A stretch of DNA of 64,000 nucleotides from Mucilaginibacter rubeus (GTDB taxonomy: Bacteria > Bacteroidota > Bacteroidia > Sphingobacteriales > Sphingobacteriaceae). The position numbers were made by a program, and so were the translations under genes. The DNA lies in NCBI RefSeq assembly GCF_014643835.1, contig NZ_BMKD01000001.1:434001-498000 (forward strand), read 5' to 3'. Shown here piece after piece: positions 1-64,000 of the stretch (positions within the stretch are counted from its first letter, which is position 1; every line of letters begins with the position of its first letter). The notes beneath the pieces are model-generated. The model saw only the letters and a program-made list of their open reading frames with translations, was not told the DNA's origin and ran no database searches.

Positions 1-1586
1 AAGGTGATCATAGTGTTTTTTGAATCTTTCTGATCATTTTTTTCCTGGCGATATAACGCGCCGAGTTCCAGGCGTAAATTATACTTTGGGTTAAGTATGT
101 AAGCAACAGTTCCTTCACCATAATAAAGCTGTGTGCTTATACCCTGGCCTATGGTAGTCGTAGTATTTTCCGATGGTACAAAAGGTTTGGTAATTATTTT
201 GCCGTTATTTGCAGCCTTTGTGGCATCAAGTCCATATTTGGCATAATTAAGTTGCCCCTGGAAATCAAACCGGCCAACCGAATAATTCAAAATGCCTAAA
301 AGTTCCCTGAAGTTTGCTCCGTAAGGATGGGCCAGAGGATCGCCGTAAAACGAATAACTGCTTATTGACTGCTGGTTACTGTAAGTGTATGGCTTAACAG
401 TGTTATATTCAAATAGATAGTTTAACCTTTTAACTTTAAAAATATCTGCCCCACGGATCCCCAGTTGCCAGCCGTTGGTGTTATCGGTACTGTTGCCCGA
501 AAAGAAATTGCTGCCTTTGAACCTGTCGAACATGATCTGTCCGTACAGGGCAGCTTTATCAAAAATCTTGTATTTGGCATTGAACCCTAAAAATACGTTA
601 TCCTTTTTGTTCCCGCCCGGGCCCAATGAGCTTGCAAATAAAATAGGGTTTACAAAATTGGCGTCAAAGCCTGCCCGGTTGCCCTGGTTATCAGCTTCGG
701 GAGCTATCAGGGCGTTAAACATACCAAACGAGGCGCGTTTGGTTATATTCCAGTCAATATAATGGAATAAAGCCCATTTGCGGCGGTTACTTCCAAAACT
801 GTCAAATTTTTGTGCAACATTATTGAGGTCTTCAATATAGGCCCACGCTACCATATAACGTACGGGGCCAAGGTCGGCTGTAAGCCTGAGAAGCGGCATA
901 TTGGCGGCAAAGTCAGATAAGAGCACCGACCGGTACCCGTCACCAATAAACATTTTATCTTCGCCTAATGTAATATTCAGTTTTTTTGTTACTGAATAGG
1001 AGAGTATTGCAGTTACGTACGACCAATCTTGTGAGTTGCGTGGTTGGCCTGTATACTTCCTGGCATATGCCTGGCCGGGTATAAAACCATTGGTATTGAC
1101 ATAGTTGTTATAATACGATACAAACTTGGCCGAATTTTCAAAACCGCTTGTGTAAAATGAAAATTTGCTGCCTACTGTTCCCCCAATTTGATAGCCACGT
1201 ACATTTAAGTTGGTCGAATTACTGTTAGTGAAATCCCTGCCGGCCTGCAGATCAGTAATATAGTCGGCATAAAAGGTATATTCTTTTGCTTTTACGTCAA
1301 AAAGGTGTTCATTAAATAATTTACGCCCGCCCCAGGTTTTGCGGTCTTTAACACCAACATTCATTACCGAATCATAGGTATGCAAAATGGTGCTGTCAAT
1401 TAAAAAAGGACGCAATGAAGTATGGACCGAGTTTTTTACAGAATAAATATCCGAATTGAACTTTTGATACAACTGGTATGAATTAGGTAAATAAACTGAT
1501 TGAGCTTTTGCTAATTGCGATGTAAATAAGGCAATTACAGCTATGATAAATGTTTTTCGAAAGCTTAGGAAGTAGAGTTTTTGCAT
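1..1586 (-). CDS. Wzi/RemB-like outer-membrane beta-barrel protein (3' part beyond window)
   Basis: The reading frame is open from an ATG at 1586 to the window edge (528 codons, no stop), so the C-terminus is missing. It opens with a signal peptide (basic start, hydrophobic stretch, cleavage after KAQ). The rest alternates short beta-strand-like, aromatic-rich segments. The phrase GEDKMFIGDGYRS followed by LLSDFAAN resembles the conserved core of the capsule-assembly Wzi family and the gliding protein RemB of Bacteroidota. By family it should be an outer-membrane barrel involved in retaining surface polysaccharide or in gliding; the exact role cannot be told from sequence. It is transcribed divergently from the DUF2723 gene. 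Confidence 0.7.
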   Translation of the reverse strand, partial: MQKLYFLSFRKTFIIAVIALFTSQLAKAQSVYLPNSYQLYQKFNSDIYSVKNSVHTSLRPFLIDSTILHTYDSVMNVGVKDRKTWGGRKLFNEHLFDVKAKEYTFYADYITDLQAGRDFTNSNSTNLNVRGYQIGGTVGSKFSFYTSGFENSAKFVSYYNNYVNTNGFIPGQAYARKYTGQPRNSQDWSYVTAILSYSVTKKLNITLGEDKMFIGDGYRSVLLSDFAANMPLLRLTADLGPVRYMVAWAYIEDLNNVAQKFDSFGSNRRKWALFHYIDWNITKRASFGMFNALIAPEADNQGNRAGFDANFVNPILFASSLGPGGNKKDNVFLGFNAKYKIFDKAALYGQIMFDRFKGSNFFSGNSTDNTNGWQLGIRGADIFKVKRLNYLFEYNTVKPYTYSNQQSISSYSFYGDPLAHPYGANFRELLGILNYSVGRFDFQGQLNYAKYGLDATKAANNGKIITKPFVPSENTTTTIGQGISTQLYYGEGTVAYILNPKYNLRLELGALYRQEKNDQKDSKNTMIT

Positions 1587-1948
1587 TACAACAAAATAAG
1601 TATTAATTGTTCTAAGTTAAAAATTTCATTGGTAAATAAGGATATATACATACATGCCCCGCAGGTTGTTTCTGATATATATTAAAATTATGCAAATTGA
1701 TTTGGACATTGATACCTGGTTAACCGTTCATAATCATTGAATTAATTATTCAATAAAGCAGGTTTATAGTTATTAAATAAATGGATTGAAATATGCCTGT
1801 TCGTGGAGATCGGTAAATAAAATTTCTTTAATCCCAGTACTTCAAAAAGTTAATTAATGTTAAATTTTGTCACGTGCAGGTGTTTTTTTTAAATAAGTTA
1901 TAAAAATCATGATATTTGCCGCGCTATTAAATCAATTGATATTATTAA
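1587..1948. other. Divergent intergenic region
   Basis: This AT-rich spacer separates two divergent genes and must hold both promoters. On the plus strand GATATTTG at 1911-1918 matches the Bacteroidota -7 consensus TAnnTTTG except for its first base. A run of T, but no clear TTG, lies about 20 bases upstream of it. No convincing ORF or long hairpin was seen. Confidence 0.4.
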
Positions 1949-4900
1949 ATGCAGTACAAAAAAATCAATAACCTGTTAGGCTGGCTTTGTTTTGTTATAG
2001 CCTCAATAACCTATATTTTAACATTAGAGCCGTCTGTAAGCTTTTGGGATTGCGGCGAATTTATTTCATGTGCCTACCGTTTACAGGTAGCCCACCAGCC
2101 TGGTTACCCGGTTTTTGCCATGATAGGCAAGGTTTTGTCGTTATTGTCATTTGGCGATAACACTAAAGTGCCTTTCTTTACTAATATGGGGTCGGCATTG
2201 GCCAGTGGTGCAACTATTATGTTTTTATTTTGGACAATTACTGCTTTTGCCAAAAAACTGATGGTTGAAAAACGAGATGAGGCTATTGACGGTTATAAAT
2301 TATATGTAATTATGGGGGCCGGCCTTGTTGGTGCCCTGGCCTTCACATATACCGATACGTTTTGGTTTTCGGCTGTCGAAACCATTGTATTTGCCCTGTC
2401 ATCACTATGTACCGCAATTGTATTTTGGGCAATTCTTAAATGGGATGAGCACGCCGACGAACCCGGTGCTGATAAATGGATTGTTTTTATAGCTTATGTT
2501 ATCGGTTTATCCATAGGGATCCACCTGTTAAACCTGTTGACTATACCGGCCATCGCAATGGTTTACTATTTCCGCCGAACCAAAAATATTACCGTTGGCA
2601 ATAGCATCCTGACTTTTTTGGCAGGGGTAGTGATTCTTGGCCTGGTACAATACGGCATCAGGGGATATACCATTAAGTTTGCGGCTTATTTCGACCTTTT
2701 CTTTGTCAATTCCTTAGGAATGGGCTTTGGTACCGGAGCTTTCTTTTTCATCCTGCTGATAGTTGTTGCTCTGGTATTGGGGATCATGTACAGTATCCGC
2801 AAAAAGAAGCCTGTATTAAACCTGGCTTTACTTTGCGTTGCATTTATATACTTTGGATATGGCTCATTCGCTTATATCCCTATTCGTGCGACTGCTAATA
2901 CTAATTTAAATAACTCACATCCAGATAACGCTTTTACGCTTTACGGTTATTTAAATCGTATCCAGTATGGTGAAGTGCCTTTGCTAACCGGCCCTATGTA
3001 TGATTCGCAGGTTACGGATCAAAAACAGGGTAGTATCATTTACCGCAAAGGTAAAACTAAATATGAAAATGCAGGTCGTAAAACAGATTATGTTTATGAC
3101 CATACCACAGCATTGCCACGTATGTACAGCACCGACGCTAACGATGTGCAGTTTTACAAGCAATGGCTGAGGATTCCCGAAGGGCAGGCCCCAACTATGG
3201 GCGATAACCTGAAATGGATGTTTAGCTGGCAAATGTACCAAATGTACTGGCGTTACTTTTTCTGGAACTTTGTTGGCCGTTATAACGATGCCGACGGACA
3301 AACCAGCACCGAAGGTATTGACGGCAACTGGACGACCGGTTTATTTGACGGTGGCAAACATTTACCAAAATCAGTAACTGCAGCTACTACCTATACTCCG
3401 CTATATGCCCTGCCATTAATAATTGGTTTAATAGGTTTGTTTTTCCATGTTAACCGCCGCAGTAAAGACGCATTGATTGTTGGCTTGCTATTTTTCTTCA
3501 CAGGCTTGGCCATTGTTTTATATGTAAACCAGGCATCAGTACAGCCGCGTGAGCGTGATTACTCGTACGTAGGCTCATTTTATGCCTTTGCCATATGGAT
3601 AGGTCTTGGCGTAATTGCCATTGCCGAATTTGGCCGCAAATATATCGACGCTAAAATGGCCGCTATCGGTTCAACTGTGATTGGTTTATTGGTTTGCCCG
3701 GTGCTGTTGGCTGCCAAAGAATGGAAAGATCATGACCGCTCAACCAAGATGACGCCGCATGATATGGCCTATAATTATCTCATCTCATGCCCGCCGAATG
3801 CTATTTTATTTACTTATGGCGATAACGATACTTACTCATTGTGGTACGATCAGGAAGTTGAAGGCATCCGCCCGGATGTGCGGATTGTAAACCTCAGTTT
3901 GTTTACCGGCGATTGGTACATTCGTCAGATGCAGAAAAAGATGAACAGTTCTGAGCCGCTTCCTATCACTATGCCTTTTGATAAATATAAAGAAGGGGTG
4001 AGGGACGTTATTTATTTTAACGATCAGAAACTACCTGGATATCAGGATATTAAAGAAGTGTTTGATTTTATTACTTCTGATGATAAGGCTACGCAGGTAC
4101 AATATCAAAGCGGCGACTATGGCAACTACCTGCCGACCAAAAATCTGAAAGTTACGGTTAACCCTGATGAGGTAATTGCAAACGGTGTAATAAAAGCCGA
4201 TCAGAAAGATAAGCTTGCAACCGCCATGGAGTGGAAATATACATCAAACTATGTAACCAAAGAGAATTTGGCCATGTTTGATATTTTGGCGCATAACCAC
4301 TGGAAGCGCCCTATCTGCTTCACTACTACCATTGGTAACGAAAACCTGATAGGTTTGCAACCTTACCTGTACAAAGAAGGTTTTACCTATCACTTGATTC
4401 CATTTAAGCCGGATACAGCTTTACATGATCAGTTGAGCAAAACCAATACTGATGTAATGTATGATAACGTGATGAACAAGTTTAAATTTGGCAAGTTTAA
4501 AACTGCTAAATACCTTGATCATGAGTCGACCTCCATGTTTTACCCCGTTATGGTAACCACTTTCCTTGATCTGGCCCAAAGCCTTGTTCAGGAAGGTAAA
4601 AACGATAAAGCATTAAAAGTTGTTCAAAAATATGATGCTGAATTACCTGATATTTACCCGTATGTTGATGTTGCAGGTCGTAAGTTATATTTAACGCAAT
4701 TGGCTTATCAGCTTCATGACGTGGTGTTGGGTAACAAATTGGCAGGCAATATCGACAATTACCTTACCGATCAGTTGGATTATAATGCCTACCTGCTAAG
4801 CCAGGATGTTAATAGCATTAACGGGCGCGATGTACAAATAGGCATGCAAGTGTTGAACGGATTGGTGCAGTTTACCAAAGACAACCATCAAATCGCTCTT

Positions 4901-4972
4901 GCTACCAAATTTGAAAACCAGTTAAAGGGTTACGAATCAAAATTCCGTGCTGTATTAGGCGGCGGTCAATAG
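1949..4972 (+). CDS. DUF2723 membrane protein, candidate GT-C type glycosyltransferase
   Basis: This 1007-residue protein has about a dozen hydrophobic segments in its first ~600 residues and a soluble C-terminal half with a helical, TPR-like end. Near the first membrane segment it carries SFWDCGEF (D34, E37), the acidic signature of the DUF2723 family. Human TMEM260, a member of the same family, has been reported to be a protein O-mannosyltransferase, so a lipid-sugar-dependent glycosyltransferase acting on the periplasmic face is the best functional guess. Bacteroidota often carry several copies with no assigned acceptor. The ATG at 1949 fits, since hydrophobic sequence follows at once. The gene stands alone and ends at a clear hairpin terminator. 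Confidence 0.85.
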   Translation: MQYKKINNLLGWLCFVIASITYILTLEPSVSFWDCGEFISCAYRLQVAHQPGYPVFAMIGKVLSLLSFGDNTKVPFFTNMGSALASGATIMFLFWTITAFAKKLMVEKRDEAIDGYKLYVIMGAGLVGALAFTYTDTFWFSAVETIVFALSSLCTAIVFWAILKWDEHADEPGADKWIVFIAYVIGLSIGIHLLNLLTIPAIAMVYYFRRTKNITVGNSILTFLAGVVILGLVQYGIRGYTIKFAAYFDLFFVNSLGMGFGTGAFFFILLIVVALVLGIMYSIRKKKPVLNLALLCVAFIYFGYGSFAYIPIRATANTNLNNSHPDNAFTLYGYLNRIQYGEVPLLTGPMYDSQVTDQKQGSIIYRKGKTKYENAGRKTDYVYDHTTALPRMYSTDANDVQFYKQWLRIPEGQAPTMGDNLKWMFSWQMYQMYWRYFFWNFVGRYNDADGQTSTEGIDGNWTTGLFDGGKHLPKSVTAATTYTPLYALPLIIGLIGLFFHVNRRSKDALIVGLLFFFTGLAIVLYVNQASVQPRERDYSYVGSFYAFAIWIGLGVIAIAEFGRKYIDAKMAAIGSTVIGLLVCPVLLAAKEWKDHDRSTKMTPHDMAYNYLISCPPNAILFTYGDNDTYSLWYDQEVEGIRPDVRIVNLSLFTGDWYIRQMQKKMNSSEPLPITMPFDKYKEGVRDVIYFNDQKLPGYQDIKEVFDFITSDDKATQVQYQSGDYGNYLPTKNLKVTVNPDEVIANGVIKADQKDKLATAMEWKYTSNYVTKENLAMFDILAHNHWKRPICFTTTIGNENLIGLQPYLYKEGFTYHLIPFKPDTALHDQLSKTNTDVMYDNVMNKFKFGKFKTAKYLDHESTSMFYPVMVTTFLDLAQSLVQEGKNDKALKVVQKYDAELPDIYPYVDVAGRKLYLTQLAYQLHDVVLGNKLAGNIDNYLTDQLDYNAYLLSQDVNSINGRDVQIGMQVLNGLVQFTKDNHQIALATKFENQLKGYESKFRAVLGGGQ

Positions 4973-4996
4973 TAATCCTTGATAATATTTATTGGC

Positions 4997-5022
4997 AAAG
5001 CCATCCCGGTTGGGGTGGCTTT
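4997..5022 (+). terminator. Hairpin terminator after DUF2723 gene
   Basis: An 11-base stem, AAAGCCATCCC pairing with GGGGTGGCTTT (one G-T wobble) around a 4-base GGTT loop, starts 24 bases after the stop codon. The tail is only moderately T-rich. Confidence 0.7.
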
Positions 5023-5461
5023 GTTGGTGGTTTATAACTGCAGTTAATGGATTTGCTCGTATCTACGGTTGAATTTTCTATAATCTTTTTGATTGAATTA
5101 AACGAATCTGGCCCGATCATAGCATACATATAATACAATTATCGGTAGTATGATAATTAGGGTACCAACTGCTTTGTTTCACAATGTAAGCCGTGGCTCA
5201 ATTGTCATGGTCTTTAGCCTTTAATCGACAAAAAAAATCGACATCTCACGAAATATCGCCACGTAATTGTTGTTGATTGAATTCAAGCTGTTGAAAATCA
5301 ATGATATGTTTGTGTGGTATAAGGTTTGCAAATGCAAGGGCAACCATTTTCTTGCCTTTTGCATAAACAATGTCCGATAAATTGATGTTTCTCCCCGGTG
5401 CATGGCTGCAAATAGGAATTTTTAAAATAAATTTGATTTACTTTTAACAACAAAAACTACG
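5023..5461. other. Intergenic region without a supported gene
   Basis: This AT-rich spacer lies upstream of the polyphosphate operon. A 60-codon minus-strand frame at 5221-5403 has no recognisable features and is not called. The only signal seen is a -7 promoter element just before the next gene. Confidence 0.4.
5428..5435 (+). promoter_or_regulatory. Candidate -7 element for the polyphosphate operon
   Basis: TAAATTTG matches the Bacteroidota -7 consensus TAnnTTTG exactly and lies 26 bases before the ATG of the HD-domain gene. No TTG sits at the usual 19-21 base spacing; the nearest match is CTG at 5406-5408. Confidence 0.45.
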
Positions 5462-6709
5462 ATGAAATTTCAACCGCTGTTAGAACAGGTAAAACAGTAC
5501 GCTATATCCTATTTTGACGTACATCATGATCCCGATTTAATTTATCATAACCTGAGGCATACTAAAGATGTTGTTGCAGCGGCCACACAGATAGCTAACC
5601 ACTATCAGTTAAGTGATGAAGATTTTTTTGTAGTGATCTCCGCTTCCTGGTTTCACGATACGGGGTACTTCACCGATAAAAAAGATCACGAATCAAAAAG
5701 TGTTGCGCTGGCTACACATTTTCTTAAACAGCATAAAGTTGAGCAAGCTGTTATCGATAAGGTATCCGGCTGTATTTTGGCAACCAAAATGCCGCAAAGC
5801 CCTGCCGATTTATTGCAACAGATCATCTGCGATGCAGATTTGTTTCATTTAGGTACAGATGATTTTCGCGATAAAAACAAGTTGTTGCGCAAAGAGATGG
5901 AAGCCATCAAAAAGCATGATATTGATAAGGATGAATGGCGCAACTACAACATCGAATTTTTGCAGGGACACGAATACTATACTGATTATTGCCGACTGCT
6001 GCTTAACGATCAAAAACATAAAAACCTGCAAAAACTGATAGAAAAGCAGGCTGATGTGGAAGTGAAGGAAACACCGGAAATTCTTATAGCTGATGCAGGT
6101 GGGGACGCTGTCATCACGCACGAAAAAGAGAAGGATAAAGACAAAGACCACGATGATGATCACGGTGGTAAAAAACATAAGAATGACAGGCCCGACCGCG
6201 GTATCGAAACAATGTTCAGGATCAGCTCCAGCAACCATCAGCGTTTAAGCGATATGGCCGATAATAAAGCCCATATTATGATCACGGTTAACTCTATCAT
6301 CCTTTCGGCAATTATCAGTTTGGTGCTGCGTAAGCTTGATGAGCATTCAAATTTGTTGATCCCAACTTTCATGCTCCTGTCGGTTAGTTTGGCTACTATG
6401 ATCTTCTCCATACTTTCAACCCGTCCGTCAATTCCGCCGGGTTTGTTTACACCCGAGGATATCAATAAAAAAACAGTTAACCTGTTGTTTTTCGGTAACT
6501 TCTACCGTATGTCATACCAGGATTACAGCGACGGTATGGAGAAAATGATGGAAGACCGCGAGTTTCTGTACGGCAGCTTAATCCGCGATAACTATTCGCA
6601 GGGTGTTGTACTTGGCAAAAAATACAGGTTGCTCAGGGCATCGTACAATATATTCATGTTTGGCCTTATCGTATCGGTAGTAGCATTCATCATATCTTCA
6701 TTACTGTAG
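5462..6709 (+). CDS. HD-domain phosphohydrolase fused to a Pycsar-effector-type membrane domain
   Basis: The protein has 415 residues in two parts. Residues ~25-190 form an HD domain: H29xxxH33, the H65-D66 pair in WFHDTG, and a later DADLFHLG. A very charged Lys/Asp/His linker (~220-245) follows. The last ~170 residues (from RGIETMFRISSSNHQRLSDMA) have three hydrophobic segments (~272-292, 297-315, 394-414) and match what I know of DUF5706, the 'Pycsar system effector' membrane domain. HD domains typically hydrolyse phosphate esters, often nucleotides or nucleotide signals; PycTM proteins are membrane effectors of cyclic-pyrimidine signalling. No cyclase gene lies nearby. The gene is 36 bases upstream of ppk1 and probably co-transcribed with it, so a role in nucleotide or phosphate signalling is as likely as phage defence. 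Confidence 0.85.
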   Translation: MKFQPLLEQVKQYAISYFDVHHDPDLIYHNLRHTKDVVAAATQIANHYQLSDEDFFVVISASWFHDTGYFTDKKDHESKSVALATHFLKQHKVEQAVIDKVSGCILATKMPQSPADLLQQIICDADLFHLGTDDFRDKNKLLRKEMEAIKKHDIDKDEWRNYNIEFLQGHEYYTDYCRLLLNDQKHKNLQKLIEKQADVEVKETPEILIADAGGDAVITHEKEKDKDKDHDDDHGGKKHKNDRPDRGIETMFRISSSNHQRLSDMADNKAHIMITVNSIILSAIISLVLRKLDEHSNLLIPTFMLLSVSLATMIFSILSTRPSIPPGLFTPEDINKKTVNLLFFGNFYRMSYQDYSDGMEKMMEDREFLYGSLIRDNYSQGVVLGKKYRLLRASYNIFMFGLIVSVVAFIISSLL

Positions 6710-6745
6710 GCGGTCGGGGTACTGCCAAAAACAAAATCTACGCCT

Positions 6746-8791
6746 ATGGAATACTCATTTTTCGACAGGGACCTGAGCTGGTTACTTTTCAATGAACGCA
6801 TATTGATGGAGGCCGAAAGTGAAGAGCTCCCTGTAATGGAAAGGGTAAATTTTCTTGCTATATTCTCATCCAACCTCGACGAATTTTATCGCGTGCGGAT
6901 GCCGGTGGTAATGGCATTGCACAAGCTTAACCTGCTTAATAAAACCGATGAAAGCGAGGATGTGCTATATAAAGCCCAGCAACTGGTAGAAGCTCAGCAA
7001 AATCGGTTTGGGAAGGTTTTTACAGACAGACTTATTCCGTTGTTAAAAGAAAATAATGTAAACCTGTTGTTCAATGAGCGTATTCCTGCTTCTATAGCCG
7101 ATAGAGTGAGCGACTATTTTTACAGCCAGGTACTTGCCTTTCTGCAACCTATTGACCTGGTAGGCGGTAAAAAACAATTCTTCCCCGAAAATAACCGGCT
7201 ATACTTTTTAGTGAACCTTGGTTTGGATAAGAAGAAGGAAAGGTCAGTGATCCTCAATATTCCGTCGAACCAGTTGCCGCGATTTTTTAGTGTTAACGAA
7301 GATGGTAAACAATACATCATTTTCCTGGATGACATTGTGCGGTACAATCTCGGCAAGATCTTCAAAACCGAAGAAATAAAAGGCTGTTACAGCTTCAAAA
7401 TAACCCGCGACGCTGAGCTTGAACTTAAAGATGATTATGACGGTGATGTTCAGGAGCAGATAGAAAAACAATTGCTAAAACGTGATCTGGGTTTGGCAAC
7501 GCGCTTTTTGCATCAGCCGGGTATCCCGCTGCGCATATTGCATTTAATTGAAGATAAGCTGGGCGTACAGGGATCAAGCGTTGTTGAAGGTGGCTTTTAT
7601 CATAACCTTAAAGATTTAATGAGTTTGCCGGTAGGTATTCCATCATTAAAATATACCAAATGGCCGCCATTGGTAAACCGGCAGATCAGCGCAGACGAAT
7701 CCATATTTGATTATATAGATAAAGGCGATTGTATTTTTCATGCGCCTTATCAATCCTATAACTCCATTCTTCGCTTTTTTAACGAGGCAGCTATCGACGA
7801 AAACGTTGAGGAAATCTCCGTAACGCTTTACCGCGTAGCCAGCGATTCGCGGATTGTAAACGCGCTGATCAGTGCTGCCCAAAGCGGTAAAAAAGTGAGG
7901 GTACTGGTTGAGCTAAAAGCCCGTTTTGATGAAGCCAACAATATCAAATGGGCTAAAAAGCTAAAAGCAGCCGGTGCCAATATCATTTACAGTGATAAGG
8001 CCATAAAAGTACACGCCAAAGTTGGCCTTGTAAAGCGCCTTGTTGACGGCCGCGTTAAATATGCCGGACTTTTAGCAACAGGTAATTTTAACGAAAGTAC
8101 AGCTGCTTTTTATACCGATCATATCATGATGACGGCCAATCCGCAATTGCTGCGCGAAATGGACCTGCTGTTCATCTACCTTGCTAAAAAAGCAAAATCG
8201 GCCGAGGGATATGATATTGATTTTAAATACCTGCTGGTGGCTCAATTTAATTTGCAATCAAAGTTTATTGAGCTTATTGACAGGGAAATTGAGCAGGCCC
8301 GTAAAGGGAAGCCGGCAGGGATCACCATAAAGCTCAATAACCTGGAAGAGCGGGTATTGATTGGCAAACTCTACGAAGCGTCGCAGGCGGGGGTGAAGAT
8401 CAGGATGATTGTACGTAGTATTTGCTGCCTGATCCCCGGAGTACCAGGCATGAGCGAAAATATTACCATAAGGCGTATTGTTGACCGATACCTGGAACAT
8501 GGGCGTATTTTTATATTCCACAATGGTGGTAATCAAGAGGTATTTATGGGTTCGGCCGATTGGATGAACCGTAATATTTATCGTCGTATTGAGGTTTGTT
8601 TTCCGGTTTATGATGAACGTATCAGGAACGAGGTAATAGCCATGCTTGATATTCAACTGGCCGATAATGTGCAGGCCGTAAATTTAAATGAACAATTGCA
8701 AAACATAAGGGTTGATAAAACTGAACCGCAGGTACAATCGCAGCGCGCCATTTATGAACTTTTACAGCAAAAAAAATATGACAGGGTTTAA
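6746..8791 (+). CDS. ppk1: Polyphosphate kinase 1
   Basis: Ppk1 reversibly transfers the terminal phosphate of ATP onto polyphosphate. The 681 residues are the usual length. The N-terminus FFDRDLSWLLFNERI is typical of the family. H423 in KVHAKVGLV fits the autophosphorylated histidine and H592 in IFIFHNGG the second conserved histidine; ATGNFNEST and GSADWMNRNIYRR are also diagnostic. The start at 6746 places FFDRDLSW at the very N-terminus as in relatives. The gene overlaps the following lipoprotein gene by 14 bases, so the two are likely translationally coupled. Confidence 0.97.
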   Translation: MEYSFFDRDLSWLLFNERILMEAESEELPVMERVNFLAIFSSNLDEFYRVRMPVVMALHKLNLLNKTDESEDVLYKAQQLVEAQQNRFGKVFTDRLIPLLKENNVNLLFNERIPASIADRVSDYFYSQVLAFLQPIDLVGGKKQFFPENNRLYFLVNLGLDKKKERSVILNIPSNQLPRFFSVNEDGKQYIIFLDDIVRYNLGKIFKTEEIKGCYSFKITRDAELELKDDYDGDVQEQIEKQLLKRDLGLATRFLHQPGIPLRILHLIEDKLGVQGSSVVEGGFYHNLKDLMSLPVGIPSLKYTKWPPLVNRQISADESIFDYIDKGDCIFHAPYQSYNSILRFFNEAAIDENVEEISVTLYRVASDSRIVNALISAAQSGKKVRVLVELKARFDEANNIKWAKKLKAAGANIIYSDKAIKVHAKVGLVKRLVDGRVKYAGLLATGNFNESTAAFYTDHIMMTANPQLLREMDLLFIYLAKKAKSAEGYDIDFKYLLVAQFNLQSKFIELIDREIEQARKGKPAGITIKLNNLEERVLIGKLYEASQAGVKIRMIVRSICCLIPGVPGMSENITIRRIVDRYLEHGRIFIFHNGGNQEVFMGSADWMNRNIYRRIEVCFPVYDERIRNEVIAMLDIQLADNVQAVNLNEQLQNIRVDKTEPQVQSQRAIYELLQQKKYDRV

Positions 8792-9674
8792 AAAACAAGA
8801 TGCTAAACGTGCAATGACCCTTTATGTAGCCGGCATGCTTGCCGTGGCCGTAGTTTTTTTGATCATCTCTTGTAAAAATAAAGAAAAGGCAATCCCTGCC
8901 AGTCCGACGGGATACGACCTTAATAATCCTGTTAAATATAAAATGCCCGAAGATCTCACCGAAATCTCTGGTTTTGCCTTTCACAATGGTAAAAATGATT
9001 CGGTTTATGCCGAGCAGGACGAAGAAGGCTTTTTGTTTAACCTGAAACTGGGCGATAAAAAAGCTAACTATACCAAGTTTGGCAAAAGCGGTGACTATGA
9101 GGATGTGACCATTTGCCGTGAACAGGTGATCATGCTAAAAAGCGATGGTACATTGTTTACGTTTCCTTTTAGCCAGGTTAGGACAAAAGAAGCAGCCAAG
9201 GTACAAAAGATTAAAGGCGAATTGCCCGAAGGTGAATTTGAAGCTATGTGCGCAGATGAAAAGACCGGCCTGGTTTACGTGCTTTGCAAACATTGCGCCG
9301 ACGAAAAAACATCCAAAAGCAGCAACGGCTATATTTTGAAACTTCAGGCAGACGGGACCCTGAAGCAGGCCGGCAGTTTTGCAATAGATGTTAAGGAAAT
9401 TGAGCGGTTGGCTGATAAAAAGCGTGTACCGTTCCGCCCTTCGGCAATGGCGAAAAATACATTTACCAATGAATGGTATATCCTTTCGTCGGTAAATAAG
9501 ATGCTGATAGTTACCGATATTAACTGGAAAGTAAAAAATGTTTATCCTTTAAGTGTTACCATATTCGGACAGCCCGAAGGTATGGCATTTGATAACCAGC
9601 GCAACCTGTATATCTCCAACGAGGGCGATCAGTTAAGTGCAGGCAATATATTGAAATTCAGCTTTAAGAAATAG
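8778..9674 (+). CDS. SdiA-regulated-type beta-propeller lipoprotein
   Basis: The start at 8778 is chosen because an upstream in-frame ATG (8712) would overlap ppk1 by 80 bases; a start at 8814 is also possible. The 298-residue product begins with a hydrophobic signal ending in a lipobox (LIISC), so it should be lipid-anchored. The body resembles the SdiA-regulated family, six-bladed propeller-like proteins of unknown biochemical role: EDLTEISGFAF near the start, SGDYEDVTI, and GQPEGMAFD with LYISNEGD near the end. Its place between ppk1 and the metallophosphoesterase fusion suggests an envelope role linked to phosphate metabolism; that is inference only. Confidence 0.8.
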   Translation: MTGFKKQDAKRAMTLYVAGMLAVAVVFLIISCKNKEKAIPASPTGYDLNNPVKYKMPEDLTEISGFAFHNGKNDSVYAEQDEEGFLFNLKLGDKKANYTKFGKSGDYEDVTICREQVIMLKSDGTLFTFPFSQVRTKEAAKVQKIKGELPEGEFEAMCADEKTGLVYVLCKHCADEKTSKSSNGYILKLQADGTLKQAGSFAIDVKEIERLADKKRVPFRPSAMAKNTFTNEWYILSSVNKMLIVTDINWKVKNVYPLSVTIFGQPEGMAFDNQRNLYISNEGDQLSAGNILKFSFKK

Positions 9675-9724
9675 CTCTTTAAAGCACTCATAACACAAAT
9701 AAATATACATCTCAACCAAACCTC

Positions 9725-12700
9725 ATGATTAAAAAACTACCCTTGCTGTTTGTTTTATTATTGGGCATGCTAAAAGCCGAGGCCCAGGATTCGGTACAGT
9801 ACAGGATGATCCTTATTGGCGATGCCGGCGAAATAGATCTGCAGCAAAGTGCCGTTTTGAAACATGCCGCTGCCAATATTCTTAAAAATAAAACTTCGGT
9901 ATTTTATCTGGGCGATAATATCTATCCACGGGGAATGGGTTTGCCGGGTAGTTCTGAAGAAGCCGAAACTAAAAAGATCCTGCAATCGCAATATCTACCT
10001 ATGCGCGCCACCGGTGCGCCTGTTTACTTTATACCGGGTAATCATGACTGGGACAAGATGGGCCCGCTTGGTTTAGCTAAAATAAAACGCCAGTGGGCGT
10101 TTTTGGATCAGCAGGGCGATAAGCTGCTTAAAATGGTGCCCGAAAACGGCTGCCCCGATCCGGTTGAGATCAACCTTACCAATGACCTTACCGTAATAGC
10201 TTTTGACAGCGAATGGTGGTTATATCCATTCAATAAAAGTAACCCCGGCGCCGAGTGCGATTGTAAAAACAAAGATGACATTGCCGATAAGATCAAGCTG
10301 ATCTTTGAGCGCAATAAAGATAAAGTGATCATCCTGGCATCGCACCATCCATTCCAGAGTTATGGTACGCATGGCGGATATTTTTCGCTTAAAGATCATA
10401 TCTTCCCGCTTACTGTGGCTAATAAAGACCTTTGGGTGCCCTTGCCTGTTATAGGTTCGCTTTACCCGTTTTTGCGCTCTACATTTTCAAACCCCGAAGA
10501 TTTGGGGCATCCCTTGTATAAAGACATGATCAGAAAGGTGGATGCTGTTTTTGGAAGTTTTCCAAACCTGATCCACGTGGCGGGTCATGAGCATAGCTTG
10601 CAATTCATTAAAAGTAAACAGGTGCAGGTGGTTAGCGGCGCTGGTGCCAAGCAAACCTACGCCATTAAAGGCAAATACTCACTTTTTGCTGACGCTACGC
10701 AAGGCTACGTAACTGCCGATCTGCTGATAGATAAACGGGTGCGTTTCACGTATTATATCGACAGTGATAAAGGTGTTAAACAGGTGTTTACGTATACGCA
10801 GCCTTATACATCTGTAAAAAATGTCCCTGATACGCTGCACACGCCTATTAAGGCAGATAGCATAATGGTTAGGGTCCATCCGAAATACGATAGCGTAAGC
10901 AATTTTCACCGTCGCTGGTTTGGCGAAAACTACCGTAAGGAGTGGGCTGCCGAAACTAAGCTGCCTGTGATAAGGCTGTCACAAATTCATGGCGGATTAA
11001 AGGCCGAAAGCATTGGCGGCGGGTTCCAAACACACTCGCTTCGTTTAATTGATAAGGATGGGAAGGAGTGGGTGCTGCGCAGTGTTGAGAAACAGCCCGA
11101 AAAGATTTTGCCCGACGAATTCCAGGAGACCTTTGCTAAAGATTGGGTTAATGATGCCATGAGCGCCCAGCACCCGTTTTCGGCGTTGATAGTACCACCG
11201 CTGGCCGATGCCGCCCGTGTGCCGCATGCCAACCCGATAATCGGTGTGGTATCGGCTGATCCTGTTTTAGGTCAATATGCAAATATTTTTGCCAATAAAG
11301 TTTGTTTGCTTGAAGAACGCGAACCAGGTGGCAAATCCGATAATACCGTGAAGATGATCGGTAAAATGCTGGAGGATAATGATAATACAGTAGATGGCGA
11401 CGAATTTTTACGTGCCCGCCTGCTCGATTTGCTTATTGGCGACTGGGACAGGCACGGCGACCAGTGGCGCTGGCGCGATGAGGATAAAGGGAAAGGCAAG
11501 TTTTATACCGCCGTTCCGCGCGACCGCGATCAGGTATTTTACACCAACCAGGGTGTATTGCCAACCATAGCAGCGCAGCCATGGGTAGCGCCGAACCTGC
11601 AGGGCTTTAGCGGTGAGATCTACAGCGTAAAATATTCCTTATGGAAAACCATGTTTATGCAACGGTGGCCATCGGTACAATACAGTCATGAACAATGGAC
11701 CAAAATTGTGAATGATTTTGTCGCTGCCGAAACTGACGACGTATTGGAAGCCGGTTTAAGGCGCCTGCCCGAATCATCGTATAAATTAAGGCATGATGTA
11801 TTGCTAAAGCAACTGAAAGAACGGCGCGCTAATATCCCGGCCGAAATGGAGTATTACTACAAATTCATCAATAAAATAGTTGATATCCACACTTCAAATA
11901 AAAATGAGCTGGTAACGGTGAAAGATGAGCCTAATGGCAGTCTCAATGTGATCATCAATAAGATCAATAAAGATGGTGAGATTAAGGATACGCTCATGAA
12001 CCAGAATTATCATCCTGATATTACCAAAGAGCTCCGCATTTATGTAAGCGGCGGCGATGATAAGGTAGTGCTTGATAATGCCACATCACCAATAAAACTG
12101 AGGTTTATCGATAGCACAGGCACCAAAACTTACAATATTGTAAAATCGCTTAACACGGTACAGCTTTATGACCGTGGCAAAAAGCTGAGTATAACTGGCG
12201 ACGAATCAAGGGTTAACAAACACATAAGCAAGGATAGCGCTAATACGTCATACTTAAGAGTTAATCTGATGAATGTGATAGCGCCGCTGGCTAATATCTC
12301 TTACAACCCGGATGAGGGCGTATTGCTTGGAGCAGGTTTTAAATATACTCACCAGGAGGGTTTTCAAAAACTGCCTTACAACGATGTGCAAACAGTGTTT
12401 GCCAGTCACTCGTTCACAACAAAGGCTTTTAAGATTAAATATAACGGCGAGTGGATCCACGCTTTTGGCAAAGCCGACTTTTTGATGGATGCCCAGCTCG
12501 ACTTTCCGGATAACATCAATTTTTTTGGCAGGGGCAACGAAACGCTGTTTGTTAAAGTTGGCGATTATCGCAAATATTATCGTACCCGCTTTGATAATTT
12601 TACCTTTAGCCCAGCCTTTAGGTGGCGTAATGAATCGGGAACTTCTGTAACGGTAGGTCCTGCTTTTCAGTACTATAAATTAGATGTTGACGACAATATC

Positions 12701-13330
12701 GGCCGATTTATTACATATCCGTTACTCACAAATGCGCCCGACAGTTATACCTTTGATAAAACAAAAATGCATGCCGGTATAGTTGTTAACTTTACCAGTG
12801 ATAAACGCAATGACAAGATACTTCCGGCCTGGGGAAGTTTTGTAAATATTAAACTTCAGGAGTTTAATGGCTTAAATAATAACTCCACAAGTTTTGCCCA
12901 GCTTATACCCCAGGTTGCTTTGTACAAAAGCCTGAATGCCAAAAGCACTATTGTTTTGGCGGATAGGATGGGCGGCGGCATTACCATCGGAAAAACCGCT
13001 TTTTATCAGTCGTTGTTTTTAGGCGGGCAGGATAACTTATTAGGCTACAGGTTATACAGGTTTGCCGGCCAGCATAGTTTTTATAATAACCTGGAGTTGA
13101 GGATAAAATTAACTGATTTTGCCAGTTATATAGTTCCCGGACAAATAGGTGTTTTAGGATTTTATGATATAGGCCGTGTTTGGGAAAACGGGCAAGGCTC
13201 GGATAAATGGCACAACGGCACCGGTGCAGGTTTTTATGTTGCTCCTGCACGATTGGCAGTTATTAAGATAATCGCCGGTTACTCTGAAGAAGGATGGTAC
13301 CCTTATCTTTCAACAAGTTTCAGATTTTAA
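9725..13330 (+). CDS. Metallophosphoesterase / CotH-HipA-like kinase / Omp85 barrel fusion
   Basis: A 1201-residue secreted protein with signal peptide (cut after AEAQ, residue 21) and three regions. Residues ~25-330 are a calcineurin-like phosphoesterase with all metal motifs: GD (32-33), GDN (63-65), GNHD (105-108), ASHHP and AGHEH (286-290). Residues ~430-620 look like a divergent kinase: a Gly-rich loop GGGFQ (431-435) followed by SLRL and VLRSVEK, a catalytic-loop-like DWDRHGDQ (573-580), and VPRDRDQVF (acidic residues 600, 602), the same order as in CotH/HipA/FAM20-type kinases. Residues ~820-1201 are strand-rich, contain LGGQDNLLGYR and end in aromatic STSFRF, as in Omp85/BamA-TamA barrels. 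The enzymatic parts would sit on one side of the outer membrane. The gene lies 50 bases after the propeller gene in the ppk1 operon. Confidence 0.85.
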   Translation: MIKKLPLLFVLLLGMLKAEAQDSVQYRMILIGDAGEIDLQQSAVLKHAAANILKNKTSVFYLGDNIYPRGMGLPGSSEEAETKKILQSQYLPMRATGAPVYFIPGNHDWDKMGPLGLAKIKRQWAFLDQQGDKLLKMVPENGCPDPVEINLTNDLTVIAFDSEWWLYPFNKSNPGAECDCKNKDDIADKIKLIFERNKDKVIILASHHPFQSYGTHGGYFSLKDHIFPLTVANKDLWVPLPVIGSLYPFLRSTFSNPEDLGHPLYKDMIRKVDAVFGSFPNLIHVAGHEHSLQFIKSKQVQVVSGAGAKQTYAIKGKYSLFADATQGYVTADLLIDKRVRFTYYIDSDKGVKQVFTYTQPYTSVKNVPDTLHTPIKADSIMVRVHPKYDSVSNFHRRWFGENYRKEWAAETKLPVIRLSQIHGGLKAESIGGGFQTHSLRLIDKDGKEWVLRSVEKQPEKILPDEFQETFAKDWVNDAMSAQHPFSALIVPPLADAARVPHANPIIGVVSADPVLGQYANIFANKVCLLEEREPGGKSDNTVKMIGKMLEDNDNTVDGDEFLRARLLDLLIGDWDRHGDQWRWRDEDKGKGKFYTAVPRDRDQVFYTNQGVLPTIAAQPWVAPNLQGFSGEIYSVKYSLWKTMFMQRWPSVQYSHEQWTKIVNDFVAAETDDVLEAGLRRLPESSYKLRHDVLLKQLKERRANIPAEMEYYYKFINKIVDIHTSNKNELVTVKDEPNGSLNVIINKINKDGEIKDTLMNQNYHPDITKELRIYVSGGDDKVVLDNATSPIKLRFIDSTGTKTYNIVKSLNTVQLYDRGKKLSITGDESRVNKHISKDSANTSYLRVNLMNVIAPLANISYNPDEGVLLGAGFKYTHQEGFQKLPYNDVQTVFASHSFTTKAFKIKYNGEWIHAFGKADFLMDAQLDFPDNINFFGRGNETLFVKVGDYRKYYRTRFDNFTFSPAFRWRNESGTSVTVGPAFQYYKLDVDDNIGRFITYPLLTNAPDSYTFDKTKMHAGIVVNFTSDKRNDKILPAWGSFVNIKLQEFNGLNNNSTSFAQLIPQVALYKSLNAKSTIVLADRMGGGITIGKTAFYQSLFLGGQDNLLGYRLYRFAGQHSFYNNLELRIKLTDFASYIVPGQIGVLGFYDIGRVWENGQGSDKWHNGTGAGFYVAPARLAVIKIIAGYSEEGWYPYLSTSFRF

Positions 13331-13353
13331 AGAAGGGTAAAATTATAATTAAA

Positions 13354-15711
13354 ATGCACACGGAAGTACTCAATATAAGCAAAAACGAATGCACCATTTG
13401 TCAGGTTGAAACATGCCTGACTTTTAACCCGTTCGTGGCACATTTAAAAGAACGGATCGCTACCGAAAAAACGCTCAAAAGCGAGTTTTATCGCTACGTT
13501 TTGGAGCGTTTTGAGCACGATATATGTATTGACCTGGATATGCGACCAACAGATGCCGAAAAGTACCGGGAAATGCTGGAGCTCATTTACTCCATACTGA
13601 CACCGCCAATAGCTAACGAAAAGGAATTTCACTGGGCGCTAAGTACACCGGTACCTGATAAAATATTTTTCAGTACTGAGGCTTTTTATGATTTCCATTC
13701 AAGTCATCATTCTAATTTATATGCGTTGAATGTATCCAAGAACGAAATGTTCAGTGACAGGCAAAAGCGGTTCATTTATAACCTGATTCTTGAACGGATG
13801 TATGGCTTTTCGTCGGCAATTAAGAATGAATTGCTGTTTTCATACGAAGATCCTGAAACCGGTCTTTCAAGGTATTTTAATATCCAGACTGATGCCCGCT
13901 TCGTGGAGGTTGAATTGAATGGCGAACTGCCCGAACTTAGCTTTGATACTATTGAACCCTATTTACATTCACATACCAGCCTTGAGTTAATTGAAAAGGT
14001 AATACCACTTAATATTTTTAAATTCAAGGGGTTCACAATAATTACGTTAACAGATGTAACGTTAACGCATGCACTTGAAAATATTCGTACCGAGCTGGTT
14101 AACCATTCGGCAAATGAGGAGGAGCAATATGCGCACATCATCAGCTCGCTAAAATCCCTTGCCGAAAGCCCAGGCATTGAGTTTGGGTTGATGCCTTTTT
14201 TAACCATCAATAATGAGCCTATTTTTGATAACGACGAATGCTCCAGAAGTATCCTGCTTAAGGCCGCTAAAGATTTTAACCTTGCGGAAGAAACGTTTGA
14301 CGCCATCATTGATGATTACAACCAGAACCCGAGGCCTATCTTTTTCAATTCCATTACCGACGAAAAGATAGGTAAATTCCCCTTTTTGCAGGTTTTGAAA
14401 CAAGCCGGCATTAAATCTTACGGAATTTTCCCGGTGTACTACAATAAGAAAAATGTAGGCATCATGGAAGTGTTTTCATATAAAGAGATTGTTTTTTACG
14501 AAAAACTGCTCTCGAAATTACAGGCTACTATCCCGCTGATTGCCCAATTGCTGCAAAACAGCATCGATCAGTTTGAGGCCCGCATTTCAAGTGTTATCAA
14601 AAATAAATTTACCTCGTTGCAACCGTCGGTTCAATGGAAGTTTAATGAAGTGGCCTGGAATTATCTTAAGGAAAAAAGAAAGAGGAAAAAGAGCCCTGAA
14701 ATTGAAACAGTATCATTCAGCCATGTTTACCCTTTATTTGGTGCGGTTGATATCCGTAACTCCACGGTTGAGCGTAACAGCGCCCTGCAGGAGGATTTGA
14801 AAAATCTGCTCACCATACTTATTGAAACGCTTCAGGTTTTAAATGAAAATATTCATTTAAGCCTTACCGGCAAGCTGGTATCTAAATGCGAAGAGTGGCT
14901 CGAACGCATCAGCGGTTATATTACTACCAATGATGAATTGATGCTGGATACTTTCCTTCATAACGAGATTAATCCTTTCCTGGAGCATTTCAGAAATAAT
15001 TACCCTGCCGAAAGGGAAACTATTGACAGGTATTTTAATGCCATGAATGAGGAAACCGGCGCTTCGTTTGAAAACAGGCGCAACCTGGAAACCTCCATGC
15101 AGCTTATCAATACTTCTATCAACCAATACCTGGAGCAGGCTCAGACAGAAGTGCAGGAATCATTTCCCTGTTATTTTGAAAAATTCCGTACCGATGGGGT
15201 GGAATATGATATTTACATAGGGCAATCAATAGCGCCGCAACGCGTTTTCGATATGCTGTACCTTAAAAATATCCGTTTGTGGCAGTTACGATCAATGGCC
15301 GAGATAGCCCGGATGACAAACGACCTTGGCGATCAGCTTTCACGTCCTTTGCAAACCACGCACTTAATATTTATTCACTCAAACGCTATAGATATCAGTT
15401 TCAGAAACGATGAAAGGCGTTTTGACGTTGAGGGGGCCTATAATATCCGTTACGAGGTGGTAAAAAAGCGGATTGATAAAGTTTTAATAGCAGGAACTTT
15501 TGAACGCCTTACCCAGCCCGGCAAAATAGCCATGGTATATTTTAACCCAACAGAAGCTGCTGAATATGACGAGTACATCAGGTACCTGCAAGTACAAGGC
15601 TATTTGCTGGATGACCTGGAATATCTTGAACTGGAAGAGTTACAGGGCGTTACAGGCTTAAAAGCGTTAAGGGTTGGAGTTAATTATCAATTGCCGTTAT
15701 TAAATAGCTAA
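13354..15711 (+). CDS. GAF-domain protein of unknown function
   Basis: The ATG at 13354 (785 residues) is preferred because an earlier in-frame ATG at 13294 lies inside the preceding gene. The N-terminal part is helical and hydrophilic with no signal peptide. A GAF-like sensor region is placed at roughly 250-420 (KFPFLQVLKQAG, SYGIFPVYYNKKNVGIMEVFS). After it comes HVYPLFGAVDIRNST, which resembles the first metal-binding strand of class III nucleotide cyclases, but the second metal and base-binding motifs are not evident, so cyclase activity is not claimed. A conserved-looking stretch FRTDGVEYDIYIGQS lies near residue 630. It is the last gene of the ppk1 operon, 23 bases after the barrel fusion. 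Confidence 0.7.
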   Translation: MHTEVLNISKNECTICQVETCLTFNPFVAHLKERIATEKTLKSEFYRYVLERFEHDICIDLDMRPTDAEKYREMLELIYSILTPPIANEKEFHWALSTPVPDKIFFSTEAFYDFHSSHHSNLYALNVSKNEMFSDRQKRFIYNLILERMYGFSSAIKNELLFSYEDPETGLSRYFNIQTDARFVEVELNGELPELSFDTIEPYLHSHTSLELIEKVIPLNIFKFKGFTIITLTDVTLTHALENIRTELVNHSANEEEQYAHIISSLKSLAESPGIEFGLMPFLTINNEPIFDNDECSRSILLKAAKDFNLAEETFDAIIDDYNQNPRPIFFNSITDEKIGKFPFLQVLKQAGIKSYGIFPVYYNKKNVGIMEVFSYKEIVFYEKLLSKLQATIPLIAQLLQNSIDQFEARISSVIKNKFTSLQPSVQWKFNEVAWNYLKEKRKRKKSPEIETVSFSHVYPLFGAVDIRNSTVERNSALQEDLKNLLTILIETLQVLNENIHLSLTGKLVSKCEEWLERISGYITTNDELMLDTFLHNEINPFLEHFRNNYPAERETIDRYFNAMNEETGASFENRRNLETSMQLINTSINQYLEQAQTEVQESFPCYFEKFRTDGVEYDIYIGQSIAPQRVFDMLYLKNIRLWQLRSMAEIARMTNDLGDQLSRPLQTTHLIFIHSNAIDISFRNDERRFDVEGAYNIRYEVVKKRIDKVLIAGTFERLTQPGKIAMVYFNPTEAAEYDEYIRYLQVQGYLLDDLEYLELEELQGVTGLKALRVGVNYQLPLLNS

Positions 15712-15782
15712 AAGCCTAAGGCTGAAAGCTTAAAGCGACAAGAAATCAAATAAAGCAAAAAAAGCTTTCAGCCTTAGGCTTT
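15711..15782. repeat. Long inverted repeat between convergent genes, likely bidirectional terminator
   Basis: Two perfect 21-base arms (15711-15731 and 15762-15782) flank a 30-base A-rich loop. The left arm begins at the last base of the GAF gene stop codon, and the right arm overlaps the stop and last codons of the acetyltransferase on the other strand. The arms are built from AAGC/GCTT words (AAAGCCTAAGGC, GAAAGCTT), a style seen in repeated intergenic hairpins of Sphingobacteriaceae. Confidence 0.75.
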
Positions 15783-16325
15783 CGGCTTTGAGCTTGATAA
15801 GATCGCTTTCCTCATTAATAAATCGGTTTGCTTATCGCTTCCCAGGACAAATTCATGGCTGCTGAATACTTCAAAGCCATGTTTTTCATAAAAGGCAATT
15901 GCTTTTAGGTTGTGTTCCCAAACACCAAGCCAAACGTATTGCAGGTTTTTATCCGTAGCTGCTTTTAAGGTGAAATCAATAAATTGGTGGCCTATCTTTT
16001 TGCCGTGATATTCGGCCAAAACATAAATGCGCTCAATTTCAACTGCCGCAGGATCCTGAAATTCTGTTTGGGCGTGGCTATAGTTTAGCTTGAGATAACC
16101 GGTTATTTCACCATCCAGCATCGCGAAGAAAAAATGAGAGTTTGGGTTACTGAGCTCTGCTTGTATTTTTTGCGGAGTGAAGGCTACAGATGCATAAGCC
16201 TCCATATCTTCTGGTTTATTTAAATGAGCAAAGAAATCAAAAAACGTTTTTTTGCTTAACTCCAATAATACGTCGGCATCAGCCAAAGTTAATTTTTTAA
16301 TTGTTACAGTTTCGGAAATAGCCAT
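15774..16325 (-). CDS. GNAT family N-acetyltransferase
   Basis: This 183-residue protein has the GNAT fold markers: IERIYVLAEYHGKKIG gives strand 4 and the acetyl-CoA pyrophosphate-binding loop, followed by WLGVWEHNLKAIAFYEKHGF with the conserved N, A, FYxKxGF of motif B. It would transfer an acetyl group from acetyl-CoA to an amine; the substrate is unknown, although the layout resembles small-molecule or peptide acetyltransferases. The last residues (SSSKPKA) are encoded by the intergenic inverted repeat, so its C-terminus appears to have been extended or replaced by that element. The gene lies 25 bases after the sigma-factor partner gene and may share its transcript. Confidence 0.88.
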   Translation of the reverse strand: MAISETVTIKKLTLADADVLLELSKKTFFDFFAHLNKPEDMEAYASVAFTPQKIQAELSNPNSHFFFAMLDGEITGYLKLNYSHAQTEFQDPAAVEIERIYVLAEYHGKKIGHQFIDFTLKAATDKNLQYVWLGVWEHNLKAIAFYEKHGFEVFSSHEFVLGSDKQTDLLMRKAILSSSKPKA

Positions 16326-16350
16326 CAGGCAAATCTAAAAAACTAATCCT

Positions 16351-16941
16351 TTAATCAAATTGTTCTTTCAACCTCACCAGTCTGTCAATCATAAGGTTTA
16401 GCTTTTCTTCCTCGTTCTTAAACATCCGGGGTTTAAGGTAAAACGTAGTGAACAAAAACCAGATCCCGATTGATGTATATGTTACTATTTTAAAGGTGAG
16501 TGATGAATGTTCAAGTACCTCGATAAAATACATGGCTAAACCGGCGCTTAGCAACAATATATAGGTATAATAAAACCAGCCTATAACTTTGCTCCGGTTT
16601 TTTTGATATGCCTTAAGGCTGTCAAGATATTCGGCAGGATTGAGGGTTGCATCGCGCTTACTCAAAATGTGATAATGACGTACCATTAACGAAAGATACA
16701 TCAACATGGTTACCAGTACGATGAGGATCCCGATAGTAGTAACTGCAGACTTAAATGCCAGAAAAAAAGTGACGACAAAAGCAAACGCAACGGTTACAAC
16801 CATGGCCACAATACTCCAGTATAACTTTTGGGTTATACTCCTTATTCCCTTCTTTACCTGCTTCAGCACCTCATCCACCGAAAGCTGATCTGGTTTTGGC
16901 TGTCCCTGCCAAACCGACATCAAATGATCAAAGTCTTTCAT
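16351..16941 (-). CDS. Four-helix membrane protein, probable ECF sigma partner
   Basis: A 196-residue protein with a cytoplasmic N-terminal ~38 residues (HLMSVWQGQPKPDQLSVDEV) and four hydrophobic segments in two pairs (about 42-62, 68-88, 124-140, 150-168), then a basic tail. Its start overlaps the end of the sigma-factor gene by 14 bases, which implies translational coupling. Genes in this position commonly encode anti-sigma factors, but no zinc-binding anti-sigma motif (HxxxCxxC) is present, so the role is inferred from position only. Confidence 0.65.
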   Translation of the reverse strand: MKDFDHLMSVWQGQPKPDQLSVDEVLKQVKKGIRSITQKLYWSIVAMVVTVAFAFVVTFFLAFKSAVTTIGILIVLVTMLMYLSLMVRHYHILSKRDATLNPAEYLDSLKAYQKNRSKVIGWFYYTYILLLSAGLAMYFIEVLEHSSLTFKIVTYTSIGIWFLFTTFYLKPRMFKNEEEKLNLMIDRLVRLKEQFD

Positions 16942-17425
16942 ACTGGTTATATAACTCCGTTAATTTTTGTTTTATACGATAAATTTTCACCCTCAAATTT
17001 CCTTCTGATATACCCGAAATTTCGGCAATTTCGGGGTATGGCACCTCATCAAGTACCATAGTTATAATAATCCTTTCTGATTCTTCCAGTTTTGAAATAC
17101 ACTTATAGAGCAAAGCTACCTGCTCGTTTTTATCCGATAGTTCTTCTCGTTTTGTTTCTGCTAATTGTGGGGTTAGTTCGTCTTTGGCCTGGCGTTTTTC
17201 CGAGCGCAAATAGGTTAAACAGGTATTTACAGCAATGCGGTAAATCCAGGTTGATATCATGGCCTGGTTACGGAATTTCTCTAAATTTTGCCAAACCTTT
17301 AAAAAGGTTTCCTGTAGCAGGTCGTTGGCGGCATCGTCATCGCCGGTATAACCATAGCACAGATGGAATATCTTTTTAGAATTAGCTTCATATATCTGCT
17401 TGAATGCTGCTTCTTTGTTGGCCAC
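16928..17425 (-). CDS. ECF-type RNA polymerase sigma factor
   Basis: A 165-residue sigma-70 family protein. Region 2 (about 10-80) shows DDDAANDLLQETFLKVWQNL, the core-binding and -10-recognition helices, and STWIYRIAVNTCLTYLR. Region 4 (about 110-160) shows LEESERIIITMVL and YPEIAEISGISEGNLRVKIYRIKQKL, the helix-turn-helix for the -35 element. There is no region 1 or 3, as in the ECF class. It should direct RNA polymerase to a small regulon, probably under control of the membrane protein encoded immediately downstream. Confidence 0.93.
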   Translation of the reverse strand: MANKEAAFKQIYEANSKKIFHLCYGYTGDDDAANDLLQETFLKVWQNLEKFRNQAMISTWIYRIAVNTCLTYLRSEKRQAKDELTPQLAETKREELSDKNEQVALLYKCISKLEESERIIITMVLDEVPYPEIAEISGISEGNLRVKIYRIKQKLTELYNQYERL

Positions 17426-17466
17426 TTCAGTTAATTTTATATTTAGACGATGTTAAGCTTTATATG

Positions 17467-17994
17467 TTACAACAAGTGATCATTCTTTTTAAACCAGCCC
17501 AGCTTGCTTTCGGCATCGCTTATTAGTTTATTGTAACTGTCCTGGTAATCAAACTGTAAGTCTTCGTGGAGCTTATTGATTAAGCCACGGATCTTTTCAA
17601 CCTGCCTTATTAATATCAGCCTTAAAGGCTTGTATGATGTACGCCTGTCGGCATATTCAAGGTAATTTTCGCAAAAATTGATCAGCAATTCAATCTCAGC
17701 ACCTTTTGATGCCATAAACTTGATGTATTTACTCAGCAATCTCAATATTTTGCGCATGCCCTTTGCAGCGTTGTAACTTAATGATGATAACTGGCTGAAC
17801 ATGAAGCCGGCTTCGGCTTTTACTTTTTCTACAAAGGCGGCTTCATCATGGGCTTCAAAAAGCAGGTAGGCCAACAGCTCTTTGTTTTCCTTTTTGTAGC
17901 GTGCCAGGCGCAGCATTAATTCGGCCAGCTGCTCGTTAGGCAGGTGCTGAATTTCTTTTTTTATATGCTGTAATCCGTAGGCGGTAGTAGTCAT
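17467..17994 (-). CDS. Conserved-type helical protein of unknown function
   Basis: A 175-residue soluble protein, predicted almost wholly helical, rich in Leu, Lys and Glu, with no signal peptide or recognised domain. It starts with IKKEIQHLPNEQLAELMLRLARYKKENKELLAYLLFEA, reminiscent of short helical repeats. It lies 41 bases upstream of the ECF sigma gene on the same strand and could head that operon. Confidence 0.6.
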   Translation of the reverse strand: MTTTAYGLQHIKKEIQHLPNEQLAELMLRLARYKKENKELLAYLLFEAHDEAAFVEKVKAEAGFMFSQLSSLSYNAAKGMRKILRLLSKYIKFMASKGAEIELLINFCENYLEYADRRTSYKPLRLILIRQVEKIRGLINKLHEDLQFDYQDSYNKLISDAESKLGWFKKNDHLL

Positions 17995-18238
17995 GTTGTA
18001 AATAAGCAGGCAAAATACTAATTGTTTAAATATTTTTCACGAATTGCATTTAAGCTTGATTCAATTAGAACGAATTACACGAATGGGTCTACTAATTATA
18101 TTGATGTAATTAATGTAGTTCGCAAAATTAGTTAAGAAATTAAAATAGCGTTTGCTGGGGCAACGATTTTATTTCCTCATCCGATTTAAACGGAAAATAG
18201 AATATTCCCATAGCAGTTTAAACAGCGCGTAAATTTTG

Positions 18239-18246
18239 TAGTTTTG
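18239..18246 (+). promoter_or_regulatory. Candidate -7 element for the symporter gene
   Basis: TAGTTTTG fits TAnnTTTG exactly, 17 bases before the symporter ATG. At the expected upstream spacing (19 bases) there is TTT rather than TTG. Confidence 0.45.
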
Positions 18247-18263
18247 CAGGCTTATTAAATTAA

Positions 18264-19655
18264 ATGAAAAAAAGCAGACTGACGCTCTTCATTTTTATCG
18301 CACTGGTATTGGGTGTGATAGCCGGTTATATTTATAACACCTACGTTTTCGCCGATCTTAATAAACAACTCAGTACCGCAGGTGCTGCAATTAAAAGTAT
18401 CGACAAAAAAATAGAAGCATTACCCGATACCTCAGTTGCAGCCTACAAAGACCTTAAGTTACAAAGAATTGCCCAGGTTAAATTGCAAGGCCAGGCTACA
18501 GATGCGCGGGAGGATAAACTTGAGCTTTATAACATCCTGAGCAAGATTTTTCTTAACCTCATTAAAATGATTGTGGCTCCATTGGTGTTTACCACATTGG
18601 TGGTAGGCGTAGCCAAGGTAGGGGATATCAAAGCCGTTGGCAGGATAGGTGGCAAAACCATGCTCTGGTTTATCAGCGCTACGCTGGTATCCTTATTATT
18701 AGGGATGCTATTGGTTAACCTGTTTGAGCCAGGCAAAACCATGCATTTGCCACTGCCTGATAGTCATTTAAGTACAGGCATTAAAAAAACGGCATTATCA
18801 TTAACCGAATTCGTTGGTCACGTTTTCCCTAAGAGTTTTATTGAGGCAATGGCCAATAATGAGATCTTACAGATTGTGGTGTTCTCTTTGTTTTTTGGCG
18901 TAGCTACCGCTGCTATAGGTGAGCAAGGTAAAATAGTGATCAAAGCGATGGATGCTTTTGCCCATGTGATTATGAAGATTACCGGTTATGTGATGAAAAT
19001 GGCCCCTTTAGCTGTATTTGGTGCCATAACTGCGGTAGTGGCCAAGCAAGGAATAGGTGTACTTTCAACCTATGGTATTTTTATCAGCGAGTTCTATTTT
19101 TCGCTCATCGTACTTTGGTCTGTGATTATATTAGCCGGGTATATTGTATTAAGAAAGCCGGTGTTCAGGCTGCTTAACAGTATTAAAGATGCTATGTTGA
19201 TAGCATTTAGTACTTCCACAAGTGAAGCGGCTTATCCAAAGGTATTGGAAGAACTGGAGAAATTTGGCTGTAGCAATAAAATAGTGAGCTTTGTATTGCC
19301 ATTGGGCTATTCGTTTAATTTGGATGGTTCAATGATGTATATGACCTTTGCATCATTGTTCCTGGCGCAATCATATGATATTCATCTTTCATTCGGGCAC
19401 CAGTTATCCATGTTGCTGGTGCTGATGCTTACCAGCAAAGGCGTGGCGGGTGTACCGAGGGCTTCGCTGGTGGTTATAGCAGGTACGCTGGCAATGTTCA
19501 ATATCCCGGAAGCTGGTTTGTTTTTGCTGATAGGCATTGATCCACTGCTTGATATGGGACGTTCAGCCACAAACGTATTAGGCAACGCTATGGCTACAGC
19601 GGTTGTGAGTAAGTGGGAAGGAGAAGAAGTAGGTACCCAAATAATAAGAGAATAA
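18264..19655 (+). CDS. Dicarboxylate/amino-acid:cation symporter (DAACS family)
   Basis: A 463-residue transporter of the GltP/DctA type, importing C4-dicarboxylates or acidic amino acids with Na+ or H+. The C-terminal substrate-binding core is intact: STSTSEAAYP (the serine-rich hairpin HP1), GYSFNLDGSMMYM (TM7 NMDGT-like), LTSKGVAGVPRAS (HP2) and DMGRSATNVLGNAMA (TM8). Between TM1 and TM2 there is an extra hydrophilic, coiled-coil-like segment of about 55 residues (~31-85), absent from well-known members, where it should lie outside the inner membrane. The gene appears monocistronic. Confidence 0.92.
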   Translation: MKKSRLTLFIFIALVLGVIAGYIYNTYVFADLNKQLSTAGAAIKSIDKKIEALPDTSVAAYKDLKLQRIAQVKLQGQATDAREDKLELYNILSKIFLNLIKMIVAPLVFTTLVVGVAKVGDIKAVGRIGGKTMLWFISATLVSLLLGMLLVNLFEPGKTMHLPLPDSHLSTGIKKTALSLTEFVGHVFPKSFIEAMANNEILQIVVFSLFFGVATAAIGEQGKIVIKAMDAFAHVIMKITGYVMKMAPLAVFGAITAVVAKQGIGVLSTYGIFISEFYFSLIVLWSVIILAGYIVLRKPVFRLLNSIKDAMLIAFSTSTSEAAYPKVLEELEKFGCSNKIVSFVLPLGYSFNLDGSMMYMTFASLFLAQSYDIHLSFGHQLSMLLVLMLTSKGVAGVPRASLVVIAGTLAMFNIPEAGLFLLIGIDPLLDMGRSATNVLGNAMATAVVSKWEGEEVGTQIIRE

Positions 19656-19689
19656 AACATGCCTTCATTGTGGGAAACCTGGAATCAGC

Positions 19690-19840
19690 AGTGATGGTAC
19701 ACAAAATATATTTCAGGGATATGCGCAGGGGCCGCGTTAGGGATTGCAGTGTAAAGCCCACAGCGCGGGTTGGGGTTGCGGGCAGGAAAGGCGAGGACTT
19801 GTAACGGAAAGCCCGGCCGCAGGCAACGCCCAAGTTTATA
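19690..19840. repeat. GC-rich structured intergenic stretch, candidate dispersed element
   Basis: The spacer between the symporter and the next gene (19656-20077) has no supported gene. This part is far more GC-rich than its surroundings and contains two similar words, GTGTAAAGCCC (19749-19759) and GTAACGGAAAGCCC (19801-19814), with self-complementary GCCC/GGGC blocks between them. I have seen similar 'AGGGATTG...GGAAAGCCC' intergenic sequences in Bacteroidota. Whether it is a decayed repeat or a structured RNA cannot be decided here. Confidence 0.4.
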
Positions 19841-19879
19841 AATAGATAAAAACATTCAATAATCAACAGCTTACAAGTA

Positions 19880-20021
19880 CGTCATTACAAGGAACAAGAC
19901 AAAAAACCCAAAGAGAACTCATTAATACCTATAAAATCAAATTATAGCTATCAATTAATAACGTCTGATAAAACATAGGCGCTCTGTAAAGTTCGCGATT
20001 GCTTCGTACCTCGCAATGACG
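19880..20021. mobile_element. MITE-like element with terminal inverted repeats
   Basis: The left end reads CGTCATTACAAGGAACAAG (19880-19898). The reverse complement of the right end (20002-20021) reads CGTCATTGCGAGGTACGAAG. They agree at most of the first 18 positions. The 142-base interval has no coding potential and is AT-rich inside. GTCATTGCGAGG...GAAGCAATC is a word common in short palindromic dispersed repeats of several phyla. No clear target-site duplication was seen. It is followed by short near-repeats of 'TTCACTAA' (20035-20070). Confidence 0.5.
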
Positions 20022-20077
20022 GGCGAAGAAATAAATTCACTAACTCACTAATTCAATAATTCACTAATTACTTACAT

Positions 20078-20584
20078 ATGTCTCCCCGTTTAAAAAAAGT
20101 ATTCCTGATCATGACTGTTGTGGTGCCGTTTATACTGTACTGCGTTTATTATTATGGTATGATGATCAAGAATGCACCATACCGTTTTGTTGATTTTGAA
20201 TCGATCAGTTTCCAATATGGTCATAAGGATAGCCTTGTGAACAAATATGATTCACATACCGGCATGTTCCAATATCTCGACAAGCGTGATTCGTTGGTTA
20301 AAGAGCATTTACGTTTAACCAAAGACGACCTGTTATACCTCCACCGTAAAGCTGCCGATCTGGGTTTCTGGGATTTTCCGTCGAAGGAAACGGGTGATAC
20401 GTCAAAAGTTGCTGATGGAAAAGCTGTTCGGTACATTATTGAGTTCAAATACAAGGAAAAAACCAAGCGCGTGATCTTTGATACTGATTACTTTGGTAAT
20501 CCTAAACTAATTGATGCTAATCAGCGATTGATAGCCGAGATTCAGAAAAAACTTACCGACGTAGAGAACCGTGGTAAAAAATAA
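20078..20584 (+). CDS. Hypothetical single-span membrane protein
   Basis: A 168-residue protein with one N-terminal membrane segment (~8-28) and a soluble remainder predicted as mixed alpha/beta, probably periplasmic or envelope-facing. Features include FDTDYFGNPKLIDAN near the C-terminus and a basic last turn. I do not recognise a family. It precedes the rplU promoter by about 10 bases, so it is not part of the ribosomal operon. Confidence 0.65.
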   Translation: MSPRLKKVFLIMTVVVPFILYCVYYYGMMIKNAPYRFVDFESISFQYGHKDSLVNKYDSHTGMFQYLDKRDSLVKEHLRLTKDDLLYLHRKAADLGFWDFPSKETGDTSKVADGKAVRYIIEFKYKEKTKRVIFDTDYFGNPKLIDANQRLIAEIQKKLTDVENRGKK

Positions 20585-20596
20585 AATATTGGGATG

Positions 20597-20627
20597 TTGT
20601 TTATTAAATAATCAATCCCTATATTTG
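20597..20627 (+). promoter_or_regulatory. Strong Bacteroidota-type promoter of rplU-rpmA
   Basis: TTG at 20597-20599, a 20-base spacer, then TATATTTG at 20620-20627. Both elements match the -33/-7 consensus of the primary sigma factor of Bacteroidota exactly and at the usual spacing. The rplU start codon follows 32 bases after the -7 element. Confidence 0.8.
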
Positions 20628-20659
20628 CACCTCGAAATTTAAAACAATATTTAACAAAC

Positions 20660-20968
20660 ATGTACGCAATAGTAAGTATAGCAGGACAGCAATTTAAAGT
20701 TGCCAAAGACCAGCAGATCTTTGTACACAGGTTACAAGGCGATGAAGGCGCTAGTATTGAATTTGACAGTGTATTGTTAGCAGAAAACGAAGGTAAATTC
20801 AAATTAGGTTCTGATTTGAAAGGTGCTAAAGTATCGGCTAAGATCGTGTCACATTTAAAAGGTGATAAAGTAATTATCTTCAAAAAGAAAAGAAGAAAAG
20901 GTTACAAAAAGAAAAACGGTCACCGTCAGCAATTTACCAAAATCGAGATCACCGGTATTACATTATAA
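20660..20968 (+). CDS. rplU: 50S ribosomal protein L21
   Basis: A 102-residue L21, which binds 23S rRNA in the large subunit. MYAIVSIAGQQFKV at the N-terminus and KKKRRKGYKKKNGHRQQFT near the C-terminus are the typical rRNA-binding signatures. It is followed by rpmA after 49 bases, the usual bacterial order. Confidence 0.98.
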   Translation: MYAIVSIAGQQFKVAKDQQIFVHRLQGDEGASIEFDSVLLAENEGKFKLGSDLKGAKVSAKIVSHLKGDKVIIFKKKRRKGYKKKNGHRQQFTKIEITGITL

Positions 20969-21017
20969 TTAAAGGTTGAACCGGAGTTGTTCTGCAATTC
21001 CATAAAAGATATAAAAA

Positions 21018-21440
21018 ATGGCACATAAGAAAGGGGCCGGTAGTTCAAGAAACGGTCGTGAGTCACATAGCAAGCGTTTAGGTATCAAAATTTTCGGTGG
21101 TCAGCCAGCAATTGCAGGTAACATCATCGTACGTCAGCGTGGTACTAAACACAACCCAGGCTTAAACGTTGGTCTTGGTAAAGATCATACTTTATTTGCA
21201 CTGGCCGAAGGTATCGTAGTTTTCAAAAAGAAAGCTGATAACCGTTCATACGTATCAGTAGTTCCATTTGAAGCTGCTGAAGTTGAAGAAGTAGCTGCAC
21301 CTGCACCAAAAGCTAAAAAAGAAGCTGTAGCTGTTGAAGCTCCTGCTGCTGAAGAAGCTCCAAAAGCAAAGAAAGCTGCTGCACCAAAAGCTAAAAAAGA
21401 AGAAGCTGCTGATGCTGCTGAAGAAATTGTAGCTGAATAA
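21018..21440 (+). CDS. rpmA: 50S ribosomal protein L27 with long Ala/Lys-rich tail
   Basis: The first ~85 residues are a normal L27 ([37 protein letters not shown]), whose N-terminus reaches the peptidyl-transferase centre; there is no cleavable N-terminal extension of the Firmicutes type. Residues ~88-140 form an added low-complexity tail of Ala, Glu, Lys and Pro with repeats of APKAKKE, resembling histone H1-like tails. Typical L27 proteins end near residue 85-95. The tail is translated in the same frame and ends just before a strong terminator. Confidence 0.97.
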
Positions 21441-21464
21441 TCAGTTAACAAATATTAGGATATG

Positions 21465-21500
21465 AAAAATCCCGGGCAATTTTGATCGGGATTTTTTATT
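21465..21500 (+). terminator. Intrinsic terminator of rplU-rpmA
   Basis: A 10-base stem, AAAAATCCCG (21465-21474) with CGGGATTTTT (21487-21496), a 12-base loop and a run of T. It could also serve the convergent TonB-like gene from the other side. Confidence 0.85.
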
Positions 21501-21506
21501 TTGTGA

Positions 21507-21923
21507 TTATTCGTCAGATTGCAGCATAAAACAACTAATAGGAGAACTATACAAAACCCTTACCGGTTTGCCATTAATACGCCCCGGTTTCCATTTTGGT
21601 GATTTGTTTACATGAGCAATGAATGCTTTGCACATTGCTTCGTTTATTTTCCTCCTGACATTGGCATGCGTTACACTTCCGTCGGTTTCTATAATCATTT
21701 GTATAAGAAAACTGGCCTGTGTATTCTCTTTGTCGTAGTCTTCTGGTATCGGTACTTTAAAAAGATAATTTGTCCACTTTTCTGTGCCTCCGGGAAATTC
21801 TGGCTGTACATCTACTGTTTTATAAACTGTTGTATTTGGTTTAACATGCTCCCTTTTAGCTTTGCCTTGTGCAAACAACGCAACAGGTAATATAATCAAA
21901 CCAAATACAAGCAGATATCTCAT
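21507..21923 (-). CDS. Secreted TonB C-terminal-domain protein
   Basis: A 138-residue protein with a signal peptide (cut after FAQ) and a TonB C-terminal-like domain: VQPEFPGGTEKW, then ETDGSVTHANVRR, a helix ending in KSPKWKPGRINGKPVRV and a final strand. There is no Pro-rich linker and no membrane anchor beyond the signal, so it cannot span the periplasm like classical TonB. It lies 4 bases after the M1 peptidase gene, as the last gene of a five-gene group. Confidence 0.82.
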   Translation of the reverse strand: MRYLLVFGLIILPVALFAQGKAKREHVKPNTTVYKTVDVQPEFPGGTEKWTNYLFKVPIPEDYDKENTQASFLIQMIIETDGSVTHANVRRKINEAMCKAFIAHVNKSPKWKPGRINGKPVRVLYSSPISCFMLQSDE

Positions 21924-21927
21924 GTGT

Positions 21928-23520
21928 TTATTCGATGACCAGTTTCTTTAAATAGTAAGTATCAGGATCAATAACCGGCATAGTTTTGCTGGTTATGGTA
22001 ATGCCTTTTTTATCAAGCGTATAGCGTTTAGTAATGCCATCTGCAGTGATATCAATTGGCAATGGCATATCGATATTGAGCAACTGAACCTGGTATTTAT
22101 CGCCACGTTGGGCCTTAACATGTACTTCCAGTTTATTGGTTGAATAGATGTACAAATCAAACAGCGGCTTGAGATCCTTACCTGCAGCCTTGCTAAAATA
22201 CTGCATTACATCATCTGTACCGGCCAAATTACTGTAGGTATAACGCGGGTCGGTAACAAAGCCTTTAAGAGTAGGGAAGAAGGTACTATCGCCCATAATA
22301 TACCTGAGTGTATGCATAAAGAAAGCCCCTTTACCATAGATATCACCATTATAAGCTGATTCCTCATCGATATCTTTCCCGATAACAAGCGGGATTTTAT
22401 TGCCGAATGACAGTGCTGAACTTTGGAAAAATTTGATATAAGCTTTTTCGCCTTCAAATTCCCTTACGTACAGCGCGTCGCCATAAGTACAGATGCCCTC
22501 GTGGATCCAGTAATCGGCCCAATCCTTAGCGGTAACTTTATTGCCCCACCATTCGTGGCCAAACTCGTGGTGCATGAGGCCGTCATAATCCTCGCCGCCA
22601 ACTTTGGTATATTTAAATTTGGCGCCGTAGGCATTCATGGTTTGATGCTCCATGCCCAGGTGAGGGGTTTCAACGATGCCTATCTTTTCTTTTGCCCAGG
22701 GATATTCGCCAAAGTATTTCTCCTGTTCTTTGATGGTTTTTACAAAAATATCGAGGTGATGCTCGGCTTTGGCGGCATGTTCCTTTAATACATAAAACTG
22801 GATAGGTACATTATGCCCATCTACAGTAGTATACGGACGAGTTACTACGGTATAGTCACCTGCATTGAACAAGATACTGTAATTGTTAATGGTGTATTTG
22901 GTTTGCCAATGGAAAGTTGCTGTTCCCTTTTGTTTGCTTACACTTTTTAACAACCCCGGACCTGCAACTACAAGATCTTTAGGAACGGTGATGAACATGT
23001 CTACACCCTCGTTTGGTTCGTCGGAGGGGTGATCTTTACAAGGGAAATACAATTTGCCGCCTGTACCTTCGGCCGTGATGGCCATCCACTGGTGTCTGGT
23101 CGAGTCTTGTGTCCAGATAAAACCGTCGTCCCATGGTGGGCGACGGGCAACATGGGGCTTACCGCCATAAATTACTTTCACGCTTGCTTTACCTGCTGAC
23201 AATTCTTTGGCTGTATTAATTGTAATTAGATTGTTTTTGTAGTCAAAAGGTTCTTGTTTACCATTTACCAATATTTTGCTGATAGTTAAAGAATCTAACA
23301 GGTCAAACAATAAGACTTTGGTAGGCTGTGCCATAATTACATCAATGGTGGCGAAACCGTCGATAGTTTTTTGTACAGGATCAACAGCAAGCGAAATGGT
23401 ATAATGTCGCACATCCATAATGGCTTGTTCTGGTTTAAGTTTTCCGCCAGATGTTAGGGTTTGGGCATGAACATATCCCGCAAAAAAGAGGATAGTTGAA
23501 ATTAATATGACTTTTTTCAT
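21928..23520 (-). CDS. M1 family metallopeptidase (aminopeptidase)
   Basis: A 530-residue secreted zinc peptidase with signal peptide (cut after VHAQ). The zinc site is complete: H318-E-F-G-H322 and E341, at the 18-residue spacing of the gluzincins. LGMEHQTMNAYG corresponds to the exopeptidase GAMEN-type motif. It lacks the long helical C-terminal domain of PepN, so it is the short M1 form common in Bacteroidota. It should remove N-terminal residues from peptides in the periplasm or outside the cell. TonB-like genes lie on both sides within 6 bases. Confidence 0.93.
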   Translation of the reverse strand: MKKVILISTILFFAGYVHAQTLTSGGKLKPEQAIMDVRHYTISLAVDPVQKTIDGFATIDVIMAQPTKVLLFDLLDSLTISKILVNGKQEPFDYKNNLITINTAKELSAGKASVKVIYGGKPHVARRPPWDDGFIWTQDSTRHQWMAITAEGTGGKLYFPCKDHPSDEPNEGVDMFITVPKDLVVAGPGLLKSVSKQKGTATFHWQTKYTINNYSILFNAGDYTVVTRPYTTVDGHNVPIQFYVLKEHAAKAEHHLDIFVKTIKEQEKYFGEYPWAKEKIGIVETPHLGMEHQTMNAYGAKFKYTKVGGEDYDGLMHHEFGHEWWGNKVTAKDWADYWIHEGICTYGDALYVREFEGEKAYIKFFQSSALSFGNKIPLVIGKDIDEESAYNGDIYGKGAFFMHTLRYIMGDSTFFPTLKGFVTDPRYTYSNLAGTDDVMQYFSKAAGKDLKPLFDLYIYSTNKLEVHVKAQRGDKYQVQLLNIDMPLPIDITADGITKRYTLDKKGITITSKTMPVIDPDTYYLKKLVIE

Positions 23521-23526
23521 AGAATA

Positions 23527-23922
23527 TTAATGGCTACGTTTAAAGTTAATGGGTAAAGCATATTGAACCCTTACAGGCTGACCTCCCCGCATACCGGGTT
23601 TCCAAGGGGGAGACATTTTTATAAGCCGTAGCGCTTCTGCATCCGTTGCTTCAGATAAGCTTTTGGCAATTTTTATATCGCTAAGGCTTCCATCTTTTTC
23701 TACTACAAATAGAACATATACTCTGCCTTCAATTGTTTCTCCTTTGGGATATTTAAAATTTTCATCAATGAACATGGCGAGCCTATGGAGCCCACCCGGA
23801 AATACAGGAACTTGTTCAACTGATGTAAATATGGGTTCTTTAGCCTTTGTTGTATCAGTTGTTTGAGCTTTTGCTGCCAGGGCTCCCATTATGAACATCG
23901 CAGCTGACAAGATTCTTTTCAT
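23527..23922 (-). CDS. Secreted TonB C-terminal-domain protein
   Basis: A 131-residue protein: signal peptide (cut after AKAQ), about 20 residues of linker, then a TonB C-terminal domain (VPVFPGGLHRLAMF, GRVYVLFVVEKDGSLSDIKI, PPWKPGMRGGQPVRV). It ends 6 bases before the M1 peptidase start. The domain order is the same as in its two neighbours, but the sequences differ enough that recent duplication is unlikely. Confidence 0.85.
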   Translation of the reverse strand: MKRILSAAMFIMGALAAKAQTTDTTKAKEPIFTSVEQVPVFPGGLHRLAMFIDENFKYPKGETIEGRVYVLFVVEKDGSLSDIKIAKSLSEATDAEALRLIKMSPPWKPGMRGGQPVRVQYALPINFKRSH

Positions 23923-23959
23923 TTACCCTTTGTTCCTTAGTGAAATTTATGATAATTGA

Positions 23960-24349
23960 TCAATTAACTTTTGTGCTATCTAAAACCTGTACAGCCTGCA
24001 TTGTATAAAATTGTATGGGGACGGAATATTTTGATTTGATAAAATGACCGTCACGCATTGCAGGGACCCATCTTTCTGACAGGGCGATCACTCGTAAAGC
24101 TTCTTTATTAAAAGGTTGGCTCATCCCTTTAACAACTTTCAAGTCGGTTAAACGGCCGTCGTTTTCAACAAAAAAGCTTATGGTAACAATGCCTTCTCCG
24201 CCGCTTACATCTTTTGGCCATTTCAAATTTTCTTTTAAAAATTCATGAAATGCCTTATCGCCACCACGGAAATGCGGAGGCGTAAGTTTTTGCGCCTTAG
24301 CGCTTAATGAAACCATTAAAATGATAAGGATGGGTGAAAATTTCTTCAT
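23960..24349 (-). CDS. Secreted TonB C-terminal-domain protein
   Basis: A 129-residue protein with signal peptide (cut after AKAQ) followed directly by a TonB C-terminal-like domain (HFRGGDKAFHEFL, GIVTISFFVENDGRLTDLKVV, ERWVPAMRDGHF). It is the first of the three TonB-like genes, 13 bases downstream of the polyprenyl synthetase gene. Confidence 0.82.
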   Translation of the reverse strand: MKKFSPILIILMVSLSAKAQKLTPPHFRGGDKAFHEFLKENLKWPKDVSGGEGIVTISFFVENDGRLTDLKVVKGMSQPFNKEALRVIALSERWVPAMRDGHFIKSKYSVPIQFYTMQAVQVLDSTKVN

Positions 24350-24362
24350 CCTTAAATATAAA

Positions 24363-25337
24363 TCAATTCTCCCTCACCAGCAAGCCGTCTGCAAAATCTC
24401 GCAGGTATTGTTTATGATCTTCGGGCAGATCAATAGCGTCGAGGGCTGCAAAAGCTTTATCGGCATAGGTCTGCATGGCTTTTTCAGCATGCTGCCTGAT
24501 ATCAAGTTCGTTGTAAATGTTTGTTATGGCTTTAACTTTTTCTGCATTGTCAAATTCAGTAGCGCTCAGCCATCGGTTTAGCGTTTGTGCCTGGCTGCCT
24601 TTTGTCAGTTCAAGGGCCCTGATTAGCAAAAAAGTTTTTTTATTGGAGATGATATCGCCGCCAACCTGCTTGCCAAACTTTTCAGGATCGCCATAAACAT
24701 CCAGTATGTCGTCCTGTAGCTGGAAGGCTATACCAAGGTTAACCCCGAAAGAATCAATCAAATCAGCGTCGGTTAAAGCTGCACCGCCAATGATGGAGCC
24801 GATTTTTAATGTACCACCTAACAGTACAGCAGTTTTAAGGCGGATCATGTTGATATATTCTTCAATACTTACATTGTTACGCTGTTCAAAGCTCATATCA
24901 ATTTGCTGGCCTTCGCATACGCCGGTCGCAGTATCGTTAAAAACGTCAAGTACATTACGCAAAATGCTGTCATCAACCTTCATCATCATGCGGTTGGCTT
25001 CTACCATCATGGCATCGCCGGAGAGGATAGCAACATTGGCGTTCCATTTTTCATGCACAGTTGCTTTGCCACGGCGGAGCGGGGCTTTATCCATAATATC
25101 ATCATGCATCAGCGTGAAATTATGGAATACCTCTATAGCCAGTGCGGGTTCAATAGCCTTGTCAACGTCGCCGCCAAAAAGGTCACAGGCCAGCAGGAGC
25201 AGGGCAGGGCGCATACGTTTTCCGCCAATAGATAAAATATAGCTTATCGGTTCATACAGATCGGCCGGGTAAGCGGGATAGCTTAGTCTGCCTACTGCAT
25301 CATTTATTAGTAACTGTAACTCTGTAAGTTGTTTCAT
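24363..25337 (-). CDS. Polyprenyl (geranylgeranyl/farnesyl-type) diphosphate synthase
   Basis: A 324-residue trans-prenyltransferase condensing isopentenyl diphosphate with allylic diphosphates. It has GGKRMRP (38-44), the first aspartate-rich motif DDIMD (79-83) with RR at 88-89, and the second DDILD (209-213). Phe74, five residues before the first motif, is the position where an aromatic residue limits chain growth, which favours a C15-C20 product over a long quinone tail. Precursors for carotenoids or other terpenoids are therefore plausible. It heads the group containing three TonB-like genes and the M1 peptidase; the link is probably only transcriptional. Confidence 0.92.
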   Translation of the reverse strand: MKQLTELQLLINDAVGRLSYPAYPADLYEPISYILSIGGKRMRPALLLLACDLFGGDVDKAIEPALAIEVFHNFTLMHDDIMDKAPLRRGKATVHEKWNANVAILSGDAMMVEANRMMMKVDDSILRNVLDVFNDTATGVCEGQQIDMSFEQRNNVSIEEYINMIRLKTAVLLGGTLKIGSIIGGAALTDADLIDSFGVNLGIAFQLQDDILDVYGDPEKFGKQVGGDIISNKKTFLLIRALELTKGSQAQTLNRWLSATEFDNAEKVKAITNIYNELDIRQHAEKAMQTYADKAFAALDAIDLPEDHKQYLRDFADGLLVREN

Positions 25338-25347
25338 TTATTTACGG

Positions 25348-25425
25348 GAACCCTGATTTTCTTGATTTTAGGATCGACTTGATTATAAATATCAGGAAAT
25401 CCTAAAATCAAGAAAATCACGGTTC
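25348..25425. repeat. Long palindromic repeat, probable terminator of rnr
   Basis: Arms at 25348-25374 and 25399-25425 are 27 bases each with a single mismatch, around a 24-base loop; the inner 21 bases are perfectly complementary. The core word is GATTTTCTTGATTTTAGGAT. The right arm ends one base before the rnr stop codon and the left arm lies 10 bases upstream of the polyprenyl synthetase start. The sequence style matches repeated hairpins I know from Sphingobacteriaceae genomes. Confidence 0.75.
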
Positions 25426-25426
25426 A

Positions 25427-27565
25427 TTATTCTTGTACCAATATAAAGTCTATCTGTTTTTTGGTCAGATCAACCTGTTTTACCTTAATCTTTACTTCGT
25501 CGCCCAGTTGGTAAATTTTCTTTTTACGCTGACCGATGATGGCATAGTTTTTCTCGTCCAAAGTATAAAAATCGTCCGAGATATCACGCAGGCGGATCAT
25601 ACCCTCGCATTTATTTTCGATGATCTCCACATACATGCCCCATTCGGTAACGCCCGATATGATACCCATAAAGGTGTTGCCAACCTGGTCGCGAAGATAC
25701 TCAGCTTGTTTGTATTTTACTGAAGAACGCTCTGCATCGGCGGCTTTTTTCTCCATTAAAGAACTGTGCGAACATAGCTTTTCATAAAACTCGGCATTGG
25801 CTGATTGACCGCCGTTTAAATAATGGAACAGGAGCCTGTGTACCATTACATCCGGATAGCGGCGAATTGGTGAGGTAAAGTGCGTATAATGATCAAAAGC
25901 CAAACCGTAATGACTGCTGCTTTTAGTGGTATAAATAGCTTTAGCCATGGAGCGGATAGCCAGATGGGTTAGCACGTTCTGTTCTTTTTTGCCCTCTACG
26001 TCTTCCATCAGGTAATTGAGGGATTTTGCTGTTTCCTTGTCAGATTTTGTATTGATTTTATAACCAAACCTGGCTGCAAATTGGGCAAAATTGGCCAGCG
26101 CATCGGGCTTGGGCGAATCATGCACGCGATAAACAAAAGTGTATTTGTGCTTGCCCTTGCCCATTTTGCTTACGCGCTCAGCTACTTTGCGGTTAGCCAG
26201 CAACATAAAATCTTCGATCAGTTTATGGGCGTCTTTGCGCTCTTTTACATAAACGCCTGTTGGTTTACCGTTTTCATCCAGTTTGAACTTAACCTCAGTA
26301 GTTTCAAAGCTGATAGCGCCGTTTTTAAATTTGCGGTCGCGCAGTTTGTAGGCCAGCGCATTAAGCTTAAATATTTCATCTTTAAAATCACCCTCGCCGC
26401 TTTCTATTACTTCCTGCACCTCTTCGTAAGTAAAACGCCTGTCGGAGTAAATGACGGTTTTGCCATACCATTCGGTAATGATATTTGCGTTCTCATCCAT
26501 TTCAAACACTGCCGAAAAGCAGAGTTTTTCTTCTTTAGGGCGAAGAGAGCAAAGGCCGTTTGACAGTCTTTCCGGTAGCATTGGTATAACCCTGTCCACA
26601 AGGTAAACTGATGTGGCCCTGTCCAAAGCTTCTTTGTCTAAAGCCGAATCGGGAATGATGTAGTGTGATACGTCGGCAATGTGAACACCGACTTCGTAAT
26701 TTCCGTTTTCCAGTGCACGGTAGGATAGGGCATCGTCAAAGTCTTTGGCATCAAATGGGTCGATGGTAAAGGTGGTGATGTTTCGGAAATCACGGCGTTT
26801 GGCAATTTCTTCGGGCGTGATCGCATCCGGAATTTCTTCAGCATCATGCTCAACCTCGGCAGGAAATGATAGCGGAAAACCATATTCGGCCAGGATGGCG
26901 TTCATCTCCGTATCGTTTTCACCCTGGGCTCCTAAGATATGTTTGATCCTTCCGATAGGGTTTTTAGCTTCCGTTGGCCAGTCGGTAATTTCGGCTACAG
27001 CTTTGATGCCATTTTTAGCCCCGTTAAGCTCGCTAATGGGGATGAAAATATCGTGCATCATCTTACGATCATCAGGAATAAAAAACGCGTATCGTTCTGA
27101 GAGTTTAACAATGCCCGTAAACTCCATTTTGGCACGCTGCAGAATTTCGATAACCTCGCCTTCTTTGTGCTTGCCTTTACTTTTGGCGTATACATAAACT
27201 TTCACACGGTCGCCGTTAAGGGCGGTGCGAAGCTTACGAGGAGCGATGAAAATATCGCTTTCAAACTCGTCATCGGTAACGATAAAGGCCGAACCATCGT
27301 TGGTAAGGTCAACTACGCCTTCAATAAAGGTTTTAAGTTCAAGCAGCTGGAATTTGCCCGGAGCGATTTCTTTTAATACCGATTTTTTAACCTCGTCTTT
27401 TAAGATGTCGTAGATGATTTCGCGCGATTCGGGGTCACGGACGTTTAATTTAGCAGAAACCTGTTTATAATTGAGTGGCGTATTGCCGTTTTGTTCAAAT
27501 ATATCAAGTACCATTTGGGTAAGTACCTGGTGTATAGAAGAGTTGTTTTTCTTACGTTTAGACAT
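25427..27565 (-). CDS. rnr: Ribonuclease R
   Basis: A 712-residue 3'-5' exoribonuclease of the RNB family, which degrades structured RNA. Order: winged helix (~10-75), cold-shock domains (~75-230), RNB catalytic domain (~255-590) with the metal-binding aspartates in TIDPFDAKDFDDA and RSVEYLV-like VYLVDRVIPMLPERLSNGLCSL, and a C-terminal S1 domain (~625-710, GMYVEIIENKCEGMI). The length and order are as in VacB/RNase R. It starts after a consensus -7 element and ends at the palindromic repeat. Confidence 0.96.
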   Translation of the reverse strand: MSKRKKNNSSIHQVLTQMVLDIFEQNGNTPLNYKQVSAKLNVRDPESREIIYDILKDEVKKSVLKEIAPGKFQLLELKTFIEGVVDLTNDGSAFIVTDDEFESDIFIAPRKLRTALNGDRVKVYVYAKSKGKHKEGEVIEILQRAKMEFTGIVKLSERYAFFIPDDRKMMHDIFIPISELNGAKNGIKAVAEITDWPTEAKNPIGRIKHILGAQGENDTEMNAILAEYGFPLSFPAEVEHDAEEIPDAITPEEIAKRRDFRNITTFTIDPFDAKDFDDALSYRALENGNYEVGVHIADVSHYIIPDSALDKEALDRATSVYLVDRVIPMLPERLSNGLCSLRPKEEKLCFSAVFEMDENANIITEWYGKTVIYSDRRFTYEEVQEVIESGEGDFKDEIFKLNALAYKLRDRKFKNGAISFETTEVKFKLDENGKPTGVYVKERKDAHKLIEDFMLLANRKVAERVSKMGKGKHKYTFVYRVHDSPKPDALANFAQFAARFGYKINTKSDKETAKSLNYLMEDVEGKKEQNVLTHLAIRSMAKAIYTTKSSSHYGLAFDHYTHFTSPIRRYPDVMVHRLLFHYLNGGQSANAEFYEKLCSHSSLMEKKAADAERSSVKYKQAEYLRDQVGNTFMGIISGVTEWGMYVEIIENKCEGMIRLRDISDDFYTLDEKNYAIIGQRKKKIYQLGDEVKIKVKQVDLTKKQIDFILVQE

Positions 27566-27581
27566 AGAATAGTATTTGCAT

Positions 27582-27589
27582 CAAAGATA
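27582..27589 (-). promoter_or_regulatory. Candidate -7 element for rnr
   Basis: On the minus strand TATCTTTG matches TAnnTTTG exactly, 16 bases before the rnr ATG. A TTG occurs only at 26 bases upstream, longer than usual. Confidence 0.45.
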
Positions 27590-27642
27590 CAGAATTTTGG
27601 GACCCTATCTTGGCCCAATAGTGATGGATAAAGCAGTTTTAA

Positions 27643-29340
27643 TCAACCCGGTATTGAAGCGATCAGCCTTTTGGTGTATTCTTCTTTTGGGCGATAATAA
27701 ATATCGTCGGGATAGCCGGTTTCCAGTATTTCGCCTTTGTTCATCACCATAATCCGGTCGGAGATATGTTTAATCACGGCCAAATCATGCGAAATAAAGA
27801 TATAGGTCAATTTAAGTTCGTCTTGTAGTTCGCGGATGAGGTTTAATACCTGGGCCTGAACCGATACATCAAGCGCCGATACTGATTCATCGCAAATGAT
27901 AAATTTAGGCTGGAGCGCCAAAGCCCGGGCAATAACAATCCGTTGCCGTTGTCCGCCCGAAAACTCATGCGGATAACGGTCAAAATGTGCGGGCAGCAGA
28001 TTGACCCGTTCAAGCAATTCAAGTACCTTTCGTTTGCGGGTTGTATCGTTACTGTAAAACTGATGTACCTGCAATGGCTCCATAAGCGATTGCCCAACGG
28101 TAAGCTTAGGATTTAATGATGAGTATGGATCCTGAAAAATGATCTGGATATCTTTTCTGATCTGTCTCAACTCATCCTTTTTAAGCCCGCGAAGATCTGT
28201 GCCGTCAAAAGAAACCTTTCCCGAAGTAGGTTCTATCAACCTTAAAATACTTCGCCCCAAAGTGGTTTTTCCACAGCCCGATTCGCCAACCAGACCTAAG
28301 GTTTCGCCTGGGTACACATCAAAGCTTACATTATTCACTGCTTTTACAACATGATCTTTTCGTTTGAAAAGCCCCGTATCTGTAGGGAACCAAGTGTTTA
28401 ATTTATCTGCCCTTAACAAAGGCTGCTGTTCATATAGTTTACGCTTTCTTTCGGCGATTTCGGTGTCCGGGTAATGATATAATTCCCTGATGCTTTCTAT
28501 AGTTACTGCGGGCCTGGCCCCATCCAGAAAATCGGCCACAACAGGGAGTTTTTTCAAATGCTGCTGCGGGGAAGGACGGCAGGCCAGCAATCCTTTAGTA
28601 TAAGGGTGCCGGGGATTTGCGAATAGATCTTTTACCGCTGCCTCCTCTATAATTTCGCCTTTGTACATCACCAAAACCCGGTCGGCAATTTCTTTGATCA
28701 CACCCAAATCATGCGATATAAAGATCAGGCTCATATGCCTTTCAGCTTTAAGCTTGTGCAGCAGCTCAATGATTGTTTTTTGCACGGTAACGTCAAGTGC
28801 AGTGGTGGGCTCATCGGCAATCAAAATCTCCGGGTTGCAGGCCAAAGCCATCGCTATCATTACCCGTTGTTTTTGTCCGCCCGAAATCTGGTGAGGATAG
28901 CTGTTGAATATGGCTTCGGGCCGCGGTAATTGTACTTCTTTAAACAGCTCAATGGTTTTTTGTTTAGCCTCCGCTTTACTTGATCCTAAATGCAACCTGA
29001 TAGCTTCCGTAAGCTGAAAGCCACAAGTAAGTACCGGGTTAAGCGAGGTCATGGGCTCCTGGAAAATCATGGCTACCTGGTTGCCGCGCACACGCCGCAT
29101 TTCATCTTCCGATAATTTGCACAGGCATACACCATTTAAAAGTACAGAGCCATCTATTAGGGACTGATCTTCATTAAGCAAACGCATCAGGGCAAGGGAG
29201 GTAACAGATTTGCCCGAGCCGGATTCGCCGACAATGCCAATGGTTTCACCTTTGTTAAGTGTAAAAGAAATTCCCTTTACCGCTGTGAACTGGTTTTTAC
29301 CATTCTTAAAACTAACCGACAGATCACTGACTTTAAGCAT
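27643..29340 (-). CDS. Fused dual-ATPase of an oligopeptide-type ABC importer (DppD-DppF-like)
   Basis: The start is placed at 29340 (565 residues): the frame can be extended upstream to 29445, but that runs into the exonuclease gene and lacks homology. Two complete ABC ATPase halves follow each other, each with Walker A ([16 protein letters not shown]), signature ([16 protein letters not shown]) and Walker B (LIADEP; IICDES). Each ends in the oligopeptide-type C-terminal region with a HPYTKGLL-like motif. The layout matches YejF/GsiA. It would energise peptide or nickel-type import, but no permease or binding-protein genes lie nearby, so the partners must be encoded elsewhere. Confidence 0.92.
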
Positions 29341-29342
29341 TA

Positions 29343-30050
29343 TTAGCCTACAATGGTTATAAATTCGTCTGCTATCAGTTCTTCGCCGCGGTAACGTCTT
29401 AATAGTTGTGCTGTAGCTATCACATCTTTTTGGCAATAAGCGCAAATGCGCTCCAACTGGTTTTCATTCCAGTATACGCGGCCTACATCGCTGCCATCTA
29501 TATCGTCTTTGGAGGTCGGGATATTAAAAATTGTGGTAAGCAGGTTTAAGGAAGTGTAGTGTTTGTGATCGCCAAACTTCCATAATTCCATGGTATCTAA
29601 ATGGACAATCTCCCAGGGCTTTTTACCCGCTATTTGCAGCTGCGGCGGAATTGGTATGCCGTTTACCAGTAAACGGCGGCAGAGGTACGGGAAGTCAAAT
29701 TCCTTGCCATTATGAGCACATAAAATAAGGTTGGGCGGTTGACTGACCAACAGGTTGCAGAATTTGGTAAGCAATTCTTTTTCATCATGTGATGCAAAAG
29801 ATTTTACCCTCAAGCCAATGTTTTTCCCGGCAATAAAGATCCCGGCCGAAATGCAAACTATTTTACCAAACTCGGCCCAGATGCCGGCGCGCTCATAATG
29901 AATGTCAGCAGGTTCATCTTTGCGTTGATGCCGGGTTTTTAGTTCCCATAAAACCTGCAGATTTTCGGGCAGTTGTTCGTGGGTGCTGTACTGCGGCACA
30001 GTTTCGATATCAATTACCAATAAATTATGCAGATCGTACTGTTCAAGCAT
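29343..30050 (-). CDS. Predicted 3'-5' exonuclease (PolB-exonuclease-like, DEDD superfamily)
   Basis: A 235-residue protein with the DEDD exonuclease motifs: VIDIETVP (Exo I, D15-E17), CAHNGKEFDFPYL (Exo II) and YCQKDVIATAQLL (Exo III). This is the family related to the proofreading domain of family B polymerases but standing alone (PF10108-type). It should degrade DNA from 3' ends using two metal ions. The stop codon lies 2 bases before the ABC ATPase start, so the two are co-transcribed. Confidence 0.85.
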   Translation of the reverse strand: MLEQYDLHNLLVIDIETVPQYSTHEQLPENLQVLWELKTRHQRKDEPADIHYERAGIWAEFGKIVCISAGIFIAGKNIGLRVKSFASHDEKELLTKFCNLLVSQPPNLILCAHNGKEFDFPYLCRRLLVNGIPIPPQLQIAGKKPWEIVHLDTMELWKFGDHKHYTSLNLLTTIFNIPTSKDDIDGSDVGRVYWNENQLERICAYCQKDVIATAQLLRRYRGEELIADEFITIVG

Positions 30051-30149
30051 CCGGTTAAAAATTATCGAGCCAATATAATGATAAAGTTAGTAGATGGTTG
30101 CTGCGGACATTTAGTTTACAGAAAAATTAAAATCGATAAGTTGTGTTTT

Positions 30150-32540
30150 TTATTTCTTCAATACTTCAAACGCTATGCTGATAGTATTGCCGTTGCCATC
30201 AACCAACGTAAGAATATGTTTGCCCGGAGGTGGGTTTAAAGCCACCTGGTGAAAATCTTTGGTCTCGCCAACGTACTGATCATCCAGGTGCCAAAAAATC
30301 TTCATACCTGGCTGGCGGTGTGCTGCGTTGCAAATCATGCGGCCACGGGTGCCGTCTGCTTCAAGGGGCACGTATATTTTAGCGCCGTTTTTAGGGTAGA
30401 TGACTTCCATTGTATTTCCATTGTCGGCCTGGATACAATCCGGGCGAAAGGGCGGGAGTACATGATATTGATAGTTTCTGGCTTTGTAATAATATTCCAT
30501 AGATGGCGGCAACACAAACCAGCTTTTATTGAGGATGTTATCCGGCGGCTCACAATTACCGTTTACCTGCCATTTGGCATCGGCAGATAAATGCACCAAT
30601 TGATGGTAAGGACAAACAGGGGCTTTCAGGCCGCTTTTGGGTACATATTGCTCATCTGCTTCCTGGCAGTATTGCCCGGCCCGGTAGCCGCTTTGTTTGC
30701 ACACATTTATTTTCACCATTTCGCCCATTGGCATTTCAAACCAATCGCGCGATACGGGCAATAGCCTGAAGATTTCAAACAGAGCAGGTGCAGCTGTGTT
30801 AATGCCCGTTAAGCCCGGCCGGCCCTCGCCATCGGTATTGCCAACCCAAACGCCAACAACATATTTAGGAGTAATCCCAATTGCCCATCCATCGCGAAAG
30901 CCAAAGCTTGTACCGGTTTTCCAGGCCACCCGCTGGCTCGAGCTAAATTGCTGCCAAAGCATTTCCTCGCCCGGCCGCATCACTTCCTCCATGGCCTGGA
31001 AAGTGTAATAAATAGATGCTGCATCCAGCAGTCCGGACTTTTCAAGTTCAGGTTTGGCTGCAGGCTTCTTTTCATAAACAGGATTATGAAAATCGGCGGG
31101 GTTATACTTACCGCCGTTTTTGTTGTAATGATTAAGCACACGCGCCATATCGGCATAAGCGCCGCTTAATTCCCAAAGCGTGTTTTCACCCCCGCCCAAT
31201 ATTAACGACAGCCCATAATGATCGGCAGGTTTGGTTAAAGTGGTGATGCCTGCTTTATGCAAAAAATCATAAAAGCGTTCGTATTTGTATTGCTGCAGCA
31301 TTTTAACCGCCGGTACATTCAGCGAACGGGATAAGGCGCGCGATGCGGGGACAGCGCCGTCATAACCCAGATCAAAGTTTTCGGGATGGTAACCCGCGAT
31401 CATGGTAGGTACATCGGGCATCAGGCTATTGGGCAATATCAGTCCGTCGTGCAGCATTGCCGCGTATAACAGCGGCTTCAGGGTACTTCCGGGGCTTCGC
31501 GGGGCATCTATCACATCAACATCGCTCTCCATTTGCGGGTCCTCCCGGTGGGATATGTTACCGGCATATGCAAGTGTTGCACCTGTTTCAACATCAAGTA
31601 CAATGGCGGCAATATTGTTGATATCATTAGCCTTTAGTAGGCTATGATGCTGCTCCAGGATATCATTTACCTGTTGCTGAAGCGACGACTTGATGCTGCT
31701 TGTAATGCGGGTCTCTCCCTCGGGCTTAGCCTGATGATCGGCTTTAAAACGTTGCAGCAGGTGTGGAGCAAGTTGAGGAAGGGCCATCGGTCTGTCGGGC
31801 ACAGGCTCGAGCCGGGCAAGGGCTGCGGTTGTACTATCAATGATACCTGCCTTATGCAATTTATCTAATAATGAATTCCGTTTGCGGAGCAGTATGGCCC
31901 TGTTCCTGCCGGGATGTACCAGGGATGGCGAGTTAGGCAAAACAGCCATAGCCGCCATTTCGCCCCAGGAAAGTTTATCAGGGTTGCGGCCAAAATATCG
32001 CCATGACGCTGCATCCAGCCCAATGACATTGGTGCCGAAGGGGGCGTTACTGGTATATAACGCTAAAATTTCGCTTTTGCTATGGGTTATTTCAAGGCGC
32101 ATTGCCATGAAAATCTCTTTCAGTTTATTCCAGACATTGCGTTTACGCCTGGTAGCCAGCCTGATTACCTGCATGGTAAGGGTACTGCCGCCGCTGCTTA
32201 CCTTTTTCGAGCTCAGGTTTTGTTTGATGGCCCGGCTAAAAGCAACAATATCAAAGCCGGGGTGATGCTCAAAGCGTTTATCCTCAAAAGTGATAATACA
32301 TTGTTTGAATTTTTCGGGTACTGTGGGATTATAAGGAAAGCGCCATTGGCCATCATTTGCTATGGATGCACCGAGTAACTGGCCCTGATCATCGTCAATT
32401 ACGTAGGAGGTGGGACTATTAAATAAAGGATTGGGCAAACAAAACCAAAATATCAGGGTTAAAACAAACAAAAAGAAAAGCGATACTATAACTTTAGGCT
32501 TTTTTAAATAACTTTTAGCTCGTTTTAGCACAAATTGCAT
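30150..32540 (-). CDS. pbpC: Penicillin-binding protein 1C
   Basis: A 796-residue bifunctional peptidoglycan synthase anchored by one N-terminal membrane segment (~18-36). The GT51 glycosyltransferase domain (~60-240) has EDKRFEHHPGFD with the catalytic Glu and GGSTLTMQV. The transpeptidase (~300-570) has SPGSTLKP (SxxK), SRSLN (SxN) and WKTGTS (KTG). The final ~90 residues form the BiPBP_C domain specific to PBP1C. The alpha-2-macroglobulin gene often paired with pbpC is not in this window. Divergent from the following glycosyltransferase. Confidence 0.95.
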   Translation of the reverse strand: MQFVLKRAKSYLKKPKVIVSLFFLFVLTLIFWFCLPNPLFNSPTSYVIDDDQGQLLGASIANDGQWRFPYNPTVPEKFKQCIITFEDKRFEHHPGFDIVAFSRAIKQNLSSKKVSSGGSTLTMQVIRLATRRKRNVWNKLKEIFMAMRLEITHSKSEILALYTSNAPFGTNVIGLDAASWRYFGRNPDKLSWGEMAAMAVLPNSPSLVHPGRNRAILLRKRNSLLDKLHKAGIIDSTTAALARLEPVPDRPMALPQLAPHLLQRFKADHQAKPEGETRITSSIKSSLQQQVNDILEQHHSLLKANDINNIAAIVLDVETGATLAYAGNISHREDPQMESDVDVIDAPRSPGSTLKPLLYAAMLHDGLILPNSLMPDVPTMIAGYHPENFDLGYDGAVPASRALSRSLNVPAVKMLQQYKYERFYDFLHKAGITTLTKPADHYGLSLILGGGENTLWELSGAYADMARVLNHYNKNGGKYNPADFHNPVYEKKPAAKPELEKSGLLDAASIYYTFQAMEEVMRPGEEMLWQQFSSSQRVAWKTGTSFGFRDGWAIGITPKYVVGVWVGNTDGEGRPGLTGINTAAPALFEIFRLLPVSRDWFEMPMGEMVKINVCKQSGYRAGQYCQEADEQYVPKSGLKAPVCPYHQLVHLSADAKWQVNGNCEPPDNILNKSWFVLPPSMEYYYKARNYQYHVLPPFRPDCIQADNGNTMEVIYPKNGAKIYVPLEADGTRGRMICNAAHRQPGMKIFWHLDDQYVGETKDFHQVALNPPPGKHILTLVDGNGNTISIAFEVLKK

Positions 32541-32622
32541 TACTAAATATAAAAATATTAAGCCAGTTCAGGTTTATACAACTATAATTGTGGCAAAAAT
32601 CTACGAGGCAATAATACAATAA

Positions 32623-33348
32623 ATGACGATACAAAAATTATCAATTATTATTCCGGCTTACAACGAAGGTAAAACCATACATTTAATTTTGGATAAAATT
32701 AAGGAGGTAAACCTTATCAACGATATTGAAAAAGAAGTGATCATTGTAAATGATTGCTCAAAGGATGATACAGAAGCAGCTATTTATAAATATAAACTTG
32801 CCAACCCCGAAGTTAACATTCAGTACTTTAAGCATGAAGTAAACAAAGGTAAGGGAGCAGCTTTACATACAGGTATAGCAAAAGCTACAGGCGATTACCT
32901 GATCATCCAGGATGCCGACCTTGAATATGATCCCGCTGAATACAACGACCTGTTAAAACCCGTAGTAGCAGGTTTTGCCGATGTGGTTTATGGTTCCAGG
33001 TTTATGGGAAGTAACCCTCACCGTATCCTGTTTTTTTGGCATACCATTGGCAACAGATGGCTTACCTTTGCTTCAAACATGTTTTCCAATCTTAACCTTA
33101 CTGATATGGAAACATGCTATAAATTGTTCAATACCAAAGTTATCCAATCCATAAAGCTCACTGAAAAGCGTTTTGGCTTTGAGCCTGAGGTTACCCAAAA
33201 GATCTCGAGGGTGCACCGGATCAGGATCTATGAGGTAGGTATTTCCTATTATGGCCGTACTTATGAAGAAGGCAAAAAGATAGGATGGAAGGATGGGGTT
33301 AGGGCCATTTACTGTATCCTTAAATATGGCTTGTTTAAATCAAAATAA
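32623..33348 (+). CDS. Family 2 glycosyltransferase, polyprenyl-phosphate sugar synthase type
   Basis: A 241-residue single-domain GT2 enzyme with [14 protein letters not shown] at the nucleotide-sugar-binding start, [17 protein letters not shown] (the DxD-like metal site) and GSRFMG. The overall pattern and length match dolichol/undecaprenyl-phosphate mannosyl- or glucosyltransferases, which load a sugar on a lipid carrier for use outside the membrane. It has no membrane segments. It stands alone at the left edge of the exopolysaccharide locus and could feed GT-C enzymes such as the DUF2723 protein; that link is inference. Confidence 0.88.
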
Positions 33349-33574
33349 GAGTTTTTCTGCCGGAGTGGCTTTCATAAACTGTATTTCTTCTTCACGGAAA
33401 TTATCAGCAAGAACTTGAATGACGAAAGCCGCTTTTTAGAGTGGCCCAATCCATTTTAAATTGCACACAGGAGATGCAATGTGACGCGTCTCAATATACA
33501 AATCAACGTGTTAAACAGGTTCTAAGATGTTTAACATTCAAAAAATAGCTGTCATTAAAACTTAAATCAATGTT

Positions 33575-34750
33575 TTACTGCTTTCGTTGCACCTTTTCCC
33601 AAACAGCGCTTTGCTTCGTGCTAAAATAACGGATGATACCGGCCAGTACCGCATAGTTCATAACACAAAAATAATAGGGAATGAAAAGGACTTTAATACG
33701 GAGCTGCCGCTTTTCCATTATCAGCCCGAGCAAAGCCAGTAAATAAAACAATACCTGTGCCAATAATAGTCCTTGCATAGCTGTTTCTCCAGGTTTAAAA
33801 GCCAGCACAACGTTTAAAATAAACGATAATATAAGCAGGAACGGTGTAATGGTCCATCTTAAAACCCGGTGACTGATATACTGAAACGATAAAATTGGGT
33901 AGGGGAAAGGATTGAATAATTTTTTTAGCCTTAAAATAGATTGCATTCCGCCGGCAGCTATCCTCACTTTTCGTTTTAACTCTTCCGACACATTTTCCGA
34001 CGCCGTTTCGGTAGCGTATGCTTCAGGTTCATAAACAATGCGGTAGCCTTTGGCAGCTATCAGCATCGAGATCATGAAATCATCAAGCACGGTATCCGCT
34101 TCAACAGGCTGATATAGCGAGCGGCGCACACTAAACAGTTCGCCTGCCGCGCCAACAACCGAATATAGTTCCGAATCCCATTTTTTCAGGGCCGATTCAT
34201 ATTTCCAGTAGAACCCCTCACCAGCTGCACTGGCATCTGCGTTCTCGTCAATATGTACCCGTTTTTCGCCCGCAACGGCACCAACTGTTGCATCGCTGTA
34301 ATGCCTGCAGATCTTGATCAATGCATCTTTATTTAAAAATGTATTGGCATCGGTAAATACAACCGCGTCGGTATTAACATAGTTCATGGCCCGATGTACC
34401 GCGGCTATTTTGCCGGAGCGCTGTGGCTGGTGCAGCAATTGTATCTGCGGGTACCTGGCAACAATATCGGGTGTTTTATCCGATGACCCGTCGGTCACAA
34501 AAAGCAGTTTTAGTTTTCCTGCGGGATAATTAAGCAGGAGACTGTTGCTGATCTTTTGCTCAATAAAATATTCTTCGTTGTAAGCGGCTATCACCAAAGT
34601 ACAGGTAGGAAGTTCATCCAGGTTATCTGAAGGAAGAGCTTTCCGGCCTTTAAAAGCCCTTTTGATCCTGATGATCAGGTACAGAAAAATCCCATACCCG
34701 GCAAAAGTGTAAAAAACAATAAAAAGGCTTATGGCTAAAATTATTTTCAT
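33575..34750 (-). CDS. Membrane-bound family 2 glycosyltransferase
   Basis: A 391-residue protein with one N-terminal (~4-26) and three C-terminal hydrophobic segments (~297-318, 323-345, 358-380) around a GT2 catalytic domain: VIAAYNEEYFI, FVTDGSSDKT, FTDANTF (metal site), LDDFMIS. This architecture is that of processive or inner-membrane polysaccharide synthases, although the QxxRW motif is replaced by RKVRIAAGGMQ. Its start overlaps the upstream glycosyltransferase gene by 4 bases (ATGA type). Confidence 0.88.
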   Translation of the reverse strand: MKIILAISLFIVFYTFAGYGIFLYLIIRIKRAFKGRKALPSDNLDELPTCTLVIAAYNEEYFIEQKISNSLLLNYPAGKLKLLFVTDGSSDKTPDIVARYPQIQLLHQPQRSGKIAAVHRAMNYVNTDAVVFTDANTFLNKDALIKICRHYSDATVGAVAGEKRVHIDENADASAAGEGFYWKYESALKKWDSELYSVVGAAGELFSVRRSLYQPVEADTVLDDFMISMLIAAKGYRIVYEPEAYATETASENVSEELKRKVRIAAGGMQSILRLKKLFNPFPYPILSFQYISHRVLRWTITPFLLILSFILNVVLAFKPGETAMQGLLLAQVLFYLLALLGLIMEKRQLRIKVLFIPYYFCVMNYAVLAGIIRYFSTKQSAVWEKVQRKQ

Positions 34751-35670
34751 GTTATGGTGTTAATGGGGTATCCTAAATTGCTGCTGTTTTTTGAGTGGGT
34801 AAAATTCCACCATACTGCTTTAAAAAGCATCGGAATAAAGTCGTATTGTTTTTCTTTGACGTAGTTAACCAGGTTACGGGGTACCACAATCAGCAAAAAA
34901 TAAAAATAAAATAATACTTTTTTAAGCGTCGGGGCATTCCGGCGGATAAAAAGGATCCTATTCCGGTTCATGAAGTATTCTTTTAGTTTGCTTTTTTTGC
35001 CCACCGAAACAGATTCTTTATGGTAAATAAGCGCATCGGTACAAACCCAGGCCTTAAAACCTGCTCTTATAATGTGCTCGCACCAGTCAACCTCTTCATA
35101 GTAAAGAAAAAAGTTTTCGCTCATCATGCCCGCCTTTTCAATAGCTTCTTTCCTGATCATCATGGCTGCTCCGTGGCAGTAGGCTGTAGGTGCAGTTATA
35201 TGATCAAACTGACCTTCGTCCTTTTGCTTTAAGCCTATCACACTATTTCGGCAGGTGTAATAGTTCATAGGCGTGTAGCCCGCATATTGTATTAATTGTT
35301 TATCACTGAAATACTTGATCTTGGGCGACAGCATTCCTACGGCGATGTTACTATCCATTACCTCAACCAGTTTTTCAACTAAACCCGGGGTAAACTCGGT
35401 ATCATTGTTCACCATAAAAATATAATCGCCGGTAGCTACCGTAAGCCCGAGGTTATTTCCACCGGCAAAACCAAGGTTAACATCCGAGCGGATAAATATT
35501 ATTTCGGGGTATTTTATTCTCCAGCCGGGAACCGGATCTACCTTACTTGCATTATCAACAACAATTATTTCTATATTACTATAAGTACTTGTATTTTTAA
35601 TTGATAATAACATTTCCTCGGTAACGGATGGCTGATTAAAACTTACAGTAACAACAGAAACTTTTTTCAT
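34747..35670 (-). CDS. Family 2 glycosyltransferase, rhamnosyltransferase-like
   Basis: A 307-residue GT2 enzyme with VVTVSFNQPSVTEEML, VDNASK, DVNLGFAGGNNLGL and MVNNDTEFTPG, the signature set of the RfbN/WcaE-like rhamnosyltransferase group, and a conserved EEVDWCEHIIRAG. A short hydrophobic stretch lies near the C-terminus. It would add a sugar to a lipid-linked repeat unit. Coupled to the next glycosyltransferase by a 4-base overlap. Confidence 0.9.
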   Translation of the reverse strand: MKKVSVVTVSFNQPSVTEEMLLSIKNTSTYSNIEIIVVDNASKVDPVPGWRIKYPEIIFIRSDVNLGFAGGNNLGLTVATGDYIFMVNNDTEFTPGLVEKLVEVMDSNIAVGMLSPKIKYFSDKQLIQYAGYTPMNYYTCRNSVIGLKQKDEGQFDHITAPTAYCHGAAMMIRKEAIEKAGMMSENFFLYYEEVDWCEHIIRAGFKAWVCTDALIYHKESVSVGKKSKLKEYFMNRNRILFIRRNAPTLKKVLFYFYFLLIVVPRNLVNYVKEKQYDFIPMLFKAVWWNFTHSKNSSNLGYPINTIT

Positions 35671-35747
35671 CTAAAAGGGGTTATTATCAATATTGCTTTT
35701 TACGGCTAATATGAGTAAAAGTTAACCAATTATATCACTATATTCCT

Positions 35748-36248
35748 TTGAATAATAACCAACCAAATAATGATGAGTCACTGCTTACCATAAAAGCAGA
35801 TGAGCTTATACAATTGCTGAAAAAGGGGAATGTTGATAAAGAACTTGTTAAAGCCATACAGCAAAAAATAAATAATGCTATTGAAAGTAATTCGAACCAG
35901 CAAAAATTTGATGCCTTTAGCGGGTTAGATCAGGAGCAAAGCCGGCTTGATATGGTAACAAACCTGGAATTTTTACTTACCCAACACCAGGTTGATAGCC
36001 GGGAATCGAAGAAATACCTGCTGCATGAAAGGATAAAACATATAGTTTTGGTAGCAATTGCGGTTACCATGATCATACTTGGTTTAGCCATGATCATCAT
36101 GCCTGCACCGCCATATTTTGAAATGTTTACCATTTTTTATTTTTCAAAAGACGACGGTATAACTTTAATGGATGTTATATCGGTGTTAATAGTATTATCG
36201 GGTGTATATTTGTTTATAAATGCCCTACTCCGAAAAATTAACGCCTGA
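35748..36248 (+). CDS. Hypothetical two-span membrane protein, TTG start
   Basis: A 166-residue protein whose only plausible start in frame is TTG at 35748; a stop lies 36 bases upstream and the first ATG is internal. The first ~100 residues are polar and helical (KADELIQLLKKGNVDKELVKAIQQKI), followed by two hydrophobic segments (~100-120 and ~138-160). No family recognised. It ends 10 bases before the receiver-phosphatase gene and may be part of that signalling unit, perhaps as a membrane component. Confidence 0.65.
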   Translation: MNNNQPNNDESLLTIKADELIQLLKKGNVDKELVKAIQQKINNAIESNSNQQKFDAFSGLDQEQSRLDMVTNLEFLLTQHQVDSRESKKYLLHERIKHIVLVAIAVTMIILGLAMIIMPAPPYFEMFTIFYFSKDDGITLMDVISVLIVLSGVYLFINALLRKINA

Positions 36249-36258
36249 ACTCACTAAT

Positions 36259-37398
36259 ATGCCTAAACGTCCGAAAATACTCCTGGTTGATGATAGCCCG
36301 CTGATTTTGATGGTTATAGGGCAGGCTTTGGAAAAAGAGGGTTTTATTAGCCGCAAGGCAGGTAATGTAGAGGAAGCTATGAAGGCGCTTGAAAATGAGA
36401 TCCCCGATTTGATTTTGTCCGATTATCAAATGCCCGGTACAGATGGTTTTGCATTCAGGCAGCATTTAATGACTGTACCTGAGTATAAAAATATCCCCTT
36501 TATGTTTTTAACATCAGTTACCGATCACGCTCACATGATAGCGGGGATCAGTCTTGATGCTATTGACTACATTGATAAGGATACACCCATTGTGGTCATT
36601 ATCTCAAAGATCAATAATTTTTTGAACAGCATCCGCGAACGCCACGAACACACGATCAGGGAGCTGAGCAGCGCCGCTATAGCCTTAAATTTGTATTCCG
36701 TTCCGCAGGAAATACCCCGTATTAATGGCTTTGAAATAGATTTCTGGCATAAATCGTTTGAGAATTACCCTGGCGGAGATTTTATTGATGTGTTAACTAT
36801 AAATAACAGGTATACTTTTATTATCCTGGGCGATGTGATGGGCAAAAAATGGGGAGCGTGGTTTTTTTCATTCGGCTATCTGAGCTATATAAGGGCCGCT
36901 GTAAGGATATGTGTTTCGGAAGGGGACGTATCAACCAAAAGTATCATGCAAAAAATCAACTCGGTAATTTATCATGACCCGGTTGTGAGTGACGTGTTGT
37001 CGACGCTTTCACTTGTCAGGATCGATCCGGAGAATGAAACGCTAAGTTATACCGGCGCGGGCGACTTGCCGCTGTTGTATTTTAGCTCCAGGGAAAATAA
37101 ACTTAACAGGATTAACTCATCAGGTTTGTTGCTGGGGATTAGTAAAGAGGGCGGCTTTGATGAACATTTATTTACCATGCAGCCTGGTGATCAATTGATC
37201 ATGATAACAGATGGATTGATAGATAAAGAGACACCGGCAGGAAAGAAAACTGATCTGAACAGTTTTATTGATGAGATTGAAAAATATCTTGGTAAAACCA
37301 ATTCATTTGCAACCTTAAAATACGATGGCTTTTTGAACGAAAAAGCGAGAGAACAAATTGATGACTGCAGTTTAATATTTATTCAAAAAAACAGCTAA
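36259..37398 (+). CDS. Receiver-PP2C (SpoIIE/RsbU-type) phosphatase
   Basis: The start at 36259 (379 residues) puts the receiver domain at the N-terminus; an earlier ATG at 36220 would overlap the preceding gene. Residues 5-125 are a CheY-like receiver with D11-D12, phosphoacceptor D55, the switch Thr in MFLTS and Lys in YIDKD. Residues ~170-378 are a SpoIIE-type PP2C phosphatase: GGDFIDV, ILGDVMGKK, YTGAGDLPLLY and MITDGLID carry the metal-binding acidic residues. By family it dephosphorylates a STAS-domain antagonist when its receiver is phosphorylated. The predicted substrate is encoded by the very next gene, whose ATG follows its stop codon directly. Confidence 0.93.
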   Translation: MPKRPKILLVDDSPLILMVIGQALEKEGFISRKAGNVEEAMKALENEIPDLILSDYQMPGTDGFAFRQHLMTVPEYKNIPFMFLTSVTDHAHMIAGISLDAIDYIDKDTPIVVIISKINNFLNSIRERHEHTIRELSSAAIALNLYSVPQEIPRINGFEIDFWHKSFENYPGGDFIDVLTINNRYTFIILGDVMGKKWGAWFFSFGYLSYIRAAVRICVSEGDVSTKSIMQKINSVIYHDPVVSDVLSTLSLVRIDPENETLSYTGAGDLPLLYFSSRENKLNRINSSGLLLGISKEGGFDEHLFTMQPGDQLIMITDGLIDKETPAGKKTDLNSFIDEIEKYLGKTNSFATLKYDGFLNEKAREQIDDCSLIFIQKNS

Positions 37399-37734
37399 AT
37401 GATATTACGAACACATCTGCTTAATAATGCATTAATTGCGGATATTCAGCTTAAAGAGGCGAATTTGGCAAATGCTGAACAATTTAAGTCGGAACTGATG
37501 AGCCTGATCAATAAAGGAAATAAGTATGTTATTGTAAACTTTGAACAAGTAATATATGTTGACAGTTCTTTTTTAGGCGCATTGGTATCGGCTCTTAAAC
37601 TGGCCATGAACAACGGGGGAGACATTGCCGTAGTTGGTTTAAATAATGATATCAGGTCCTTGTTTCAATTGGTGCGGCTTGATAAGGTGTTCAGGATCTA
37701 TACAAATACACAGGAGGCTTTAACCGGGGCATAA
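37399..37734 (+). CDS. STAS-domain anti-sigma-factor antagonist-like protein
   Basis: A 111-residue STAS protein (SpoIIAA/RsbV type). The loop YVDSSFLGALVSAL places Ser56 or Ser57 at the known phosphoacceptor site. In partner-switching systems the unphosphorylated form binds the HATPase kinase and releases that kinase's other target. It has no linker or fused domain. It lies between its predicted phosphatase and kinase with no gap upstream and 14 bases downstream. Confidence 0.92.
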   Translation: MILRTHLLNNALIADIQLKEANLANAEQFKSELMSLINKGNKYVIVNFEQVIYVDSSFLGALVSALKLAMNNGGDIAVVGLNNDIRSLFQLVRLDKVFRIYTNTQEALTGA

Positions 37735-37748
37735 ACGAATTTACTACC

Positions 37749-38300
37749 TTGAAAAAATTTGTTTTTAACAATGAAACCGAAGGTATTTATCCTTTAACTG
37801 TCCAAATCATTAATTATATCCAAAACATAACAAAAGATATACTTGATGACGACGCCGGCTTCAGGATAAAAACCATCCTGATTGAACTGCTTACTAATTC
37901 GCTCAAGCACATGGGCGATGATGTTACCAGGATCGGGATCGATCTGAAAAATAACAAATTATATATAAGTAAACAGGATAAGGGAAGGCCGCTGCAAATT
38001 AATACCAGGCAGGCATTGTTAACCTGGCCGTTAACGTACAGCAAATTTACCCAAAACGAAATTGCTATTTACGGCGATGACTTCGGTACATTAAAAGGAC
38101 GGGTAAAAAACAGTAATCAGTTAGAATTTTTTACAGAAGACCTCGATGTGCGGTATGTTAACAAGGAAACCATTATGGGGTTAAATGAACATTATGGCCT
38201 GATGATCATTGCACGTGCCAGCGATGCGTTTAACTACAAACATAAACCTGATACAGGCGTGAATACATTTACCTCGGTAATTGAACTTAAACAGCGTTAG
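37749..38300 (+). CDS. HATPase protein of the RsbW/SpoIIAB-like type, TTG start
   Basis: A 183-residue GHKL-fold ATPase. The N-box ELLTNSLKH (E46, N50) is well preserved; the G1-like box is DKGRP rather than DxGxG. It has no histidine kinase dimerisation domain, which fits a serine kinase acting on the adjacent STAS protein. Translation starts at TTG. The protein is longer than RsbW (about 150 residues), with an extra C-terminal region that includes GLMIIARASDAF. No sigma-B type factor is encoded nearby, so its output partner is unknown. Confidence 0.8.
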   Translation: MKKFVFNNETEGIYPLTVQIINYIQNITKDILDDDAGFRIKTILIELLTNSLKHMGDDVTRIGIDLKNNKLYISKQDKGRPLQINTRQALLTWPLTYSKFTQNEIAIYGDDFGTLKGRVKNSNQLEFFTEDLDVRYVNKETIMGLNEHYGLMIIARASDAFNYKHKPDTGVNTFTSVIELKQR

Positions 38301-38438
38301 GCATCATTGCATAATTTCTGAAGGCCTTTGTTAATGGGTTAGGGTATTCTATATAAGTGACCGAACTACAACCATCAGAGAAAAAACTTTCGGCAAAGTA
38401 ATATATTATTGGGCAATTAATTATCACACTCGTTTTCG

Positions 38439-39653
38439 CTATTTCACAGCTGTCTCTTCGTTTACCGGTTCTGCAGGAGCATTATCGTGCGGTGTATGAA
38501 TAAACTTTTTGTTTGCCCCTTTTAACTTAAACAGAAGTAAAAACATGGTAAAAAATATAAGCGGCAGTTTAAGCATGGCTTCTAAAAGTTTTCTATTATA
38601 AAACGATGTTGGTATGGCAACTATGATGCCAAGGTAACAAGCCACTGTTGCCCCGAGCCACAAATGCCAGTGCGGGCCTATGCCCGGAGTAAAAAAAGAG
38701 ATCAATAGCATAAAAGGCATCAGGCCAAGCATTAATACGCGCGGCAGGATAGCCATCTGATAAATCTCATTCACGTAGTCAAAATTGCCGCGGAAAAATT
38801 GGGCCGGCGCGGTTGCTCCATACTTTTTAAGCAAGTTAAACTGAGCCGAAAGCCAGCGCTTACGCTGCTTTTCAAACACTGCGGGATTACTCACTTTTTC
38901 ATCGTAGATATACGCTTTTTCTGCATAAGCAACATGGATCTTATCACGGGTCAATAATAAGCCCATTTCCTTGTCAAACCCGCCCACGGCATCAATACGC
39001 GACATTACATTTACAAACAGGTTGTACTCCAAGGCCATACCCGAACCTATAATGGCTGCCGAAAAATTAAACAATTGCTGCGATTTTCTGAAAATGTGAT
39101 TGTTAACTTCTTCGCTTACAGCATCAAGTATTGCTACCTGTGTGTTTGAGTTTTTTGCTACCCTATGGCCCTGCACCACCCGGTGACCTGCTTGTAAATA
39201 GTTGTTGATCTGGTATAGGTAATCGGACGCGGCAATGTTATCAATGTCAAAAACAACCGCGGCATCAAATCCAACCGCCGTGTTTTCAATGGCTTTGTTC
39301 AGCGCTTTTGATTTGGTGCTGGTTTCAAAAACCACCTCTACTACCTGCAAAGGCATCTGCTTTAATTTAACAATGGTTTCAGGTTTCATGGAGTCGGCTA
39401 TCACACAAACCGTGAACATATCTTTAGGGTAATCGATAGTTAGTGCCGCCGCCGCCGAGTTTAAAATAATTTCATCTTCTTTATAAGCACAGATATAAAC
39501 TATGAATTTACTGAGTGCGGTGGCTGTAGCAGGCGGTTTGATGGGGATTAATTTTCCGAATACCGAAAATACAAACAGGTACAGGCTATATACACCAAGG
39601 TATATAAACAGCAAAATGGCGATTAGGGATGCTATGAATTTAATGATTTCCAT
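38439..39653 (-). CDS. Membrane-bound family 2 glycosyltransferase with QxxRW-like motif
   Basis: A 404-residue GT2 synthase: one N-terminal membrane segment (~5-30), catalytic domain with VYICAYKEDEII, VFDIDNIA (metal site) and EKQRKRWL, equivalent to the QxxRW of processive synthases, then two or three C-terminal membrane segments (~300-375). The cytoplasmic tail is short and acidic. It probably builds or extends the exopolysaccharide backbone. It is the last gene of the ten-gene polysaccharide operon. Confidence 0.88.
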   Translation of the reverse strand: MEIIKFIASLIAILLFIYLGVYSLYLFVFSVFGKLIPIKPPATATALSKFIVYICAYKEDEIILNSAAAALTIDYPKDMFTVCVIADSMKPETIVKLKQMPLQVVEVVFETSTKSKALNKAIENTAVGFDAAVVFDIDNIAASDYLYQINNYLQAGHRVVQGHRVAKNSNTQVAILDAVSEEVNNHIFRKSQQLFNFSAAIIGSGMALEYNLFVNVMSRIDAVGGFDKEMGLLLTRDKIHVAYAEKAYIYDEKVSNPAVFEKQRKRWLSAQFNLLKKYGATAPAQFFRGNFDYVNEIYQMAILPRVLMLGLMPFMLLISFFTPGIGPHWHLWLGATVACYLGIIVAIPTSFYNRKLLEAMLKLPLIFFTMFLLLFKLKGANKKFIHTPHDNAPAEPVNEETAVK

Positions 39654-39710
39654 GTGTTTTATTGCTAAACCCTGTTTGTATTAATTAGCAGCAGGTTGTA
39701 TTATTAAAAA

Positions 39711-40928
39711 TTAACTTTTCGGTTTATTGTTCAAATTTGTTGCCAGCAAACTTTTGATCTCTGTTATACGGTGCTCCCATGTATTTTGTGCGGCTATTTT
39801 TAATCTTTTTTGTTGTAAAAAAGGAGTGTCGTTTAACGATAAATTAAGGGCAGCAGAAAATTCATCAACATTTTTGCAGATATATACGCTGTCGCCGGTA
39901 AACTCTTCTAAATCTTCGTTAAAATCAGTGATCACTACCGGCCGGCCCGAGCCCAGGTATTCAAATAACTTAAGCGGAAAAATGGAACTGCTTACGTCAT
40001 CTTTTTTAAAGGGGATAATAGCCACATCAAATCCTTTAAGTACGGCAGGCAACTGCTCATAAAGTACTGCTCCTTTTTTGAAAATATTAGGCGCATTAAA
40101 AGCAGGGTTGTTTTCATAATCTTTACCAACCGGCCCTACAAATACAAAGTTTTTATCGGGATTTTGTTCGAGTAGCTGTGTTAGTAAATTATAATCAATA
40201 CGTCGTTCAATATTGCCAAAATAACCGATTATCGGTTTAGGGATATCAAAAAGGATATCTGCTACAGGCAACGCCGGATCCAGCGCTTTTTGACTATGGC
40301 CGATGTCGGCTGCATTCGGTACGAAGTACGAGTTAGGATTAAGTTTTGCTTTTGCGTTGCGTAACTCTTTACTGGTGCTGATCACCAGATCCATATCTTT
40401 CACCAATATATCTTCGGATATAAGGCCGTGACGAATTTGGTATTCCTCAATAAGCGGATCAACGCAATGATAAACTTTTAATAATGGTTTCAATTTCAAC
40501 AACCGGTGCATGGTTGGATAGTAAAACGCATAGGAGTTGATAAAGATGTAGTCCTTTATTTTAAGGCTCTTAATAATTTTATTGAGCCTCGCCGCTACAA
40601 TTCGTTCGTTCACCTTTACGGCCAGCCGATAGACAGCTCCTTCGGGCAATGAATTGATCGACGGCACCGGAGGCGTAATAATAATCTTTAAATTAGGGAT
40701 CTCTGTTTGGATAAAACTATTTTTGGGAGAAAAGAAGTGCGGTTTGCGTGCTTTATAGCCCGGCGTATTTTTAAACTGGATATAATCTTTCCAGGTATAG
40801 GGCCTGTCAACATAATACACGTAGTTATCTTTGGCCAAATGTTTGGCCATAGTATAGTTTGTTGATTCGAGGCGGCTATCAAACTGCATTTGCGAAAATA
40901 TTACGATATGCCGGTTTTTAAGCTCCAT
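39711..40928 (-). CDS. Family 1/4-type glycosyltransferase
   Basis: A 405-residue GT-B enzyme without membrane segments. The N-terminal half begins IVIFSQMQFDSRLESTNY. The C-terminal half has GYFGNIERRIDYNLL, FVGPVG and AIIPFKKDDVSSSIFPLKLFEYLGSGRPVV, where the E of FEYLGSG is the nucleotide-sugar-binding acid of GT4 enzymes. It resembles the TuaH-like group from teichuronic acid clusters. It lies 9 bases after the flippase gene. Confidence 0.9.
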   Translation of the reverse strand: MELKNRHIVIFSQMQFDSRLESTNYTMAKHLAKDNYVYYVDRPYTWKDYIQFKNTPGYKARKPHFFSPKNSFIQTEIPNLKIIITPPVPSINSLPEGAVYRLAVKVNERIVAARLNKIIKSLKIKDYIFINSYAFYYPTMHRLLKLKPLLKVYHCVDPLIEEYQIRHGLISEDILVKDMDLVISTSKELRNAKAKLNPNSYFVPNAADIGHSQKALDPALPVADILFDIPKPIIGYFGNIERRIDYNLLTQLLEQNPDKNFVFVGPVGKDYENNPAFNAPNIFKKGAVLYEQLPAVLKGFDVAIIPFKKDDVSSSIFPLKLFEYLGSGRPVVITDFNEDLEEFTGDSVYICKNVDEFSAALNLSLNDTPFLQQKRLKIAAQNTWEHRITEIKSLLATNLNNKPKS

Positions 40929-40937
40929 ATAACTTGC

Positions 40938-42281
40938 TTATTCAGTTAGTCGTTTTCCTTTTATTTTGCCCATCACAACACCTATAAGCTCTTTTAATTC
41001 GATGTAGCCTAAAACAAAGATGTCGGATATTTTAAACTGAAGATGTTTTTTTAATGCCCAGTAACCAAATATAGCACCGGTAGCAAAGGTAAAGATAGAA
41101 GCAACTGCTACCGCATACAAGTTGTGGAATATGAGAATTCCCGTAAAATCGCCTATTATGTTAACAGTTAGCATCAGGAACACTTTGATCATGTTAAGAT
41201 GTGGTTTGTTGATGATATCAAGCGTTATCCCGAAAAACCTGTCGATAGGCAACAGCATTACATAACACATAAAAATCCTGAAGATATTGCCTGCATCAGA
41301 ATGCTGGTATTTAGCTCCGAACAAGAGTCCGATAATAAGGTCGGCAGCAACAAAACAGATCACAGCGATAGGGGTAAGCGCTATGGTCAGCATGCCTGCA
41401 TATTTTTTCATGATATAGGTGACATATTTTTGATCGCCCCGCTGTACAGCTGCCGACATTACCGGCAATGCAGTAGAAATGAAAGCCCTTAGCGGGATTT
41501 CAAAAATCTCCATAAGTCGTTGCGGAATGTAATAAACAGCCAACAGATCGGGGCTGAACATAGGCTTTACGATAAACGTATCAGAGCTCCTGAGCAGGTA
41601 TGAACTTATAGATGTGCCTACACTGTATTTACCAAAATGGGCCATTTGTTTTATTGTAGCCCAGTTTTTGTGTGCTATGGTTTTTACCTTAGCCCAGCCT
41701 GTAATAATGCAAATAACGCTGCTTAACAGGTTAGCTGTAAAGTAACAATATATAGTTGTTTCAAAATTTGATTTGCCCGCAACGGCAACGCCAACCACCA
41801 GCGCCAGAAAACCTCCCTGGTTCATTAATTGCAAGGTGAACATTTTATCAAAGCGCTCTTCGGCCTGGAGCGTCCAAAGGCTCACCGCCGATGGGAGTGT
41901 GCATAAATAAATGATACTGAACCATTTAAGTGTAATTCCTATATCAGCATCCGGATTGGTGTAAATAAAATAGATCAGGAGATTTACGACGGCAAATACA
42001 CAGGTGACCATAAAACCCAGGTACCAGGCGGATCCTGATATGTTTTTCATTCTTTCGGATGTGGAGCCCGAATAAAATTTAATGACCGATGTTTGCAGAA
42101 AACCCGTGCGAAAGGTATCGGCCAGTGTAAATACAATCTGGAAAAATACATAGTTGCCAAAGGCGGGTTTACTTAAGCGGCGGGCCAGCAGTGATAGTAT
42201 TACCATTCCCAAAACCGGTAATACGGCGTTAGTCGCCAGTGAAAGCGTGTGTTTGTTTATTAATTTTTTAAATAAACTCAT
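40938..42281 (-). CDS. Wzx-like polysaccharide flippase
   Basis: A 447-residue integral membrane protein with about 12-14 hydrophobic segments, starting KHTLSLATNAVLPVLGMVILSLLARRLSKPAFGNYVFFQ, the usual first helix and loop of the PST/MviN-type oligosaccharide flippases. It should move the lipid-linked repeat unit across the inner membrane. It lies 10 bases after the acetyltransferase gene. Confidence 0.9.
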   Translation of the reverse strand: MSLFKKLINKHTLSLATNAVLPVLGMVILSLLARRLSKPAFGNYVFFQIVFTLADTFRTGFLQTSVIKFYSGSTSERMKNISGSAWYLGFMVTCVFAVVNLLIYFIYTNPDADIGITLKWFSIIYLCTLPSAVSLWTLQAEERFDKMFTLQLMNQGGFLALVVGVAVAGKSNFETTIYCYFTANLLSSVICIITGWAKVKTIAHKNWATIKQMAHFGKYSVGTSISSYLLRSSDTFIVKPMFSPDLLAVYYIPQRLMEIFEIPLRAFISTALPVMSAAVQRGDQKYVTYIMKKYAGMLTIALTPIAVICFVAADLIIGLLFGAKYQHSDAGNIFRIFMCYVMLLPIDRFFGITLDIINKPHLNMIKVFLMLTVNIIGDFTGILIFHNLYAVAVASIFTFATGAIFGYWALKKHLQFKISDIFVLGYIELKELIGVVMGKIKGKRLTE

Positions 42282-42291
42282 GTATCATGTT

Positions 42292-42906
42292 TTACGCTTT
42301 CTCCCACAATTGTGTTGTAAAATTATATTGTTTTATTACTTTGGCGGGGTTGCCCACTGCTACCGAATAAGGCGGGATATCCCTTGTAACCACACTGCCG
42401 GCCCCAATAACCGAATGTTTACCTATAGTTACACCGGCGGTTACCACACAATTAGCGCCTATCCACACATTATCATCAATAGTAATTAGTTGGGTGGTTA
42501 CTTTTTGATGGCGGGGCGGTATACTTACGTCCTGATATCCATGATTAAGGCCGGATATTACAACATGCTGCGCGGTCATGCTGAAATTGCCTATTTTAAC
42601 CGGGCCAATTACTACCGTACCGATGCCAACGCCTGATCCTTCGCCGATAAATACATCGCCAACGCCGTTATTGATCACAGCGAAGTCTTCCACAATACTT
42701 TTTGCGCCAAGGGAAAACTTGTTAAACGGAAAAAGGTCCATCCGTGCATTAAACCTTACTACACTGTTTTTACCCCGGTGATGGAAAAAGCGGTTAAGTA
42801 TCAGCCTAACCCAAAGCCTTGGCCTCGACTGTCCGGGCGGAATAAGCATCCAGTGGACTAATTTTTTTAATTTGGGATTTGATTTTATGGATGATACAAA
42901 TGACAT
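42292..42906 (-). CDS. Left-handed beta-helix acetyltransferase
   Basis: A 204-residue hexapeptide-repeat protein of the maltose/galactoside acetyltransferase-like type (WcaF/VatD group). Repeats such as [35 protein letters not shown] and [29 protein letters not shown] form the coils, and the final APxxVxxGNPAK-like segment is diagnostic. It would O-acetylate a sugar of the repeat unit with acetyl-CoA. Confidence 0.92.
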
Positions 42907-42930
42907 CTGCTTAATTAATTAGTATTGTCC

Positions 42931-44418
42931 CTATACTATTTTTTTTAATTGCTCCTGCTCCTGGTTGTCAAGGCGCTTGCATACTACAAGGATGGATATG
43001 GCCAGGTAGAACAGGATGTTTGATGGGTATTGAACGATAGCCTGCTGCGGAAAGTTACCAATATTGAACGCGAACAAGATTAGCAACATAGCCAGGCAGT
43101 AGTTTTTAAGTTCGGGATTTTTGATACTAAAGTAAAAGTTTATCCCCGTTTTAAGCACTACAAAAAACAGTGTACAAAATAAGATGAGCCCGATCCAGCC
43201 CATTTCAACAGCTACGCGCACATAACCGCTGTCGGGCGGGAATTTGGCTAACATGGAGTTTGGTGAAAACTTACGGCCCCAAACGCCTACAGAACCTAAG
43301 CCGCCACCAATAGGGTGGGAAAGGATATAAGGCTTGATCCTCCTTTGATTTTCAGCACGGACGTTGTAAGATGCGTCATCGGATGGGTTAAAAGCTGTTT
43401 GAAACCGCTTGATCAATGGGTTGGAGGTCGGCATTACTATCAAAATGCCGAGCATGCCTCCTGCCACAAGTGTGAAAAATAAAACCCGTTTGTTGAAGTT
43501 TAAAACGGCCAGCATGGAAAGCGCTCCCGGTACCAATACATAGGCAGCCCTTGTACCGGAATAGAGCATAACATATAAGAAGAAAGCAGCTATAAAGCCC
43601 AGTAATATTTTGCGTTTGACAGGTAATTTGCCCATAATGAGTACAACACAGAGCAATGCGCCTATAACCATGTTGTATGAAAATGTAACAGGGTCAGAGA
43701 AGATGGCAAATTTACGCATATGACCGTTGATGAACAACAAGCTTACACGGGTAGGGTCAGAATACAGGTATCGGCGCTCGAATGAAAAAAAACCTATATT
43801 TTCTTGTTGAAAAGCAGAAATTCCCGCCAGTATATCCAGCAATAACCAAAGCTTTAAAAGCGTTTTTATAAACTTTACTGTGCGGATCTGGTAAACAAAA
43901 ACAAAATACATCAGCATAATGAAACCCACAGTCCGAACGGTATAAATCCAGGCCAGCCGCGATGCGGCTGCAGGGTTTACAAACTCAAACATATTGTAAG
44001 CCAGCCATACCAATATCATGTAGCTGATAGGATTTTTAAAATAGGTCCAGTTTTGTTCGGTGCGCTGTTTTATAAAAAAACCAAGGATAAGCAGATAGGT
44101 GGTTACATCCATCAATGTACCGATGGGTACTCCGCTTGGTAATAATTCAGCAACGTAACTGATGAAAAATGCACCTATGATCAGCGCGCAAATGCCGAAT
44201 TCGGGATAAACGGTAATGGCAAATACAATAGGTAAACCTATAGTTATCGCTAAAACAGCACCTACCCCTATAAATCCAAGCTTATAGGTTAAAAAACTTA
44301 TCACAAGTGAGATAATCAGCAGAAAAAACAGGGCAAACGGATGCGAAAACTTTTGAATCAGAAGCGCTTTCCAAAAGTTTTGCTTAATTTCAGTATTACC
44401 TGTTGGTTCATTGCGCAT
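42931..44418 (-). CDS. Wzy-like O-antigen polymerase/ligase
   Basis: A 495-residue membrane protein with about 12 hydrophobic segments and a large loop between the penultimate helices containing NPSDDASYNVRAENQRRI and HPIGGGLGSVGVWGR, features of the Wzy_C/O-antigen ligase family. SGTRAAY in the preceding helix-loop is also typical. It should polymerise the exported repeat units in the periplasm. It lies 24 bases after the small membrane protein gene. Confidence 0.9.
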   Translation of the reverse strand: MRNEPTGNTEIKQNFWKALLIQKFSHPFALFFLLIISLVISFLTYKLGFIGVGAVLAITIGLPIVFAITVYPEFGICALIIGAFFISYVAELLPSGVPIGTLMDVTTYLLILGFFIKQRTEQNWTYFKNPISYMILVWLAYNMFEFVNPAAASRLAWIYTVRTVGFIMLMYFVFVYQIRTVKFIKTLLKLWLLLDILAGISAFQQENIGFFSFERRYLYSDPTRVSLLFINGHMRKFAIFSDPVTFSYNMVIGALLCVVLIMGKLPVKRKILLGFIAAFFLYVMLYSGTRAAYVLVPGALSMLAVLNFNKRVLFFTLVAGGMLGILIVMPTSNPLIKRFQTAFNPSDDASYNVRAENQRRIKPYILSHPIGGGLGSVGVWGRKFSPNSMLAKFPPDSGYVRVAVEMGWIGLILFCTLFFVVLKTGINFYFSIKNPELKNYCLAMLLILFAFNIGNFPQQAIVQYPSNILFYLAISILVVCKRLDNQEQEQLKKIV

Positions 44419-44442
44419 GAAGTAGTAACTCTTTTTATAAAT

Positions 44443-44580
44443 TTACAGGAACAAGATCTTCACAGCCCATACAAATACACTGATAAACGCAAATACTATA
44501 GCCGCTTTGCGTGTTTTTTTTTGAAGCGGACTTAAATCTCCAAACGGATCCTTTTTAGGTTTGGGAGGGTCAATTCTCAT
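44443..44580 (-). CDS. Small single-span membrane protein (45 residues)
   Basis: The minus strand reads ATG at 44578-44580 through TAA at 44443-44445. The product has a basic, Pro-rich cytoplasmic-looking N-terminus (MRIDPPKPKKDPFGDLSP), a KKTRK patch and one hydrophobic segment (residues ~27-45) that runs to the end. It fills the 209-base space between the Wzc-like and Wzy-like genes, with 47 and 24 base gaps, in the same direction. No family recognised; the position suggests a small subunit of the polymerase/co-polymerase complex. Confidence 0.65.
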   Translation of the reverse strand: MRIDPPKPKKDPFGDLSPLQKKTRKAAIVFAFISVFVWAVKILFL

Positions 44581-44627
44581 TTTAAGTAACGTTAAGTATA
44601 TGAACCGGTGTTGCGCGCTTCGTTCAA

Positions 44628-46793
44628 TTAGGAGCGTTTTTCTTTGTTCTGATTGTATTCGGTTTTATTGAGTACCCAGCCGGCAAACTTGTTTTCGAGC
44701 CCTTTTAAATAGGTTATGTGCTGTTTCTGAATATTGTTTATTTTCCTGTTGGCTTCAAATACAGCTATTGTTTTATTTGCAAATAATAACCATTCTTTGG
44801 ATTTATTAAGCGCGGTAAGTGGGGCAGTATCAATAATCACAATATCGTATTTAGTCCGCAGCTCGTCAAATTTGCTCTTAACAAAGCCTTCGCTGCCAAT
44901 TTCAAGCAGGGTTACATCACCTCCGCGGTTGCCTAAAACGGTAGTGTTTGAACTGCTGAGCTCGGGTTGGCCAAATTGGCTGTTTTTAAAATAATCTTCA
45001 AGGTATACCTGCGGCTGAGCGGTATTACTTATCGTGGCGTTATTGAAGTTGCCATCAATTAACAATACTCTTTTGTTAATCATGGAGTAAGAGTACGCCA
45101 GGCTTATCGCCAGCAGTGTTTTGCCTTCGCCAGGCTCAATGCTTGTTATGGCTAAAATTTTTTCACCTTTTAATTCCTGGTCAATCTCAAACCGTATAGA
45201 GCGCAACAGCTCTTTAAAGGTTTTCATTTTTTCACGGTGCTCCACATCCCACAGCTTGCGCAGATCGAGATTCTCACCGCTGATCTTATTCAGATAGCCT
45301 AATAACGGTAGCTGGGTTTTATTAACCAGTTCGGTAGGGCTTTTAATAGTATCATCGATGTAAAATAATACGAACAGCCAGAAGAGACAGGCAAATAAAC
45401 TGCCCATGCCGCTTAATATAATAAGCAGCATTTTTTTTGAAGGTTGGGCCACGTCCGGCTGGGCCATCTCAATCTGGACCAGTTTTATTGAAATGCTTGA
45501 ACGCAGGTTAGTTTCATTGTATTTGTTCAATACATCAAGATATTCTTTACCTGCAATATCAATATCAAAATAAAGGGTTTTTACTTTCGCATCAAACGGA
45601 ACCAGGCGAGAGAATTTAGCATTAAGATTCGTGAGCTCGTCATTTATTGATTTAACGCTGTATTTAGCCAAATCGCGGGAAATCTCAAGACCAAGCTTTT
45701 GTTTAACCTGATCCTCTTTAGCCACAAGCGGATTGGTAATGTATTTATCAGATGTTAAATTTACCTGATTTGAGAGCTGTTTCTGTAACGAATCAAGAGA
45801 TTCTTTATACTTATTATTAAACCCGCTGCGTACATACTGGTCTTCCAGTATATGCAATTGGTCCTGAGTGGAAATGATAGCCTGGTTGTATTTGTTGGTT
45901 ATCGACTCAACATATTTCCTTTCATCGGGTGAGAACTTTTGGACGATAGCATCAATGGCGCCCTGATTGGATATTACATCCTTTTCGGCCTGCAATTTTC
46001 TGTCATTGTAAGTCATGATCTGGCTAAAAATCGCTTTGGACTGCTCATCCAGGTTCAATACACCGTTTTGAATTTTATATTGCTGTAATTCGCTGGTTTT
46101 TTCACTCAGCGCCTTACGTTTGGTATCTAACAGATTTGATAAAAAATTTACTGCATTTGATTCATTTTGCTTTACGCTTTGGGTATAATAGTCGATAAAC
46201 TGTTTGCATAATGTATTCACTACAAACGCCGAAAGCTGAGGGTTTTCTGAATTAAAACTTACAGAAATAAAATCACTGCTTTCTTCACGGTAAATTAGCA
46301 GGTCTTTTACTATGTTACGCTCATCGTATTTCATTGACCTGAGCAAACCAATAAGTGAGTTCTCGGTTTTATCATAAACAGATAACGGTTGAAGGGTGGC
46401 AAATTTCTTTTTAAAAATCGCTAATACGTTATCCTTTTCATAAGGCCGCAATTCAAGTAATTCCTTACTTTGTTTACGAAAGGGATAAGGATCGCTCAGG
46501 TCATGGATCATGAGCGAATAAGAAACCTGGTCAATAAGTTTCTTTAGCTTCATGATCGCCATGAGGTTACTGAATTCGCGGTAAACCTGTTGCTCTTGTA
46601 CGTTAGTCGTCGGATCTTGATCAAGAAGATGGCTGGACGCGTCAACTATGCCGGTGGCTATTTCCGCGTGCGACTGGTAATTATCAGGTAAGTTTTTTAC
46701 CAGGAAAAAAGAAGTGATTACTGCTACAAGCGGTATTATTATCAGTACAGTTCTGTATTTCTTTAGTAGATTGAAAAAATTGCCTATCTCCAT
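44628..46793 (-). CDS. Wzc-like polysaccharide co-polymerase with degenerate BY-kinase domain
   Basis: A 721-residue protein. A Wzz region with two membrane segments (~15-35, ~455-478) brackets a long periplasmic coiled coil (~200-400). The cytoplasmic end has a Walker A motif EPGEGKTLLA (K558), a Walker A'-like VLLIDGNFNN where BY-kinases normally have DxDxR, and Walker B VIIDTAPL. There is no Tyr-rich C-terminal tail; only one Tyr lies in the last 15 residues. So it probably controls chain length and opens the export path, while autophosphorylation on a tyrosine cluster is doubtful. It starts 3 bases after the TolC-like gene. Confidence 0.9.
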   Translation of the reverse strand: MEIGNFFNLLKKYRTVLIIIPLVAVITSFFLVKNLPDNYQSHAEIATGIVDASSHLLDQDPTTNVQEQQVYREFSNLMAIMKLKKLIDQVSYSLMIHDLSDPYPFRKQSKELLELRPYEKDNVLAIFKKKFATLQPLSVYDKTENSLIGLLRSMKYDERNIVKDLLIYREESSDFISVSFNSENPQLSAFVVNTLCKQFIDYYTQSVKQNESNAVNFLSNLLDTKRKALSEKTSELQQYKIQNGVLNLDEQSKAIFSQIMTYNDRKLQAEKDVISNQGAIDAIVQKFSPDERKYVESITNKYNQAIISTQDQLHILEDQYVRSGFNNKYKESLDSLQKQLSNQVNLTSDKYITNPLVAKEDQVKQKLGLEISRDLAKYSVKSINDELTNLNAKFSRLVPFDAKVKTLYFDIDIAGKEYLDVLNKYNETNLRSSISIKLVQIEMAQPDVAQPSKKMLLIILSGMGSLFACLFWLFVLFYIDDTIKSPTELVNKTQLPLLGYLNKISGENLDLRKLWDVEHREKMKTFKELLRSIRFEIDQELKGEKILAITSIEPGEGKTLLAISLAYSYSMINKRVLLIDGNFNNATISNTAQPQVYLEDYFKNSQFGQPELSSSNTTVLGNRGGDVTLLEIGSEGFVKSKFDELRTKYDIVIIDTAPLTALNKSKEWLLFANKTIAVFEANRKINNIQKQHITYLKGLENKFAGWVLNKTEYNQNKEKRS

Positions 46794-46796
46794 CTT

Positions 46797-47480
46797 TTAC
46801 TTAACGTCTTCTAATTTAGTACCCAATAATTCTTCAAGATTGGTTTTGGCTGTAAATGTCGATAATTCAGCTTGTACTTTAAAGGCGTTTTGGCTGTATA
46901 AGGTGGTAAGCTGTTCATTATAGATCTGAAAAGTTGTTTCGCCTTTTTGAAACGCGTATTTTAATTGCTTAACAGCACTTTCGGCATCAATTACAGCATT
47001 TGCCCGCAGTCTTAGTTCGGCCTGTGCTGCCAGATATGAAAAGTAAAGACGTTTAACCTGGGCCTCAAGGCTTAACATATACTCGGCCTGTTGAAATTCG
47101 GCTGCTTTATAAATTTCTTTCGTTTGCCTGATAACTCCCGGCCTCGAAAACAGGTGTCCTAAGTTTAGCGAAAGGCTTATTTGATAACCTTTAAATATGG
47201 TTGGCTGCGAAATGTTGATAGACGTTTGCGGACTATAAATGTAAGATGCAGTTAAACCATCAAGCCATGAAAACACGGCTGAGTTATAAACGGCTTTGGC
47301 TGCATTTACCTGGCTTTGACGGGATTTTACTTCGGGGTAGTTTTTTTTAGCAGTTGCTATAAGTTTTTCAAGAAAAGGATAGTTAATGTCACTTACAAAT
47401 GAAGTTTGCTGCGCATGTACGCGGGTGGTAAATAAAAGAGCAATTATAAAAATATAAATGGGCTTCAGTTTCAGGGGCAT
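46797..47480 (-). CDS. Half-length TolC/OEP-family outer-membrane protein
   Basis: The start at 47480 (227 residues) is preferred to one at 47528, since it gives a clean signal peptide (cut after VHAQ) and avoids overlap with the sugar transferase gene. The rest is one long helical hairpin and strand unit of the outer-membrane efflux type: EKLIATAKKNYPEVKSRQSQV, YQISLSLNLGHLFSRPG and a final helix to NLEELLGTKL. Typical TolC proteins have two such units and 420-480 residues, so this one is half-size. It may form the export channel as a higher oligomer, or act as a periplasmic adaptor. It starts 4 bases after the sugar transferase stop. Confidence 0.8.
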   Translation of the reverse strand: MPLKLKPIYIFIIALLFTTRVHAQQTSFVSDINYPFLEKLIATAKKNYPEVKSRQSQVNAAKAVYNSAVFSWLDGLTASYIYSPQTSINISQPTIFKGYQISLSLNLGHLFSRPGVIRQTKEIYKAAEFQQAEYMLSLEAQVKRLYFSYLAAQAELRLRANAVIDAESAVKQLKYAFQKGETTFQIYNEQLTTLYSQNAFKVQAELSTFTAKTNLEELLGTKLEDVK

Positions 47481-47484
47481 ATAG

Positions 47485-48573
47485 TTATACTTTTTCTTTT
47501 TGGAATAATGCGGGTACTGTACCGGCAATAATTTTTAAATCTAACCAAATAGAATATTTCTGCGCATAAAAATTATCTAATTTTTTCCTTTCACGTTCAG
47601 ACATGTCTTCCTTTCCGCGTTTGCTGATCTGCCATAGGCCCGTTAAACCGGCAGGGCCAAGAAAACGCATCGACCACTCGTTTGAGGTAAGCATCTCGGC
47701 CTCATATAAAGGCAATGGCCTGTTACCAACTACCGACATATCGCCCCGTAGTATATTGAATAATTGCGGTAATTCATCAAGACTTGAATTGCGTAAGAAG
47801 TTGCCCAGCTTGGTAATACGCGGATCATTCTTGATTTTTACAAAGGCGACTTTATTGTCGCCTCCTTCGGCGGCATATTGATTGTTTTCGGCAGATAACT
47901 TGGCCAGCAATTGATCGGCGTCGGTACGCATCGACCTGAACTTATAAAAATCAAATACTTTATAACCTGTACCTACGCGTTTGCTTTTGTAAAATACCGG
48001 GCCTTTTGAATCCAGCTTAATTAAAATAGCAACTATCAGCATAACAGGCGATAATACAAACATCATACCGCCTGAAATTACCAGATCGATAAGACGCTTA
48101 CCTGCCGGCATTTTATAAGTCGTATCAACTACTTTTGAAAGTTCAAGCAATTTGGGCTTTATCAGTTTAAAGCGCACCAAAAAGTTAAGCCTTTCGCGAA
48201 GGTCACTTATGGAAAACGGTTCGCCATAAAAATCATGAACCTTTAATTTAATGGCTTTTTGTCTTAGCGTTTTATCATTTTGTGATGAAAGAAGTACAAT
48301 AATTAAACCACTAAGAAGAAAGCTTTGCTTAACTTCTTCAACCATTTTAATCCATTTGCCCTCAGTATCAACTTCAACCAAAATAATATCAGGAACGGAT
48401 AAAATAGATTGCTCGCCTAAATAATCATTCAACTGGTCAATAGAGTTGTTGTAAGCAATTTTAAAGCCTTCATTTAGTCCAGCCGAAATCATTTCCTTAA
48501 ACTCGGTGCCGGCATAGGCTATCCTGATATTAGAACCTGAACTTTCGTTCCAATCAGATGTTTGGTGATTCAT
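47485..48573 (-). CDS. Initiating sugar transferase (WbaP/WcaJ C-domain) fused to pseudo-receiver
   Basis: A 362-residue protein. Residues ~158-362 are the phosphoglycosyltransferase domain of bacterial sugar transferases: KRLIDLVISGG with one membrane helix, FYKSKRVG, FYKFRSM and LDELPQLFNILRGDMSVVGNRPLP. It attaches the first sugar-1-phosphate to undecaprenyl phosphate. Instead of the usual membrane domains, residues ~15-135 look like a CheY-type receiver (PDIILVEVD, LIIVLLSS, VHDFYGEPFSISDLRE). However, the acceptor Asp is replaced by Glu67, the acidic pair after strand 1 is missing and the conserved Lys is Glu118. It overlaps the upstream receiver gene by 20 bases. Confidence 0.9.
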   Translation of the reverse strand: MNHQTSDWNESSGSNIRIAYAGTEFKEMISAGLNEGFKIAYNNSIDQLNDYLGEQSILSVPDIILVEVDTEGKWIKMVEEVKQSFLLSGLIIVLLSSQNDKTLRQKAIKLKVHDFYGEPFSISDLRERLNFLVRFKLIKPKLLELSKVVDTTYKMPAGKRLIDLVISGGMMFVLSPVMLIVAILIKLDSKGPVFYKSKRVGTGYKVFDFYKFRSMRTDADQLLAKLSAENNQYAAEGGDNKVAFVKIKNDPRITKLGNFLRNSSLDELPQLFNILRGDMSVVGNRPLPLYEAEMLTSNEWSMRFLGPAGLTGLWQISKRGKEDMSERERKKLDNFYAQKYSIWLDLKIIAGTVPALFQKEKV

Positions 48574-48940
48574 AAACTTGTAAAACTTGATTAATAGCTG
48601 TTTTTAATGCAGTTGGGTTAAACGGCTTGTGAATGTAAGCATCAACCTTAAAGGGCATGTTGCTTACCTGGGCATCAAGATCATGGGCGGCCGATAGCAA
48701 TATAACAGGTATTTCACGATAAAAGCCACTAATCTTTACGTTCTTAATAAAAGACTGGCCGTCAAAATAAGGCATCTGGAGGTCGGATATAATCAATTCG
48801 GGCATATGGCCGTCTTCGAGCCAGCTGAAAGCTTCGATGCCATTATTTTTAACTACAATATCATATTCTTTTGACAGAATGAAGTTGAGCAGTTTTAGGA
48901 TACTCAAGTCATCATCAACTATAAGTAGCGTTCTTTTCAT
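48554..48940 (-). CDS. Single-domain response regulator (CheY-like)
   Basis: A 128-residue receiver domain with D9-D10-D11 after strand 1, phosphoacceptor D53 in IISDLQMPYFDG, the switch Ser in ILLSAA and Lys in YIHKPF. No output domain. As first gene of the exopolysaccharide operon, and overlapping the pseudo-receiver/sugar transferase gene, it is well placed to control the start of polysaccharide synthesis by protein contact; the cognate kinase is not nearby. Confidence 0.92.
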   Translation of the reverse strand: MKRTLLIVDDDLSILKLLNFILSKEYDIVVKNNGIEAFSWLEDGHMPELIISDLQMPYFDGQSFIKNVKISGFYREIPVILLSAAHDLDAQVSNMPFKVDAYIHKPFNPTALKTAINQVLQVYESPNI

Positions 48941-49367
48941 GCTTAATTAATGGGGATTATTTATAAAAGAGAAGCAAATGTTTTGTTAATCAGTTTGTTG
49001 TATGTTATTATTATTTATTGTAAATGCTGATGTGTTAAAAAAAATATAAATTTAATAAATGTTATTAATGAAAAGGAAATGGTTTATTAGCCGTTTTTAA
49101 CTAACAGCTAAATATAAAATAAATAGCCTTACAATTAGCGTGTTTTGTTTTTCACTGTAATTGCATGCAAAAAACATTCCTCAAATAAAAAAAACAGCCG
49201 AAATCAAAGGCTTAGTAGGCTTTTATACGGTTAATATATAAAATGGTTGTGAAAAATTGCGATATTAACAGAAAGTTAATAACCGTCGAGGAATTTATTC
49301 CCACGGCGGGTAGCTGTAATTCCCCAAAATGGGATTTAATTTATACCGGGTATAGGTATTTATAGCG
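48941..49367. other. Intergenic region upstream of the exopolysaccharide operon
   Basis: A 427-base, very AT-rich non-coding region that must contain the promoter of the ten-gene minus-strand operon. On the minus strand AACATTTG (48975-48982) is one base from the -7 consensus, with no TTG at the right distance. Near the far end TATACC-g-GGTATA (49342-49354) is a perfect 13-base palindrome next to the VOC gene stop. No ORF was seen. Confidence 0.4.
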
Positions 49368-49751
49368 CTACTTTTCTATCACGGATAAAAAATTTCCGGC
49401 GGGGTCTTTAAACCAGGCTATTTTGGGGCCCCCATCAAGAAAAATGCCTTTTTCGTTTGTCTTAAAATTCTCCTGGTTATAAATCTCAAACTTAACACCG
49501 CGTGCGCTGAGTTCATCAACTGTTTTTTCCACATCATCAACCGGGAAATTCAAGATTGTGAAGGTAGCCGGGGTATGGTTGGGTTTAGTGTATATTAATA
49601 TGGGGGTGCTCCCTGTAATATTAAGGTTAAGTAAGCCTTGCATTTCGGGTACATCACTTACATCTAACCCAAGTACATCAGCATAAAACGCCCTGGCTTT
49701 AGCTGTATCATCTACCGAAAATCCGCTGAATGCTTTGCTGTCTTTTAACAT
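49368..49751 (-). CDS. VOC-superfamily (glyoxalase/bleomycin resistance-like) protein
   Basis: A 127-residue protein with two beta-alpha-beta-beta-beta units: [25 protein letters not shown] at the start and [25 protein letters not shown] in the second half, ending [17 protein letters not shown]. The C-terminal WFKDPAGN(F)L motif with Glu is common to the family. The reaction is not predictable; many members are metal-dependent lyases or dioxygenases acting on small molecules. Confidence 0.88.
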
Positions 49752-49815
49752 GATAGTTGACTTTTTGTTATTGATACTACCTTGCTTTTTAATAATTTGT
49801 TTTGTAAAAGTGAGT

Positions 49816-50037
49816 TTAGCCTTCCAAAACTTCGGCCCGGCAACCTAACTCATTTAAAAAATTGATAAGCGAGTGGGCGCATAATGTGCCGCTATCGCAC
49901 TGTACCCGCAAAATCCGGTCACAATCATCAAGATCGAAATTGGCTTTATGGTTGCCAAACGTGCTATGGATGGCATTCAAAAGCATATTAGCCTGGCGGC
50001 GTTTATTTACATTGGTTTTAAAAACTTCTACTATCAT
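49816..50037 (-). CDS. Small conserved-type protein of unknown function
   Basis: A 73-residue protein with a beta-alpha-beta-beta-alpha-beta pattern like a ferredoxin-like fold: [61 protein letters not shown]. Three Cys residues, none in a CxxC motif. It resembles small heavy-metal-domain-like proteins in shape but lacks their metal site. It lies between two VOC genes on the same strand. Confidence 0.7.
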
Positions 50038-50142
50038 AAGCCTGTTTTGGTGTGTACCTAAAACTTTTGGTTGAACAATAGAAATGTTTGATTTTTTAGG
50101 GACGGTGTTTGGTTCACCAGCCCCTAAAGAATCAATAAATTA

Positions 50143-50577
50143 TTATTTGGTGGCGTTAGGATTGTATGTGATCATCCAGTTTATGCCAAACCTGTCGGTA
50201 AGCCAGCCAAAATAATCGCCCCAAAACTCATCATGCATAGGCGAAACAGCGTTACCGCCTTCGGCTAAACCGCTATACAGTTTGTCTGCCTCCTCTCTTG
50301 ATTCGGCACTTATGGTGAGCGAGAAGTTATTACCCATAGTTACGAATGGCATACCTCCCGCGCCAATCGCATCCGTACCCATCAGCATGCTGCCATTAGC
50401 AAGGGGGAGTGCAATATGCATAAGCTTATCCTGGTCTTTTTCGGGTGTATTGGCAGCCGCAGGCGAGTCTTTAAAACGCATAACCATTGCAAACTCACCA
50501 CCGAATACTGACTTGTAGTGGTTAAAAGCTTCTTCGGTATTACCGTTAAAGTTTAAATAAGGATTGATAGCTAACAT
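50143..50577 (-). CDS. VOC-superfamily protein of the PhnB type
   Basis: A 144-residue protein beginning INPYLNFNGNTEEAFNHYKSVFGGEF, then HIALPLANGSMLMGTD and WGDYFGWLTDRFGINWMITY, the signature of the PhnB/'3-demethylubiquinone methyltransferase-like' VOC group. These proteins have no proven methyltransferase activity. Divergent from nothing close; a 166-base spacer separates it from the Nudix-like regulator. Confidence 0.9.
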   Translation of the reverse strand: MLAINPYLNFNGNTEEAFNHYKSVFGGEFAMVMRFKDSPAAANTPEKDQDKLMHIALPLANGSMLMGTDAIGAGGMPFVTMGNNFSLTISAESREEADKLYSGLAEGGNAVSPMHDEFWGDYFGWLTDRFGINWMITYNPNATK

Positions 50578-50743
50578 GATGTGATGTTTTTTGTAGATTT
50601 ATAATTGAGTGATTTTATAAAAGTAAAATTAAGTCTTGTACCCTAACATAGGAGGGGGGTATCAAGACATGTTAAGGGGTTAATTGCGACATTGTTTCAT
50701 CGCAAAACACACAGATGGATCAATAAAGAGGGTATTGCCGGCT

Positions 50744-51493
50744 TTAGCTATTATCCGCCGGCACTCCGTCCGAAACAAATTTATATAGGTATGGTGCCTT
50801 ATGCGCGCCGCCAGTCCATTTTTTTGCCACCCGCTCCAAAATACCCAGCCCCAGCATTTTACGCTGAAAAGCAGCGCGGATCAGCTTTTTGTTAAGAATG
50901 GTTTCGTAGAGCGATTGCAGGTCGCCCATGGTAAATTCCTCGGTCATGAGGTTAAAACCTATCAGCTTTTGGTCAAGCTCATTCTGCAGGGTTTCCAGCG
51001 CTTTATTAATAATTTGCTGATGGTCCTGCATCAGCGCAGGCAGTTCATTCAGGCTGTACCAGTCGCAGCTATCAGATATTTCATCGGGTGTTGGGATAGC
51101 CTTGGTAAAATCAACCAGCGCATAGTATCCCACCGAAATAAAACGCTTTAATAACCAGTGATCAGCGGGTGGGTTATAGCCACGGGCCTGCATAATGGCC
51201 TTAAGCGGCCCGGGATCATACCGGCTGTAATTGCCAAAAACATAAAACTGTTCCAGGTAGATGTTGGTTAAGGCTGTTCGGCTTTGAAGTACCCGCCACG
51301 CCGCTTCGTTCACATTCTCATTATCATGAATAAAGCCGCCGGGAAGCGCATATAGCCCGGTATTTTTATAAGCCAGCAGCAATACCTTTAATTGGTTGTC
51401 ATGAAAACCAAAAATAACTGTATCTATAGCAAGACCTGGTAGAAAACCCTCGCCCGCGATGTTATTTTCCAGTTGGTAAAACTCTTTATTCAT
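50744..51493 (-). CDS. NrtR-like transcription regulator with inactive Nudix domain
   Basis: The start at 51493 (249 residues) is chosen because it begins the Nudix fold (LPGLAIDTVIFGFHDNQLKVLLL); a longer frame to 51595 adds an unrelated hydrophobic segment. The Nudix box keeps G-x5-E (GFIHDNE), but the catalytic REUxEE is RVLQSR, so hydrolysis should be lost. The C-terminal ~75 residues form a winged helix (MGDLQSLYETILNKKLIRAAFQRKM). This is the layout of NrtR-type repressors that sense ADP-ribose or sugar-derived ligands. Divergent from the carboxylesterase with a 143-base space holding a strong palindrome. Confidence 0.88.
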   Translation of the reverse strand: MNKEFYQLENNIAGEGFLPGLAIDTVIFGFHDNQLKVLLLAYKNTGLYALPGGFIHDNENVNEAAWRVLQSRTALTNIYLEQFYVFGNYSRYDPGPLKAIMQARGYNPPADHWLLKRFISVGYYALVDFTKAIPTPDEISDSCDWYSLNELPALMQDHQQIINKALETLQNELDQKLIGFNLMTEEFTMGDLQSLYETILNKKLIRAAFQRKMLGLGILERVAKKWTGGAHKAPYLYKFVSDGVPADNS

Positions 51494-51557
51494 GTATCGT
51501 AATAAAACAAAGGCACAAGTAAATAAAAAAAATTGATAGCTATCGAAAAATAATTTA

Positions 51558-51582
51558 TTATTGTAACAAATTGATACAATAA
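51558..51582. promoter_or_regulatory. Candidate operator of the Nudix-type regulator
   Basis: A 25-base near-perfect palindrome with half-sites TTATTGTA and TACAATAA around a CAAaTTG core; only three positions, including the centre, break symmetry. It lies 55 bases upstream of the esterase start and 65 bases upstream of the regulator start. A second 10-base palindrome GATAGCTATC lies at 51535-51544. Confidence 0.6.
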
Positions 51583-51636
51583 GGATCGAATTCAAAAAAT
51601 CTCCATCAATTAAACCGGACTAACCAAATACCAGTA

Positions 51637-53268
51637 ATGAAGAAATCAATTTTAGTAATGCTGTTGCTTGCACAAGTTGCCTCGGTAAAAGTAATGGCGC
51701 AGCTATCGGCAAACAAAATCACCGTTGAGAACGGTGCGCTTGAGGGCACTCGCGAAGCATCAAACGTATTAAGTTTTAAAGGTATTCCTTTTGCACAGCC
51801 GCCCGTGGGCGATTTGCGCTGGAAAGAGCCTCAGCCCGCCAAAAACTGGGAGGGTACATTAAAGGCCGATCATTTTGCCCATAACCCCATGCAGAAGCCC
51901 ATTTTTGGTGATATGGGCTTTCGTTCATCGGGTATGAGTGAAGATTGTTTATACCTTAACGTATGGACACCTGCAAAATCAGCCAAAGAGAAGCTGCCTG
52001 TATTGGTTTATTTTTACGGTGGGGGCTTAATGGCCGGCGATGGTTCTGAGTCGCGCTATGATGGTGAAAGCATGGCAAAAAAAGGCATTGTTGCTTTAAC
52101 TGTTAATTACAGACTTGGTGTATTTGGCTTTTTTTCGCATCCCGAATTAACTAAAGAATCACCTAACCATTCGTCGGGTAACTACGGGTACCTTGATCAG
52201 CACCTGGCCTTGCTTTGGGTACAAAAAAATATAGCTGCCTTTGGCGGCGATCCCAAACGGGTTACCATTGCGGGTGAATCGGCGGGATCTATCTCGGTAT
52301 CGGTGCAAATGGCTTCACCTTTATCAAAAGACCTGATTGCGGGTGCTATCGGCGAGAGTGGCGCGGGGATCAAGCCAACACTGTTCCCTATACCATTGGC
52401 TGATGCCGAACAAAACGGCGTTAAGTTTGCCGCTAACGAGAAAGCCAACACCCTGGCTGATTTGAGGGCCATACCCGCCGAACAATTGCTGAACGATGCT
52501 TTTAAACCCGGTACGCCGCCAATGTCGGCCACTATTGATAATTACCTGTTGCCAAAATCGTTGCCTGAGATCTTTATGGGGGGCGAACAAGCCAAAGTTC
52601 CTTTGTTAGTGGGCTGGAACTCGGCCGAAGTGCCATTCCAGTTCATGATGCGCGGCGATGCGCCAACTCTTGAGAATTATACCAAAACACTGAAACAATT
52701 ATATGGCGACAGGGCAGAGGAAGCATTGAAACTATATCCGGCTGCTAATGACGGGGAGGTGATCAAAGTTGCAACCGACCTATCAAGCGACCGGTTTATC
52801 GTATACAGCACCTGGAAATGGGCCGACTTGCAGGTACAAACAGGAGGGAAGCCGGTTTATCGTTACCTGTTTTCACGGGTTCGCCCGGCCATGGTGGCTT
52901 CTATGGGGAATGCCACCCCGGGGCTTGCCGGCGGTGTGGTTAAGGGCGATGCCGCAAAACCGGCCCCGAAAATGCCGCCACCTGTGGGTGCTGCCCATGC
53001 TTCAGAAATTGAATATGCCATGGGAAACCTGGCCGGGAACAAAACCTATGCCTGGACACCCGATGATTTCAAAGTATCCGAAACCATGGAAAACTATTTT
53101 GCCAACTTTATAAAAACTGGCAACCCTAACGGCGCAGGCTTGCCAAAATGGTCGGCAATTAAGGATAACAATCATGTTAAATTCATGAATATTGATGTTA
53201 ATAGCGAGGAGATGCCGGAGGTTAACCGGGCGCGCTACCTGTTTTTGGATAAAGATTACATGAAATAA
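51637..53268 (+). CDS. Type B carboxylesterase (secreted)
   Basis: A 543-residue alpha/beta-hydrolase with signal peptide (cut after VMAQ). It has the carboxylesterase B motifs GIPFAQPPVGDLRW, EDCLYLNVWTP, the oxyanion loop YGGG, and the nucleophile S215 in GESAGS; FGGDPKRVTI precedes it as usual. His in GAAHASEIEYAMG (near residue 450) is the likely catalytic base. It would hydrolyse carboxylic esters, substrate unknown. It is divergent from the NrtR-like regulator and ends at a good terminator. Confidence 0.94.
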   Translation: MKKSILVMLLLAQVASVKVMAQLSANKITVENGALEGTREASNVLSFKGIPFAQPPVGDLRWKEPQPAKNWEGTLKADHFAHNPMQKPIFGDMGFRSSGMSEDCLYLNVWTPAKSAKEKLPVLVYFYGGGLMAGDGSESRYDGESMAKKGIVALTVNYRLGVFGFFSHPELTKESPNHSSGNYGYLDQHLALLWVQKNIAAFGGDPKRVTIAGESAGSISVSVQMASPLSKDLIAGAIGESGAGIKPTLFPIPLADAEQNGVKFAANEKANTLADLRAIPAEQLLNDAFKPGTPPMSATIDNYLLPKSLPEIFMGGEQAKVPLLVGWNSAEVPFQFMMRGDAPTLENYTKTLKQLYGDRAEEALKLYPAANDGEVIKVATDLSSDRFIVYSTWKWADLQVQTGGKPVYRYLFSRVRPAMVASMGNATPGLAGGVVKGDAAKPAPKMPPPVGAAHASEIEYAMGNLAGNKTYAWTPDDFKVSETMENYFANFIKTGNPNGAGLPKWSAIKDNNHVKFMNIDVNSEEMPEVNRARYLFLDKDYMK

Positions 53269-53297
53269 GAAATAAGATTTTTTCAGACAAATGGGCT

Positions 53298-53329
53298 GGC
53301 TCCTGTGATTTTTCGCAGGGGCCTTTTTT
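53298..53329 (+). terminator. Intrinsic terminator of the esterase gene
   Basis: Stem GGCTCCTG with CAGGGGCC (one G-T wobble), a loop of 10 bases, followed by six T. It starts 30 bases after the stop codon. Confidence 0.85.
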
Positions 53330-53355
53330 GTGGATCAATATCATACATTTATATA

Positions 53356-53748
53356 ATGAAGTTTTGTCCGGTAAAAAGCGTGTTATCCAAATGGTTGTTA
53401 ACTGCCATTATAATACCTGGCTTTTTTACTTTTTCAGGGCTTACTGCCCAAACTGCAGATAAGGTAGCTCTATCTGATACAACTTTAGTTGTCAGTTTTG
53501 TAAACAGGGTCTCAAAATCATTATCATATAAAGCTGCTCTTAAAACGGCTAAGCGGAATAATCGTTCAACTTTTATTTCCGGGGATAGCTGTCCTGCTGC
53601 GTTAAGCTTTTTGCATAGCAGGAAAGCCGATGTCAACATTAAACAAACTTCGAAATTGTTTATACCCGGCAGACTCAACAAACAGGCTCTTTTCAATAAA
53701 GATTTCAATCCGGATTTAGGCGATGCCGATAATTCCCTCATAGGATAA
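53356..53748 (+). CDS. Hypothetical secreted protein
   Basis: The ATG at 53356 (130 residues) gives a basic start and a signal peptide-like hydrophobic stretch with cleavage after TAQ (about residue 32); a longer frame from 53305 adds residues that overlap the terminator. The mature part is basic and Ser-rich with two Cys-free helical stretches. No family recognised. Confidence 0.5.
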   Translation: MKFCPVKSVLSKWLLTAIIIPGFFTFSGLTAQTADKVALSDTTLVVSFVNRVSKSLSYKAALKTAKRNNRSTFISGDSCPAALSFLHSRKADVNIKQTSKLFIPGRLNKQALFNKDFNPDLGDADNSLIG

Positions 53749-53847
53749 TTCTTCCTTACTGATTACCCAATGTGGTAATCATTCCCATAAATTATTTAGG
53801 AACAAACCTAAAAGGATAATACCTGTCGTTTATTTTCTGAGATCGAA

Positions 53848-54042
53848 ATGAAAAGACTTAAAAAGTTCATAAGGCTTTGCGGGCTTATATTGTTTATGGC
53901 ATTGGCCACTGCCGGGATAGGTATATTGGGCGTAGCGCCCACTTTAACTAAAGACAGAAAGCTGTTTGTAGATATGCACCCCAAAACAGAATTGGTAGAA
54001 AAAGCCGAAACCGACCAACGCGTAGCAGATAACTTATTTTAA
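53848..54042 (+). CDS. Small hypothetical membrane protein
   Basis: A 64-residue product with a basic N-terminus (MKRLKKFIRLCG), one hydrophobic segment (~10-31) and a polar C-terminal half (TKDRKLFVDMHPKTELVEKAE). The composition is that of a real single-span protein. It lies 50 bases upstream of hscB but is separated from it by that gene's own -7 element. Confidence 0.6.
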   Translation: MKRLKKFIRLCGLILFMALATAGIGILGVAPTLTKDRKLFVDMHPKTELVEKAETDQRVADNLF

Positions 54043-54080
54043 CATGAAGTTGATAGCGGCATGGATAAATTGTTAATAGT

Positions 54081-54088
54081 TATCTTTG
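54081..54088 (+). promoter_or_regulatory. Candidate -7 element directly before hscB
   Basis: TATCTTTG matches TAnnTTTG exactly but ends only 4 bases before the hscB ATG. If used, the transcript would be leaderless or nearly so. The nearest upstream TTG (54050-54052) is 28 bases away, longer than usual. Confidence 0.4.
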
Positions 54089-54092
54089 CCCT

Positions 54093-54617
54093 ATGAACTA
54101 TTTTGAATTTTATGGCATCCCCGAATCTTTTAAGGTTGATCAGGCGCTGCTTAAGAAAAAGTTTTACGAGCTGAGCAAGCTTTACCATCCCGATTTTTAT
54201 GCCAATGAGGATGAAACCAGGCAACAGGAGATCCTGGAGCTATCTACCCTAAATAACAAGGCTTACCATGCGCTTGGTGACCCCGCAAAGCGCATGGAAT
54301 ACATTTTAAAACTGCACGACCTCGTATCTGAAGGGTCAAAACCACAATTGCCTGCAGATTTTTTAATGGAAATGATGGATATTAATGAACGCCTTATGGA
54401 GGTTGATGATGCAACGCACCTGGCTGCCATAACCGCAGAAACACTTGCTATTGAAGGGGATATGAATGAAGAGCTGGCGAAGTTGACAAAAGACTATGAA
54501 CAGTTGGACGATACCGCGAAGGAAAGCCGCCGGATAGAAATTGCAAATATTTACTATAAACAAAAATATCTGTTGCGAATTAAGGAGAGTTTATCTACAT
54601 TTGCAGCCCGCTTGTAA
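54093..54617 (+). CDS. hscB: Fe-S assembly co-chaperone HscB
   Basis: A 174-residue J-domain protein that delivers the IscU-type scaffold to the Hsp70 chaperone HscA. The J domain at 1-70 contains FYELSKLYHPDFY with H32-P33-D34. The C-terminal three-helix bundle (~90-170), including NERLMEVDD, fits the scaffold-binding domain. Other isc/suf genes are not in the window. Its last ~45 bases also contain the promoter of the following tRNA gene. Confidence 0.93.
   Translation: MNYFEFYGIPESFKVDQALLKKKFYELSKLYHPDFYANEDETRQQEILELSTLNNKAYHALGDPAKRMEYILKLHDLVSEGSKPQLPADFLMEMMDINERLMEVDDATHLAAITAETLAIEGDMNEELAKLTKDYEQLDDTAKESRRIEIANIYYKQKYLLRIKESLSTFAARL
54573..54603 (+). promoter_or_regulatory. Promoter of tRNA-Leu inside the hscB coding end
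   Basis: TTG at 54573-54575, a 20-base spacer, then TACATTTG at 54596-54603: a perfect -33/-7 pair, with the same spacing as the rplU promoter. The mature tRNA begins 34 bases after the -7 element. The whole promoter lies within the last codons of hscB. Confidence 0.75.
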
Positions 54618-54636
54618 GGAAAGACACTTACAACAT

Positions 54637-54716
54637 GCCCAGCTGGCGGAATTGGTAGACGCGCTGGTCTCAAACACCTGTGGGAAACCGTGCCGGTTCG
54701 ACTCCGGCGCTGGGTA
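54637..54716 (+). tRNA. tRNA-Leu (CAA anticodon)
   Basis: A class II tRNA of 80 bases ending at discriminator A73; CCA is not encoded. Acceptor stem GCCCAGC pairs with GCTGGGT. The D-loop has GGCGGAATTGGTAGAC, the anticodon loop is CTCAAAC with CAA at 54671-54673 (reads UUG), the variable arm is TGTGGGAAACCGT and the T arm is GCCGG-TTCGACT-CCGGC. One T-T mismatch sits in the anticodon stem. Confidence 0.95.
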
Positions 54717-54719
54717 CAG

Positions 54720-54746
54720 GTAAAGTTAGGTACTACCTAACTTTAC
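54720..54746 (+). repeat. Perfect palindrome directly after tRNA-Leu
   Basis: A 27-base palindrome, 13 bases each side of a central C at 54733 (left arm GTAAAGTTAGGTA). It starts 3 bases after the tRNA and has no T tract. It could be a processing hairpin or a recombination site. Confidence 0.65.
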
Positions 54747-54758
54747 TGTAATAATTAG

Positions 54759-54796
54759 AAACCCTCTTTACAAATGCGTAGAGAGGGTTTTGTTTT
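54759..54796 (+). terminator. Intrinsic terminator of the tRNA-Leu transcript
   Basis: Stem AAACCCTCT (54759-54767) with AGAGGGTTT (54782-54790), followed by a T-rich tail (TTTTGTTTTC). Confidence 0.8.
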
Positions 54797-54863
54797 CTCC
54801 ACAAGTCATAATCCTCACTATTCAAGCTTTCATTTATAAATCTAATAAACGTAATTTTATTAA

Positions 54864-56723
54864 ATGGATATTATGAAATCAAAGCCAACAATTAAAATAG
54901 AAGAACAATACTATTTAGGCAAATTTGACAACGATTTGTATGTTAAGATTTCTAATTATGGAAAATATGGAATAGTAAATATTGACGGAGAAATTGTTGT
55001 CCCTTGTATTTATGATGATATCGTTCCCATCGAAAAAGATTATAATACAACTTGGCAAAGAACTTACGATGGTTTTAGTTTTGGGAGTTCGGGATATGCT
55101 GCCGTGTTACAAAACGCTAAATGGGGAGTTATAAATAAACAGAATCAATTAATCTTAAATTGTGAATTTGAAAAAATTAACTGCTATTCAGAAGGCTTAT
55201 TCAGCATAGTAAAAAATGAAAAATGTGGATGTGCCGACTTGGACGGCAACATAATAATCCCTTTCGGCTATACTCATATCTACGGGTTTAATAACGGATA
55301 TGCTGTTTATTATTACGCTGAAATAACTAAGTATACTGCTTTAAGGTCTGTTACTCACAATTCACCTCGCTACGGCGTTATTAATAAAAAAGGACAGATA
55401 ATAATAGAGGCTAACTATGCCAAAATGATACAATTACCATTGGGGTCTAATTTTGTTGTAGGTGAAACATCTGATAAATATTCATATCTGATAAACGTAA
55501 CCGGGCAAATATCTTCAATAAGTGAATTTGAACTCATTTATAACTTTATTAATGGCTATGCAATTATTAGAGCAACTGAAGATCAATATGGTGTGATAAA
55601 TGAAATAGGACAAATTATAATACCGCCTGTTTATAATGGAGCAGACTATTTAGGTAATAAAGCTTTTCTTGTATATAAAAACGAAATTCTTGATACCAGG
55701 AAGTATTTCCTGATAAACGAGAAAGGAGAAATTTTAAGTCAAACCGGTAAATTTTCTTACATAGAAAAACGCAATGGCTACCTGTTTTATCAAGAATACT
55801 ATTCCAAATATGCTTCTAAAATTGGTGTATTGAATGACGGATTTAACATTTTATTACGTGCTAATTATTTCGATTTACATGTTTGCCGAAATGGTATTCT
55901 TTCTGTAAAAACTGAAAAATCAGGTAAAAGAATGTTAATTGATTTCAAGGATAACATATTGTTAGAAATAGATGATCATATTATAGATGATTTTAAAGTC
56001 TGGTATAATATAGATGCCAGCAAGTTAGTTTTAGCGCCAGTTGATCAACAGCTCTGTGCAATTAACAATTCGGGTACAATTGTTAAGAAACTTAATTATT
56101 CATTCGCATTCCATCTGTCAATAAACCCATTTGACGGTAGCGATTATTTGTACTTAACCTTAAACGGCTCAAAGACTGATAGTAACTGGGTTGATTATAT
56201 TGGCAAATGGGGATTAATGGATTCGGACTTTAATGAAATTATAACACCGAAATACGATCAATTGGAGCCTTTCAAAAAAAATAAAAATTTAATATTGGTT
56301 GCTAACGGCCACATTAATTACCCTCACAGATATGAAACTGAAGATGGTGATAGTATTTCTGCAGAAGGGTTAGTATACGGAGTTATTAATTACCTTAACG
56401 AAACTGTTATTCCTTTTGAATATAATAAGATTGATGAGACGGATTATAATCTGTTTGTTGTTTATCAGGGTGGAAACATGGTTTTTGACGGTGACGATTA
56501 TGAATGGCACTATGAAACTGTGAAAAAAGGAGTAGTAGATATTAAAGGAAGATTGATTGTCCCGCTCATTTATAAAAACATTTCCATCCAAAATCACATA
56601 TTCGCCTTCCATGAAGATCCTCTTGTAACTGTACCAACTAGTTATGATGTTTTCGATTTATTTGGGAATAAGCTGCTTAAGCCTTTGCCCCAATTTAGGC
56701 GTAAAACGTTGAATAATTTTTAG
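54864..56723 (+). CDS. WG-repeat protein
   Basis: A 619-residue protein made almost entirely of WG (KWG) beta repeats: about eight to ten units of the pattern YGVINxxGxIIxPxxYxxI, for example YGIVNIDGEIVVPCIYDDI, WGVINKQNQLIL, YGVINKKGQIII, WGLMDSDFNEII and KGVVDIKGRLIVP. Such repeats are of unknown function and are thought to form propeller- or hairpin-like surfaces for binding. There is no signal peptide or membrane segment. Base composition is much more AT-rich than the neighbours and codons such as ATA and AAT are frequent, pointing to recent acquisition. It lies just after tRNA-Leu. Confidence 0.88.
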   Translation: MDIMKSKPTIKIEEQYYLGKFDNDLYVKISNYGKYGIVNIDGEIVVPCIYDDIVPIEKDYNTTWQRTYDGFSFGSSGYAAVLQNAKWGVINKQNQLILNCEFEKINCYSEGLFSIVKNEKCGCADLDGNIIIPFGYTHIYGFNNGYAVYYYAEITKYTALRSVTHNSPRYGVINKKGQIIIEANYAKMIQLPLGSNFVVGETSDKYSYLINVTGQISSISEFELIYNFINGYAIIRATEDQYGVINEIGQIIIPPVYNGADYLGNKAFLVYKNEILDTRKYFLINEKGEILSQTGKFSYIEKRNGYLFYQEYYSKYASKIGVLNDGFNILLRANYFDLHVCRNGILSVKTEKSGKRMLIDFKDNILLEIDDHIIDDFKVWYNIDASKLVLAPVDQQLCAINNSGTIVKKLNYSFAFHLSINPFDGSDYLYLTLNGSKTDSNWVDYIGKWGLMDSDFNEIITPKYDQLEPFKKNKNLILVANGHINYPHRYETEDGDSISAEGLVYGVINYLNETVIPFEYNKIDETDYNLFVVYQGGNMVFDGDDYEWHYETVKKGVVDIKGRLIVPLIYKNISIQNHIFAFHEDPLVTVPTSYDVFDLFGNKLLKPLPQFRRKTLNNF

Positions 56724-56933
56724 ATGTATGGATATCCAAACTATATAGGACATTCCTTGATTCTCGACAAGAAGAAATATTGAAAATTTCAAATTTCCGG
56801 TTCAATTCAAAACCGCTACATAAAAAAACAGAAGCCTATTAAAATCAGTTTTCATTTATCCATTAACTTTCTTTTATAAATCCTTTCGATTTTAGATCAT
56901 AGATTATTGGTTCTATAAGCCGCAAAAAGCTTT

Positions 56934-57269
56934 CTAAATATTGAAAGTATTCCCGCTGATCGGTACCGAGCCGGGATGAAAGCTTTTCGAAGTTTTTATC
57001 CCGGCTTTTTTTCTCTCTAATCTGTTGTTAATCATGTAAATAAAAAATTCCGCCGAGTTAATTTGAGCGGTTCGTACAGCTTTTTCTAAGATCTTCCATT
57101 TTTCCGGAAAGATCGAACCAGTAATCAGCCTCTTTTCGTCAATTTCAGCCTCTCTATACAGTTTAAACAGCATATTTAGCCGCAACAACAATGCTCCGTC
57201 TATAATTTCGGCGTTATCCATCTGTTCAGTGTTATTTTCCTTCAAAGTTTTTAACCCCGCTTCAATTTA
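56934..57269 (-). pseudogene. C-terminal remnant of a serine-type site-specific recombinase
   Basis: The frame is open from a stop at 57267-57269 to a stop at 56934, with no good ATG before residue 9 of the TTG-initiated version (103 residues). The sequence LNMLFKLYREAEIDEKRLITGSIFPEKW, followed by a helix with INSAEFFIYMINNRLERKKAG, resembles the extreme C-terminal region of Bacteroidota resolvase/invertase-type recombinases. The catalytic N-terminal domain is absent, so it is a fragment. It lies between the WG-repeat gene and the DUF5686 gene, in AT-rich DNA. Confidence 0.5.
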
Positions 57270-57281
57270 GTTTCATTGGTT

Positions 57282-59756
57282 TTAAAATTCAGGTTGGAAA
57301 CTGAATTTGATGCTGAAGACGCGTGCGCCGGGTTGGTCAAGATAATTGCAACGGCGAATAAGGTCGATCCGCAAAAATTTGAAAATATTGGCTATACCGG
57401 CCCCGACTTCAACATACGGTATGCTGCCAAGGGTGTAGGTGCCGTTGGAGCCTTTGGTTGCAGCAGGTAAGCGATAAAGGCCTGTGCTTTGAGCCGGATC
57501 ATTTTCGGCACGCAAGCCACCGTACAATATTTTGGCAGAGATGAATTCCCGCCATTTTAGATGCTTGATTAGCGGGACTTTGTTTAGCAGGAAGCCGTTA
57601 AAGGTGTGCGTAAGGTTAAGGCCAACGTAATGATCGCTCACAAATTCAAGATAGTTCATGGCATTATAAGCATCTCGATTGTAGGCGAGCGATTGATTGG
57701 CGGGGCTGATATTGAGCAAGGGAAAAGGCACTTTGCCCAGCACGTAGCCGCCGAGCAGGGTAACATCGGTGAAGCCTGCCTGAGAGAGATAAAAGCGCTT
57801 ATAAATGTTAATTCCAAAGTCGGTATATGCATACTTGCCACCAAAGCTACGGTTAATAAGAAGGTCATAAATAGGATAAGGGTTATGGATACTATGACGC
57901 GTACGGCTGCCCTGAATAAGCTCTTCGTGCGGCGCATAGCGTAAGTGAAGATTTAGCTCGCTGGTAGTTAAATTGTTCACCAAACTACCATCATCATTTT
58001 TTTGATAAACCAGTGCTGCAGCAGGTGTTTGCTGCCAGTTTTTATAACCCAGAATGTACGAGAAATGATTTTCGAAATCACGGAAGTATTGTAGCTCAAA
58101 TATTCTGCTATATAGCCAATAGTTGGTTTTTCCGGTTTGAAAAGATGAGAATGCTGTAGCACGGTTGGTTACCGAAAAAGTATGACCAGGTACATCTACA
58201 TCATATAAATAGCTTACCTTAAAATAATTATTAGGAAAACGATAGGGCGCTGTTTTATTTAAAGAAAAATAAGCGATTGCATTCCCTTTTACCCGATGGT
58301 CTTTAGTGCCATAAGCGCCATATCCCTCAAAATAAAAGGTGCTATCCAGCAATGGAGTAGTTCGTCCGCCCAATTCCAAATGCAGGCCTTCCTGGCTATT
58401 AAAAGATAAAAAATGTGCAATTGGTCCGATTTGCACTGGCCCCGTATCGGCATAGCCCGCCGTAAGTGTAGACAGCCACCACATAGTTCTTTTGTAAGAC
58501 GGCATTTGTTCCAGTTTGTACAACTTTTCGTAAACCTGTGCCTGGCCTTTGCTAAGCGTATCAAAACCAGCTTTGCCCGTAGCCACCTGTAAAGTCTCAC
58601 CCTGGTAAAATGCCGCACTCTGCGGCGCGCCGATTTTGTAGTTACGATATATCACCTTACGCTCACCAAATATACCCCAACCTTTTTTAGTCAGCCCAAA
58701 ATCTGCCTTAACCCTACTGCTGGCCAGTTCATACCGACCGCCGGTTTGCCGGGCAAAATCTAACAGTACATCAAAGCTTCTAACAAAATTTACATTGATC
58801 TTCCCATTTAGCCTTAATTCACAGGCGGTTACTGAAAAACGTCCGTCCAACGTCACAACCAACTTGCCCTCAAATAACAAATCTCCTTTTGTACGCGGCG
58901 TAAAAGCGAGCTCCACCTGTTTACCCATAGCTGTGCTAATGGTATCTGTAATAAAAAACTTATAATAATTTGGCGCATGATCCGCTATCGGGCTCAAAAA
59001 CTGGTTAGCTATAATAAATAGGTTATTCTCATAAATATCCACCTGATGACCGTACAGTTGATTTACATAAAGTTTAACCCCCGCGGTGTCAATAAACTGC
59101 AATATATTAACGCCTTTATAGGCTCTCTGTATCTGTATTTTCTTCTCCGGTTCCTTTCGAAAATAAATGTCCGAGAGCTTTTCTTCCAGCAACACTGGCA
59201 AAAAAGTTTGCCCCTGCACCGTATCCAACATAAACTTATATTGGCTAAAAAATTTACTTTCAACCACTTTCTGCGGTAAATTAAAAAAAGATAGCCCCAT
59301 TCGTTCATACTGTTCATATTGCAAATAAGCTGCAGCCTCTGCCCGGTTCTCCTGCTTATGATCGATCACTTGCTGAATGAGCGCGACTGCCAGATTTCCT
59401 TTGTTGCGATAACGCTGCCCTCTCACCGAGGTTATCGTTACATTTGCCAGCTCATTAGCATCCCGTTCAAGCAATACTTGTAATTTATTCGCTTGCCCGG
59501 GTACAATTACTTTGACGGTGGGTAAATAACCAACATGTGAAAATGCTACCTGTGTAAACGTTACTGCTCCGGCCAGCCGAAACCGTCCCAGCGAATCTGC
59601 CTGGGTGCCAATATTACTACCTGCAAAAGTCACTGAAACTGATGCGAGGGGCTCACCACTGGAGGCATCTACCACTTGCCCTGTTACTAACGTCTGCGCT
59701 GCGGCCCATAAGCCTGATATTGAAAAGCATATCAAAAAACAAAGACGCAAACGCAT
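57282..59756 (-). CDS. DUF5686 outer-membrane protein with carboxypeptidase-regulatory-like domain
   Basis: An 824-residue secreted protein: signal peptide (cut after AAAQ), a CarboxypepD_reg-like beta-sandwich at ~22-105 (GQVVDASSGEPLASVSVTFAGSNIGTQADSLGRF), then the DUF5686 region, rich in beta strands and ending in a typical outer-membrane C-terminus (FSIKFSFQPEF). It resembles TonB-dependent receptors in its first domain but has no plug, so it is probably a barrel of unknown cargo. The end of the gene runs to 13 bases from the recombinase remnant. Confidence 0.9.
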   Translation of the reverse strand: MRLRLCFLICFSISGLWAAAQTLVTGQVVDASSGEPLASVSVTFAGSNIGTQADSLGRFRLAGAVTFTQVAFSHVGYLPTVKVIVPGQANKLQVLLERDANELANVTITSVRGQRYRNKGNLAVALIQQVIDHKQENRAEAAAYLQYEQYERMGLSFFNLPQKVVESKFFSQYKFMLDTVQGQTFLPVLLEEKLSDIYFRKEPEKKIQIQRAYKGVNILQFIDTAGVKLYVNQLYGHQVDIYENNLFIIANQFLSPIADHAPNYYKFFITDTISTAMGKQVELAFTPRTKGDLLFEGKLVVTLDGRFSVTACELRLNGKINVNFVRSFDVLLDFARQTGGRYELASSRVKADFGLTKKGWGIFGERKVIYRNYKIGAPQSAAFYQGETLQVATGKAGFDTLSKGQAQVYEKLYKLEQMPSYKRTMWWLSTLTAGYADTGPVQIGPIAHFLSFNSQEGLHLELGGRTTPLLDSTFYFEGYGAYGTKDHRVKGNAIAYFSLNKTAPYRFPNNYFKVSYLYDVDVPGHTFSVTNRATAFSSFQTGKTNYWLYSRIFELQYFRDFENHFSYILGYKNWQQTPAAALVYQKNDDGSLVNNLTTSELNLHLRYAPHEELIQGSRTRHSIHNPYPIYDLLINRSFGGKYAYTDFGINIYKRFYLSQAGFTDVTLLGGYVLGKVPFPLLNISPANQSLAYNRDAYNAMNYLEFVSDHYVGLNLTHTFNGFLLNKVPLIKHLKWREFISAKILYGGLRAENDPAQSTGLYRLPAATKGSNGTYTLGSIPYVEVGAGIANIFKFLRIDLIRRCNYLDQPGARVFSIKFSFQPEF

Positions 59757-60011
59757 GATTAATTAACCATTTCTGTGAAAATATGTTTTTGTCTTAAAAA
59801 GCATTCAGATAGTCTTCACTTTCTTTTTCGACCTAACAACTCCTAAAAATAAATACAATCATGAACCTGTTTGGCATTTGGGCTATAGCTCGGTTGAATG
59901 GCTGTATTTTCAGACCGAAGAAGAAAATTGTCTTTGAGAGTTTCCTCGTTTGTTGACTGATTTGCCGTATCGCATCATTCAAATATTATGGGTCAGGACT
60001 ACGTAAATGAC

Positions 60012-60695
60012 CTATTTATCTATACTCAGTAAAATTTCAGTCAATTCATCGGGGCGATGCTCCATAACATTATGTTCACAATCAATCACCTCCACTCGCC
60101 ATTCCGGAGAATTTTTATGTAATTCATATAGTTGCCGGAAAGGAGTATTTTCCCAGCCGCTGAGATAGATAAAAGTAAGATTTCGAATTTGCTTGTAGTT
60201 ACCAATTAATCGTAGACTTTGCATAAAGGTAGCCAAAGGGTGTGGGCGCCTTCTACTATCAGAACCTGGTCTGCTAACTACATTAAATCCATCCGCCGCG
60301 GCGCCAGCTGCAAAAAGCTCGCGATATTGATCGCTAGTTAGCTTCCAACATGAATCCCCGTCTTTTGGAATATAGGCATCTATGTGTACAAGCCCGAAAA
60401 TATTTTCAGGAATAATATCAGCTACACCTGTAATAACCATTCCAGCATAGCTATGCCCGCATAATATCACATTGGTCAATTTCTTTTCAACAATAAAATC
60501 AATGACAAATTGAATATGAGTTGTCAAATTGATGATCTTGTGTTGGCTAACGGTTTTTTGCTCGAGTCCGGGTAATGTTAAAGAAAAACAATCTTTTTCA
60601 TACGATTTCATTCGCGTTGTTATTGGATCAAATACCCACGCACCATGTCACCCACCTGGTATAAATAAATAAGTTTTTTTAGTTTTTTCAATCAT
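60012..60695 (-). pseudogene. Alpha/beta hydrolase gene with an in-frame TGA
   Basis: The minus strand can be read from ATG at 60693-60695 as MIEKTKKTYLFIPGG, stop, HGAWVFDPITTR, then straight into MKSYEKDCFSLTLPGLEQ and on to 60012. TGA at 60648-60650 stands where relatives have Trp (TGG) in the conserved PGGWHGAW oxyanion motif. Downstream everything is intact: nucleophile Ser in CGHSYAGM, and the final His in CEHNVMEHRPDEL. Full length would be 227 residues. A shorter product could start at 60611 (199 residues), but it would lack the first strand and oxyanion loop. A single-base error in the sequence or a true nonsense mutation are both possible. Confidence 0.8.
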
Positions 60696-60903
60696 TGGTC
60701 GAAAAGTGTTAGTGAATATTGTGCTTTACTTCAAGTTTTTAGAAGACGAAAGCTAACGGTAATAAAACGACTGCGCTGTGAAAAAACAACGATCAACCCG
60801 AAAAGCTTTTGATTAAAAGAAGTTTATTTTTCATTGTGATATGTTAAATATTTATGAACAATCTAAGATTTTGCCGGGTCGAAGGGTTTTCAATTAACGT
60901 GCA

Positions 60904-63177
60904 CTATAAATAGTCCTTTTCTACAAAAGCTTCTTCCCGGTTTTGTTCAATAGGAAAGGTTATCATTACGGTAACGCCATGGCCATTTTCAATTACAAAT
61001 TTCCCTTTTAACTGTCTGCCAAGCGCTTTCATCATTTCCATCCCAAGGGAATTAGCTTCACTAAAGTCAAAGTCGGGAGGGAGGCCGCGACCGGTATCAG
61101 ATACCTTTAAAATTGCGTTTTCATCGTCTGATGTTGACAGGCTCACCTTGATCTCGCCGCCCCTATGATCAAAAGCATATTTTATAGCGTTGGTGATAGC
61201 TTCGTTTAATATTAAACCGATGGGTACCGCCAGGGCCGGATCAAGGTTAAGAGGATTTAATACCTGGTTTATTTTGATCTGCCTGTAACCTGTATCGAAT
61301 GAATCGCTCAGGTAATCGATCAATTCGCCGATATAAGCGGGCATAGATACAAGGGCGGTGGTTGTACTGCTGTAGAGTTTCTGGTGTAAAAGTGCGATAG
61401 CATTTACCCGGTGCTGGCTGCCGCGAATTGCTTCAAGCGCGATATCGTTTTGTAAATAAGCCGATTGTGTGTTCAGAATGCTCATTACAATTTGCAGGTT
61501 GTTTTTTACACGGTGATGTACTTCTTTCAACAACCATTCCTTTTGTAGCAGCAGATCTTCCAGCAAAACGTTTTTGGAAGTGATCACCTCGTTGCTTTTT
61601 TGCTTATGTACGTTTTGCCTGAATAATAAAGCCGCTATGACCAGCAATAAAAATATGGCGCCGATAGTAAGGTTTTTAACCAGGTTGGCCTGCTGTAAAT
61701 TAGCCTGCTCAAGCTTGCTCTTTTGGTTTAAAAGTGTAATTTGTGCTTCTTTTTGCCGGGTTTCATACTCAATTTGCAACTGCTCAATCTGTTTGCTTTT
61801 GGTGGTATTAAATATCGAGTCTTTGATGGTATTGGCTGATATAAGATGATGAATAGCCGACTGATACTGTCTCCGGCTGGTATCCAGGCCAAACCAAAGA
61901 GTTTCATTGGTGCCAAGGTCATTGTCATTACCAATCTTCCTCAATAGGTCCTGGTTCATTTTGAGGTATTTTAACGCTTCGGCAAACCTTGCGGTTGCGG
62001 TGTAAAACTTAATGATCAGTTCATAATAGCTGGTCCGCGCATATAAATTGAGGTTGGGATTGTTGGTTTGTTGTATCAGTTTGTCGCAGTAAAGTTTAGC
62101 CGTATCATACTGTTTTAATGCCAGGTAAATTTTAAGATAGGTTTGACTTACCTCATCGCCTCCTTCATATAACTTACCGGAGGGATGCGCAAATTTTTGA
62201 GTCACCTGTGTTAAAAAGGCTTTGGCTTTTTGGGGCTGATGCATCCGGAGGTAAACATCAACTATATTGCCTGCCAGCAGGTATATGGTTGCATTATCTT
62301 TCTCTGATTTAGCAATTTCCAAAGCACGTGAAAAATAATTGATGGCCTTTTGATTGTCGCCAAGCTTTACAAAATCATAGCCCAGGTTATTGTTGATCTG
62401 GCATATTAACCTCACATTATCCGCGTGGCTTGCGGTGGCAATTTTCAGGGCCCTTAGTTCATAGCTGATAGCTGTTTTATAGTCGCCCTGGGTATAATAC
62501 AGCCTTCCTAATAACGCGTAAAGCCCCTGGGTTTCGGTGTAGTGAGCCTGGTCATAATAGGCTAATGCCTTTTTAGTTTCGGCAAAAGCAAGGGTATAAT
62601 CATTCATCATCTGGTGCAGGTCGGCTAATAACCGGTAACACCTGGCAAGTTCAACCAGTTGGTTTGTACGTTCAAAAGCACCGACGGCCAGATTTAAATA
62701 GCGAATTCGGGAAACCATGGTTTGCTGCAAAAAATCCTGACTGTAATATTCAGATAACTCAAAATAAGCTTTACCGAGCAGCGCCCAGTTATGTGCCTGC
62801 TTAATTTGCTGTGTGGTTTGTTCAAGCAATGCGCGGCCGTTTTTGGATTGGCCTTTCGACTTGTAAAAAGCCGAACGGATCAATGCAATGCGAAAGTTGG
62901 TTTCAGACTGCGGAGAGCGGTAATTAAGCTGTTCGGCCTGGTTAATAAAGTGAGAAGCACTATCCAATTGTGCAGTGGAAGGGTGGCGCAGATGGGTGAA
63001 AAACTCCGCCAGTTGCAGCGCAACATGGATGCGGTTGGCGGCAGAACCCAGGAAGCTTTTTTGCGAAAGCAAAGAATCAACATGGCGCCTGGTAATTTCC
63101 TGCGCGTTTGCCGAAATGGCCAAAAGAAAGCACAGGATAATCAGTTTGCATTTTCGTATCGTGTCAGCTCGTTTCAT
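60904..63177 (-). CDS. TPR-containing sensor histidine kinase (HisKA_2 type)
   Basis: The ATG at 63177 (757 residues) gives a clean signal peptide (cut after ANAQ); a start at 63204 adds nine residues. The periplasmic part (~30-500) is made of TPR-like helical pairs (for example TQGLYALLGRLYYTQGDYKTAISYE). One membrane segment (~510-530) follows, then a coiled linker, the HisKA_2 histidine box in EVHHRVKNNLQIVMSIL, and a HATPase domain with NEAITNAIKYAF (N box), DTGRGLP (G1) and GHGVTVMI. This is the orphan-kinase type common in Bacteroidota; a LytTR or LuxR-type partner is expected but not seen here. Confidence 0.92.
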   Translation of the reverse strand: MKRADTIRKCKLIILCFLLAISANAQEITRRHVDSLLSQKSFLGSAANRIHVALQLAEFFTHLRHPSTAQLDSASHFINQAEQLNYRSPQSETNFRIALIRSAFYKSKGQSKNGRALLEQTTQQIKQAHNWALLGKAYFELSEYYSQDFLQQTMVSRIRYLNLAVGAFERTNQLVELARCYRLLADLHQMMNDYTLAFAETKKALAYYDQAHYTETQGLYALLGRLYYTQGDYKTAISYELRALKIATASHADNVRLICQINNNLGYDFVKLGDNQKAINYFSRALEIAKSEKDNATIYLLAGNIVDVYLRMHQPQKAKAFLTQVTQKFAHPSGKLYEGGDEVSQTYLKIYLALKQYDTAKLYCDKLIQQTNNPNLNLYARTSYYELIIKFYTATARFAEALKYLKMNQDLLRKIGNDNDLGTNETLWFGLDTSRRQYQSAIHHLISANTIKDSIFNTTKSKQIEQLQIEYETRQKEAQITLLNQKSKLEQANLQQANLVKNLTIGAIFLLLVIAALLFRQNVHKQKSNEVITSKNVLLEDLLLQKEWLLKEVHHRVKNNLQIVMSILNTQSAYLQNDIALEAIRGSQHRVNAIALLHQKLYSSTTTALVSMPAYIGELIDYLSDSFDTGYRQIKINQVLNPLNLDPALAVPIGLILNEAITNAIKYAFDHRGGEIKVSLSTSDDENAILKVSDTGRGLPPDFDFSEANSLGMEMMKALGRQLKGKFVIENGHGVTVMITFPIEQNREEAFVEKDYL

Positions 63178-63386
63178 CTTTGGTTGGGAGCCTGTCTGCA
63201 TCAATCTTTTTTTTAAATTTAGGTATATTCAAGTACATCTGCTAATTTAAAAGCTATACTTGTGTGATGTAATTTATTAGCATTCAGTGATTTTAAAGCT
63301 TTGTTAAAAGAAATGATTAACAACATCGAAAAAGAAATAGCATAAAAAAAACATTAGCAAGGCTATATCAGCATTCACGGGATCTT

Positions 63387-63668
63387 TTAATATATTCTAT
63401 CCGGTATAAATATATCCGTATTTGATAGATCCTCATTGATCAGGATGCTGCAGCTCAATACATTTCTTTTAATTGTTGAGTGATGGCCGGTAATTTGTAC
63501 CAAACAGGTGCCGCAGCTCCCCATTCCGCAGCACAGCCCAAAGCCCGGAATTGCCAGCTTATCACATATGAGCGACATTAAACTATGATATTGCCCGGGG
63601 AGTGTATGGATACGTTCGCTATTGCCCAGGTGATGCAATGTAAATAGAATGGTGTTTTTTTCGGGCAT
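63387..63668 (-). CDS. Small 2Fe-2S ferredoxin-like protein
   Basis: A 93-residue protein with a ferredoxin-like cysteine cluster: C47-x4-C52-x2-C55 in CCGMGSCGTC and a fourth Cys at 73 (SCSI), with an extra C46. Plant-type ferredoxins have CxxxxCxxC with the fourth Cys about 29 residues later; here the gap is only 17. It resembles the 2Fe-2S subunits of oxidoreductases such as the isoquinoline/aldehyde type in GxGxCGxC. It could transfer electrons to an unidentified partner. Confidence 0.75.
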   Translation of the reverse strand: MPEKNTILFTLHHLGNSERIHTLPGQYHSLMSLICDKLAIPGFGLCCGMGSCGTCLVQITGHHSTIKRNVLSCSILINEDLSNTDIFIPDRIY

Positions 63669-63746
63669 CGTATGTTACTTTAAACTTTAACGGGTGCGAT
63701 AGGTAAATTAATAAAAAATCCCCGGTTACCCGTAATGATGCTCGGT

Positions 63747-64000
63747 TTAAGCCAGTGGTAAACTGAAGTGAAAAACAGATCCTGTACCGCTTTCGCTTTC
63801 TGCCCAGATCTGTCCTTCGTGCCGGCGGACGATCTCGGCACTTAAATAAAGCCCTATACCGAAACCTGAAATATGACGGGTTTGGTTACTTTCAACCCGG
63901 TAATAACGGTCAAAGATCCTCGGCAGGTCCTGGGCATTAACCCCCATCCCCTCATCTTTTATGCTAACCTGGGCAAAGCCATTGACCGGAGCGCATTTCA
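63747..64000 (-). CDS. Histidine kinase, C-terminal ATPase domain (5' part beyond window)
   Basis: The frame runs off the right edge. The visible ~84 residues are the end of a HATPase domain: SIKDEGMGV (G1 box), IFDRYYRVES (F box) and GFGIGLYLSAEIVRRHEGQIWAESESGTGSVFHFSLPL (G2 box and C-terminal strand). These are the marks of a classical HisKA-type sensor kinase. The ATG at 63947 is internal, not the start. Confidence 0.9.
   Translation of the reverse strand, partial: KCAPVNGFAQVSIKDEGMGVNAQDLPRIFDRYYRVESNQTRHISGFGIGLYLSAEIVRRHEGQIWAESESGTGSVFHFSLPLA

Follow-up and report, generated by a model that had tools for sequence, protein, structure and literature searches.

The window, a 64,000-nucleotide stretch of Mucilaginibacter rubeus DNA, encodes a protein in which computation shows, in order, a metallophosphoesterase domain, a domain with a predicted kinase-like (PKL) fold and conserved active-site-like residues, and an Omp85 barrel, all within a gene cluster that recurs in relatives (Table 1). 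On balance, we favor the reading that this protein is an outer membrane-anchored phosphotransferase that probably faces the periplasm, carries a fused phosphatase in some relatives, and is tied to polyphosphate metabolism. If this is true, a phosphorylation system common in the phylum Bacteroidota (111 of 296 sampled genomes) operates in a compartment thought to be without ATP. PF00149-Omp85 fusions are already known, having been published as the non-POTRA "Metallo" Omp85 subfamily (Heinz and Lithgow 2014, PMC4104836); what is new here is the kinase-fold domain, which would re-read that published subfamily, and the recurrent polyphosphate kinase 1 (PPK1) gene cluster.

Table 1. Features of the kinase-fold locus, in window coordinates
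Feature	Position	Strand	Basis
415-aa protein, HD-like N-terminal half and PycTM membrane domain	5462..6709	+	PF18967 PycTM, E 1e-32; first gene of presumed operon
Polyphosphate kinase 1 (PPK1)	6746..8791	+	TIGR03705, 674 bits (cut-off 466)
SdiA-regulated-like putative lipoprotein	8712..9674	+	PF06977, E 2.9e-5, above cut-off; lipobox-like LIISC by eye
Phosphoesterase, kinase-fold, Omp85 protein	9725..13330	+	ATG start, 1201 aa
Putative signal peptide, aa 1-21	9725..9787	+	Judged by eye
Metallophosphoesterase domain, weakly purple-acid-phosphatase-like, aa 22-366	9788..10822	+	PF00149, PDB 1qfc, model
Predicted kinase-fold domain, aa 378-715	10856..11869	+	AF2, Foldseek, hhalign with decoys
Gly-rich loop GGGFQ, aa 431-435	11015..11029	+	Sequence, conservation
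R452 to K456, strand Arg at putative ATP-lysine place and second conserved Lys	11078..11092	+	59/61 each
Catalytic-loop-like DWDRHGDQ, aa 573-580	11441..11464	+	Sequence, conservation, profile alignment
Metal-site-like VPRDRDQVF, aa 597-605	11513..11539	+	Sequence, conservation, profile alignment
All-beta connector, aa 718-834	11876..12226	+	Model
16-stranded Omp85 barrel, aa 851-1199	12275..13321	+	PF01103, strand count in model, TamA barrel match
GAF-like 805-aa ORF, conserved neighbor, start uncertain	13294..15711	+	GAF_2 below cut-off only, E 0.046

Predicted fold of the middle domain

Pfam matches above cut-off mark the two ends of the protein as the phosphoesterase (Metallophos, aa 29-223, E 9e-7) and the barrel (Omp85, aa 946-1164, E 2.7e-10) that the initial annotation had read there. 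Between them, aa 396-725 gave zero Pfam matches even at E<=10, and Pfam, NCBIfam, and PADLOC scans of the whole protein yielded no kinase name. CotH (PF08757) and HipA_C (PF07804) matched neither this protein nor the 19 aligned members, the window protein included, whose kinase-fold domains drew single Pfam matches only (E 0.03 to 7.6), with no kinase catalytic domain among them. These blank Pfam results are what speaks for the kinase likeness being a coincidence of motifs, a reading that is extremely improbable because it is contradicted by a confident model, a search of the whole PDB, and a decoy-controlled profile comparison.

The AF2 model of aa 378-740 had a pLDDT of 91.3 and a pTM of 0.91, and Foldseek returned 491 PDB matches to it at E<=10, the best 50 of which, some of them titled by complex alone, appear to be kinase-like throughout. 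The six matches at E<=1e-3 comprised CtkA (7.5e-5), PI4KIIalpha (1.4e-4), RIO2 (4.7e-4), and a pre-40S chain. Among the matches listed, the structurally nearest were CtkA and PI4KII, then RIO, the bacterial kinase complex 7vkb (4.3e-3), which is presumably HipT, CotH (7.1e-3), and FAM20 (2e-2); the CtkA match had modest TM-scores of 0.40 and 0.51 and an rmsd of 7.8. The proposal of a kinase-like middle region akin to CotH, HipA, and FAM20C was thus supported in its predicted fold, with CtkA closer than the relatives named, and the outcome set beforehand as telling against it, a predicted fold unlike that of a kinase, did not occur among the best 50 of the 491 matches.

For the profile comparison, we aligned a profile of 61 domains with hhalign to 33 profiles, including 29 decoys and the reversed CotH and HipA profiles. 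CotH scored 41.4 (probability 41%) and HipA 31.6 (11%), against 20.7 for the top decoy, 17.1 for reversed CotH, and 16.0 for reversed HipA. In the CotH alignment both motifs fell in register, with gaps in the loop; against PDB sequences, the same 61-domain profile ranked CtkA first, at a borderline E of 0.03. The confident model, the PDB matches, the decoy-controlled profiles, and the kept aspartates together mean that the predicted kinase-like fold of aa 378-740 stands.

Motifs of the kinase-fold domain and their conservation

The initial annotation had placed the Gly-rich loop and the catalytic-loop-like motif correctly, and its residue name D602 was also right, but VPRDRDQVF, given as aa 600-608, lies three residues earlier. 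Across 61 diverse kinase-fold domains, D573 was kept in 61, D575 in 57, D579 in 53, D600 and D602 in 59 each, and G431 and G432 in 57 each. The domain recurs in the 111 genomes noted above, and this spread, together with the near-fixed residues, shows that the motifs are more than chance. In the 34 phosphatase-fused proteins, D573, D575, D600, and D602 were all retained (34/34), as were the Gly loop and K456, so the foreseen possibility that orthologues had lost the aspartates was not realized. A full-length alignment of 77 rows had 50 invariant columns, of which the kinase domain held 30 and the connector and barrel 20; the phosphoesterase cannot score there because it is absent from many rows.

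Five of the 61 copies were altered at D575 or D602 (loci L117, L143, L144, L145, and L147). L117 and L143 each have one altered copy beside intact copies, and in L144, L145, and L147 the Gly loop and catalytic residues were altered together, as would be expected if they form one site. In the model, the strand at aa 448-453 carries R452, with K456 next, and R452 seems to occupy the ATP-lysine position of a kinase third strand; in addition, the catalytic-loop Asn is replaced by Gln580 in the window protein. ATP use is therefore not assured. The two substitutions (the first of them presumed), and the five altered copies, also favor a kinase fold with other chemistry, such as AMPylation or glutamylation, or one serving for ligand binding only, like some kinase-like pseudoenzymes. 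We regard this as unlikely; that every fused protein keeps K456 and the Gly loop as well as the two aspartates is more than a mere binder would lead one to expect.

The annotation had also given the CotH loop as WDxHxNN, which did not hold: among 20 CotH-family proteins from Bacteroidota genomes, neither W-D-x-H nor D-x-H-x-x-N occurred (0/20 each), and of the 16 with W-D-x-Y or -H, the form was W-D-x-Y. P-x-D-x-D-x-x-F/L was present in 15 of these 20. Conversely, all 30 HipA-family proteins had D-x-H-x-x-N and none had the P-x-D-x-D motif. From these counts, the window domain reads, at the level of sequence, as a HipA-like loop combined with a CotH-like second motif. It shares the D-x-H-x-x-N-type loop with the HipA family and differs from it in its P-x-D-R-D motif; it has CotH as its best profile match and a similar second motif, but differs from CotH in its loop and in the absence of a Pfam CotH hit, and its Foldseek match to CotH reached only 7.1e-3. 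The DRH loop of CtkA, the top fold match, aligns in register with the window domain, but unlike CtkA, HipA, and HipT, the window protein is predicted to be exported, is fused to a barrel, has Gln for the loop Asn, and has no HipA_C match. PI4KII lipid kinases and the FAM20 secretory kinases are fold neighbors whose Pfam families are not matched; FAM20 is described as acting within the secretory pathway.

Phosphoesterase, barrel, and membrane side

With its PF00149 match above the profile cut-off and its metal-ligand motifs, the N-terminal domain is, by sequence, a calcineurin-like metallophosphoesterase; it is weakly purple-acid-phosphatase-like (PDB 1qfc, E 0.0064). Metal ligands were conserved in the 34 fused copies as follows: D33 in 33, N106 and H288 in 32 each, and D64, H107, H208, and H290 in 31 each; all seven places were kept in 30 copies, and at least one was altered in 4. 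A Riemerella metallophosphoesterase occupies one row in a review's table of type IX secretion effectors.

At the other end, PF01103 above cut-off and 16 modeled strands place the protein in the Omp85 superfamily. BamA and TamA were the top matches of the barrel (TMt 0.76 to the TamA barrel), and NCBIfam Omp85_fam scored 83.6 bits, under its 200-bit cut-off. The modeled connector had no POTRA alpha/beta pattern, and the protein had no POTRA match in Pfam at E<=10 and no patatin match. The kinase-fold domain occurs in three architectures: with phosphatase and barrel, with barrel only, and alone. Phosphoesterase was missing from 31 of 61 copies, and 8 of 61 lacked a barrel in their own ORF, one of these (L119) having a downstream barrel ORF. 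By eye, connector-like sequence seems to trail the kinase domain in free-standing copies.

Like the window protein, the "Metallo" proteins (PMC4104836) have PF00149 ahead of an Omp85 barrel and no POTRA, and we take them to be, very probably, the same proteins. That paper names the PF00149 domain a metalloprotease; its main text contains none of the words kinase, phosphatase, or metallophos, and its section on these types describes neither the kinase-fold domain nor proteins with that domain and a barrel but no phosphoesterase. Its conservative proposal for undescribed Omp85 types was an assembly-factor role. Applied here, the N-terminal domains would be only periplasmic interaction modules of an accessory outer membrane assembly factor, which would suit the BamA- and TamA-like barrel but is quite improbable given the strong conservation of enzyme-like residues and the barrel-less copies.

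A hydrophobic N-terminal segment was found, by a crude rule, in 77 of 80 related ORFs. In the model, both N-terminal domains come ahead of the barrel's first strand, and in BamA and TamA the region before the first strand lies on the periplasmic side. This position argues against surface exposure of the two domains, via the barrel or another route, which we consider possible but doubtful. In its favor, a lipobox-like start was seen by eye in 6 of the 8 kinase-fold copies that stand free, and displayed lipoproteins are numerous in Bacteroidota. Such exposure has been put forward for PlpD and its patatin domain; this type Vd autotransporter likewise carries its enzyme domain ahead of an Omp85 barrel, but without POTRA or patatin the window protein falls outside the type Vd definition. 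PMC4104836 does not settle on which side the "Metallo" domains lie.

We envisage that, after export, the barrel would be inserted in the outer membrane with the phosphotransferase on its N-terminal side, most likely in the periplasm, and the phosphoesterase in front. The kinase-fold domain would move a phosphoryl (or similar) group onto an envelope target (an outer membrane or periplasmic protein, a glycan, or a lipid), and the phosphoesterase would take phosphate off that target or one related to it. Because the phosphoesterase is so often missing, and its ligands are changed in some fused copies, such phosphatase-kinase cycling cannot be a general property.

Gene cluster and polyphosphate kinase

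The adjacency to polyphosphate kinase in the initial annotation recurs in relatives: ppk1 lay near the kinase gene in 47 of 120 loci (37 of 80 and 10 of 40). The examined stretch, which in some cases stops at a contig end, lacked ppk1 at 43 of the 80 and 30 of the 40. Loci with the GAF-like gene numbered 43 of the 80 and 8 of the 40, and 69 of the 120 had a member of the HD-like/PycTM blast cluster (a few members of which are short) no more than 7 kb away. The kinase-fold, PPK1, SdiA-regulated-like, GAF-like, and HD-like/PycTM genes thus form a recurrent cluster. The HD reading is a sequence pattern seen by eye, with no Pfam HD match at E<=0.01; the start of the SdiA-regulated-like gene is uncertain, and an internal ATG is likely. 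The motif TANNTTTG, which we take to be a Bacteroidota promoter motif, stands at 5428-5435, ahead of the PycTM gene, and next on the + strand at 11284; it weakly supports a single operon, since its 74 occurrences across the window do not exceed chance (mean 84.3). A plasmid origin was rejected (no plasmid match for window positions 6000-20000), as was a defense system: the 1201-aa protein had no PADLOC match, and only the HD-like/PycTM neighbor matched Pycsar effectors.

The kinase-fold gene may act in concert with a copy of PPK1 and a lipoprotein of the envelope, which would tie the process to polyphosphate or phosphate state. The periplasm is not known to contain ATP, a point against our favored reading. 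In one speculative and rather improbable version, the anchored kinase would phosphorylate the envelope without using ATP: polyphosphate from the adjacent PPK1 would be the donor, the phosphoesterase would trim polyphosphate or reverse the mark, and the Arg-for-Lys and Gln-for-Asn substitutions would go with the change of donor.

In a tree, the window PPK1 fell in a clade apart from other PPK1 of related genomes, and our favored reading would, if true, give a concrete handle on the role of second PPK1 copies in some Bacteroidota. Among 271 PPK1-bearing genomes, in a hand tally that ignores kinship and may count fragments as PPK1 matches, the kinase family occurred in 40 of the 79 with at least two matches and in 67 of the 192 with a single match (Fisher p 0.02). 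In one family (f8; 63 genomes), two PPK1 were common both among kinase carriers (9 of 13) and among the remaining genomes (36 of 50); with it removed post hoc, the same tally gave 31 of 34 versus 63 of 174 (p 1.4e-9). PPK1 motif regexes, too strict for judging activity, matched 17, 21, 22 and 16 copies among the 25 linked ones; the three patterns applied to the 15 unlinked ones matched 5, 7 and 4, with L209 and L222 excluded.

A kinase-like domain between phosphoesterase and barrel

The reading frame encodes a protein of 1,201 amino acids in which Pfam places Metallophos and Omp85 domains, each above its curated cutoff, and whose sole NCBIfam match, to an Omp85 subfamily, falls under its cutoff. 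The region between the two gave no Pfam match, even with E values up to 10 included. The motifs that the initial annotation had read there are present, the third at residues 597 to 605 and not at 600 to 608. The closest named relatives of this middle domain are from Mucilaginibacter (97 to 98% identity).

That the region resembles a kinase, as first proposed, was borne out by fold prediction. A model of residues 378 to 740, built on an alignment with the top-ranking 80 of 588 confirmed relatives, taken from named genomes, was kinase-like, with a mean pLDDT of 91.3, a pTM of 0.91 and all residues at 50 or above. Foldseek against the PDB returned six matches at E ≤ 1e-3: CtkA (the best, 7.5e-5), three chains of PI4KIIalpha, RIO2 and a pre-40S chain, presumably a RIO kinase. 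Next came 7vkb, a bacterial kinase complex that we take to be that of HipT (4.3e-3), CotH (7.1e-3) and FAM20 (2e-2). TM-scores were modest (0.40 and 0.51 for CtkA). Sequence was tested independently by comparing 33 profiles, 29 of them decoy families from the same loci, with a profile of 61 diverse middle domains; CotH (41.4) and HipA (31.6) scored highest, no decoy exceeded 20.7, and the reversed profiles gave 17.1 for CotH and 16.0 for HipA, the hhalign probabilities being low (41% for CotH, 11% for HipA). Against PDB sequences, the same profile ranked CtkA first (E 0.03) with the DRH loop in register, and a profile of the first 19 sequences placed CtkA at E 0.47, below two unrelated chains. 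The sequence scores are individually not decisive, yet they agree with the predicted fold. We concluded that the middle domain almost certainly has a kinase-like fold and that this putative transferase is probably active.

A "Metallo" Omp85 subfamily with PF00149, termed a metalloprotease, appears in Heinz and Lithgow (2014; PMC4104836), and a term search of its main text returned none of "kinase," "phosphatase" and "metallophos"; the same kind of search of a 2025 Bacteroidota BAM paper (PMC12611786) returned neither "kinase" nor "metallophos." Among the titles and abstract openings listed on Omp85 with metallophosphoesterase, Omp85 with kinase, and polyphosphate with the outer membrane in Bacteroidota, a scope that excludes most subscription journals and all preprints, none described a kinase domain in such Omp85 proteins.

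Residues of the putative active site

Among the 61 diverse copies, the Gly loop is retained at G431 and G432 in 57 each and at G433 in 55, R452 and K456 in 59 each, and D600 and D602 in 59 each; within the loop at 573 to 580, D573 is present in all 61, D575 in 57, H577 in 56, D579 in 53 and Q580 in 59. In a full-length alignment, made without four of the 80 named loci (broken or cut frames), position 579 is Asp in 77 of 77 rows, and the 34 phosphoesterase-fused proteins are invariant at G431 to G433, Q435, R452, K456, D573, D575, R576, H577, Q580, D600 and D602. The three aspartates singled out at the start, D573, D575 and D602, are therefore kept in all of these fused proteins.

Whereas textbook kinases carry the ATP lysine in a strand and an Asn in the catalytic loop, here the strand that presumably corresponds has Arg452, with Lys456 further on, and the loop has Gln580. 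The initial annotation had likened both later motifs to CotH. This held for the second, P-x-D-x-D, found in 15 of 20 CotH-family and 0 of 30 HipA-family members fetched, but not for the His loop: D-x-H-x-x-N occurs in all 30 HipA-family members and in none of the 20 from CotH, so that the D-x-H loop is HipA-like.

Three barrel-fused copies (L144, L145 and L147) have degenerate active sites, with Gly-loop and catalytic residues altered together, and judged by sequence are likely pseudokinases. Free-standing kinase-fold putative lipoproteins lie side by side in L117 and L143, from two genomes that belong to one family; there, intact copies adjoin one in which Ser replaces D575 and Arg replaces H577, a pairing that to us resembles that of FAM20A and FAM20C.

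Architecture and spread

The middle segment recurs across the phylum, in 111 of 296 sampled genomes (one match, in G241, is weak at 2.6e-4). Of the ORFs at the 80 named loci, some shortened by contig ends or frame breaks, 33 exceed 1,100 amino acids, 45 have 800 to 1,000 and 2 are shorter. Of the 61 diverse copies, 30 combine a phosphoesterase with a barrel, 23 have a barrel but no phosphoesterase, and 8 have neither within their ORF, one of these (L119) with a barrel ORF downstream. On a quick domain tree, in which 22 of 58 inner branches are weak, these classes require at least 12 changes, which suggests repeated gain or loss of the phosphoesterase, the kinase-fold domain being the constant part. 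The contig that carries one locus (L053) bears the title Williamsia (Actinomycetota) but clusters with Chitinophagaceae sequences; the assembly is probably misbinned.

By a crude rule, 77 of the 80 named ORFs begin with a hydrophobic segment; the exceptions are one with a signal peptide by eye (L050), one cut by a contig end (L103) and one whose N-terminal part is missing from the frame used (L048). The free-standing copies (shorter ORFs of 40 loci chosen across families) have by eye a lipobox-like start in six of eight, a signal-peptide-like start in L113 and a membrane helix in L128.

The full-length model (pLDDT 86.9, pTM 0.69; model residue number plus 21 gives protein number) runs phosphoesterase, kinase-fold domain, connector, barrel. 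The whole-protein search had BamA and TamA barrels among the best 50 of its 807 matches, with a TMt of 0.76 for the barrel of TamA. The phosphoesterase domain weakly matched a purple acid phosphatase sequence in the PDB (E 0.0064); all seven metal-ligand places checked are kept in 30 of 34 fused copies, and L050, L087, L095 and L099 are fused copies with changes. Because solved relatives have the N-terminus of the Omp85 barrel in the periplasm, the N-terminal domains fairly likely face that compartment.

Coordinates of genes (window or locus positions) and protein segments (aa)
Feature	Position	Remark
HD-like/PycTM gene	5462-6709	first in window cluster
PPK1 gene	6746-8791	second; 36-base gap before
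SdiA-regulated-like putative lipoprotein gene	to 9674	third
Phosphoesterase-kinase-fold-barrel gene	9725-13330 (+)	fourth; 50-base gap before
GAF-like ORF		last in window cluster
Metallophos	aa 29-223	Pfam
Connector	aa 718-834	full-length model; all-beta, without POTRA-like pattern
Barrel	aa 851-1199	full-length model; 16 strands
Omp85	aa 946-1164	Pfam
Side-by-side copies, L117	7936-11275	intact and Ser/Arg
Side-by-side copies, L143	6629-11648	intact and Ser/Arg
PAP2-family gene, L150	4487-5332	Pfam test

Gene neighborhood and second PPK1 copies

The gene does lie near that for polyphosphate kinase, as initially annotated, with PPK1 two genes ahead. We found ppk1 at 37 of the 80 named loci, a set biased to near kin, and at 10 of the 40 chosen loci, and it was missing from the examined stretch in the other 43 and 30; for an 18-kb stretch of a 5-Mb genome, we estimate the chance expectation at well under one in 40. 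The 10 ppk1-bearing chosen loci span families f7, f25, f32, f46 and f49 besides f1 and f6, and their gene orientations differ. An SdiA-like gene accompanies 39 named and 16 chosen loci, and a GAF-like gene 43 and 8.

PPK1 occurs in 271 of the 296 genomes. From 15 genomes chosen for carrying the kinase family (proteins with the middle domain) and at least two PPK1 matches, we fetched 30 PPK1 loci; by hand comparison, 13, in 11 genomes, lie on the same contig as a kinase-family gene and about 7 kb or less from it. G006 and G031 have no PPK1 locus within about 7 kb of one, and G067 and G088 carry the genes on different contigs, which leaves no distance to compare. A quick tree was drawn from 42 PPK1 sequences, some of which are nearly identical. 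On it, a single group of 14 with support 100 holds the linked copies found in the window's families and sets them apart from the remaining PPK1 of those genomes, and linked copies found in other families are scattered over mixed groups; in f25 both copies are linked, one pair lying inside the main unlinked group. The linkage label changes 5 times versus 13.6 in shuffles. Linkage of non-main PPK1 therefore recurs across several lineages, not in one clade.

Genomes with at least two PPK1 matches carried the kinase family more often than those with one, weakly so over all genomes (p 0.02) and strongly only with a post hoc omission of family f8 (p 1.4e-9). Mainly from gene position, a functional tie of the protein to polyphosphate appears about evenly balanced, an estimate on which the weaker all-genome count bears but which it leaves unchanged; polyphosphate is quite unlikely to be the phosphoryl donor. 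For CotH, the ATP source has itself been termed an unanswered question in a passage of PMC7821199.

Outside f8, many kinase-carrying genomes possess a pair of PPK1 genes, of which one is often close to a kinase-family gene and divergent from the main copy (loci considered: the window's PPK1 and L201 to L230). The HD-like protein with PycTM (a Pycsar effector) is a recurrent chromosomal neighbor, a member of its cluster lying 7 kb or less away in 69 of 120 loci. A SixA-like histidine phosphatase family occurs at six chosen loci (L114, L116, L120, L121, L123 and L150), five also with ppk1. Close to the kinase gene, 19 of 120 loci hold a family that includes a PAP2 phosphatase. For both families the Pfam tests (His_Phos_1 for the former) covered L150 only.
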